NCBI GenBank assembly: GCA_949127665.1
Contig: CASBQE010000296.1
Location: 1 to 32,495 of the forward strand
Direction: 5' to 3'
Length of the DNA stretch: 32,495 nucleotides
From: Synechococcales cyanobacterium PMM_0083
Lineage (GTDB): Bacteria > Cyanobacteriota > Cyanobacteriia > Leptolyngbyales > Leptolyngbyaceae
This document shows positions 1 through 32,495 of the stretch, piece after piece (within the stretch, counting starts at the first letter, position 1; each line of letters opens with the position of its first letter). The notes below the pieces were generated by a model. The model saw only the letters and a list, made by a program, of their open reading frames with translations, was not told where the DNA came from and did no database searches. The position numbers and the translations under genes were made by a program.

Positions 1-429
1 CCCAATCCCCCCCAGCCCAAACCGCGAACTGACCCATCAGAACAACCGCGATTCGTGGAAAGATCCCTACCGGAATCGCAGCCTTTCGAGCCGCCTCAAA
101 CTCCCCCGCAAAACACCCCTGAAGTAGAGGCACCGAATCAATCGCTTGAAGAAGTTTTGGGAAATGAGCTTGTCCCGTCTCATTTGGACTCCGATAGCCC
201 TCTTTGGAAGGAGCATGAAGCGACCGATGCCGCCCATTTGCTCGCCAATTTTTTTGGAGGCAAGGTGGTAGATGACGACAATGGAGCAGATCTGCCCACT
301 GATCCAGCGATCGAGGTTTCCGAGCCGGAGATTGAGCCGGAGGAGCCAACGCTAGAACCTTGGACTAATTCCAGTTCAGATACAGATTTAGAAACAGACT
401 TAGAAGATGATGACGATATTCCCTTCTAG
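1..429 (+). CDS. C-terminal part of an acidic, proline-rich protein (possibly DNA polymerase III gamma/tau, DnaX)
   Basis: The reading frame is open from the first base with no stop upstream, so this is the last 142 residues of a longer protein; the GTG at 55 is probably internal. The visible part starts with a Pro/Gln-rich linker, contains one folded-looking patch (residues reading DAAHLLANFFGGKVVD), and ends in a very acidic stretch closing with DDDDIPF. The hydrophobic patch resembles the short conserved motif I associate with the C-terminus of cyanobacterial DnaX. The last residues match the acidic tip by which single-strand-binding protein (SSB) recruits repair proteins, so a long-linker SSB is the main alternative. 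No catalytic or OB-fold domain is visible. It converges on the mgdA-like gene, with only 5 bases between the two stop ends. Confidence 0.5.
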   Translation, partial: PNPPQPKPRTDPSEQPRFVERSLPESQPFEPPQTPPQNTPEVEAPNQSLEEVLGNELVPSHLDSDSPLWKEHEATDAAHLLANFFGGKVVDDDNGADLPTDPAIEVSEPEIEPEEPTLEPWTNSSSDTDLETDLEDDDDIPF

Positions 430-434
430 ACTCT

Positions 435-1880
435 CTATGCCGCCTCATCTTGCCCGTAGTGCCTTGTTTTGATCCATTTGAGTCGTTTAGGGCGAACAGA
501 GATTCGAGCAGTGGTGCTGGCAACTACAGGCAGCCAGTGCAGCATATAGAAAGTGCCGTAGATCGCTCTAAGCAGAATCAACGATGGCAGAGTAGACGCA
601 TTGGTTTCTGGGGGCGGAGTGGGCAGCGATCGCGTTGAGCGTCGAATCCGCCGCAAGCCCAACGACATGCCAACAAGCGACATCAAGACCGACAAGCTAG
701 CCAGAGGCGCAAATAATAGGGGCTGGTGGCGCAAAATTGCCATTAAAGTATCCGGCACTGTGGCGCTAGGCAACGCATATTGCAAGACCCAAAAGACAGA
801 CATATCGACCGTTTTGCGAATGCCCATGCGGGTACGCAGTAGCGGTTGCCAATAGTCCAAATAGCGCTGGTAGCCCCCTTCTGCCCAGCGGCTACGTTGA
901 TGCCACAGGGCGATCGCATCCGTCACGCCTTCTTCCTGCACAGCGGGATAGGTGGTGAAATCAATATCCCAATCGTCTAAATGCAAGCGGAAGGTCAGAT
1001 CTAAATCGTCAGTAATCGTCTCTTCATTCCAGCCGCCACAGCGATCCAACGCCGTCCGCCGCACAAACTGACCATTCCCCCGCAGCTCACCAATGCCGCC
1101 GATCGCAATCCGCTGATCTTGCCAGAACGAATCCAGTGCCATTTCGGCAATTTGCCCCTGAACCCACAAATTGCTTGACACGTTCGCGATTTGCTTGCGA
1201 ACCTGCACTGCGCCCAACTCTGCTCGGTCGAACAGGGGAAGTACGCGCTGAAACAAGTCAGGCGTGACTTGAGCATCGGCATCAAAAACCGCAATAATTT
1301 CGCCTCTGGTCAGCGGCAATACTTGATTGAGCGCTCCCGACTTGCCCCCAGCCGACCCTACAGGACGGTGAAATACCCGAAGTTGTTTGTACTGTTGAGC
1401 CAATTCCTTCAGCAGAGCCGATGTTTTATCCGTACTATTGTCATCAATCACCCAAAGTTCATACTGAGTCGCTGGATAATCGAGATTGCACAAGGTTTTA
1501 ACCAATCGCTCGATGACCGCTTCTTCATTTTTGGCAGCAACAAGAACCGATACGACGGGCAGGCAAGCAGGATCAACAGTGTCTAACGGTTTGGCGGGAG
1601 GCAAAGGACGCGCAAACAAAATTCGCATGGCGTGAATGCCTACCAGCGTTGTTAAACCCGCGACAAACCAGTAGCTCCATGCCACAAAGTGAAGGGCGAT
1701 CGTGCCGCTCCAAATCATCGTTAAAGCGATCGCCGCCCTGCGCCGCCGATTGCCAGTTCTATAGATATGCGGCTCTGGGTCTTCATCCAATTCGACTAGA
1801 TCAGATAAATCAGCTAGCAGAGCGCTGATAGGAGGCAGGTCGTTGAAGGAATCGCTTTCGCGCCAGGAATTCTCCGGCAT
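435..1880 (-). CDS. mgdA: membrane glycosyltransferase family 2, likely monoglucosyldiacylglycerol synthase
   Basis: This 481-residue protein probably transfers glucose from UDP-glucose to diacylglycerol in the membrane, the first step of cyanobacterial galactolipid synthesis (family member Sll1377). Two hydrophobic segments lie near residues 50-90. The GT2 core follows: SVLVAAKNEE (111-120), DDNSTD with D146/D147, FDAD with D200/D202, RGNGQ (267-271), TDDLDL (290-295) and QRSRW (328-332). More membrane segments sit at the C-terminus. D147 and D200 agree with positions I remember as important in Sll1377, and the MPENSW start and length also fit. The ATG at 1880 has AGGT 6-7 bases upstream, yet lies 71 bases inside the radical SAM gene, so the two are co-transcribed. 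A generic cellulose-synthase-like GT2 is the alternative. Confidence 0.78.
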   Translation of the reverse strand: MPENSWRESDSFNDLPPISALLADLSDLVELDEDPEPHIYRTGNRRRRAAIALTMIWSGTIALHFVAWSYWFVAGLTTLVGIHAMRILFARPLPPAKPLDTVDPACLPVVSVLVAAKNEEAVIERLVKTLCNLDYPATQYELWVIDDNSTDKTSALLKELAQQYKQLRVFHRPVGSAGGKSGALNQVLPLTRGEIIAVFDADAQVTPDLFQRVLPLFDRAELGAVQVRKQIANVSSNLWVQGQIAEMALDSFWQDQRIAIGGIGELRGNGQFVRRTALDRCGGWNEETITDDLDLTFRLHLDDWDIDFTTYPAVQEEGVTDAIALWHQRSRWAEGGYQRYLDYWQPLLRTRMGIRKTVDMSVFWVLQYALPSATVPDTLMAILRHQPLLFAPLASLSVLMSLVGMSLGLRRIRRSTRSLPTPPPETNASTLPSLILLRAIYGTFYMLHWLPVVASTTARISVRPKRLKWIKTRHYGQDEAA

Positions 1881-2856
1881 ATGTTACCTGATTTAACCAC
1901 CAATACTTATCAATTCCTTTAAAGAAGCTAGGAATTAGGTAGCACCAAACCGTACAACCTTCACAAACAGATAGTTTGCCCTGCGACTGACGGTAGCTTT
2001 CCACCTCTTCCGACTGTTTATAAAGCTCATAAAGGCGACCGTTGATCGGCAAACCTGTTTGAGCAAAGTGGTAGCAGGGTAGGAGCAATTCGTCGTTAGG
2101 TGAGATGGCAATTACGGCATCCACTGCCTTACAGCGCGGATTTTCGGTGTCATTTCCACCGGCTTCAATAAAAGCGAGTGCAGCTTTATTGTAGCCAACG
2201 TTGGGGTATTGTTTCGCGGCAGCCTCGATCGCCAGCACCATATCGGGAGTCGGGTTTTTCTTCGAGTTGTAATTGCCATAGGCGGTAAAAGCCGGATTTA
2301 GCCAGACTCGTGCCTCTAGCTTTAAGCCCAATTCTGCCACTTCTGAGATGCGATCGAAATTTTGTGCCGTTACCGTATGGTTTAAAACCGGATACTCGCC
2401 TAAAGAATGGGCAAGCTCAACCGATTCAACCAGCGTGTCAAAAATTTGCACCCCGCGCGATTGGTTATGGGTTTCGGCATCGGCTCCATCCAGAGAAAAG
2501 TTGAGAAAGTCGATCAACCCCTGCATTTCATGCGCCCGTTTGGGATACAGGATAGTGTTCGTAGTCATGCTCGTCACGAAACCCTGCCGTTTTGCCTCAG
2601 CGTAAATCTGCTGAACATCAGATCTTAGCAGCGGCTCTCCGCCTGTGAAGTCAACATACCTTACGCCCAGCCGCCGCAAATCCATCAGGTTGGTGCGGAT
2701 CGTGTCAAATTCTGCTTCTTCTTTCGGATCTAATGCCCAAATATCGCAGAAATGACACCGCGCGTTACAGCGATAGGTCAGATAATAATTTGCAACCAAA
2801 GGTGCCATAACGTTATACCAGCGTCCTAACTGTGGATTTTTTCGGGAAATTCTCAA
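1810..2856 (-). CDS. radical SAM protein with SPASM-like C-terminal cysteines
   Basis: This 348-residue protein carries the radical SAM signature CxxxCxxC at C30, C34 and C37, followed by the SAM-binding TGGEP (71-75). It would bind a 4Fe-4S cluster and cleave S-adenosylmethionine to make a 5'-deoxyadenosyl radical. The C-terminal third has C242, C261, C298, C301 and C305, an arrangement like the auxiliary cluster of SPASM/twitch enzymes (PqqE, anaerobic sulfatase-maturase and similar). The substrate cannot be read from the sequence. It is the first gene of a two-gene operon and its last 71 bases overlap the mgdA-like glycosyltransferase, which hints at a lipid or envelope role, but this is inference. 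Lone HpnH-like enzymes are another possible relative. Confidence 0.85.
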   Translation of the reverse strand: MRISRKNPQLGRWYNVMAPLVANYYLTYRCNARCHFCDIWALDPKEEAEFDTIRTNLMDLRRLGVRYVDFTGGEPLLRSDVQQIYAEAKRQGFVTSMTTNTILYPKRAHEMQGLIDFLNFSLDGADAETHNQSRGVQIFDTLVESVELAHSLGEYPVLNHTVTAQNFDRISEVAELGLKLEARVWLNPAFTAYGNYNSKKNPTPDMVLAIEAAAKQYPNVGYNKAALAFIEAGGNDTENPRCKAVDAVIAISPNDELLLPCYHFAQTGLPINGRLYELYKQSEEVESYRQSQGKLSVCEGCTVWCYLIPSFFKGIDKYWWLNQVTYAGEFLARKRFLQRPASYQRSAS

Positions 2857-3484
2857 GATTCATTGAACTACACAATAAGCTTTAGAGCGATGCAACACAA
2901 GCATTCGATCAAGTAAGTGACAGTTTTTGAATGAAAAGTGACAGAAGTTTTAGGGGATAGGTGAGATTGCTGGGAAGTAGATGGATTGAACTATTTACCA
3001 TTATGCGTGGATTTCGGCTCCGCTCAACCCATCTCGATCAGGCTACTGAGGGTTGAGGCTCCGACGAATGCTCAACCGAACGCGCAGTCGAAACCCGATC
3101 GCAGTTAATTTTGCACCTTTACTGTTATTACCCGTCGATTTTGTGTTTAAGACCAAGACTGTTTGCCGTTGGAGGGACGAATTAAACCAAAATCCTGCTG
3201 AGTGTGAAATTTTTTGGAGCAAAGTGTTGTTTATGATGATTTTTTGCCCATTCTCAACAAGAATAAGAGTCTATTTGCAGATTTTTATCTTAAAAAGGCT
3301 ATCTTTTTGAAAAGTAGTGAGTTCAGTTGCTTGAGTGTCTGTGATATCGGCTTAACTAAAACAGAACTATCTAGGGCTGCTTTTGGGCTTGAAGTGATAT
3401 TCATGACTCTAGTGATGGCTTACTTCCAAAGATGGGCTTTAATATTACACTTGCACAAACAAAACAGCTTTAGGACTATTCGGT
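2857..3484. other. 628-base intergenic region with operator-like and hairpin repeats
   Basis: Open frames here (for example near 3053-3310 and 3214-3495) have no recognisable protein character and overlap each other, so I do not call genes. The left part must hold the promoter of the radical SAM-mgdA operon. It contains two direct copies of AAGTGACAG, listed separately. Inverted arms CTCAACCC (3023-3030) and GGGTTGAG (3050-3057) are flanked by direct copies of GGCTCCG (3016-3022, 3057-3063), resembling a small dispersed cyanobacterial repeat. The A+T-rich right half probably carries the promoter of the gene at 3485. Confidence 0.5.
2915..2944. promoter_or_regulatory. two direct AAGTGACAG repeats, 21-bp period
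   Basis: AAGTGACAG occurs at 2915-2923 and again at 2936-2944, exactly 21 bases apart, which places both on the same face of the helix. They lie about 60-90 bases upstream of the radical SAM start codon, a fitting place for a regulator site. GTGACA repeats also occur in ends of Tn7-like elements, but no transposition genes are nearby. Confidence 0.3.
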
Positions 3485-3862
3485 ATGGCTATTGATAAGC
3501 TACAGCCCGCACCTCAACCCCAAGTGGGAGTTTACATGCCTTATTATCCCCAGCAAGGGAAGCGATCGATTTTGCCCTATGCAATTAGCCTTTACCAAAA
3601 AGGCAACCTCGAAGGAGAGCGCCGCATTGAAGGGGGAGAGAGCATTCCTTTTGTTGCCACATGGAACATTTCAGCGTTGCCTGCTGACCTAACCCGCTGC
3701 CGCATTCAGTTTGATAGTGAGGCTGATCTGAGCTACGAGCTAATGATGGCGAATTTTGAGTTTATTGATTTTTTGATCGAGGTTATTTTGAATTTCAAGC
3801 GGATGCGGCTGGCAGATTTTTCTCAAAATTTTTACAAAAAGCTGATGCGCTACGAAGAGTAG
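3485..3862 (+). CDS. conserved-looking hypothetical protein, 125 residues
   Basis: I do not recognise this family with certainty; it looks like one of the small proteins restricted to cyanobacteria. The ATG at 3485 has AGGA about nine bases upstream (TTTAGGACTATTCGGTATG). The N-terminus is Pro/Gln-rich with QVGVYMPYYPQQGKR. The middle (about residues 40-80) reads as mixed beta-type sequence, and the C-terminal third is helical and hydrophobic (FEFIDFLIEVILNFKRMRLADF) ending in a basic/acidic tail. There are no signal peptide or catalytic motifs. It is monocistronic and converges on truB, with a G-rich tandem repeat between them. Confidence 0.7.
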   Translation: MAIDKLQPAPQPQVGVYMPYYPQQGKRSILPYAISLYQKGNLEGERRIEGGESIPFVATWNISALPADLTRCRIQFDSEADLSYELMMANFEFIDFLIEVILNFKRMRLADFSQNFYKKLMRYEE

Positions 3863-3884
3863 GGGCGAGGCTTCGGCTTTCAGG

Positions 3885-3934
3885 TTTTGGGTTCCGGGGT
3901 TTTGGGTTTCGGGGTTTTGGGTTTCGGGGTTTTG
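3885..3934 (+). repeat. 15-bp G-rich tandem repeat, potential G-quadruplex
   Basis: The unit TTTTGGGTTYCGGGG is repeated 3.3 times (3885-3899, 3900-3914, 3915-3929, then TTTTG). The + strand carries six runs of three or four guanines separated by 3-4 base loops, the classic pattern of an intramolecular G-quadruplex. It lies between two convergent genes, so it is in the 3' region of the hypothetical gene's mRNA and would be C-rich in the truB transcript. The frame on the minus strand is a repeat artefact. Confidence 0.85.
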
Positions 3935-3970
3935 AGATAGTTTGCTCTGCACTCCAAACTCTTTGCTTGT

Positions 3971-4885
3971 TTATAACTCTGCGCTGTCTAGAAAAACAAT
4001 CCGGGCGGTGAGGATGGTTCCGGTTGGGGGATCGGTGAGTTGCCCGATGCCGAGAAAGGTTCCGGTTTCGGTGTGAATCCGAAGCGGGGCGCGGCTAGTG
4101 GTGAAAGTTTCTGGTAAATCGTAGGGGGCGATGCGTTGACCTTGGCACCAGCGTTTGGCAAGAGTGGGAGAGAGGGCGATCGCCTCTAGATGTTCCAACA
4201 CTTCATCCGGCCAAACAGGCTGCAAGGTCTGCTGCTGAAGCTGTTCTTCTAGCTGTTCTAAAGTGAGGCTATTTTCTAAGTCAAAGCCGTTGCTTTGGGT
4301 GCGGGTTAGGTTTGCCAGGGTGCCGAAGGTTTGTAACGCAGTGCCCAGATCACGAGCGATCGCCCGGATATAAGTACCACCGCCACAGGCAATATCAATC
4401 TCCAACTCAGGAAACTCTCCTGGCTGCCAACTCACTATTTTGATGTCCGACACTTCCACCGTGCGCGTCGGCACTTCCACATTTCCCCCCGATCGCGCCA
4501 AGTCATAAAGCCGCTTACCATCCACTTGAATGGCGCTGTAAATCGGCGGCACCTGCTGAATCGTGCCTTGAAACTGCTGGAGCGCGATTTTCACACTGGC
4601 TAGATCTAAATGGAGGACAGACTGCTGATTGAGGATTTCGCCCTCCAAATCATCGGTGGTGGTGCTGACTCCAAACCGAATCACGGCTCGATATGCCTTA
4701 TCCGATCGCAAAAACTGAAGCAGCCGAGTTGCCCGACCGACCGCGATCGGCAAAACACCTATCGCCAAAGGATCAAGTGTGCCAGCGTGCCCGATTCGCC
4801 GTGTGTTCAACAGTCGCCGCAGTTTTGCCACGCAGTCGTGCGACGTGAAACCCACAGGCTTATTTAGATTTAGGAAACCATCCAT
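3971..4885 (-). CDS. truB: tRNA pseudouridine(55) synthase TruB
   Basis: TruB isomerises uridine 55 in the T-loop of tRNAs. The start chosen at 4885 gives MDGFLNLNKPVGFTSHD, the standard N-terminus, and a 304-residue protein of usual length; an ATG/GTG further upstream (to 4933) would add 16 unconserved residues. The catalytic block HAGTLDPLAIGVLPIAVG carries the nucleophilic Asp, followed by KAYRAVIRFG, PPIYSAIQVDGKRLYDLAR and the CGGGTYIRAIARDLG motif near residue 180. A C-terminal PUA-like domain follows. No good Shine-Dalgarno sequence is seen. It is transcribed divergently from xthA, with about 143 bases between the starts. Confidence 0.95.
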   Translation of the reverse strand: MDGFLNLNKPVGFTSHDCVAKLRRLLNTRRIGHAGTLDPLAIGVLPIAVGRATRLLQFLRSDKAYRAVIRFGVSTTTDDLEGEILNQQSVLHLDLASVKIALQQFQGTIQQVPPIYSAIQVDGKRLYDLARSGGNVEVPTRTVEVSDIKIVSWQPGEFPELEIDIACGGGTYIRAIARDLGTALQTFGTLANLTRTQSNGFDLENSLTLEQLEEQLQQQTLQPVWPDEVLEHLEAIALSPTLAKRWCQGQRIAPYDLPETFTTSRAPLRIHTETGTFLGIGQLTDPPTGTILTARIVFLDSAEL

Positions 4886-5028
4886 GTAAAAATTGGCTTT
4901 AAGTTCCTTTGTATTGTCTCGGAACATTCCCAAAACGCAAAACTGCTATTCTCAAAAAGCCGACTGCGATTCCCGTAGGAATTCCTGTGGAAAGCTTTGC
5001 CAACGTTTCACAAATCGCCCTTTGCCCG

Positions 5029-5811
5029 ATGAAAATTGCCACCTGGAATGTCAACTCAATTCGTACTCGTCTGCCCCACACCACAGACTGGCTGAAAAAT
5101 ACTTCAGTAGACGTGCTGTGTTTGCAGGAAACTAAGGTGGTAGATGAGAAATTTCCGCGCGATGCTTTTACTGAAATTGGCTATCATGCCGAAATTTTTG
5201 GGCAGCCCAGCTACAACGGCGTTGCGATCTTGAGCCGTGAACCGTTGAGTGATATCAGCCGAGGCTTTGCGCCAATCTTGGGCGATCGCGTGGCTGAGTT
5301 TGATCAGCAGAAACGGGTGATCACCGGGATTATTGGCGATCTGCGCGTGGTGAATTTATACGTGCCCAATGGGTCAGCCGTGGGCAGCGAAAAGTATATT
5401 TACAAGCTGCGCTGGTTGGAAGTGCTGCATGACTATTTGAAAGCGCTGATGCTGGAACCCAATCATCTGCTGGTCTGTGGCGATTTCAATATTGCGTTAG
5501 AAGACATCGACATTCATGATCCAACAGGGCGGGTGAATCAGGTGATGGCAACCGATTTAGAGCGAGTAGCGCTGCAAGTGATTTTGCGGTTGGGCTTGGC
5601 AGACGTGTTTCGCAAATTTATCAAAGACGGCGGACACTTTAGCTGGTGGGATTATCGAGCGGCGGCATTTCGGCGCGACATGGGCTGGCGAATTGATCAC
5701 ATTTACCTATCGCCTGACCTATATGAGAAAGCGATCGCCTGCGCGATCGACAAAGCACCCCGTAAACTAGAACAACCCAGTGACCACACTCCGGTCATCG
5801 TCGAATTTTAA
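5029..5811 (+). CDS. xthA: exodeoxyribonuclease III (AP endonuclease)
   Basis: This 260-residue protein belongs to the exonuclease-endonuclease-phosphatase fold and would cleave DNA at abasic sites in base-excision repair. The ATG at 5029 starts MKIATWNVNSIR, the usual N-terminus; the frame runs 40 residues further upstream but without family similarity. Visible motifs are WNVNSIR (metal-binding Asn), LCLQETK (metal-binding Glu), YNGVAILSR, LYVPNGS, CGDFNIA (catalytic Asp and Asn), GWRIDHIYLS and the final SDHTPVIVEF (catalytic Asp-His). All expected catalytic residues are present. It stands alone, divergent from truB. Confidence 0.95.
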   Translation: MKIATWNVNSIRTRLPHTTDWLKNTSVDVLCLQETKVVDEKFPRDAFTEIGYHAEIFGQPSYNGVAILSREPLSDISRGFAPILGDRVAEFDQQKRVITGIIGDLRVVNLYVPNGSAVGSEKYIYKLRWLEVLHDYLKALMLEPNHLLVCGDFNIALEDIDIHDPTGRVNQVMATDLERVALQVILRLGLADVFRKFIKDGGHFSWWDYRAAAFRRDMGWRIDHIYLSPDLYEKAIACAIDKAPRKLEQPSDHTPVIVEF

Positions 5812-6058
5812 TCGATTGTAAATATGCTTATGGTACTGAGACGTTCCTTGATCCGATGCGGCTAAGGTATCGATTAATTTCTCTGAGACTTGAAAAATTC
5901 ACTATGAAGGCTTTTATACCTTGTTGTTGGCTGGGATTAGAATAAGTGCGATCGCCGTATCTTCCCAAGATAAGCTGGTCAGCATTCAAGTTGCATAAAA
6001 TCGGGTTTGAAACCCTTGCTGTTAGGGGATCAGTTTGGAAAAAGTAGATGACGATTAG
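5812..6058. other. intergenic region with no convincing gene
   Basis: Between xthA and the hemagglutinin-like remnant I see no credible open frame, RNA gene or strong terminator. The minus-strand frame here runs across the remnant and reads as shadow sequence. Confidence 0.4.
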
Positions 6059-6301
6059 CTTATCAGCCGCTCCAAGGGTGCTGCTTTGAACGCCACCACC
6101 ACGGCGGCTAGTCCCGGTGGCAGCATCACCGTAAATACGGGTGGCTTGACCGCAACAACTGGCGGACAACTACTGTTGCAGATTTTCTCAATCAAGCAGG
6201 CAATGCCGCTTGTTGACATAATGCGTTTGCCCTGGGATGGTAATCCATTCGCCAGTTCCACTAGGATAGTGAAGCAAAAGGCTGTTCAAAGCCGAGGTTG
6301 A
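6059..6301 (+). pseudogene. degenerate fragment of a filamentous-hemagglutinin-like repeat protein
   Basis: From 6059 one frame reads LISRSKGAALNATTTAASPG, then GGSITVNTGGLTATTGGQLLL, which is typical of the beta-helix repeats of large secreted hemagglutinin-like (two-partner secretion) proteins of cyanobacteria. The pattern then continues in a different frame as VADFLNQAGNAAC before a stop. There is no start codon or signal region, so it is a decayed, frameshifted piece only about 80 codons long. A short expressed protein from the TTG at 6086 is possible but unlikely. It lies directly upstream of the CPBP protease gene. Confidence 0.45.
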
Positions 6302-6316
6302 AGAGAGGTTAGATAG

Positions 6317-8875
6317 ATGGCTCGATCGCCGCAAACAGATAAGCCAGCACTTGTGCTATCGCCGTTTGGTTGTGGCAATAGGGTCAGTAAATGGCTGCTG
6401 CTGCTGAGTACGATCGCCGCCACGGTGCTATTTCATATCAGTCCTGGTGTCAGCATCGAATCAAACTATGCCATCACGAGCAGAGCGCCGTTTAATCAGC
6501 CAGCATTCTATCCACTCCAGCAAACCCTGCCTGAGGATCTATATCGCCCGGTCGCCCTGTGGATGGGAAGGCTGATTTTGCCCGATCAACAGCAGCAGGG
6601 TAAAACAGATTGGGTATGGATGGAGGTAACCCATGCGCCGCCAAACGCAACGGATTTGATTGGCAAACAGGTGCGGTTGGAATGGAGTCAAAAGCCCTCT
6701 GTGCAGCGCGATGTAGCAGCCGGAACGCGAGATGTAAAATTTTCGCCGCTGGTGGCAGAACTGCGGCGGACAAAAGCTGATTTATACGCCGATCGCCTGA
6801 ATGGGCGATCGCAGGTGGGTGCTTTACAGGCGATCGCCGCAGCCAGACCCAAGGATGACGTAACGGTATCGCTGAGCGCGGCAAACTTAACTCAGCAACC
6901 CAATGGTCAACCCGTCTTGCAAATTGAGCGGGAACCGCTGTTGAATACAGGCAGATATGTGACCCTCGTTAAAATCCTCGGTGCGGCAACAAATTCGCCG
7001 CCCCAATTTATCCCCAAAGCGTGTCCGGGTAAGCTTCCCTGCCCCAGTGAACTTTTTCGGGTGCAGCATTACAATCCGGCAACTGGGCAATTTGACGGCG
7101 TGCAGTCAACCGTTCGCATTCCCCAACAGCCGATTGATGGCAATGGCGTGTATGCTTCCACGCCGCGAGAGTTGGAAAAATCCCCGGCAGGTGCGGCGGG
7201 CTGGTATTTATCCGGTGCCCAAGATAAAACGGGGCTGTTTACCGTGCAGGCAATCAAACCGCGATCGCTGTTTCAACTGAAGCCCCAGCAAGTCTTGTTA
7301 GGCACCGGCAAAGGTTTAGACTACATCAACTATCAAAACTGGGAGAATACGGAGCAACGAAAGGGCACAGTGCAAACGGTTTTAGTTGATCCTCAAGCAA
7401 AGACTTCAGCCGCCGCGATCGCCCAATGGCAAGCAGGCGATCGCGCTTTAGTCATGCACCTGTTTGGCGGCAGGGGCGGCAACAGCGGCGAGGGTTCTGT
7501 GGGTGGCACCGTCACCGGACATTTTGCCTATGGATTGGCAGAGGTGATTCGCGACCCGTTTACCAACGAACTCCAGCTAGACGTGCGCTATCAGCAAGTC
7601 TATGCCAACAACATTGAAGGGATTATTTCTGGGGAGAATTCCTGGACGAACTACATGGGCAACCTCCAACGAGGCTGGCTAGGCACCCGTCCAGTGACCG
7701 ATGTGATTGTCAAATTAGATACGATTGGGCAAGATTATGACTTCGGCGGCATCAAACTCTCGCCCTTCACTGAACTGAGTCGTCAACTTCGGATCATTGG
7801 CGATCGCTACCGGACTGGCGACGGCATCGGCATCGCTAGCGTCACAGCCGCAACCTCCTGTGTGCAGGATTCTAACCAGGCATTGTTCGCGACGATTCAA
7901 TCCATTCGCAAACAGGTTGAATCGAGTCCAGAGATTCAACGCTGGTGGGCAGATCATCCTCAACATCCAACTATTAAACGATTTAAGCAGTTGATTATCT
8001 TAGGAAACGATCTGCAACAAGAACTAACTCCCTTTGGAATTGTGCGGCAAGACTGGAAAACCAATGCTGCCCTATCTGGCACCGAGATCCAACCGCAATT
8101 TGTTCGTGCTGCATCTGGGGCTGGAAATATTCTCACCGCTCTGACAAGCTGGAGAACCATTTTGCCGCGCCAAGCACAGGATGAACTCAGTATTCAATTT
8201 CTGCGGCATGGTGCGAAACTCTGGTTTTTGCAAACCAATCAGATCGGCGGCAACAATCCCGATATTCTGCCGATCGCCCCAACCCAAGCCTTTGGCAAAT
8301 GGACACTACCCGGCACGAACATTGCGATCGTCACCATTCTATTCACCCGAATCTTGGGTGCAGTGAACTTGCCAAATCTACAGGAATGGGGCGTTGCGTT
8401 TTGGGCGCTGCTGTTCTATGCAGCGATCGCCCTACCCATTGGCTACTCTCAACGCTTTTTGCAATTCAAACCTTGGCATGTCTCCGGGCAGCAATACCTG
8501 CTGTTGGCAATCCGCTTATTTTTCATGCCTGCTCTGATCGAAGAGTTCATTTTTCGCGTCTTACTGTTGCCCTATCCTAGCGCTGGAATTACTGGGCAAA
8601 TGTGGATGATCTGGGCGGTCTTCAGTCTAATTCTGTTCATTGCTTACCACCCCATCAACGCCAAAACCTTTTACAAACCCGGCAACCCCACCTTTTTCAA
8701 CCCCGTGTTTTTGACCCTGACCGGATTGCTGGGCATCACCTGCACCGTTGCCTATTTTCTGACTGGCTCCCTGTTAATCATTACGCTGATTCACTGGGTC
8801 GTCACCACTGCCTGGTTAACCCTCTTCGGCGGCATGGAAAAGCTACATCCACAGCCCTCAAAAGTTTACGGTTGA
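6317..8875 (+). CDS. large predicted Abi/CAAX (CPBP) family intramembrane protease
   Basis: The 852-residue protein has a hydrophobic segment near residues 24-42 (KWLLLLSTIAATVLFHI), a soluble domain of about 600 residues that I cannot assign, and a C-terminal multi-pass membrane domain from about residue 675. That domain contains EEFIFR (E742, E743, R747), then H778 in AYHPIN and H826 in LIHWVV, the three-motif signature of CPBP glutamic intramembrane proteases. The long N-terminal part matches my memory of the cyanobacterial group called predicted protease of the Abi (CAAX) family. It is probably extracytoplasmic after the first membrane segment. The substrate is unknown. It ends in TGA at 8873-8875, after which the same frame stays open for 28 codons (see findings). 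Confidence 0.85.
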   Translation: MARSPQTDKPALVLSPFGCGNRVSKWLLLLSTIAATVLFHISPGVSIESNYAITSRAPFNQPAFYPLQQTLPEDLYRPVALWMGRLILPDQQQQGKTDWVWMEVTHAPPNATDLIGKQVRLEWSQKPSVQRDVAAGTRDVKFSPLVAELRRTKADLYADRLNGRSQVGALQAIAAARPKDDVTVSLSAANLTQQPNGQPVLQIEREPLLNTGRYVTLVKILGAATNSPPQFIPKACPGKLPCPSELFRVQHYNPATGQFDGVQSTVRIPQQPIDGNGVYASTPRELEKSPAGAAGWYLSGAQDKTGLFTVQAIKPRSLFQLKPQQVLLGTGKGLDYINYQNWENTEQRKGTVQTVLVDPQAKTSAAAIAQWQAGDRALVMHLFGGRGGNSGEGSVGGTVTGHFAYGLAEVIRDPFTNELQLDVRYQQVYANNIEGIISGENSWTNYMGNLQRGWLGTRPVTDVIVKLDTIGQDYDFGGIKLSPFTELSRQLRIIGDRYRTGDGIGIASVTAATSCVQDSNQALFATIQSIRKQVESSPEIQRWWADHPQHPTIKRFKQLIILGNDLQQELTPFGIVRQDWKTNAALSGTEIQPQFVRAASGAGNILTALTSWRTILPRQAQDELSIQFLRHGAKLWFLQTNQIGGNNPDILPIAPTQAFGKWTLPGTNIAIVTILFTRILGAVNLPNLQEWGVAFWALLFYAAIALPIGYSQRFLQFKPWHVSGQQYLLLAIRLFFMPALIEEFIFRVLLLPYPSAGITGQMWMIWAVFSLILFIAYHPINAKTFYKPGNPTFFNPVFLTLTGLLGITCTVAYFLTGSLLIITLIHWVVTTAWLTLFGGMEKLHPQPSKVYG

Positions 8876-8968
8876 TCAAAGCGCGATCGCCTTGGACTCA
8901 CAAAAGAAGAGTTGATGCGACAACTGGCAGAGCGCTTCAAACTCGTTAGTGTAAACCAGTGAACACAG

Positions 8969-9748
8969 TCAATGACTAAAGCTAGTAGGGGGCGCATCCG
9001 TTTGAGGAAACTCAAGATATTGCTCCCAATCGACATCAGGCATCCGATCGAAGGCTTCATTCAAAGAGACTTCCCATAGACGGCGCATCTGTGACAGGTA
9101 AGGTGCGCCTAGCTCCAATTTCAGTTCGTAGCGAATTTTGAAGGAGTCTTTTTCGTACATTACCAGGTTGATGGGCGGTCCTACCGAAATGTTGGATTTC
9201 ATGGTGGAGTCGATCGAGAGTAGGGCAGATTTTGCGGCTGCTTCTAGAGAGGTTTCAAAGCTGAGAATGCGATCGAGAATAGGTTTGCCGTACTTCGCTT
9301 CCCCAATTTGCAGAAAAGGCGTGTCTTTAGAAGCCTGAATGCAATTGCCCTGGCTATAGATCAGAAATAATCCTGGTGCTTCTCCTTTGATCTGTCCGCC
9401 TAGCAAAAAGCTGCATTGGCAGTCAATCCGGTCTTTTTCGAGCCATTGACGATCTTGGTCGCGAATTTGTCGAACTTTGCCGCCGATGTAACGGGCAATT
9501 TCGTAGAGGCTATCTAAGGTATGAAGATTTACCTCGGCTTGGGTGTCAATATCTCGGTGCAGCAGGTTGAGGACTGCTTGGGTGATTGATAAGTTTCCCG
9601 CTGTGCAAACTACGATCACGCGATCGCCGAGCCGAGAAAAATTAAATAGTTTTTGATGGGTCGAAACGTAATCTACCCCTGCATTGGTGCGAGAATCCGC
9701 TGCCATAATCAGACCCGCATCCGTAATAATTCCAAGGCAATAGGTCAT
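8969..9748 (-). CDS. proteasome-like peptidase Anbu
   Basis: The 259-residue protein begins MTYCLGIITDAGLIMAADSR, so removal of Met exposes the N-terminal Thr nucleophile (T2). D18 in AADSR and K33 in HQKLF occupy the Asp17 and Lys33 positions of proteasome beta-type active sites. This pattern and length fit Anbu (ancestral beta subunit, predicted proteasome-type protease), a relative of HslV that forms ring or lock-washer assemblies and has no known ATPase. Its physiological substrate is unknown. In many bacteria anbu lies near transglutaminase-like and ATP-grasp genes; here it instead follows an unknown 141-residue gene by 83 bases on the same strand. It converges on the CPBP protease gene. 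Confidence 0.9.
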   Translation of the reverse strand: MTYCLGIITDAGLIMAADSRTNAGVDYVSTHQKLFNFSRLGDRVIVVCTAGNLSITQAVLNLLHRDIDTQAEVNLHTLDSLYEIARYIGGKVRQIRDQDRQWLEKDRIDCQCSFLLGGQIKGEAPGLFLIYSQGNCIQASKDTPFLQIGEAKYGKPILDRILSFETSLEAAAKSALLSIDSTMKSNISVGPPINLVMYEKDSFKIRYELKLELGAPYLSQMRRLWEVSLNEAFDRMPDVDWEQYLEFPQTDAPPTSFSH

Positions 9749-9831
9749 GCAGTCAGCAAAAATAATAGTCTTTTCGATTTTAAGGCGATTGCTAGAAACT
9801 GATGATGAAATGGTGAGTAAATGGAGAATTT

Positions 9832-10257
9832 TTAGGAATGATTGATCGACAGTAGATGGCGATCCAGAAAGACTATAAAGTCTTGAATGGTTGATAGAGT
9901 TTCTAGGTCAGTTTCTTCGCCTAGATCAATCTTGAATTGGGTGAAAAAGTCTTGTCGCAGCGATTGCTCCCAATCAAACCAGCAAACCAGCGAAAGGTGT
10001 AGATCTTCCTGGAGGCGATCGCTCGGATAAATTCTGCCGCAGTCAAGTCCTGAATAGTCGGGGAGGTGCAGATAAACAAAATTAGAGACTTGTTGCGTAA
10101 TGTCGAGGGATTGCCAAAACTTTTGATGCCAATCTTCTGGATTAAGCTGGGGGCGATCGCTCAGCATCCGATTCACACGTTGCCTCATCCGCAGGTCAGG
10201 GCTGAGATCGGAATAAGTTCTAAGACTATGAAAAAAGTTTTTGAGCGAACGCCACAT
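9832..10257 (-). CDS. hypothetical protein upstream of Anbu
   Basis: I do not recognise this 141-residue protein. I prefer the ATG at 10257 (MWRSLKNFFHSLRTYSD) to the GTG at 10284. It has a basic, amphipathic N-terminus, then RMRQRVNRMLSDRPQLNPEDWHQ, a hydrophobic middle (VSNFVYLHLPDYSG) and an acidic helical C-terminus reading LGEETDLETLSTIQDFIVFL. The last part weakly recalls regulation or carrier-type domains in other cyanobacterial small proteins. It has no signal peptide or catalytic motif. It is the gene immediately before anbu (83-base gap) and follows nanE by 83 bases, so co-expression with Anbu is plausible and would make it a candidate partner. Confidence 0.65.
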   Translation of the reverse strand: MWRSLKNFFHSLRTYSDLSPDLRMRQRVNRMLSDRPQLNPEDWHQKFWQSLDITQQVSNFVYLHLPDYSGLDCGRIYPSDRLQEDLHLSLVCWFDWEQSLRQDFFTQFKIDLGEETDLETLSTIQDFIVFLDRHLLSINHS

Positions 10258-10340
10258 GCACCAATTTCCACCCACAAAAGTCACTGAACTTTCTTAAGTA
10301 TTCCCACAGAACAGGAGAGATGTTTAATTTATCAAAGACT

Positions 10341-11087
10341 TTATTGTGGTAAATGGATTTGGTGCCCCTGAGATCGTTCTACACCGCTGGCAGCGGAATG
10401 CTGATTACTTAAAGCGGTAGCGTAGGCTTTCACTTGAAGATCGATGCCAGTGATGGCAGTGCCCACCACCACCGCATAGGCTCCCAGGTCTAGAGCCTGC
10501 TTTGCCATTTGGGGAGAGGCAATACCGCCTTCACAAATAATCGGTACTTCAAAGTTTTTGACCAGTTCAGCTAATAAATCGAAGCCGGGAGGTCTGAGGT
10601 GTTGAGTCTCGGCGGTGTAGCCGTATAGTGTGGTGCCAATCAAATCGGCTCCGGCATCAGCCGCCGCGATCGCCGCTGCTAAAGTATCCACATCTGCCAT
10701 CACCAGTTTGCCTAATTCGGTGTGGATTCGCTCGATCAAGGTTGCGACAGTTTCTTGATTGGGGCGCGATCGCACAGTGGCATCAATGGCGATAATATCA
10801 GCTCCTGCTTGGGCGATCGCGACTGCATGACTAAACTGCGGCGTAATGTAAACCTCAAAGCCGGGAATTTGCTGCTTCCACAAGCCAATGATCGGGAGTG
10901 AAATCTTTTGCCGGACTGCTTTCACATGAGCAGGCGTGTCTAATCGAATTCCAACTGCGCCTTGATTTGCCGCTGCCGCTGCCATTGCTGCAATCACCTC
11001 TGGCTGATGCATTGGAGACTCAGCCGGAGCTTGGCAGGAGACGATCAAGCCACCTTGGAGAGCTTGAATGATAGAAATGCCTGACAT
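10341..11087 (-). CDS. nanE: N-acetylmannosamine-6-phosphate 2-epimerase
   Basis: NanE converts N-acetylmannosamine-6-phosphate to N-acetylglucosamine-6-phosphate in amino-sugar metabolism. The 248-residue TIM-barrel sequence shows LQGGLIVSCQAP, GAVGIRLD, PIIGLWKQ, VYITPQ, DIIAIDAT, MADVDT, GADLIGTTLYGYT, ICEGGIASP and AYAVVVGTAITG in the expected order, the usual set of phosphate- and sugar-binding loops. No sialic-acid lyase or kinase gene is near, so here it more likely serves amino-sugar recycling than sialic acid catabolism. It lies 81 bases downstream of the ABC ATPase gene, same strand. The family assignment is firm; the pathway is inferred. Confidence 0.92.
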   Translation of the reverse strand: MSGISIIQALQGGLIVSCQAPAESPMHQPEVIAAMAAAAANQGAVGIRLDTPAHVKAVRQKISLPIIGLWKQQIPGFEVYITPQFSHAVAIAQAGADIIAIDATVRSRPNQETVATLIERIHTELGKLVMADVDTLAAAIAAADAGADLIGTTLYGYTAETQHLRPPGFDLLAELVKNFEVPIICEGGIASPQMAKQALDLGAYAVVVGTAITGIDLQVKAYATALSNQHSAASGVERSQGHQIHLPQ

Positions 11088-11168
11088 AAATAAGTTTAAA
11101 TTCTGAGGATTGAACTCACTTCAACTCAACAGTCATACCTCAAAATTTAGAACTTTTACTCATTCGAG

Positions 11169-11951
11169 CTAATTTTTCAATTGACCGTCTTCTAAATATG
11201 CCACTCGATCCGCCACATCCATCAGACGAGAATCATGGGTAACAATTAGCACCGTACGTCCGTTATCTTTTGCCAGTTTACGGAGCAGTTCAATCACCGC
11301 ATGACCGCTATGAGAATCAAGCGAGGCGGTGGGTTCATCCGCCATGATCAGTTTGGGGTTGTCTGCCAAAGCACGGGCGATCGCCACTCGTTGCTTTTGC
11401 CCACCCGACAAATCGCGCGGCAGGTGATTTATGCGATTATCCAAACCCACTTCCATCAGCAAATCTTTTGCTTGCTTGCGCGCTTCGTTTTTACGAATCC
11501 CCTTCATCCTCAGCGCCACCTCCACATTTTCAGCCGCAGTCAAGGCTGGAAAGAGGTTGAACCCTTGAAAGATAAAGCCAATATTTTTCAAACGAAAGCG
11601 TGATAGCTCATCCTTCGACATGCGTGTAATTTCTTCCCCTAGCAAGCAGACCGTTCCCGATGTTGGGGTCAAAATGCCAGCCAAAATCGAAAGGAGAGTC
11701 GTTTTGCCAGAACCAGAAGGTCCCATCAGCAGTTGAATTTCACCACGGGGAATTTCTAAGTCGATGCCCTGAAGAATCGGGGTAGAATCCGCTCCAGAAC
11801 GAAACTCCATCTTCACGCCCTTGGCAACCACCGCTCGTTTACCCGATCTTTCCCAAGTGCCTGACGCATACAGAGGACGCTCTTGCACAGTAGATGCAGT
11901 GTACTCTGTATGCTGAATGAGTTTGTTAATGTTGATTTGCGAAGCAGTCAT
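11169..11951 (-). CDS. DevA/MacB-type ABC transporter ATP-binding protein
   Basis: The 260-residue protein has Walker A GPSGSGKTT, the Q-loop (GFIFQGFNLFP), ABC signature LSGGQKQR, Walker B LIMADEPTASLD and the switch His in VTHDSR. This is the subclass (LolD/MacB/DevA) that works with FtsX-type permeases. The first 45 or so residues are an extension not needed for the ATPase domain; the start ATG at 11951 is the only early Met. The permease gene 246 bases upstream on the same strand is its likely partner. In heterocyst-forming species DevBCA exports glycolipid with TolC, but no DevB (membrane fusion) gene is adjacent here, so the cargo is unknown. Confidence 0.9.
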   Translation of the reverse strand: MTASQININKLIQHTEYTASTVQERPLYASGTWERSGKRAVVAKGVKMEFRSGADSTPILQGIDLEIPRGEIQLLMGPSGSGKTTLLSILAGILTPTSGTVCLLGEEITRMSKDELSRFRLKNIGFIFQGFNLFPALTAAENVEVALRMKGIRKNEARKQAKDLLMEVGLDNRINHLPRDLSGGQKQRVAIARALADNPKLIMADEPTASLDSHSGHAVIELLRKLAKDNGRTVLIVTHDSRLMDVADRVAYLEDGQLKN

Positions 11952-12197
11952 TGATTAAATCTCTAGTTGCGTGTAGGTGATACAGGCGTAGACAAAAGCG
12001 AGAAGTGGTTTGGATTTAACAATTGATGGGAGCGGACTGAGATTTTAGCTTCAATCGAGAATACGTTTTATCCGCATGGTTTGGATTTACTTTATGAATC
12101 AAACAAAAACAGCCCTTTTATTCATTATTGTAACGAGGATACCAGATGACCTACTTGTCCATGTGACGGAGCTACAGAGCGATCGCGGATTAAGCGG

Positions 12198-13439
12198 TCA
12201 AGCTTTAAAAACAATTGCAGGATCAACATGAGTTACCTTTTGAATGGCAATTAGGGCAGAGCCAACACACATAAATACCGTGAGTCCAAAAACAGCGATC
12301 GCGGTCGTCGGTGTAATCAAAATTACAATTCCTTTCGCGGCAACCGTCCAAGCACCCAAACCCCAACAAAGCGCCATGCTGGGAATGTATCCCAGGATTG
12401 CCATCCACAGCGCTTGCTCTGTAATTACGCCGTAGATTACCCAATCAGACGCTCCCATTGCCTTTAGAGTTCCAAACTCTTTCAGGTGATCTGAAACCGA
12501 CGAATATAAAATCTGGCTGACCACCACAATCCCCACAATCACCCCTACGGCTGCGCCCAACCCTAAAATAAAGCCGATTCCAGTCCGTTCTCGCCAGTAA
12601 GATCGGGTGATCGATGCCATTTCCTCCTTGGTATAAGCGCGAGTGTTCGGTAGCTTTGCCTCCAAGCGCTGTTTCAGCACTTGCAAGTCTTGATCTGGCT
12701 TTGCCTGCACGAGTACATAACTAATGGGGTCTACTAAATTTAGACGACGCGGCTGGGGTTGAGGTTCACTTAATTGAATATCAGCAGTTGAGAGCGGATT
12801 TTTGCAATCCACGTCGCCAGAATTGATCGTGCAATTTAAAGATGAGCCTAATCCTGAGGTGAAAGCATTCGCAGATTCTAAGGAGGCATAGATAGATGTG
12901 CTAGATGCCATTGATTGAGTGTATTCGCTTAACCCAACCAGCTTGGCTTTTAGCGGCACAATTTTGCCCGTCTCTCCCACTTGCTTGATATTTAGTGCAT
13001 TCAGGTTGCTTCGGTCTGTAATAAATGTATATGCCTCTTTCAAAGCAGTCGGTGTTCCCTTGGACATTGACCAATTACTAAACAGCCGACCCGTTGGATT
13101 AAAGCCCCATATTCTAATGGGGACGATTTTTCCATTTGCATCCAGCCACAGGGAGTTACGAGAAATAACGGCTTCTGCATGGTCTACTCCTTCCACTTCC
13201 CGCGCTTGAATCAATCGCTGTAGCGGCATCGGCAAGGTGATCTCTAGCTGAAGCATTTCTTTGGAGGCAATCCACAAATCGGCATCTGACTGTTCGATCA
13301 ACCGAGTTGTTGATCGAGTAAAGCCATCTAAAATTCCTACTTGGATAGTTACCAAACTGACGGCAAACATGATGCCTGCTTGGGCGACGAGAAAGCGAGG
13401 GATATCTTCAAATAAGTTTTTACGGGCAATAGAAGCCAT
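12198..13439 (-). CDS. DevC-like ABC transporter permease (FtsX/MacB family)
   Basis: The 413-residue permease begins MASIARKNLFEDIPRF, has one membrane segment near residues 18-38 (LVAQAGIMFAVSLVTIQVG), a large external domain (about 40-290), then three membrane segments: IGFILGLGAAVGVIVGIVVV, the region around ITEQALWMAILGYIPSMALC, and ITPTTAIAVFGLTVFMCVG. This 1+3 layout with the GTLKAMGAS coupling motif before the second-last segment is typical of DevC and related FtsX-type permeases, as is the length. It would work with the ATPase encoded downstream. The 246-base gap between them holds no gene. A membrane fusion partner is missing locally. Confidence 0.88.
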   Translation of the reverse strand: MASIARKNLFEDIPRFLVAQAGIMFAVSLVTIQVGILDGFTRSTTRLIEQSDADLWIASKEMLQLEITLPMPLQRLIQAREVEGVDHAEAVISRNSLWLDANGKIVPIRIWGFNPTGRLFSNWSMSKGTPTALKEAYTFITDRSNLNALNIKQVGETGKIVPLKAKLVGLSEYTQSMASSTSIYASLESANAFTSGLGSSLNCTINSGDVDCKNPLSTADIQLSEPQPQPRRLNLVDPISYVLVQAKPDQDLQVLKQRLEAKLPNTRAYTKEEMASITRSYWRERTGIGFILGLGAAVGVIVGIVVVSQILYSSVSDHLKEFGTLKAMGASDWVIYGVITEQALWMAILGYIPSMALCWGLGAWTVAAKGIVILITPTTAIAVFGLTVFMCVGSALIAIQKVTHVDPAIVFKA

Positions 13440-14022
13440 AACTTAGTAGATGGTATTCTTCAATCTGGGTAAATTTCGCTGGCGCTGAAAAACCATTCTC
13501 TCTGATGACAGAAGATTTTCCAATCACTGACTAGAAATAGAATTCTCTCCGTCTGTAGCTAATCCGTATGTTTTCTGATAATTTTTTTATAAAAATTGGT
13601 TCAGGCTGTCAGCTTCTAGCTGAATGAAATATGTAATTTGACTGTTGATGCGATCGCGAAGCATTCGGTAGTCTGAAGTTATGGTTTAGGAAGAGTTTTT
13701 ATTGTTCTCAGAGTACCCAATTGAGCGATCGCCCCCAACCCACACCTATCTCTAATTTTTCTGAAGGTTTCGTCACACTGCACGTTACGCTGATAATCCA
13801 TCGTAAATCACATACGAATTGTTATACAAACTTACCTGACCTGCCATCCCCCCATTGGTGCTATCTATTACCAAGAGAGTTTTTATCGGTATTTGCAGTG
13901 CTTCTTTCTGCTAACAATTGCTCAACGCACAGCCAGACGATTAGTGAATAGCGGTAATGTAATTGTACTAGCGCAAAATTCTTAGGGTTTGGTATTTTTG
14001 GTATTGTGTATATTTGAATCTG
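13440..14022. other. intergenic region, probable promoter of the permease gene
   Basis: This stretch separates divergent genes. It is A+T-rich near 13578-13605 and contains one HIP1-like site, but I see no convincing gene: the + frame at 13721-13951 and the minus frame at 13861-14187 look like chance frames. No terminator or RNA gene is evident. Confidence 0.45.
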
Positions 14023-14340
14023 ATGCTCGACGAGCAAAGTCATAGACCATTCAATAGTCATCCCTTTATCAGCACTTTCGTGGTTAAACGCCTTCCCCAA
14101 ACTACGGCACATGTTCGGATCACTCGCCACTGCTGGCAGCAAGGCACACTGGCGGGCGAAGTGTGGGCAAATCAGTTTGAGTGGCAATTTGAATGGTGCT
14201 TTCGGCTAGGTGAGCTTTCTGTGCAGCCGTCTTTGGGCAGAGCTTTGATTAAAGAGCCACTAGGACGATTTTTAGAGCAAAAAGATTATCAACTAGAACC
14301 GGGTGGCGATTATTCGTTTACGATTCGCGGTGAAGTTTAA
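14023..14340 (+). CDS. DUF3146-like small cyanobacterial protein
   Basis: A protein of about 105 residues whose conserved part reads VKRLPQTTAHVRITRHCWQQ, a duplicated FEWQFEW, and then LSVQPSLGRALIKEPLGRF and LEPGGDYSFTI. I recall this pattern from DUF3146, a family restricted to cyanobacteria with no known function. The conserved part begins at the GTG at 14080, which may be the real start (86 residues); the ATG at 14023 would add 19 unconserved residues, and a TTG at 14014 is less likely. Alternating hydrophobic residues suggest a mainly beta fold. There are no catalytic motifs or signal peptide. It converges on the last gene of the MAA operon with 38 bases between stops. Confidence 0.75.
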   Translation: MLDEQSHRPFNSHPFISTFVVKRLPQTTAHVRITRHCWQQGTLAGEVWANQFEWQFEWCFRLGELSVQPSLGRALIKEPLGRFLEQKDYQLEPGGDYSFTIRGEV

Positions 14341-14378
14341 TTTTTTGAGAGTGAATACCGGCTGATTTCGATTGCTAA

Positions 14379-15500
14379 TTAATTGAGCAACTTGATTAAC
14401 TGAGGAACCTGATTCTTCCATTGCAATTGAAAGGTTTTCGAGAGTTCTAAGGTATGCAGTCGGTGATACCAACCGTAGGCAATGTACTCTTCGGGATTGG
14501 TCGAAGTTTGCAGTAAGTTGGTGCCATACAAACCTGTCTTTTCGCTGCCAGAAACCACAAAGTTTTGCGGATCAATGGGTTGGTAATCTCCCGTAATCTG
14601 GTCGGAAACATACCAGTACAGCGATGAATTATTAATCTGCTTTTGCTTAGTTATTTTCAACCAATCGGGATTAAAAAATTGTTTAAAGCAGGAAAAGAAC
14701 AGGTGATATTTGCCGTTGCGATAGATAATCTGTGGACGTTCCATGTGATAGTAAGCCCAAGGTTCAGCTTTATCAGAAACAGCGATCGCGGGGGGCAAAA
14801 TTTGATAGGGTCCGGTAACGGTGTCTGCTACAGCTAGCCCAACACAACCCTGAAAGTTGCCTGGAGCTTTGGCTGAAGCGCAAATAAATAGGTAATATTT
14901 TCCGGTTTGACTATCTTTATATAGATAAGGATCACGCCAATGAAAATGCCCTGTCCAATTGCTGCGTTCATACCAAAGATCATCAGCTTCTGGCATAATC
15001 AACGGTTGATTAGAATGACGCGAAAAATGGATGCCATCCGTTGAAGTGGCTAAGCCAATACCTTCGTTGTGCAAATGCGGAATCTCCTGACCACCCGCTG
15101 AGTAAAACAGATAGTAAACGCCGTTTTCTTGATAGGTACAGCCTGCACAAACTCGACCCGATTCCCAGTCATTTGTTGACTCTGGTTCTAATAGCGTTCC
15201 CAGTCGTTCCCAGTGTTCCAAATCGGTAGAAATTGCGCCACAAATTTGGCTGTAACTCCACCAAGGATCTTTCCCTTCAATTCCTTCTAAATAATAGACT
15301 CGATAAACATCGCCATCTTTGAGAATCCACGGGTCCCAGATTGGGTTGCCTAGGCGCGATCGCCGCAATAATCCTGTGATCACCTTGCTCAAGCTAACCT
15401 GAGTGCGTTCACCCCAGGCGATCGCGTCTGGGTTCATATATTCAGTCGGCAATGGCTCAAGTAAACTGAGTATTTGACGTTGGAATCGGGACAGTTTCAT
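14379..15500 (-). CDS. clan-J glycoside hydrolase-like beta-propeller protein in the MAA operon
   Basis: This 373-residue protein resembles the five-bladed beta-propellers of GH32/GH43/GH68. The three acids typical of that clan are visible: D56 in GNPIWDPWI near the first blade, D190 in HWRDPYLY (the transition-state Asp of the RDP motif), and E254 in YHMERPQI (acid/base). Blade-like repeats YYLFYS, YYLFICAS and YHLFFS support the fold. It has no signal peptide, so it would act in the cytosol. Its ATG overlaps the stop of the upstream methyltransferase gene in ATGA (15497-15500), so it is translationally coupled to the mys operon. It may transfer, trim or bind a sugar on a mycosporine. Sucrose- or arabinan-type activities cannot be distinguished, and a generic GH43-like role remains possible. 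Confidence 0.75.
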   Translation of the reverse strand: MKLSRFQRQILSLLEPLPTEYMNPDAIAWGERTQVSLSKVITGLLRRSRLGNPIWDPWILKDGDVYRVYYLEGIEGKDPWWSYSQICGAISTDLEHWERLGTLLEPESTNDWESGRVCAGCTYQENGVYYLFYSAGGQEIPHLHNEGIGLATSTDGIHFSRHSNQPLIMPEADDLWYERSNWTGHFHWRDPYLYKDSQTGKYYLFICASAKAPGNFQGCVGLAVADTVTGPYQILPPAIAVSDKAEPWAYYHMERPQIIYRNGKYHLFFSCFKQFFNPDWLKITKQKQINNSSLYWYVSDQITGDYQPIDPQNFVVSGSEKTGLYGTNLLQTSTNPEEYIAYGWYHRLHTLELSKTFQLQWKNQVPQLIKLLN

Positions 15501-16555
15501 GGGCGAATTCCAAACTCCATCGCCGAAAGATTCGTCGAGCTATCCACAGATTTTTCTAACACAAATCCACACTGCTCAAATAAGGCTTGAAAGTGTTTGC
15601 GAGTGCGCCATTCACCACCTGGCACCGCCACGCTAATTTGTACCGCAAACACTCCCGGCATAATGCCATCGGGTGCAACTTTGGGTTCATCCAGATCAGG
15701 AATAAACGCTTGCAGCAAGATGATTTTGCCGTGGGGCGGCAAAGCTTTTTTGCAGTTATTGATAATCTTGAGCGCGTTCTCATCATCCCAAGCGGAGAGA
15801 AAATATTTCATGACGATCGCGTCTGCTCCCTCTGGCACCGATTCAAATACATCGCCAGAAATAATTTTCACGGTGTCTGCTGCAACGCCTTGCTGCTGCA
15901 AATAAGCCGGAGCCGTTTCCAGCACGTAGGGCACATCCAACAAAATGCCCTTACAGCCCGTTTTTTTCACAACTCGCGCAATCAATCCGCCCTGACCGCC
16001 GCCAACATCCATCACGGTTTTGAACGGGCTGAAATCGTATACATCCAACACAGAATCAACCGTATGTTCGGTCAAAAAACTCATGGCGTTAATGAACACA
16101 TCGCCGCTCCAGTCGTGGTTTTGGCAGTAGTCATACACGGTTTCGCCATTGGCTCGTTCAAACGGCACCTCGCCCGTGGCTAGCGCCTCCTGCAACACAT
16201 TCCAGGATGCCCACTGAGCGGGTTCTAGTAAATGCATGGCGAAATGCCCGATCGAGGCTCCCTGATGGGTGATCAGCAGATTCGACAGTTCCGTGGGCGC
16301 AAACACCTGTCCGGGCTGCTCCTGCAACACGTTGAGATGGGCAAGGGCGCGCAGGATGACGTAGAGCCGCGCGGGTTTGGTGTTTGTTTTTTCGGCGATC
16401 TGTTCAACGCTGAGTGCGCCTTCATCGTGCAATAGGTTGGCAATGCCGAGGTGAATCACGGTGTAAAGGCACTGGCTTTTGATGAAGGCAAAAATCAGGT
16501 CAAACAGTTGTCGCTTCGCGATCGCGGAAGCTTCGGGGGTAAGCGTTGCGGTCAT
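15497..16555 (-). CDS. class I O-methyltransferase-like protein (plant/CrtF type) without the catalytic His
   Basis: From the ATG at 16555 the protein has 352 residues. The start is set by a strong GGAGGAG six bases upstream and lies one base after the mysC stop; a longer frame to 16618 would overlap mysC. An N-terminal winged-helix dimerisation domain (about 15-100, with LSVEQIAEKTNTKPARL) precedes a Rossmann domain with VMDVGGGQGG (181-190) for S-adenosylmethionine. The family motif LHDWxDE reads LSAWDDE here (S254, A255), so the usual catalytic His is replaced. It could be an altered methyltransferase or one of the family's non-methylating derivatives. As fourth gene of the mys operon it likely acts on a mycosporine intermediate. 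Confidence 0.85.
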   Translation of the reverse strand: MTATLTPEASAIAKRQLFDLIFAFIKSQCLYTVIHLGIANLLHDEGALSVEQIAEKTNTKPARLYVILRALAHLNVLQEQPGQVFAPTELSNLLITHQGASIGHFAMHLLEPAQWASWNVLQEALATGEVPFERANGETVYDYCQNHDWSGDVFINAMSFLTEHTVDSVLDVYDFSPFKTVMDVGGGQGGLIARVVKKTGCKGILLDVPYVLETAPAYLQQQGVAADTVKIISGDVFESVPEGADAIVMKYFLSAWDDENALKIINNCKKALPPHGKIILLQAFIPDLDEPKVAPDGIMPGVFAVQISVAVPGGEWRTRKHFQALFEQCGFVLEKSVDSSTNLSAMEFGIRP

Positions 16556-16556
16556 G

Positions 16557-17903
16557 TTAGTCTCCTCCAAGTTCAATGAGTTTACCAATGTTGAAATCGA
16601 TGCGCGTCCATCCACCACCGCGCCGCAGATTGTCTAGCAGCAGCAGCGGAATTTGCCAGTGATGGACAGTGAGAAAGGGCAGCGGATCATTTACTTGAAA
16701 AATCGCATCTTTGCCCTGCCGCAAAATGGCGAGACGGGTTTGCAGTTGAGACCGCGATCGCGTTGTGACCAAGCGCCAGAGTTCGTGATAAAGCCAGTAG
16801 GTCGGTTTGCTGGTCAGCAACGGCTGAATAGGCTGTGGGAATGGCGTTTGCCCCAGATAAGCTTCGGCAACGTCGGGGTGATTATAGAACATGGTGATCG
16901 CAGAATGGGTACGGGGATTGCACTCGATCGCATACACCGTTCCATCCTCAGCCTCAATGAAGTCGAAGGACACTTGCCCGGTTAGCTTGAGCGCTCCAAC
17001 AAAATGCTGAATCCATGCCTGAATTTGGGGCTGCTCGACGTTTTCGTAATTCACCTGAAATGCAGAAGACTTGCAGCAGCAGTGCAGCCGAATTTCGCCA
17101 TCGCGCACGGTGCTATGGGTGCAATATTCCTGCCCGGTGATGAACTCCTGCATAATCCACGGTTTGGCTTTGCTAATCGGTAGACTGTGGACGAACATTT
17201 CCATCGGGTCGAGATCGCAGGGGAGTTGGGTTAAATCCAGCCGCCGCACTGAATCGTAGGGAATGCTTTTGAGAATGTAAGAACGCGATTCGTGATTAAA
17301 ATCGAAGTCAAGTACTTGCTGCGGATCGGTGATCTGAACAGACTTTGGCACCGATAAACCGAGCGATCGCGCTTGTTCGGCAAAGGCAAATTTGTCGTCT
17401 AGTAATTGCGTCATTGCTGCATCCAAGTGCAAGACTTCGCAGCAACCTGATAACACAGGTTTTGCCAATGAATCGTAGTAGCTGGAGACTGGACTGCATA
17501 CTGGAACGTAAATATCAACGTGTTCTTGTTTGGCGATTTGCAGGAGTGAATCGATATATTTTTGTGAGTCTTTTGCAGGTGCGGGAACAGTGTAAAAGCG
17601 ATCAATGGCATTGGAAAATCGATGTCCAGTTAACCAATATTTCTCAGTCTCAACCAAAATTACTCGATGTCCAGCCGCATGAAACGATCGCGCTAATTGC
17701 AACGCTTTCGTCATTTTGCCACCCGTTAGCATCACTGTTTTGCGATCGCCGACAGGCACGGTTATTTTTTGAAACGGGCGACTGATGGTAGTCCAAAACC
17801 AAGCTGCTAGCACCACGAGACAGTTGAACGGCAACATGAACAGCAGCAGCGTCAGCGTGGCGATCGTTTTTAGGGGCGTAGATTGGGGTGGCAGTGGGTT
17901 CAT
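16557..17903 (-). CDS. mysC: ATP-grasp ligase MysC (mycosporine-glycine synthase)
   Basis: MysC activates 4-deoxygadusol with ATP and joins it to glycine to give mycosporine-glycine. I start it at the ATG at 17903, preceded by AGGTGA; a GTG six bases further up is the alternative. The protein of about 448 residues has an N-terminal hydrophobic helix (about 14-42, TLTLLLFMLPFNCLVVLAAW), then the nucleotide-sensing region beginning VMLTGGKMTKALQLARSFHA, an ATP-grasp core with SRSYILKSIPYD and WIMQEFITGQEY, and the metal-binding IECNPRTHSAITMF. Length and the membrane-like N-terminus match MysC proteins of mysABC clusters. An 81-base gap containing a hairpin separates it from mysB. Confidence 0.93.
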   Translation of the reverse strand: MNPLPPQSTPLKTIATLTLLLFMLPFNCLVVLAAWFWTTISRPFQKITVPVGDRKTVMLTGGKMTKALQLARSFHAAGHRVILVETEKYWLTGHRFSNAIDRFYTVPAPAKDSQKYIDSLLQIAKQEHVDIYVPVCSPVSSYYDSLAKPVLSGCCEVLHLDAAMTQLLDDKFAFAEQARSLGLSVPKSVQITDPQQVLDFDFNHESRSYILKSIPYDSVRRLDLTQLPCDLDPMEMFVHSLPISKAKPWIMQEFITGQEYCTHSTVRDGEIRLHCCCKSSAFQVNYENVEQPQIQAWIQHFVGALKLTGQVSFDFIEAEDGTVYAIECNPRTHSAITMFYNHPDVAEAYLGQTPFPQPIQPLLTSKPTYWLYHELWRLVTTRSRSQLQTRLAILRQGKDAIFQVNDPLPFLTVHHWQIPLLLLDNLRRGGGWTRIDFNIGKLIELGGD

Positions 17904-17934
17904 AGTCACCTGAGCATTAGATGTAACCTGATGC

Positions 17935-17965
17935 AGGTTGGGTTTCGTGCAGTTTCACCCAACCT
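17935..17965. repeat. inverted repeat in the mysB-mysC gap
   Basis: AGGTTGGGT (17935-17943) pairs perfectly with ACCCAACCT (17957-17965) around a 13-base loop. It lies in the short spacer of the operon transcript, between the mysB stop and the mysC start. The sequence resembles a widely dispersed cyanobacterial repeat of the GTAGGTTGGGT type. There is no T-run, so it is unlikely to be a full terminator. Confidence 0.7.
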
Positions 17966-17990
17966 ACAAAACGTCTCAACTGACAGACTT

Positions 17991-18824
17991 TCAACAGCGG
18001 CGAATGATGGTTAAGCCATCCCGCACAGGCAGCAAAACCTGTTCAACACGAGAATCTGCCGCAACAACTTGATTAAACTCAGCGATCGCTTGTCCACTGG
18101 CACTGCGCTCTTCTGAAGGCAAATAGGGTTGCCCTTGAAGCAGCGTGTTGTCCACACAAATGATGCCATGTGGGGCTAACAGGTTTCTGTCTAACACTGT
18201 TTGAAAGTAAGCAATGTACTCTCGTTTATCGGCATCAATGAAGACCAGATCAAACGGTTCGGATGCGATCGCTAACTGATTTAAGGTTTCCAAAGCGGCT
18301 CCCAGTTTCACCTCAATTTTGCTGCCGTGAGGCGATGCTTTGAACAGACTTTGAGCCAACTCAGCCGCATAGCGATCGACCTCGCACGCAATCAAACTAC
18401 CGTCTTCTGGCAATGCTTCTGCCATTGCCAGCGCCGAATAGCCCGTAAACATCCCAATGTCCAAAATCCGCCGCGCACGAGTCAGATATACCAGCAGCTT
18501 CAGGGTTTGCCCTTCCACATGACCCGACAGCATCTCTTGTTCCAGATGCCTGACCGTTTTGCCATCGCTAAATCGTTGGCTCCATGCTTCTTGCTGGGTG
18601 CGATCGCTGATTGCCTTAAGCGCCGCCGATTCCGGGGTGGTGCAAGCTTCCACATAAGGATCAAGCCCTGCTGCTAGCTTGAGTGCTTGGTGAAGGTGTG
18701 CCTTTGCCGTGTCCGAAACGGATTCGTGTTCTAGCAATGCCACTGCCTGCTGAAGATGCTCCGTTAGAATGCCCAGCGGCGTAACCGGACGGGCAGCAGT
18801 TGTCGAATCCAAGGTATTAACCAT
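17991..18824 (-). CDS. mysB: O-methyltransferase MysB (4-deoxygadusol synthesis)
   Basis: MysB methylates desmethyl-4-deoxygadusol to 4-deoxygadusol, the core of mycosporines. The 277-residue protein belongs to the caffeoyl-CoA/catechol-type methyltransferases: [20 protein letters not shown] (118-137) is the S-adenosylmethionine site, LIACEVD the acidic ribose-binding loop, and [16 protein letters not shown] the metal- and substrate-binding motif, followed by GIICVDNTL. About 55 N-terminal residues precede the domain. The ATG at 18824 has AGGA upstream and overlaps the mysA stop by 8 bases, a classic coupled arrangement. Confidence 0.95.
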
Positions 18825-20052
18825 TGCTGATTCCTACTAGTTGCGGATTGCTACCCACATAGGCATCAATGCCTGCACTGTGTGGATAGGCGGCGCATAG
18901 CTGTTTGTGTTGCATCAATACGGCTGTCAATTCATCTTGGGTGAAATCGTTGATGAAGTAGCATTCACCAATTGGTTTAGGGGTCGCCACTCTCTGTAAC
19001 CCATCGCGCGTTTGGGTGATAGATTGAGTCGCTTTCCATAGCAGGTCACTGTCTAACAAAGGATGATCTAACGCTAAGCCGAGGCGGTTCATCAAGCCCA
19101 GGATGCGATCGCGATCGGTAGCCGAAATATATCCGCGATGGGCAGCCAGCGTTGCACCCAGCGCCATGTCGATGTTGACTGCATGACCGTGAAGCAGAGG
19201 CACAGCCGGGGCAAGCTCCAGCGTTGGACTCCAAGTGTGACCATAGGCAATCACTCGATCGAGATCGATCTCATGCAGGTTGGGGGTTTCCAATTCCAGC
19301 ATGGTTTTGATCGCTTCGTAGGTGATGCGATGGGCGATCGCGGCTAATTCTGGTGTGCCATCCACGTAGCCAAAATGGGTCTGCAATAGCTGTTTGCCGT
19401 GTGCTTCCAGCAGTTCAAACACCTCTCGGTTAGATACCACCGCAATCTTAACCAACTCTGCCATGCCGTTACGAATTTGGTCGATCGGCAACGTTCGCAA
19501 AAACGAGAAGTCTAGAATCACCTGCTTGGGCGCGTGGTAGGCACCCAAGCGATTTTTCAGCTTGCCGTGATTGACTGCAACTTTGATCGCAATCCCAGCA
19601 TCAATCAAGCCAATTAAGGTCGTGGGAATGCGGATATAGTTTGTGCTGCGACGATAAGCAGAGCAGGCAAATCCAGCAACATCTGTCAGCAAACCGCCGC
19701 CAATAATCAGCACAGGTTCTTTACGGACTAAGCCAAAATCAGCAAAGGCATCAACAATCGTTTCAAAGGTGGCGATCGTCTTGGTTGGTTCACTAATGAC
19801 GATAGGAAAGATCGTTAAATTGATGTCGTAATGGCTAAAATATGCCTGAATTTGGTTGCCATAAAGGCGATTAACATTATGGTCAACTACTGCAAGACAT
19901 CGCCCAAAAGATTTGTAGTTGGCAGCAAGTTCAGGGCGATCGCAATCAAATACACTGTCAACAAAAATCAAATTAAACTCGATCTTTTCGTACCCTTCTA
20001 CATGAAAGGCTGTATCGGTCGCAGAAAATTTTGCCTGAGCAATACCCATCAT
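18817..20052 (-). CDS. mysA: desmethyl-4-deoxygadusol synthase MysA (sugar phosphate cyclase)
   Basis: MysA cyclises sedoheptulose 7-phosphate to desmethyl-4-deoxygadusol using NAD and a divalent metal; it is related to dehydroquinate synthase. In the 411-residue protein the NAD loop is [20 protein letters not shown] (115-134), followed by [21 protein letters not shown]. The metal ligands would be E199 (GMAELVKIA), H272 (AYGHTWSP) and H288 ([11 protein letters not shown]). The context of mysB and mysC favours this over 2-epi-5-epi-valiolone synthase. The ATG at 20052 has AAGGA six bases upstream. It is the first gene of the operon, with 485 bases of upstream noncoding DNA. Confidence 0.95.
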
Positions 20053-20464
20053 TGTTGTCCTTAGCGAGTGAGATTACACAAGTCTTAAAAACCACTTCCT
20101 CAGTTAATAAGGATTTTTCAGCGCACTAACAAGCTGAGCTGCTTAGTAATAGTGTGCGGAGGAACACAAGACTGACGCTAGAGTAGCGATCGCACCGCAA
20201 TTTGAGCTTACTAAATACAGAAATTGTACCGTTTGAAAAGCTAATCTTCAATCAATTTGCAGAAAATCATCTTACTAGGCAAAACTAAACCAGATCATTG
20301 CCTGAAATCGAGGACTCATGAATACTTCAGATCGCCTGAACTTTCCAATCGAGTGCAGGAAAATTCCATTAAAAACCTCTTTAATCCGAGCCATCGATAA
20401 AGTGACCACTAAACTACCCGTAGATTAATGATTTAGGCAAAATAAAAAGTCTACCCTAAGAAGT
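20053..20464. other. intergenic region, promoter side of the mys operon
   Basis: The part next to 20053 should contain the mys promoter. A small hairpin, CGCTA-gag-TAGCG, lies near 20176-20188. A + strand frame of 36 codons (20318-20428) has GAGGA four bases before its ATG, but its short product, beginning MNTSDRLNFPIECRK, resembles nothing I know, so I do not call it a gene. No riboswitch was recognised. Confidence 0.4.
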
Positions 20465-20507
20465 ATAAAAGAAAACCTCTTGTGTTTGTGCTTGAATTCA
20501 CACAAGG
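20465..20507 (-). terminator. probable rho-independent terminator of cobN
   Basis: Just beyond the cobN stop, read on the minus strand, CTTGTGT and ACACAAG arms (20500-20506 and 20479-20485) form a hairpin with an A/T-rich loop, followed by AGGTTTTCTTTTA. The stem is short, so efficiency is uncertain. Confidence 0.5.
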
Positions 20508-20537
20508 CTTCAACAAGTCTAGGCATAGGTCGTTGTA

Positions 20538-23500
20538 CTATCCAGTCATACTTCCGAGTCGTCCTTCAATCTCAGCTTCGGCTTCCAATGAGAGCGATCG
20601 CAACTGATCCAGCATCGTTTGATCTACGTTTTCCCACATGCCCCGTTGATGTGCTTCCAGCAGCCGTTCTGCCATATCGCGCAGTGCCCAAGGATTTTTT
20701 TGTTGCACAAACGCCTGCACCTGCGGATCAAGCACATAGGCTTCTGCCACGCCTTCATACATATAGTCGGCGACGCATTGGGCGGTGGCATCGTAGGCAA
20801 ACAGGAAGTCAATTGTTGCTGCCATTTCAAAGGCTCCCTTATAGCCATGCCGCATCGCGCCAGCGATCCATTTGGGGTTGACGACGCGCGATCGATAGAC
20901 CCGCGCAATCTCTTGTTCCAGCGATCGCACCTTGGGATTTTCTGCCAGGGAATGATCGCCAAAATACACCGTTGGGTTTTGCCCTTGAAGCGATCGCACC
21001 GCCGCCGTTAAGCCGCCCTGAAACTGGTAATAATCATCGGAATCGAGCAGATCATGTTCACGGTTGTCCTGGTTTTGCAGCACAACTTGCAGATTGGTCA
21101 GGCGACGTTCAAAAGCTTCCGGTGCCGAGTAACCCACGCCCTGAGCGCTGTAGGCATAGCTGCTCCAATTGAGGTAAGCACGGGCAAGATCCTCTGTCGT
21201 CTCCCAGTTTTGCGATTCGATCAATCCCTGCAATCCGGCACCATAGGCACCGGGTTTGGAGCCAAACACTCGATATCGCGATCGCTGCTCTGCGGCTTCA
21301 GCCGTTAAGCCTGCCTGCTGCCACTCCTGAGTTTCTTGCTGCACCTGTGCCGCCAAGGGATTCTGATCAGTCGATTCATCCAATGCCGCAACCGCTGTCA
21401 CCGCTTGGTCAAATAAATCAATTAGGTTGGGAAACGCATCTCGGAAAAAGCCCGAAATCCGTAGTGTTACATCCACTCGCGGACGACCTAATAGCGACAG
21501 CGGCAATATCTCAAAATCAATCACCCGCCGCGACGCACCTTCCCATACAGGCTGCACGCCCAGCAGCGCCAATGCTTCCGCCAAATCATCGCCCCCGGTT
21601 CGCATGGTGGAAGTGCCCCAGATCGAGAGCGCCAAGGTTTTAGGATACTCACCATGTTCCTGAGTGTAGGTTTCGACCAACACTTCAGCCGCTTTACGAC
21701 CCACATCCCAGGCGCTTTCAGTCGGCACTGCCCGAATATCGACTGAGTAGAAGTTGCGTCCTGTCGGCAACACGTCAGGACGACCCCGCGTGGGCGCACC
21801 GGACGGAGCCGCTGGCACATAGCCTCCTGCCAATCCATGCAGCAAGTAAGACATTTCTTGATCAGTGTGTTGCAGATCGGGCAAGAGGCGATCGCGAATC
21901 CAGTTCAACTCTGTTAATATCTCGTTGTCATCTGATAAATCACTGTATCCATTCAGCAATTGCTCAACCTGTTCGGCGGCGTAGTTCTCGATGATGTCGA
22001 TCACATCACCGATGGTGCGGGGTGGAGGGGTAAAGGAGTGAAGGAGTGAAGGAGTGAAGGAGTAGGGGAGTGCTGGATCGGCTGTCAATGGATCGAAGTC
22101 GAGGTTCCAGGCTTGGGCGATCGCGCGGGTCAAGCCCACTCGTCCCGGTGATGGATGGCGAGCGATGGAGACGATCAGATCGCGCAACTGTCGTCCGGCG
22201 GGGCATTGTCCAAAGATGTGTAAGCCGTCGCGAATTTGAGATTCTTTTAGTTCACACAAATAGCGATCGGCGTTGGTGATCAGTTCCGTTAGGGCGGCGG
22301 GGGTAAATTGATCAAGATCTATATCGCCTGCCATAGCTTGAACTTCCTGACTGAGATTCTCTTGCTGAATCAGTGCGGTCATGCGATCGCGAATCACCGC
22401 TAACCGCGATGGATCGAGGGTTTGAGCTTCGTAGTATTCATCAATCAAGCCTTCAAGCTGCTGCAAACCGCCATAGAGTTCGGCGCGAGTCATGGGCGGG
22501 GTCAGGTGATCAATGATCACGGCTTGCGATCGCCGTTTTGCCTGAGAACCTTCCCCTGGATCGTTGACAATAAACGGATAGATATGGGGAATCGCACCAA
22601 AAGCAACTTCGGGATAGCAATCCTCAGACAGGGCAACACTTTTGCCAGGAAGCCATTCTAAATTGCCATGCTTGCCCACATGGACGATCGCATGGGTGCC
22701 AAAATCCGAACGCAGCCAGTGATAAAATGCGAGATAGTCGTGAGTCGGCTCTAAATCTGGCGCGTGATAGTTGAGTGCTGGATCGGTGTCATATCCGCGT
22801 GTGGGTTGAATGCCCACAAAGATATTACCCAGTTGAATTCCAGCGATTGCAAAGGAGTCTTGAGCCTCTCCCCAGCGTTGACAAATCTGAGTTTTTACGG
22901 TTTCTGGGAGTGTTTCAAACCAATCTCGATAAGCCGCGATCGATAGGGTTTGCCTAACCGGATTCATCCCTTTCGTTTCTGGGTCATTTGTGATGCCTGC
23001 CGTGAGCCGTCGAATCAATTCATCATCGTTTTTTGGAATGTTCTCAACGTGATATCCAGCCTGTTGCAGTGCTTGGAGAATTGCCACACAGCTTGCTGGA
23101 GTATCTAGCCCCACGCCATTGGCAAGGCGACCATTGCGGCTCGGATAGTTAGCTAAAATCAACGACACTTTGCGATCGCATACCTGCTCCTGCCGCAGTT
23201 TCGCCCAATTTGCCGCCAACTCCGCCACAAACTGAATGCGATTGTCCACGGGCTGATAGTTCAGCACTTCCGTTTCCAAGGCTGCATTCCAACCTTGCAC
23301 CGCCTTAAACGAAACTGCGCGGCTAATAATGCGTCCATCGACCTCTGGCAATGCCACATTCATCGCCACATCGCGGGGCGACAACCCGCGCCATTCCTGC
23401 TGCCATTGCGCCAATCCGCCCCCACTTAGAATCACTTGCAGCACGGGAACATCTAACCGTTGCCACAACTCTGGAAAGTCAGAAGTCGTTTCACCGCCGC

Positions 23501-24320
23501 GCTCCCTTTCTCCTAGTTGAGCCAGAGAAAAACTGGTGGTATTCAGCAACACCTGGATGCCAGCTTCATCTTTAGGACGGAAATAGTGCAGCAGTTCTGA
23601 CTGCACATCAGGATCTCGCAGCGACGAGACAAAGATAGGAATAGGACATATATCGCGATCGCTCAATGCCTGACAGAGTGCGTCGATTGGAGCCAAGTTA
23701 CCCGCTAAATAATGCGCTCGGTAGAACACGATCCCAACTTGAGGGGCAGTCTGGATTGCAGGTGGAATTAAGAAAGGATAGATTCCAGCAGACGGCACCA
23801 GTTGCGGCGGTTCATAACCATACTCAGGCGACACCCCGTGATGTGCCAACCAGCACAAAGCATTGACCATGTTCTCGACACCACCCTCTAAAAAGTAGCG
23901 CCAGCACTGGTTCACTTGGGCGATCGCCAACGTGGAATGGCTAATCAGCGTTGGATCAGGCTGGTTATCTCCCGGCAGCACAATCAGCGTTGCACCAGTC
24001 CGTTCGACCGTCTCGCGCACTACTTCCAAACCATAAGACCAGTAGGAGCGACCGCCCAACAGCCGCAGCACAATCACCTGCGCCTGCTCTAAAACGGTCT
24101 CAGCGTAGGTGTCGATCGATAGTTGCTGTTGAAGCTGCAATAGATTGACTACCCGCACAGCCGGGAAGTTGCCAGGGAGATAGGGCATTGCCTGGGCGAT
24201 CGCATTGATGTCCGTATCTGCTGCGGTAATCAACACGATCGGCGCGGGAGTTTGATCCACAAAAATCACGCCTTCTGTGTCAGGAGTCCAACCGCCCGGT
24301 GTTGCTGCCAGTCTATGCAT
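20538..24320 (-). CDS. cobN: cobaltochelatase subunit CobN
   Basis: CobN is the large catalytic subunit of the aerobic, ATP-dependent chelatase that inserts cobalt into hydrogenobyrinic acid a,c-diamide for B12 synthesis; cyanobacteria probably use the Mg-chelatase ChlI/ChlD as partners. The 1260-residue protein starts MHRLAATPGGWTPD. It contains LVPSAGIYPFLIPPA, IVFYRAHYLAGN, VSLILANYPSRNGRLANGVG, AIVHVGKHGNLEWLPGKSV, IYPFIVNDPGEGSQAKRR and KTLALSIWGTSTMRTGGDD, all typical of the CobN/ChlH family, with CobN-like ends. At about residue 760 a low-complexity Ser/Pro/Phe/Leu segment is coded by an 8-bp tandem repeat (22033-22064). No cobalamin riboswitch is visible upstream. Confidence 0.95.
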   Translation of the reverse strand: MHRLAATPGGWTPDTEGVIFVDQTPAPIVLITAADTDINAIAQAMPYLPGNFPAVRVVNLLQLQQQLSIDTYAETVLEQAQVIVLRLLGGRSYWSYGLEVVRETVERTGATLIVLPGDNQPDPTLISHSTLAIAQVNQCWRYFLEGGVENMVNALCWLAHHGVSPEYGYEPPQLVPSAGIYPFLIPPAIQTAPQVGIVFYRAHYLAGNLAPIDALCQALSDRDICPIPIFVSSLRDPDVQSELLHYFRPKDEAGIQVLLNTTSFSLAQLGERERGGETTSDFPELWQRLDVPVLQVILSGGGLAQWQQEWRGLSPRDVAMNVALPEVDGRIISRAVSFKAVQGWNAALETEVLNYQPVDNRIQFVAELAANWAKLRQEQVCDRKVSLILANYPSRNGRLANGVGLDTPASCVAILQALQQAGYHVENIPKNDDELIRRLTAGITNDPETKGMNPVRQTLSIAAYRDWFETLPETVKTQICQRWGEAQDSFAIAGIQLGNIFVGIQPTRGYDTDPALNYHAPDLEPTHDYLAFYHWLRSDFGTHAIVHVGKHGNLEWLPGKSVALSEDCYPEVAFGAIPHIYPFIVNDPGEGSQAKRRSQAVIIDHLTPPMTRAELYGGLQQLEGLIDEYYEAQTLDPSRLAVIRDRMTALIQQENLSQEVQAMAGDIDLDQFTPAALTELITNADRYLCELKESQIRDGLHIFGQCPAGRQLRDLIVSIARHPSPGRVGLTRAIAQAWNLDFDPLTADPALPYSFTPSLLHSFTPPPRTIGDVIDIIENYAAEQVEQLLNGYSDLSDDNEILTELNWIRDRLLPDLQHTDQEMSYLLHGLAGGYVPAAPSGAPTRGRPDVLPTGRNFYSVDIRAVPTESAWDVGRKAAEVLVETYTQEHGEYPKTLALSIWGTSTMRTGGDDLAEALALLGVQPVWEGASRRVIDFEILPLSLLGRPRVDVTLRISGFFRDAFPNLIDLFDQAVTAVAALDESTDQNPLAAQVQQETQEWQQAGLTAEAAEQRSRYRVFGSKPGAYGAGLQGLIESQNWETTEDLARAYLNWSSYAYSAQGVGYSAPEAFERRLTNLQVVLQNQDNREHDLLDSDDYYQFQGGLTAAVRSLQGQNPTVYFGDHSLAENPKVRSLEQEIARVYRSRVVNPKWIAGAMRHGYKGAFEMAATIDFLFAYDATAQCVADYMYEGVAEAYVLDPQVQAFVQQKNPWALRDMAERLLEAHQRGMWENVDQTMLDQLRSLSLEAEAEIEGRLGSMTG
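22033..22064. repeat. 8-bp tandem repeat inside cobN
   Basis: AAGGAGTG is repeated perfectly at 22033, 22041 and 22049, with a fourth copy AAGGAGTA at 22057 and a degenerate GGGGAGTG after it. The unit is not a multiple of three, so gain or loss of a single copy would shift the cobN frame. In the current allele it is read through as YSFTPSLLHSFTPPP, between well-conserved blocks (WNLDFDPLTADP before, TIGDVIDIIENYA after). Confidence 0.9.
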
Positions 24321-24333
24321 GATGATGTCTTTC

Positions 24334-24373
24334 GAGTGAGTGAGGTTGCCGCGATCGCGGCATTGAGTGAGTG
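24334..24373. repeat. direct repeats flanking a HIP1-centred palindrome upstream of cobN
   Basis: GAGTGAGTG occurs at 24334-24342 and 24365-24373. Between them is the perfect 14-bp palindrome GCCGCGATCGCGGC (24348-24361), with the HIP1 octamer at its centre. The block starts 14 bases before the cobN start codon, so it probably lies in the cobN leader and could affect translation or regulator binding. Confidence 0.55.
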
Positions 24374-24465
24374 TATCGCATCTCCATCAAAAAGTTCTCC
24401 TTCCTCTTCCTCGATCCACTCTCTTACCATTTTCCTGAAATTCTGATCACGCAGATTCCCAAACC

Positions 24466-24630
24466 TTACAGCGCGATCGCTTCGGACAGAGACTTTAATA
24501 ATTGGTGTAGGAGTGCAGGCTCACGAAAAGCCATGCTTTTGATCAGGCTGTAGTTAACCGAATTTTTGCCTTCCACCGCGTAGGCTGCCAGCGTCCAAAA
24601 AAGGCGATCGAAAGAGGAAGTCAACGTCAT
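24466..24630 (-). CDS. small protein of 54 residues downstream of an ArsR gene
   Basis: I do not recognise this protein. Read from the ATG at 24630, it starts [20 protein letters not shown] and continues [20 protein letters not shown] and [14 protein letters not shown] before TAA. It is compositionally protein-like, with an amphipathic leucine-rich C-terminal helix and no low complexity. It begins 21 bases after the ArsR stop on the same strand, so the two are probably co-transcribed. No strong ribosome-binding site is visible. It could be a chance frame that happens to include a HIP1 site near its end. Confidence 0.55.
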
Positions 24631-24651
24631 ATAATTCAACTCAAATAGGTC

Positions 24652-24972
24652 TTATTCCAACTTCTGTAAGGCATCCCGTACATCGACTAAATGGTTGTTA
24701 AATACCTCTAAAGCGGCATCTAGAATCTTAAAAATGGCAGGGTCGCGAATGGAGTAGAACACAAAGTTGCCCTGCTTGCGGCTTGTAACCAGGTTGCGGC
24801 TCCGTAAGACAGCTAACTGCTGGGAGATAGCTGAAGATTCAATTCCCAGCCATTCGGCGATATAGTTGACGCTGCGTTCTTCAGTTCGCAGGGTGTCAAG
24901 GATCTGAATCCGCACTGGATTCGACAACACCTTAAACAGATCGGCTTTAAAGTCACTGGGTTTAAAGGACAT
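24652..24972 (-). CDS. ArsR-family winged-helix regulator, no cysteines
   Basis: A 106-residue dimeric DNA-binding repressor type. The winged helix-turn-helix covers about residues 12-80: LFKVLSNPVRIQILDTLR, then IAEWLGIESSAISQQLAVLR (recognition helix), then the wing with GNFVFYSIRD. The usual metal-sensing CxC of ArsR/SmtB is absent and the protein has no Cys at all, so it cannot sense metals, arsenite or sulfane sulfur by thiols. A paralog with 70 of 106 identical positions is coded at 26643-26987 on the opposite strand next to a SulP transporter. It precedes the 54-residue gene. Confidence 0.9.
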   Translation of the reverse strand: MSFKPSDFKADLFKVLSNPVRIQILDTLRTEERSVNYIAEWLGIESSAISQQLAVLRSRNLVTSRKQGNFVFYSIRDPAIFKILDAALEVFNNHLVDVRDALQKLE

Positions 24973-25049
24973 CTTCTTATCTGAGTATCTTCATAGCTTT
25001 TCAGTTAAATTAGCATTGGGCTACTCGCCCATACAAGAAGCAGGCTGAC

Positions 25050-25435
25050 CTAAACTAGAGGCTTTAACGTATTGAGTTCTGTCGTAACGCGCTCAATAAA
25101 CTCCTGCCATTGGGAAGGTTGGTTTACAGAGAAAGTCTACGGCTCCTAATTGGAGTGCATGATTTCGAGCATCGGCTGTTGCCATACCAGAAATGAGAAT
25201 GACTGGAATCATTGCCAAATCAAGATCTTGCTGAAGTTTTTCGAGTAGCTCATAGCCATTCAATCGGGGCATCTCACTATCAGAAAAAGTGAGATCGGTT
25301 TCTTGGCGCGATCGCCAATTGCCAACCTTCTAGTCCATCCTTAGCTTCAATCACGTTGGAGCTTCGTCATCGCAGAAACTCAGAGATAAACTCGCGAAGC
25401 CATCCGTCATCATCAACCACGAAGATTGTTTTCAT
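25050..25435 (-). pseudogene. response regulator (receiver domain), frameshifted
   Basis: Starting at the ATG at 25435 the frame reads MKTIFVVDDDGWLREFISEF then meets TGA. The receiver sequence then continues in other frames: SNVIEAKDGLEGWQLAIA, next QETDLTFSDSEMPRLNGYEL, LISGMATADARNHALQLGA and VDFLCKPTFP, finally QWQEFIERVTTELNTLKPLV and TAG at 25050. The acidic pocket, phospho-acceptor Asp (SDSEMP) and Lys (CKP) positions are recognisable. At least three frame changes are needed, so it is inactive unless the sequence has errors. It starts 39 bases after the MBL-fold gene on the same strand, so they were one operon. Confidence 0.8.
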
Positions 25436-25474
25436 ACATCGCTTTCAGTCAAGACTTGATTGATTAAACGAAAG

Positions 25475-26311
25475 CTAGTGCTGATAGGCTTTCCGCTGAG
25501 TTTGTACTTGCCGTAATCGATCCAAGCATTTTGAAATCGTGATGGTGCCATCCTCGTAGGTCGTCAGCAGCTTTTGATCACAAACGCTCTCTGAGCAACC
25601 CTTGGCGTGTTTCCGATATTGATTCAGCATATTTGGCGAAACTCGCTGGTTCAATTCATTGGAGATAATGATGATTTCGGGTCTACAGTAATCAAACACT
25701 TCTGGGCAGTAGCTTTCTTCCCGCCCATGATTAGCAGCGACAAACATATTGACCTGTCGCAATCGCTTGCAAAACTCAGCATCCTTGAGTAGTTCTCGCC
25801 ATCCTTCTGTTTCCAGATCACTGGGAAAGACAATATGGATATCTCGATAGGATGCAAACGTGACTAAGCTGAGGTTGTGAGCATCCTGGGATTTTGGGTA
25901 ATTATTCCAGAAAAAGGAAAAATCAATCCCATGAATTTTCATTGACTGGCTGACTTGGGGACACCGTGAATTTTGGTCTGCCATGAGCACATTGCTAAAC
26001 CGTTGATTTGCCACATCTAATTCATGATATCGATCAGCAGTCAGTGAAGGGTTCGCCACTAAGAAATGAACGGCTAAGCCATCGATCAGGGTTTGTCTCA
26101 AAAAATCAGAGAGACCTGCTAAATGCTCTTTGCCATAAGCAGGAACAATCAAACAGTCTAGAGACGTGCAGTGCTGTTGCAAGAGGTGCTGCGACGGATT
26201 GAATCCACTGCGGGTGCTGTAACCAAAGTCAATCAGAATCGTATGATGATCGCCCATGTTGAGAGCGGCGCAGAAACCCTGATCAACGTCAAAAATTTTA
26301 ATGTCTAACAT
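25475..26311 (-). CDS. ComEC-like metallo-beta-lactamase-fold protein with degenerate metal site
   Basis: The 278-residue protein follows the layout of the MBL domain of ComEC and its stand-alone relatives: IKIFDVDQGFCAAL (canonical DVGQGDA), ILIDFG, then LIVPAYGKEHLAGL where the family has THxHxDHxGGL. So of HxHxDH only the last His (H63) remains. Later AHNLSLVTF, IVFPSDLE (D165, normally TGD), and AANHGREES (H195, normally HHG) are retained, and IIIISNELN fits the C-terminal loop. It likely keeps the fold but not normal two-metal hydrolysis. The ATG has GGAG seven bases upstream. It is followed by the frameshifted response regulator and is divergent from the second ArsR gene. Confidence 0.75.
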   Translation of the reverse strand: MLDIKIFDVDQGFCAALNMGDHHTILIDFGYSTRSGFNPSQHLLQQHCTSLDCLIVPAYGKEHLAGLSDFLRQTLIDGLAVHFLVANPSLTADRYHELDVANQRFSNVLMADQNSRCPQVSQSMKIHGIDFSFFWNNYPKSQDAHNLSLVTFASYRDIHIVFPSDLETEGWRELLKDAEFCKRLRQVNMFVAANHGREESYCPEVFDYCRPEIIIISNELNQRVSPNMLNQYRKHAKGCSESVCDQKLLTTYEDGTITISKCLDRLRQVQTQRKAYQH

Positions 26312-26521
26312 CTCTTTACTCCGAGTGAAATACTTTGTGCTGATGATTGAGTAAATGTTTTATTTATGCTTGATAGACTTCGGTCTGTTTTAACTGATAA
26401 GTCTTCGATCTCTGGGTGATCACCTCTACCGACTTGCGTTGTGTTCAATACGACGAGTCTTGGTATACATCTTTAACCCAGCAACGAAAGAGCTATGGGC
26501 CTTACTCCTTTAATGCCCACA
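26312..26521. promoter_or_regulatory. divergent promoter region with two GATA-GACTTCG-like repeats
   Basis: This region separates the MBL-fold gene from the ArsR-SulP operon. Two similar boxes, GATAGACTTCGGTCT and GATAAGTCTTCGATCT, occur in tandem around 26371-26411 and may be a regulator site; the first also forms a small hairpin with a TTCG loop. The downstream half is occupied by the long hairpin described next. Confidence 0.35.
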
Positions 26522-26581
26522 GGTAATGGCAATGGCAGCCGAAGAGGTAAAACCTCCCTATCGGTTACTGCTTGCCACACC
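26522..26581 (+). ncRNA. long interrupted hairpin upstream of the ArsR-SulP operon
   Basis: A 60-base stretch folds into one extended stem: GGT(26522)/ACC(26579), GGCAA(26528)/TTGCC(26572), GCAG(26535)/CTGC(26568), CCGA(26539)/TCGG(26561) and AGGT(26545)/ACCT(26552) with an AAA loop, all in order with small bulges. Twenty base pairs in five blocks are unlikely by chance. It ends about 60 bases before the ArsR start codon, so on the + strand it would be in the mRNA leader; a DNA-level role is equally possible. It matches no riboswitch class I can name. Confidence 0.45.
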
Positions 26582-26642
26582 CTAACACAAGTGCTAGGCT
26601 GTATGCAAGACTTTGCAGATTGTCAGATATAGAGATACGAAG

Positions 26643-26987
26643 ATGCAAAGGCTAGCGGATGTTAATTTGCCCTTAAAGCCCAGTGACTTCAAAACAGAAC
26701 TCTTCAAAGTGCTGTCTCATCCAGTGCGGATTCAAATTCTAGACACGCTTCGGTGTGGCGAGAACAGCGTCAATGCCATTGCGGAGTGGCTGGAGGTAGA
26801 AGCCTCTTCAATCTCTCGGCAGCTCGCAATCTTGCGGCGCTACGACCTGGTAATTAGTCGTCGAGAAGGCACCCATGTGTTTTATTCTGTACGCGATCGC
26901 GATCTCTTCAAAGTTTTGGATGCGGCACTAGAGGTCTTCAACCACCACCTAGTTGAGATTCGCAACAGTTTGGATCAACTGGAATAA
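26643..26987 (+). CDS. ArsR-family winged-helix regulator upstream of SulP transporter
   Basis: This 114-residue protein has a start at the ATG at 26643; a TTG at 26613 is possible but adds ten unconserved residues. The winged helix reads LFKVLSHPVRIQILDTLRCG, IAEWLEVEASSISRQLAILR and THVFYSVRD. It is 66% identical to the ArsR at 24652-24972 but has one Cys (in LRCGEN) and no CxC metal site, so its ligand is not a classic ArsR metal. The SulP gene follows after 39 bases on the same strand, so it probably controls transport of an anion such as bicarbonate or sulfate. Confidence 0.9.
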   Translation: MQRLADVNLPLKPSDFKTELFKVLSHPVRIQILDTLRCGENSVNAIAEWLEVEASSISRQLAILRRYDLVISRREGTHVFYSVRDRDLFKVLDAALEVFNHHLVEIRNSLDQLE

Positions 26988-27026
26988 AGGCGGCAACTCT
27001 AATTCGGATGTTAAGCAGGAGGGTCT

Positions 27027-28715
27027 TTGAACCCAATGACAGTAATCAATAGTTTCAGTGGTGATCTACGCGGGTGGCTCAATCGTACGTTTGGTCAGTG
27101 GCGGGGTGACTTAACGGGTGGTCTAACGGCTGCTGTGGTGGCTCTACCTTTAGCCCTGGCATTTGCAGTTGCGAGTGGGGTAGACCCCAAAGCGGGGCTT
27201 TATACCGCGATCGTGGCAGGCATTGTTGCGGCGGTCTTTGGTGGCTCCCCAGTCCAAATCACCGGACCGACGGGCGCAATGGCAGTCATTTTGGTGGGGA
27301 TTGTTGCCAAATACGGCATTGAGAAGGTTTGGATTGCTGGGGTGATGGCAGGGATCATCCAGGTGTCTCTGGGTATTGCCAAACTGGGCAGACTGGTAAA
27401 ATTCATTCCCTATCCTGTCACCGCAGGCTTTACCAATGGCATTGCGGTGATTATTTTTTGTGGACAGTTGAACAACTTTTTTGGGCTGCAATTGCCCCGC
27501 AGTGAGCATTTCCTGCCTGGGTTATGGCAGACGGTGACCCATCTGGAAGGGATGAGTGGGGCAGCCGTTGGCTTGGCAGTAGTCGTGATTGTGACTAAGC
27601 TCTTTTGGGCACGAATTACAACATCCATACCGGGTTCGTTGGTGGGATTGGTGCTGGCAACGGCGATCGCTTCCGTCTTTCATCTCAACGTGCCCACGAT
27701 TGGCTCGATTCCCCAATCCTTACCGTTGCCGCACACCATTCCCCACTGGAATGACTTTGGGTTGATACGGGAATTAATCACGCCCGCTTTAGCTTTAGCC
27801 GCCTTGGGCAGCATTGAATCTCTACTCTCGGCAGTGGTCGCGGATGGAATGACGGTCAGCGAGAAGCACAACAGCGATCGCGAGTTAATCGGTCAGGGTT
27901 TAGCCAATATTGTGGTGCCTTTCTTTGGCGGCATTCCGGCAACAGGCGCGATCGCTCGTACGGCTGTGAATGTGCGATCGGGCGGTAAAACCCGGTTGTC
28001 TGGCGTGATTCACGGTCTTGCCCTAGCAATCATTATTCTTACGCTGGCACCGTTAGCCGCGCAAATCCCGCTGGCAGCACTAGCAGGCATTTTGATGGTT
28101 ACAAGTATACGGATGATTGAATGGGAGGCGATCGGGTTACTGATGCGGGCAACCTATTCTGACTTTGCAGTGATGATTCTCACCTGGACTGTGACTATTT
28201 TCTTTGACCTGGTGCTGGCTGTAGAAGTGGGGCTGATTGCAGCAGGAGCGTTGTTCATCAAGCGCATGAGTGAGTTGAGTTTGGTTAAAGTGCCTGAAAC
28301 AGAAGTCTTTCCACCCGGTGTGCCCCTGGAACTAACGAAGCAAATAGCAGTTTATCGAGTGGATGGTCCCGTATTCTTCGGAGCGGCAGAACGCTTTGTG
28401 ACGTTTCTGCGAGATGAACCAGCGGTAAAGTATTTGATTTTGCGGCTGCGGTACGTGCCCAACATGGACACCACTGGACTGGTGGCACTGGAAGATATTT
28501 ATCACGATTTGAAACGGCATGATTGCCGCTTACTGTTCAGTGGGTTGCAGCCAGAAGTTCAAACGCTTCTGGAGCGCACTGGTTTGCTCAACAAAATTGG
28601 ACGCGAAAACTGTTTTGAAACCACGGATGCGGCTATCCGTGCGTTAAACCCTGATTTAGAAGCCTGCAAACCTGGCTTGGCTTCCAACCTGCGATCGGAA
28701 GAATTGGTTGCCTGA
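27027..28715 (+). CDS. SulP-family anion transporter with STAS domain
   Basis: The 562-residue protein has about 12-14 membrane segments starting with LTGGLTAAVVALPLALAFAV and VDPKAGLYTAIVAGIVAAVFGGSPVQITGP, the SulP signature. A STAS domain occupies roughly residues 430-540 (KQIAVYRVDGPVFFGAAERF, MDTTGLVALEDIY). SulP proteins move bicarbonate (BicA), sulfate or other anions; the substrate cannot be read here. The start is either the TTG at 27027, four bases from AGGAGG, or the ATG at 27036, thirteen bases from it. It forms an operon with the ArsR gene. A weak hairpin (arms 28730-28737, 28759-28766) follows the stop, without a T-run. Confidence 0.92.
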   Translation: MNPMTVINSFSGDLRGWLNRTFGQWRGDLTGGLTAAVVALPLALAFAVASGVDPKAGLYTAIVAGIVAAVFGGSPVQITGPTGAMAVILVGIVAKYGIEKVWIAGVMAGIIQVSLGIAKLGRLVKFIPYPVTAGFTNGIAVIIFCGQLNNFFGLQLPRSEHFLPGLWQTVTHLEGMSGAAVGLAVVVIVTKLFWARITTSIPGSLVGLVLATAIASVFHLNVPTIGSIPQSLPLPHTIPHWNDFGLIRELITPALALAALGSIESLLSAVVADGMTVSEKHNSDRELIGQGLANIVVPFFGGIPATGAIARTAVNVRSGGKTRLSGVIHGLALAIIILTLAPLAAQIPLAALAGILMVTSIRMIEWEAIGLLMRATYSDFAVMILTWTVTIFFDLVLAVEVGLIAAGALFIKRMSELSLVKVPETEVFPPGVPLELTKQIAVYRVDGPVFFGAAERFVTFLRDEPAVKYLILRLRYVPNMDTTGLVALEDIYHDLKRHDCRLLFSGLQPEVQTLLERTGLLNKIGRENCFETTDAAIRALNPDLEACKPGLASNLRSEELVA

Positions 28716-28811
28716 GTATTGTTAAACGGGGTTTGAGTAGCAGTCGATGCCGTTGATCCTCAAACCTCTTCCATTAAAGCAGCGTACTGTTGGTAAATCC
28801 ACCGGATTAAA
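28716..28811. other. short spacer with an imperfect inverted repeat
   Basis: GGTTTGAG (28730-28737) and CTCAAACC (28759-28766) form an 8-bp stem. Its first arm, GGGGTTTGAG, equals the outer end of the terminal repeat of the neighbouring MITE-like element, so it may be a relic of a related element rather than a terminator. Confidence 0.35.
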
Positions 28812-29162
28812 GGGGTCTGAGGTGCAGTGGAACGAAAAACCCGGTTAAGAGGACAATTTGAATAGCCAAATGAAAATTGGACAACCTGGTGTGCTAATGT
28901 CCGTATCCAAGTAAAGCTTTGAAAGCTCATCCCTACAAAGCTTTCAAGACTTATCGCTCCTCATGACAGCCTTGTTTCAATGACTTCAGGTCAAGGCGGG
29001 CAATATCTTTAAGGGCGCTGGTGCAAATGGGTATACCCTAATGCGCCCATCCTAGCAGCCCTAGCCAAAAGTAATAAAGCCGATGTCAATGGGCTGTAGC
29101 CAATTTGGCTATGTAAAAGAGCCAGTTAACCCGGTTTTCCGTTCCACCGCACCTCAAACCCC
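28812..29162. mobile_element. MITE-like element, 351 bp, with 37-bp terminal inverted repeats
   Basis: The left end (28812-28848, starting GGGGTCTGAGGTGC) and the reverse complement of the right end (29126-29162, starting GGGGTTTGAGGTGC) match at 33 of 37 positions. The similarity continues inside with ATAGCCAAAT near 28862 and its complement near 29105. No long frame lies between the ends, so it would need a transposase in trans. An internal hairpin around AAGCTTTGAAAGCT (about 28913-28950) adds to the foldback character. I could not find a clear target-site duplication. Confidence 0.75.
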
Positions 29163-29415
29163 AATTTCGGGCATGGCAAACAGCATCTCGCCTCGTTGCT
29201 TGCGACCCTGAACATCTTGTCCCTGCTATTCCACACCTTTCTGGAGTTGCTTAGACCACAAATACCAGATGCTCAGGGCGCACTTACCGACGCGCAAAAC
29301 CTTTTGTGATGATGTGCGGGCGTTAACTCGTTATCTGTATTTCGAGAGTTGGGATCATCTGCTCACCTTTATGCTCCAAGGGCTAGAGCTAGAGATCCCA
29401 CCAAATACCAGTTAG
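29163..29415 (+). pseudogene. C-terminal remnant of a DDE transposase, frameshifted
   Basis: Starting directly after the MITE right end, one frame reads NFGHGKQHLASLLATLNILS and LLFHTFLELL. After one frame change it continues DHKYQMLRAHLPTRKTFCDD, VRALTRYLYFESWDHLLTFM and stops with TAG at 29413. This pattern resembles the C-terminus of IS4-like transposases of cyanobacteria. The rest of the gene is missing on the left, where the MITE begins, suggesting insertion into or deletion next to an older insertion sequence. Confidence 0.65.
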
Positions 29416-29689
29416 ATTTCCATAATGAGAATTGCTGGTGATCGCCGCCGCTATTGTCTAACCAAATGACCGTTTATGAGACACTCTTTTTGAGAGAGAA
29501 AAATTTCTTATCCTATAAAGTTTGCAAATGATTTTACCGTGGCTCTTGCAGCCAATAGGAATTTTCAAGGAGTAAAGTGTAAAATCAGACGATGGTTGCA
29601 ACGCTCAGAATAGCAACATTGCAAGCTAGGCAAGCGATCGCCGTTCGGCAGCTATTTTTGCAGGGTTGATTTTTTTTTGTCCTAAACCA
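29416..29689. other. intergenic region upstream of the XRE-type gene
   Basis: No gene is convincing. A minute frame of about 25 codons after AAGGAG near 29570 is not supported by its composition. The stretch must carry the promoter for the regulator; a T-run (29669-29678) precedes its start codon. Confidence 0.35.
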
Positions 29690-30118
29690 ATGCCAGCAAG
29701 ATTACAAATTAAAGCCGAAGACTGCTCCCCTTTAGGGCAATTTATTCTGCAATACCTGGAACAGCAGAGTATCAGTATGAATCATCTCGCGGAGTTGTCG
29801 GGGGTACCGCAACCCCGGTTGAGAGGCGCGTGCTTTAAAGGAACTTGCCCGACTCCCGAAACCTTAAGAAAGCTAGCTAGAGTCATGGGAAAGCATCATC
29901 TAGAGCTTTACACCTTAGCCTATGAAGGCAGAATAGGGCAGCTTCCAGAAGATGCCGATGATATTTCGCTCGATCTTTTAATGCGAGAGTTGTTTGAGAC
30001 AGCCAGAGAACTAGGCTTCACCGTTCCAAAAGTCCGCCCTTCTAAAGCGAAAATTCGTAAAGCGCTGCTGACACTGGGTTTCAGCTCAGAAAATAATACC
30101 ATGCCTGAAGTGGGTTAA
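29690..30118 (+). CDS. XRE/Cro-type helix-turn-helix protein
   Basis: A protein of 142 residues from the ATG at 29690 (MPARLQIKAEDCSPLG); a TTG at 29666 would add eight residues. The N-terminal part, about 15-75, is a Cro/C1-type DNA-binding domain: GQFILQYLEQQSISMNHLAE, LSGVPQPRLRGACFKGTCPT, PETLRKLARVMGKH. The C-terminal half is an acidic then basic helical tail (ELFETARELGF, KAKIRKALLTLGF) without recognised ligand motifs. It is monocistronic and ends at a bidirectional terminator shared with cpcG, so regulation of cpcG is not implied by orientation alone. Confidence 0.85.
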   Translation: MPARLQIKAEDCSPLGQFILQYLEQQSISMNHLAELSGVPQPRLRGACFKGTCPTPETLRKLARVMGKHHLELYTLAYEGRIGQLPEDADDISLDLLMRELFETARELGFTVPKVRPSKAKIRKALLTLGFSSENNTMPEVG

Positions 30119-30127
30119 TTAAAAACT

Positions 30128-30175
30128 AAAAAACGCGGGAGCTGTACTGAGTGAACAGACAATCCCCGCGTTTTT
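30128..30175. terminator. bidirectional rho-independent terminator
   Basis: AAAAACGCGGG and CCCGCGTTTTT (arms about 30129-30139 and 30165-30175) make an 11-bp stem with T-runs on either strand. It ends the XRE gene on the + strand and cpcG on the - strand, whose stop lies at 30193. Confidence 0.85.
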
Positions 30176-30192
30176 GAATGGCTCAGGGTGAC

Positions 30193-30948
30193 TTATCTTT
30201 TGCGATAGGGAACGGATTGTTCGATATCAATGTTAAGCGCTGAGATTCTTTGAGGCGGGTTACCCTGGGGGTTAATAGCCCGCGCCATATTGAGGAATTG
30301 AGATGGACTTCCTGCAACCGCCTTTTGCTCTTGGGGAACATAGCTGCGAACAGTGGTTTGCCAAATGAATTGTGGGAAACCAAGCTTACGGCGGTAGTAT
30401 GCGTCGTAGCGGGGAGAGGTGATGTTGAACGGACGTTCGCCCTCTGCCCGACCCGGCAAAATGCGGCGACGTTGATAGGGAAGGATATCGTATCCAAACG
30501 CTTCCAAGTATTCATCACTGTTGAGTAGCGCGTCTATAAAGCCCACAATGCCTTTAGTAGCCACGACGATCGACCAAGCAATCTTTTCGCGCTCACTGTA
30601 AACATCACGACCCAAGACTCGCTGCACAGTCTGCTCTACAAAGCGATAGTTGCTATTGAGATCATAGAAACTGCGCTTGTAAGTGTTGGAGAGAACCAAA
30701 CCACGCACAAAATCTCGAACTGTAATTTGACCGTTGCGAAGTTGGGACTCCAGAGTTTTCTCACGATCGGCAGCAAAAGCATGGAAGAAAAGCTGACGAT
30801 AGGCTGCTTCAATCAAAGCATCCATATCTGTCGATGACAGCAGATTGTCTGTGGAGTAGATCCGGGGTTGCTCGTCTCCAGGGACTTCATAGCCCGCGAC
30901 CCGTTGATTTTGACTATTTGGAGAATATTCTAAAAGAGGAAGTGCCAC
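30193..30948 (-). CDS. cpcG: phycobilisome rod-core linker CpcG
   Basis: CpcG attaches phycocyanin rods to the allophycocyanin core of the phycobilisome. The 251-residue protein starts with GTG at 30948 ([20 protein letters not shown]), the classic CpcG N-terminus. The linker (Pfam PBS_linker_poly) domain occupies about residues 20-155: [40 protein letters not shown], CpcG-typical [20 protein letters not shown] and [20 protein letters not shown]. The C-terminus ends basic (VPYRKR) and has no hydrophobic helix, so it is the CpcG1-like rather than the CpcG2/CpcL membrane form. No cpcBA genes are adjacent; an ORF for cpcS-type lyase lies upstream. Confidence 0.95.
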
Positions 30949-31052
30949 GCCTACAAAATCTCCCTTTTCTGATAAAGTCTTACAAAGTTAGTCTTGATCA
31001 TATATGGATGGGTGCTGCATTATTCGATTTAGTCTGATGAAAATTACATAAC

Positions 31053-31634
31053 TTAATTTAGCGATCGCTGATTTCTTCCTTCGCCGCGCCAAAATGCCAG
31101 TGAATTTTGGGTTGGAACACAATCAGGATAAAACCGCAACCAGTCTTTGGCATCAGATTGATCGGGCGGCGGCGGAATCTCTAAGCCTAGGCAAAGATGG
31201 GCGAGCGATCGCTCAAACTGAGTGTGGTGCCCAGGAACCCCAACATGGGCATGGGCATATTCATGAGCAACCAACCGCAGCCAGTCGTCTGGCACCACGC
31301 GCCCCACGTCAATCAAGATGGTGATTGGATCAGTTTGCAGATTACACAGCCCATCCATGCCAAAAGATTGAACCAGCGGAGCCGCAAAAATTTGGACAGG
31401 GCACTGATCCCAAGGGTGAAAGCAATCATGGCACCTCTGAAGATAGCTGTTGATTTGGGCGTTCACCCCATCAATGTGATCACCGATCCAGGTGCAAATC
31501 GGTATTCGGTCATCCAGGTGATCAACCACATCCACCATCTCTGGCGCTAAAGCTAAACTGCGAACCCCGTAGAGATAATCCAGCCCACGGGTAAATGGGT
31601 CGAGGCTAGTAGTGATAATGAATCGATCAACCAA
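31053..31634 (-). CDS. HExxH metalloprotease-like protein coupled to cpcS
   Basis: I do not recognise a named family. The 193-residue protein contains AHEYAHAHVGVPGHH, an HExxH zinc site (H124, E125, H128) with a possible third ligand at H136/H137, in a helix after ILIDVGRVVPDDWLRLV. Four Cys (C47, C69, C71 and C78 among them) lie in the middle (CHDCFHPWDQC). It starts with TTG at 31634, three bases after the cpcS stop, so it is translated from the cpcS mRNA. No signal peptide is seen, so it would be cytosolic. A link to phycobiliprotein maturation or turnover is inference from position only. Confidence 0.75.
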   Translation of the reverse strand: MVDRFIITTSLDPFTRGLDYLYGVRSLALAPEMVDVVDHLDDRIPICTWIGDHIDGVNAQINSYLQRCHDCFHPWDQCPVQIFAAPLVQSFGMDGLCNLQTDPITILIDVGRVVPDDWLRLVAHEYAHAHVGVPGHHTQFERSLAHLCLGLEIPPPPDQSDAKDWLRFYPDCVPTQNSLAFWRGEGRNQRSLN

Positions 31635-31637
31635 AAT

Positions 31638-32267
31638 CTAGCAGCCTAGCAAAGAAAAGTATTCTGTCGCTGCAACGGCGATTTGAGCTGGGTTAGGGGA
31701 GCTTGAGGAGTCCGTTTCTGATCCAGAGTCATCTGCGTCAGCGTCGGCAACCCGAAGTTCGGTACAAAAAGTAGCCGTGCTGAATCCACCAAATCGTTTG
31801 ACGGTACTGGTTCGCATTCGGAGGCTGGGGCTAGCAAACCAAAAACGCTCGATCGAACTCATGGTTTCATACTCGGTCGTTAGCACCAACGCATCTTCAT
31901 CATCCATGTGATATTGCCCCGCAATCGGCACAATTTCAGCATAGCCCCGCTCTCGCAGCAAAATTCCTTGACGGGGTTGATCTGCGTCGGGAATCAGGGC
32001 GAATACCGTAGAACCTTCATGGTTTTCATCGTCATTCCGATCCCAGCCCATTGTTCCATGCCAAGAGACAAACGCCCCCCCGATCGCCAGGGTAGGATCA
32101 ACCTCATGCAGTTGGCAGATCTCAATCACCTGTGGATGATCCGCCGCAAACGCCTCAACCTGAATCGCCGATCCGCCTGCTTCAGCCCGTTTGAATGCCA
32201 GGTGATGCGTGGTTCGCTGCGATCGCCATGTTCCGGTACTCAGTTGAAAAAACTCCATTACATCCAT
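31638..32267 (-). CDS. cpcS: CpcS/CpeS-type phycobilin lyase
   Basis: CpcS proteins attach phycocyanobilin to Cys84 of beta-phycocyanin and allophycocyanin subunits. The 209-residue protein begins [20 protein letters not shown], the characteristic lipocalin-like N-terminus (FFxLSxGxWxSQRxTHHL), followed by [20 protein letters not shown] and [12 protein letters not shown] as beta-strands of the barrel. The C-terminus has an acidic/Ser insert ([16 protein letters not shown]) before the last strand. The ATG at 32267 is chosen, but the one at codon 4 is equally possible as the Shine-Dalgarno sequence is weak. It is the first gene of a two-gene unit with the HExxH protein. Confidence 0.92.
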
Positions 32268-32444
32268 TGCGGTCTAAATTCCAAACAACAATATCTCTAC
32301 TATTCAGCTTGTGTAGCATTCCCTGACTGACACAAAATATCGGGTGAGGGGCAAATCCACGTACTCTGGGTATTATCATACCAAATTAAATTGAGATAGT
32401 TACAGATCAGATAAACTGAGGGATGTAGAAATGAGATAGTAACG
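32268..32444. other. intergenic region with two GAGATAGTWAC direct repeats
   Basis: GAGATAGTTAC and GAGATAGTAAC occur about 40 bases apart, the second just before the transposase start. They might belong to the end of the insertion sequence or to its promoter. Confidence 0.35.
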
Positions 32445-32495
32445 ATGGCTGGAGTAAGCACGATCGCAATTAAAGAAAGTCTCGACGAGTTAGGC
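32445..32495 (+). CDS. 5' end of an IS630-like transposase gene
   Basis: Only 17 codons are in the window, reading MAGVSTIAIKESLDELG and open to the right edge. The MAGV start and following pattern resemble the N-terminus of cyanobacterial IS630-family transposases (helix-turn-helix part). The left end of such an element would lie between cpcS and this codon. With only 17 residues this is a tentative call. Confidence 0.5.
   Translation, partial: MAGVSTIAIKESLDELG

Follow-up and report, generated by a model that had tools for sequence, protein, structure and literature searches.

The chemistry of the MysA, MysB and MysC enzyme families is known and leads to mycosporine-glycine, which absorbs near 310 nm. 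In the canonical shinorine-type clusters, mysABCD and mysABCE, the three genes are accompanied by mysD or mysE. A Brasilonema cluster combines mysABC with a methyltransferase gene, a transporter gene, mysH and mysE (PMC9918943). MysF, known from the mysFIE cluster of Nostoc sp. UHCC 0926, has been proposed to N-methylate a mycosporine-like amino acid (MAA), a role that is itself a prediction (PMC10510106). Although there are many reports of glycosylated MAAs in cyanobacteria, the glycosylation step has so far been linked to a single set of glycosyltransferases (PMC11378024). Leptolyngbya sp. NIES-2104 has been published as possessing mysABC only, and its product was predicted by its authors to be plain mycosporine-glycine (PMC4675709).

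The window analysed here is a stretch of 32,495 nucleotides from the draft genome of the cyanobacterium PMM_0083 (contig CASBQE010000296.1). Five open reading frames between positions 14379 and 20052, all intact and all on the minus strand, form a continuous run (Table 1). The first three are colinear and encode a DHQ-synthase-like protein, a Methyltransf_3 protein and an ATP-grasp protein of the PRK06849 type, the composition of a mysABC cluster. They agree with the canonical clusters in order and families, but here two putative tailoring genes, MT2 and GH, stand in place of mysD or mysE. Identity to the counterparts in related clusters was 71-77% for mysA and 62-73% for mysB.

Table 1. Genes of the mysABC-MT2-GH run of PMM_0083
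Gene	Position	Strand	Assignment	Length (aa)	Domain matches
mysA	18817..20052	-	2-demethyl-4-deoxygadusol synthase (sedoheptulose-7-phosphate cyclase, DHQ-synthase family)	411	PF01761/PF24621
mysB	17991..18824	-	O-methyltransferase to 4-deoxygadusol	277	PF01596 (Methyltransf_3)
mysC	16557..17909	-	ATP-grasp ligase (glycine to 4-deoxygadusol)	450	NF005315/PRK06849 above cut-off
MT2	15497..16555	-	Second SAM methyltransferase, MysF family	352	PF00891+PF08100
GH	14379..15500	-	Clan-J (GH68/GH43/GH32-like) five-bladed propeller enzyme	373	PF04616, PF02435, PF00251 above cut-offs

The genes are tightly packed. mysA and mysB overlap by 8 bases, and MysC would have 448 aa if counted from the ATG at 17903. 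The mysC stop codon (TAA) is separated by one base (C) from the ATG of MT2 at 16555, a ribosome-binding-like GGAGGAG sits within the 3' end of mysC, and MT2 and GH overlap in the sequence ATGA. The order, the one-base gap and the ATGA overlap described by the sequence-only reading are thus real. A longer MT2 frame of 373 aa in the raw list was merely due to an upstream GTG; MT2 itself has 352 aa. Judged by this spacing, co-transcription of all five genes is plausible, while matches to promoter and terminator consensus sequences did not exceed their frequency in shuffled sequence. The run ends at GH, since the gene downstream, encoding a DUF3146 protein, lies on the opposite strand.

Known clusters had been assumed to close with mysD or mysE. 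This is too strong: among 70 mysC loci mysC was followed by mysD in 28 and by mysE in 2, and at 25 loci none of mysD, mysE, MT2 or GH was picked up in the next three genes; NIES-2104 likewise has mysABC only (PMC4675709). At one of the 25 loci, L039, a GH and a decayed MT2 are in fact present. The suggestion that mysD might be coded elsewhere also fared badly. A homology search detected no mysD relative in the draft genome of PMM_0083 or in 21 related genomes, i.e. in 22 genomes of this type, and the same query served as a positive control, recovering mysD from 7 of the 9 genomes in another set with E-values of 1e-63 or better. At E<=1e-100 the PMM_0083 genome gave no NRPS match; since the MysE search hit NRPS genes of a generic kind in most genomes, it is informative for this genome only. 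These absences are not final, given a draft genome in 484 contigs with a completeness of 86%. With neither mysD nor mysE found in this draft, the locus would fall outside the mysABCD/E (imino-MAA) type.

The same five-gene order was searched for in other genomes and recurred in six of them, belonging to three families (G207, G034, G127, G053, G291 and, frayed, G263), in some cases with one inserted gene. Reduced forms occurred elsewhere: mysABC-MT2, mysABC-GH or an unlinked MT2-GH pair. In five further genomes the gene immediately 3' of mysC is MT2, and in four it is GH. In one genus GH adjoins mysC in G265, G288, G251 and G170, and an MT2-GH pair apart from mysC, with a GH of another sub-clade, is present in G115 and G211. 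Since MT2 and GH are each found with mysABC alone, neither strictly depends on the other. Both are under purifying selection, as indicated by dN/dS values of 0.06-0.2. A contig scan with the GH protein gave matches only in Hassallia and Spirirestis, plus a remote match in SAR202, and neither mysC nor a GH gene was found in G204, the genome that shares its genus with PMM_0083.

Conserved adjacency and co-occurrence with mysC both tie the two extra genes to mycosporine biosynthesis, as had been surmised. mysC is present in 66 of 390 cyanobacterial genomes overall, compared with 16 of the 17 genomes containing MT2 (hypergeometric p 1e-12, phylogeny not corrected) and 13 of the 14 containing a GH of this clade (p 4e-10, phylogeny not corrected). 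A chance neighbourhood was rejected on this co-occurrence in the 390 genomes. It might still be thought that MT2 and GH serve another pathway, for example that of an exopolysaccharide or a different secondary metabolite, and lie near mysABC through shared regulation or chance. The wider relatives of GH do reside in polysaccharide operons and near importers, and in G328 an MT2 relative follows a MysE-like NRPS gene away from that genome's mysC. Against this, the co-occurrence holds even where the genes are unlinked (G115, G211, Hassallia and Spirirestis), the adjacency to mysC extends across families, and the other GH clades show no association (mysC in 4 of 13, p 0.16), which makes a separate pathway very improbable.

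Methylation plus sugar modification of a mycosporine, as already proposed, is the simplest reading of the cluster. Its probable product is a sunscreen bearing both modifications, as yet unmatched to these genes. As the best explanation, to which we give somewhat less than an even chance, we tentatively propose a tailoring module in which MT2 methylates mycosporine-glycine and the GH68-like enzyme transfers a sugar onto it, without formation of an imino-MAA. MysA, MysB and MysC would supply mycosporine-glycine, which would be tailored at the mycosporine stage instead of being carried on to an imino-MAA. Methylation by MT2 would most probably take place on the glycine nitrogen, producing a core of the mycosporine-sarcosine type, and not on a phenol-like oxygen. 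GH, as a cytoplasmic retaining transglycosidase, would then transfer a sugar from a small sugar donor to a hydroxyl group of the methylated mycosporine. The observed basis consists of the gene order, its conservation, the co-occurrence, the intact active-site residues, the folds and the absence of mysD from the sequenced part of the genome; from it we infer the substrate, the methylated atom, which sugar is involved and that this sugar is added rather than removed. A beta-glucose-bound hydroxy mycosporine-sarcosine has reportedly been described recently from a hot-spring Gloeocapsa; no evidence was drawn from it here.

The second methyltransferase had been regarded as an enzyme of unknown kind. 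By homology, MT2 is a MysF-family, MAA-linked methyltransferase distinct from MysB: it is 52% identical to a methyltransferase of G376 whose gene adjoins a TauD gene and a MysE-like NRPS gene (L164), and this set, with TauD as the MysI-like component, fits the description of mysFIE (PMC10510106). The neighbours of MT2 are mysC and GH rather than mysI and mysE; unlike in mysFIE, the methyltransferase gene belongs to the mysABC run, MysI and MysE are missing, and a clan-J gene comes next. An additional methyltransferase gene directly after mysABC is also seen in Brasilonema (PMC9918943), a likeness of position, but the window has a GH-like gene instead of the transporter, mysH and mysE.

The SAM motif of MT2 (DVGGGQG) is intact. 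At the catalytic-His site of the O-methyltransferases it carries Ser254, invariant in 18 relatives, and where the LHDW motif has its His-Asp pair, all 18 have Ser-Ala (Ser-Ser or Ser-Val in two). The AlphaFold model (pLDDT 91) resembled LaPhzM, DtpM and RosA most closely, and the fold is common to the N-methylating enzymes RosA (4d7k) and PaOMT9 (8zn0). Because the top matches also include O-methyltransferases and the holomycin methyltransferase DtpM, the fold does not separate N-, O- and S-methylation. MT2 might therefore be viewed as an O-methyltransferase whose target is the ring of 4-deoxygadusol or the hydroxymethyl group on it, yielding a doubly O-methylated mycosporine; most PF00891 members are O-methyltransferases, and LaPhzM, which heads the fold matches, O-methylates a phenazine. 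The replacement of the His-Asp pair in all relatives makes this unlikely, although it is not decisive because some members of the family, such as DnrK, methylate oxygen without a catalytic His base.

The clan-J enzyme is, as far as the literature searched shows, an unreported part of such clusters. Sugar-acting genes do occur in the mysABCJ1D1G1H cluster, but there MysG and MysJ are glycosyltransferases (PMC11378024), whereas GH is a clan-J propeller of another fold and mechanism class. Its AlphaFold model (pLDDT 85) is a predicted five-bladed propeller closest to levansucrase and inulosucrase (e.g. 7bjc, 6rv5, 1oyg); the top 19 PDB fold matches were all GH68 transferases (E 1.7e-16 to 1.5e-13). 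The triad Asp56/Asp190/Glu254, invariant in 21 relatives, aligns with the levansucrase/inulosucrase motifs (Asp nucleophile, Asp of RDP, Glu acid/base). In contrast to these enzymes, to which it is about 20% identical, GH is presumably cytoplasmic, having no obvious signal peptide, and differs at two positions which, from the alignment and by comparison with SacB, we take to belong to the GH68 sucrose site. The presumed stacking Trp of the W-S/A-G motif is Cys118 (Cys, Ser or Leu in the MAA clade), and at position -2 from the acid/base GH, like the MAA clade, has a His (His252) in place of the presumed Glu. These changes make sucrose doubtful as the donor.

Whether GH adds or removes a sugar can be argued both ways. 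It could be a hydrolase that trims or recycles the sugar of a glycosylated, for example extracellular-matrix-bound, mycosporine, the sugar being attached by a glycosyltransferase coded elsewhere and MT2 methylating the core. Its best Pfam match is GH43 (PF04616, full-length, 58 bits against a cut-off of 32), a hydrolase family, although PF02435 (GH68) and PF00251 (GH32) pass their cut-offs as well, so that the match does not fix the family within clan J; some relatives adjoin MalK-type sugar ABC importers and look catabolic; GT4-type MAA glycosyltransferases (MysG) are known in other cyanobacteria (PMC11378024); and a second clan-J gene stands in tandem in some clusters (L031, L032, L035, L038, L039 and L040). 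We nevertheless consider such a hydrolase rather unlikely: an evident signal peptide is lacking, there is overlap with biosynthetic genes, the closest structures are GH68 transferases, and a sister clade is found in a biosynthetic setting, namely operons for exopolysaccharide synthesis that also contain GT2/GT4, flippase and Wzy genes. Transfer of the sugar onto the mycosporine could proceed by a non-Leloir transglycosidase reaction, with a disaccharide instead of a nucleotide sugar as donor, though we hold this specific mechanism to be doubtful. A clan-J beta-fructofuranosidase fructosylates small phenolic acceptors (PMC6877581). If true, the transglycosidase reading would mean that microbial sunscreens are glycosylated by two unrelated routes, and it would account for N-methylated mycosporines that bear a sugar.

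The compact, conserved MT2-GH module beside mysABC offers a small, testable set of genes for the methylation and glycosylation steps. NIES-2104 (G115) resembles PMM_0083 in having mysABC without mysD or mysE (PMC4675709) and an MT2-GH pair (L037), but there the pair lies 1.5 Mb from mysABC. This suggests a more elaborate product in strains, such as NIES-2104, that are on record as making plain mycosporine-glycine.

Five intact genes on the minus strand, mysA, mysB and mysC followed by MT2 (a second methyltransferase gene) and GH (a clan-J glycosidase-like gene), bear out the sequence-only reading of an extended mysABC cluster. A single base separates the mysC stop codon TAA from the ATG of MT2, and MT2 and GH overlap by ATGA. 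A CobN/Mg-chelatase gene lies 485 bases upstream of mysA and a DUF3146 gene downstream of GH on the opposite strand. The window makes up a single contig of the draft genome (4.6 Mb, 484 contigs, 86% complete). A minus-strand ORF of 278 aa at 25475-26311 had no Pfam match.

Genes of the extended mysABC cluster
Gene	Position	Strand	State
mysA	20052-18817	minus	intact
mysB	18824-17991	minus	intact
mysC	17909-16557	minus	intact
MT2, second methyltransferase	16555-15497	minus	intact
GH, clan-J glycosidase-like	15500-14379	minus	intact

A search of other genomes for the five-gene order, as that reading had suggested, found it in six (G207, G034, G127, G053, G291 and G263), some with an inserted gene between MT2 and GH: a second clan-J gene in G034, G127 and G263, a DUF2243 membrane protein gene in G053 and G291. 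mysC and MT2 of G263 are fragmented. mysABC occurred with MT2 and without GH in G071, G198, G141, G223 and G037 (no mysA was called at the G198 locus), and with GH and without MT2 in G265, G288, G251 and G170 (the G288 contig starts at mysC). Four genomes with mysABC elsewhere (G115, G211, Hassallia and Spirirestis) have an MT2-GH pair that is not linked to it. G115 corresponds to Leptolyngbya sp. NIES-2104, for which mysABC only was reported and mycosporine-glycine predicted (PMC4675709). Each mysC genome of this genus, with the exception of G270, has one GH of the MAA clade (the clade of MAA-linked proteins), located beside mysC or in an unlinked pair, and the two kinds fall in different GH sub-clades. 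Judged from sequence, this looks like the swapping of one supplier of GH activity for another.

A second clan-J gene directly precedes GH in six loci (L031:8957-9985, L032:8939-9985, L035:10144-11133, L038:9405-10433, L039:3980-5008 and L040:2601-3635). It is distant from GH (~22-28% identity) with visible triad-like motifs (WDFW, W-R/H-DP, E-x-PQ), and the two enzymes may perform two sugar-acting steps in sequence. Right behind MT2, membrane proteins from four families recur (L042:11620-12126, L040:1999-2502, L031:7653-8843, L154:8296-9699, L157:6165-7373): DUF2243, BT1/MFS, sodium:solute symporter and NupC-type nucleoside transporter. They are possible exporters of the cluster product. After mysABC or mysABC-GH, one Leptolyngbya genus keeps two conserved proteins, one of 279 aa that weakly matches SH3_3 (L041:10592-11431, L122:10082-10915 and relatives) and a pentapeptide-type one encoded on the opposite strand.

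Among 390 genomes of the window's class, relatives of mysC were found in 66, of MT2 in 17 and of GH in 24, 14 of the last falling in the clade whose match to the GH protein of the window also covers the N-terminal part. mysC was present in 16 of the 17 MT2 genomes (hypergeometric p 1e-12) and 13 of the 14 GH-clade genomes (p 4e-10), and the other GH clades showed no association with mysC (4/13 genomes, p 0.16), all three values being uncorrected for kinship. The sole exception to co-occurrence is G319, a genome 82% complete.

The suggestion that mysD may be encoded elsewhere found no support: a MysD query at E<=1e-15 had no match in the window's genome (86% complete) or 21 related genomes, whereas it matched in 7 of 9 control genomes. 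Nor do mys clusters regularly end in mysD or mysE, as had been supposed. mysD followed mysC in 28 of 70 mysC loci and a MysE-like NRPS in two; in 25, none of mysD, a MysE-like NRPS, MT2 and GH was recognised among the three genes that come next (L039 is counted here solely because its genes are broken). Since mysD is missing from many mysC loci, its absence alone is not the surprise. Loci with mysABC and no recognised mys gene next (L131, L133-L135, L137, L144) are mostly from genus g92.

MT2 has an intact SAM motif and the domains PF08100 and PF00891 (dN/dS 0.06-0.15). Its sequence shares 52% identity with a methyltransferase of G376 that is followed by a TauD dioxygenase and then a MysE-like NRPS, a set on a 1-Mb contig; this genome also holds mysABC, and mysD with two further mysC. 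We infer that G376 and this gene set correspond to Nostoc sp. UHCC 0926 and the mysFIE cluster described from it (PMC10510106), and MT2 was therefore filed with MysF. The LHDW histidine of solved O-methyltransferases aligns with Ser254, which is Ser in all 18 relatives. The model (pLDDT 91) resembles LaPhzM (O-methylating), DtpM (holomycin) and, somewhat less, RosA (N,N-dimethylating); because of these O- and N-methylating likenesses, the fold does not settle the methylated atom. In G328, L163:2729-9196 encodes a 1724-aa MysE-like NRPS with an insert of ~1.2 kb, followed by an MT2 relative; mysC and mysD lie elsewhere in that genome, and a further mys variant is possible.

All 21 aligned GH relatives matched PF04616 (GH43) and PF00251 (GH32), and 19 matched PF02435 (GH68). 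Asp56, Asp190 and Glu254 are unchanged among them and line up with the GH68 triad, and the best 19 solved matches of the GH model (pLDDT 85) are GH68 levansucrases, inulosucrases and a beta-fructosyltransferase. The sucrose-site Trp of GH68 is Cys118 in GH. Two positions ahead of the acid/base, GH has His252 in place of Glu; all of the MAA clade has His there, and the polysaccharide clade has Glu. Sucrose is therefore not necessarily the donor. For GH, dN/dS is 0.07-0.2.

MysABC of these families make mycosporine-glycine. Most likely, MT2 would methylate this product, more probably at nitrogen, and GH would next move a sugar onto the methylated mycosporine. The chief alternative has GH taking a sugar off instead. 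The analysis shows linkage and conservation of the genes as well as fold and intact catalytic residues; the product of methylation and sugar transfer is a prediction from the genes. The gene families are of known kinds; neither the mysABC-MT2-GH combination nor a mys gene for a clan-J enzyme was found described in the literature searched. A genome-mining preprint lists glycosyl hydrolase domains in mys windows without other optional genes (PMC11888242), which we do not claim to be the same as GH.

The MAA-linked GH proteins form a single clade (15 rows, SH-aLRT 97) with a longer N-terminal extension. One related clade occurs in exopolysaccharide synthesis operons, and another adjoins MalK-type sugar importers. 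The operons at L046, L047 and L048, which place a GH68/43-like enzyme in a cytoplasmic glycan pathway, also carry genes for GT2/GT4 glycosyltransferases, a flippase, and Wzy-like and Wzz/kinase proteins. GH relatives in L050:8265-10454 (729 aa), L054 and L056 are fused to long TPR-repeat regions, the repeats being Pfam-confirmed only in L050.

Follow-up and report, generated by a model that had tools for sequence, protein, structure and literature searches.

A mysABC cluster without mysD or mysE pairs a MysF homologue with a GH68-like gene that may glycosylate mycosporines

A five-gene operon of the Leptolyngbyaceae member Synechococcales cyanobacterium PMM_0083, contained in the stretch of DNA analysed here (the window, 32,495 nucleotides), joins the mycosporine genes mysA, mysB and mysC to a homologue of the methyltransferase gene mysF and to a leaderless GH68-like gene, hereafter GHA. 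We hypothesize that this is a ligase-less mysABC cluster in which GHA glycosylates mycosporine-glycine and the MysF homologue, where present, methylates it, a reading to which we give slightly less than an even chance. ORF calling in the window places all five genes on the minus strand, in the order mysA-mysB-mysC, mysF-like gene and GHA, with the following features:

18817..20052, minus strand: mysA, sedoheptulose-7-phosphate cyclase of the desmethyl-4-deoxygadusol synthase type (Pfam DHQ_synthase and DHQS_C)
17991..18824, minus strand: mysB, O-methyltransferase (Pfam Methyltransf_3, 182 bits)
17936..17964, minus strand: inverted repeat GGTTGGGT...ACCCAACC, read directly, inside the 81-base mysB-mysC gap
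16557..17909, minus strand: mysC, ATP-grasp ligase for glycine addition (NCBIfam PRK06849, 533 bits)
16564..16568, minus strand: GGAGG, Shine-Dalgarno-like, read directly, within the mysC 3' end ahead of the mysF-like gene
15497..16555, minus strand: mysF-like gene, methyltransferase of 352 aa (Pfam Dimerisation and Methyltransf_2)
15497..15500, minus strand: ATGA stop/start overlap of the mysF-like gene and GHA, read directly
14379..15500, minus strand: GHA, leaderless GH68-like protein of 373 aa (Pfam Glyco_hydro_43/68/32N)

The mysABC core is complete, in that a sedoheptulose-7-phosphate cyclase, a Methyltransf_3 protein and a MysC-type ATP-grasp ligase are encoded in one operon. The mysA product matches PDB 5tpr, which we take to be the Anabaena variabilis desmethyl-4-deoxygadusol synthase, over its full length (E 3.5e-197), and mysC is 64-73% identical to the mysC genes of other clusters. 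By direct reading, mysA and mysB overlap by 8 bases, and the mysC stop codon (TAA, 16559-16557) is followed by one base (C) and then by the ATG of the mysF-like gene at 16555. This one-base gap and the ATGA overlap bear out the first-pass annotation, which had described an extended mysABC cluster with two coupled extra genes; the gene families of the window likewise agree with its statements that the last gene is clan-J hydrolase-like (clan GH-J) and that the cluster holds no mysD or mysE. The ATG at 17903 may serve as an alternative start of mysC, and GTG 16618 was rejected as the start of the mysF-like gene because the proteins of relatives begin MTA..., corresponding to 16555. Promoter and terminator scans gave scores no better than shuffles, Rfam and tRNA scans gave no matches, and family profiles identified among the cluster genes no glycosyltransferase of the kind that marks MysG/MysJ-based MAA glycosylation.

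GHA scores above the Pfam cut-offs for both GH43 (58.1 bits; cut-off 32.2) and GH68 (43.8 bits; cut-off 27), the higher score for GH43 being a point against the favoured reading. In the AF2 model (pLDDT 87.9), the predicted whole-chain fold is nearest to the sucrose-using GH68 fructosyltransferases: VIA-align gave Z 29.6 against inulosucrase (PDB 7bj4), and its rows 1-21 were all GH68-type fructosyltransferases or beta-fructofuranosidases (Z 27.9-29.6, ~300 residues). The predicted catalytic triad, D56 (WDPW), D190 (RDP) and E254 (ERP), aligns with the WDTW, RDP and ERP motifs of 7bj4, and this levansucrase triad is retained in every complete mys-type GHA (the G591 copy is frameshifted). The gene evolves under purifying selection (dN/dS ~0.07-0.13), its sequence has no apparent signal peptide, and a search of PLSDB plasmids returned only matches of ~22-28% identity. 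Paralogues elsewhere lie among EPS glycosyltransferases or sugar importers, and cytosolic sugar chemistry is thus usual for the GHA family.

The second methyltransferase is, by sequence, a homologue of the named MysF: it is 52% identical to MysF of Nostoc sp. UHCC 0926, which was named in 2023 (PMC10510106), and falls in a MysF clade (support 100/99) apart from other Methyltransf_2 proteins. In place of the catalytic His/Glu of the Methyltransf_2 family it carries Ser275 and Gln303 (numbered from GTG 16618), a change found in 7/7 MysF-like proteins and in 0/19 outgroup proteins. On these grounds a new methyltransferase family was rejected. The first-pass annotation had called the enzymes of the presumed product unknown; homology to MysF places the second methyltransferase in a known enzyme class. 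As far as we could find, what is new is GHA in mycosporine pathways, the MysF-type methyltransferase and mysABC without mysD or an NRPS being known already. The GATOR-GC study (PMC11888242) mentions 'glycosyl hydrolases' in the neighbourhood of MAA clusters that lack optional genes. MysF, like GHA, is under purifying selection. One contig scan with the MysF-like protein matched Myxacorys californica and one unrelated methyltransferase, and the adjacent MysI dioxygenase and Gly-type MysE, traits of the described MysF context and not of the enzyme, are absent from the window cluster.

Clusters of this kind recur. The order mysABC-mysF-(GHB)-GHA, in which GHB is a second, GH32-like clan-J protein present in several clusters, was found in three cyanobacterial families, at least two of them beyond the source's own, and the order mysABC-GHA, lacking mysF, in Leptolyngbya. 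In 11 genomes from three families GHA shares an operon with mysC/mysF, and in 3 further genomes with mysF alone; these 14 mys-linked GHAs form one group apart from the GHA-like proteins of other loci (support 91/95). The order is the same where flanking genes differ between genomes, which argues that the cluster is more than chance; absence of the extra genes beside mys clusters in relatives, which the first-pass annotation had named as grounds for refutation, is thus not what is seen. A wide sample of the phylum held few GHAs, and a class-level draw held 22 genomes with one. Genomes that carry mysABC-F but lack GHA also occur (G046, G110, G461, G508 and G555). As points against the favoured reading, GHA also occurs without mysF, and it lies away from mysABC in three genomes (G018, G019 and G004).

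The source genome is a draft (G000; 85.9% complete, 484 contigs), and in this 86% complete assembly no MysD-type ligase was found, the best matches to the MysD profile being weak and Ddl-like (E 4.9e-9). MysD was likewise found in 0/12 genomes with mysC and a mys-type GHA (the source and 11 relatives, of which G018 and G019 are near-closed). By contrast, it is present in 5/6 members of the order that have mysC but lack GHA, G037 among them being fragmentary; within the order the exclusion of MysD and GHA has p ~0.003, uncorrected for kinship. The suggestion that the mysD step is coded elsewhere is accordingly not supported by these genomes. MysE coded elsewhere was also rejected, as no NRPS of the 86% complete source genome matched MysE at E 1e-60. 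Relatives do carry NRPS genes 36-67% identical to MysE, many in multidomain proteins, and the absence of MysE is therefore claimed for the source genome only. Neither the cluster nor the genome, at 86% completeness, thus yielded the MysD or MysE that defines a shinorine-type pathway; in most mysC clusters that lack GHA, mysD or an NRPS is present.

In the established pathway, MysA and MysB produce 4-deoxygadusol, to which MysC adds glycine to give mycosporine-glycine. We propose that MysABC here would make this oxo-mycosporine with no MysD or MysE step to follow, and that GHA may be a cytosolic retaining GH68-type enzyme. Its donor would be a small sugar, most plausibly sucrose giving up its fructosyl unit; the glycosyl unit would be held on Asp56, Asp190 serving as stabiliser and Glu254 as acid/base, before its transfer to a mycosporine hydroxyl yields a glycosylated oxo-mycosporine. 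The MysF homologue, where present, would methylate the same scaffold, probably on nitrogen because the base dyad of O-methyltransferases is lost, as N-methylation of the mycosporine amine by MysF has been proposed (PMC10510106). The product may be glycosylated, doubly methylated, or both. While the gene architecture, its recurrence, the family memberships, the catalytic residues, the fold and the exclusion of MysD are direct results, the chemistry is inferred: donor, acceptor, transfer in preference to hydrolysis, and where and in what order the two modifications occur. The more specific proposal, that a sucrose-fed GH68-type transglycosidase replaces a nucleotide-sugar glycosyltransferase and yields fructosylated (with MysF, N-methylated) mycosporines, we regard as rather unlikely. 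As an independent hint of glycosylation, unusually high masses have been reported for MAA-like UV peaks of Leptolyngbya foveolarum, and glycosylation was suggested for them (PMC4626690).

GHA might instead be a hydrolase that strips a sugar, added by a glycosyltransferase coded elsewhere or carried on imported material, and so mobilises or matures a glycosylated mycosporine. GH68-like enzymes also hydrolyse, as relatives in GH32/43/68 often do, which weighs against the favoured reading as well; GHB, which several of the clusters contain, is GH32-like, and the sister group closest to GHA adjoins sugar-binding proteins, ABC permeases and MalK-type ATPases, a setting that fits sugar cleavage equally. 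Yet GHA is tightly coupled to biosynthetic genes, its other paralogues lie in polysaccharide-making loci, and none of the clusters has a glycosyltransferase; we consider the hydrolase reading unlikely. We give a similarly low probability to action on sucrose or another compatible solute, with co-expression arising because UV and desiccation coincide: the GH68-type fold does point to sucrose, and an overlap between responses involving MAAs and those to desiccation is described in the literature (PMC13131328), but a general stress enzyme would predict neither a single phylogenetic group of mys-linked GHAs nor their association with MysD absence.

Less probable still is an ordinary mysABC cluster that stops at mycosporine-glycine, with MysF and GHA as side genes of little effect. 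G023 has mysABC without GHA or MysF, and the cluster of Leptolyngbya sp. NIES-2104, limited to mysABC, has mycosporine-glycine as its predicted product (PMC4675709); the gene order repeated in three families and the selection on both extra genes speak against it. That a conventional shinorine-type pathway has its mysD or mysE hidden in the missing 14% of this fragmented draft seems to us very improbable, given that MysD was found in 0/11 of the relatives with mysC and a mys-type GHA, near-closed genomes among them, and that no NRPS of the source genome matched MysE at E 1e-60.

For mycosporine glycosylation, one glycosyltransferase, MysG1, is known to act, and GHA offers a conserved candidate that belongs to another class of enzyme and accompanies the loss of the MysD step, in a cyanobacterial group where high-mass UV peaks have been seen. 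The mys-type GHA may serve as a marker for sorting clusters by expected product and, if active, would be a donor-cheap tool for making sugar-decorated sunscreens.

Compared with the mysABCD and mysABCE clusters for shinorine and porphyra-334 (Anabaena, Nostoc), the source cluster has the same mysA, mysB, mysC order (60-75% identity), and where they have the MysD ligase or MysE NRPS it carries the mysF-like gene and GHA. Of what the first-pass annotation took as unusual, part was already reported: Brasilonema has mysABC with a methyltransferase, transporter, dioxygenase and NRPS (PMC9918943), its extra methyltransferase lying downstream of mysABC as here, and the mysABC of NIES-2104, like ours, lacks mysD and an NRPS, although by its published description (PMC4675709) no extra genes are described. 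The mysFIE genes of Nostoc sp. UHCC 0926, on plasmid pn1 (PMC10510106), encode a MysF sharing the Ser-Gln change; the source cluster differs from these and from Brasilonema in its GH68-like gene and in having no dioxygenase (MysI) or MysE. Nostoc sp. UHCC 0302 (mysABCJ1D1G1H) also encodes its own sugar-acting enzymes, but these are nucleotide-sugar glycosyltransferases (MysJ1 and the GT4 enzyme MysG1, the established agent of MAA glycosylation and as such a point against the favoured reading; PMC11378024) beside a MysD, whereas the source cluster has neither. GHA itself shares with GH68 levansucrases and inulosucrases the WDxW, RDP and ERP triad and the five-bladed propeller, and departs from them in its ~20-25% identity, its lack of an apparent signal peptide and its place in an operon with mycosporine genes.

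The cluster lies on contig C296 of a draft genome (4.6 Mb, 85.9% complete). By ORF calls and domain profiles, it is a minus-strand run of five genes: mysA, mysB, mysC, a Methyltransf_2 methyltransferase gene, and the gene of a clan GH-J protein, here termed GHA. Direct reading of the sequence bore out the junctions that the first-pass annotation had described (a single base separates mysC from the methyltransferase gene, which in turn shares an ATGA overlap with GHA), and GGAGG precedes the ATG of the methyltransferase gene. MysA matches PDB entry 5tpr (E 3.5e-197), labelled in the database as 3-dehydroquinate synthase, which we take to be desmethyl-4-deoxygadusol synthase. Other features of the window are as follows.

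11169-13439, downstream of the cluster: DevA- and DevC-like exporter genes, possibly a relic or unrelated; no DevB-like gene lies between or in front of them
17936-17964, mysB-mysC gap: inverted repeat GGTTGGGT...ACCCAACC, possibly a dispersed cyanobacterial repeat
20538-24320, minus strand, upstream of mysA: CobN-type cobaltochelatase subunit gene (TIGR02257, 1672 bits)

The same five-gene order, searched for in other genomes, was found again in another family, together with several variants.

Arrangements of mysABC, the methyltransferase gene (mysF) and GHA (GHB, a second, GH32-like clan-J gene; f5 and f18, families other than the window's)
mysABC-mysF-GHA: window; G545 (f5)
mysABC-mysF-GHB-GHA: Myxacorys californica G028 (window's family); G499 and G577 (f18; mysC and mysF frames broken in G577); G449 (f5; two small genes added)
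mysABC-mysF-small gene-GHA: G591 (f5; frameshift present)
mysABC-GHA without mysF: G020, G021, G024; also G022, where the contig ends inside mysC
mysF-GHA away from mysABC: G018, G019
mysF-GHB-GHA away from mysABC: G004

The Myxacorys and Leptolyngbya loci have the cluster alone in common with the window, none of whose flanking genes recur. An SH3_3-like protein (277-282 aa) is encoded 3' of mysABC or mysABC-GHA in Leptolyngbya-group genomes (L072, L073, L074, L077, L078, L085), including those where GHA is missing.

The second methyltransferase had been annotated as an extra gene hinting at an unusual mycosporine with unknown enzymes; the extra gene stands, and its class can now be named. Its best plasmid match (tblastn) is on pn1 of Nostoc sp. 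UHCC 0926 (52.1% identity), where its neighbours are a dioxygenase (387 aa), an NRPS (1143 aa) and the remnant of a mysC; this is the mysFIE locus (PMC10510106), which identifies the window's protein, by sequence, as a MysF homologue. In a tree, seven MysF-like proteins group in one clade (support 100/99), to which 19 further Methyltransf_2 proteins from the order do not belong. The His and Glu that act as the base in the family's O-methyltransferases are both kept in 19/19 of the others and replaced by Ser and Gln in 7/7 MysF-like proteins. This replacement argues against ordinary phenol-type O-methylation and fits, though it falls short of proving, the N-methylation proposed for MysF (PMC10510106). 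A mysF homologue also directly follows mysC, with no GHA, in three further families (L169, L171, L172, L173, L174; G046, G461, G110, G555, G508), and these genomes lack MysD. A different first enzyme may serve there, since the MysA-like protein shares no more than 34-40% identity (its length is 597-630 aa in G461, G508 and G555) or, in G110, was not seen. Locus L138 of G338 (1-6726), a variant of the Brasilonema-type cluster, carries mysABC and, after it, genes for EamA transporter, TauD dioxygenase and NRPS proteins; its mysF homologue lies on the opposite strand.

GHA matches the Pfam families GH43, GH68 and GH32N, and its WDPW, RDP and ERP triad aligns with WDTW, RDP and ERP of the archaeal inulosucrase 7bj4. 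That enzyme is also the top structural match of the AlphaFold2 model (pLDDT 87.9, pTM 0.89; Foldseek E 1.6e-16, or 8.6e-17 against the sucrose-containing structure of that protein; VIA-align Z 29.6 across 305 residues), and VIA-align rows 1-21 are all GH68-type fructosyltransferases or beta-fructofuranosidases. Levansucrases are secreted, whereas GHA is probably cytosolic, because inspection by eye found no signal peptide at its N-terminus. Between close relatives its dN/dS is 0.07-0.13, similar to mysC and mysF. In a tree, 14 mys- or mysF-linked GHAs fall on one side of a single branch (91/95) and 11 other GHA-like proteins on the other; the non-mys genes examined neighbour glycosyltransferases and O-antigen-ligase-like genes, or sugar ABC importers. 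Paralogues at L076, L079 and L139, which seem to have no secretion signal, lie within polysaccharide loci that encode GT4 glycosyltransferases, O-antigen-ligase-like Wzy_C and a Wzt-type ABC exporter. The sister group nearest to the mys-linked GHAs (L199, L200, L202, L203; G601, G631, G446, G484) has sugar-binding proteins alongside, with ABC permeases or a MalK-type ATPase in G601 and G446, possibly representing a locus for the import and cleavage of compatible solutes that includes a GH68-like enzyme.

By profile, true MysD occurs within the order only in G005, G006, G009, G031 and G037, and G035 has fragments of it; in the window's own genome (85.9% complete) the best match (E 4.9e-9) is at the Ddl-like level seen throughout the order. 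Among the 14 order genomes with recognisable mysC (fragmentary in G037), five have MysD without a mys-type GHA, eight have GHA without MysD, G023 lacks the two of them and no genome combines them (Fisher p ~0.003, uncorrected for kinship). MysD was likewise not found in G449, G499, G545 and G591, G131, G236, G338 and G207 being positive. Outside the order, a MysD-like gene is present in 11 of the 18 mysABC neighbourhoods inspected, and several of the remainder contain an NRPS.

Because neither MysD nor MysE was found, the expected product is mycosporine-glycine, which has likewise been proposed as the product in Leptolyngbya sp. NIES-2104 (PMC4675709). GHA would then add a sugar to it, the donor natural to its fold being sucrose; its place in the cluster, its conservation and its catalytic triad suggest this addition. 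One published observation would fit sugar transfer: Leptolyngbya foveolarum had no standard MAAs, and its UV peaks were of much higher mass, for which glycosylation was suggested (PMC4626690). Two rivals are live: GHA may be a hydrolase, cleaving a sugar instead of transferring it, or may belong to sugar metabolism, co-expressed with the sunscreen genes for stress. The chemistry is unproven; the mysABC-mysF-GHA cluster itself is real and conserved, and its parts are partly known. Earlier work describes MysF and branched clusters (PMC10510106), a further methyltransferase downstream of mysABC in Brasilonema (PMC9918943) and MAA glycosylation by MysG1 (PMC11378024), and one account mentions glycosyl hydrolases near such clusters in passing (PMC11888242). 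Our search, with subscription journals mostly outside it, found no report of a GH68-like enzyme tied to mycosporines or of such an enzyme and MysD excluding each other; as far as this search extends, both GHA as a part of the cluster and its mutual exclusion with MysD are new.
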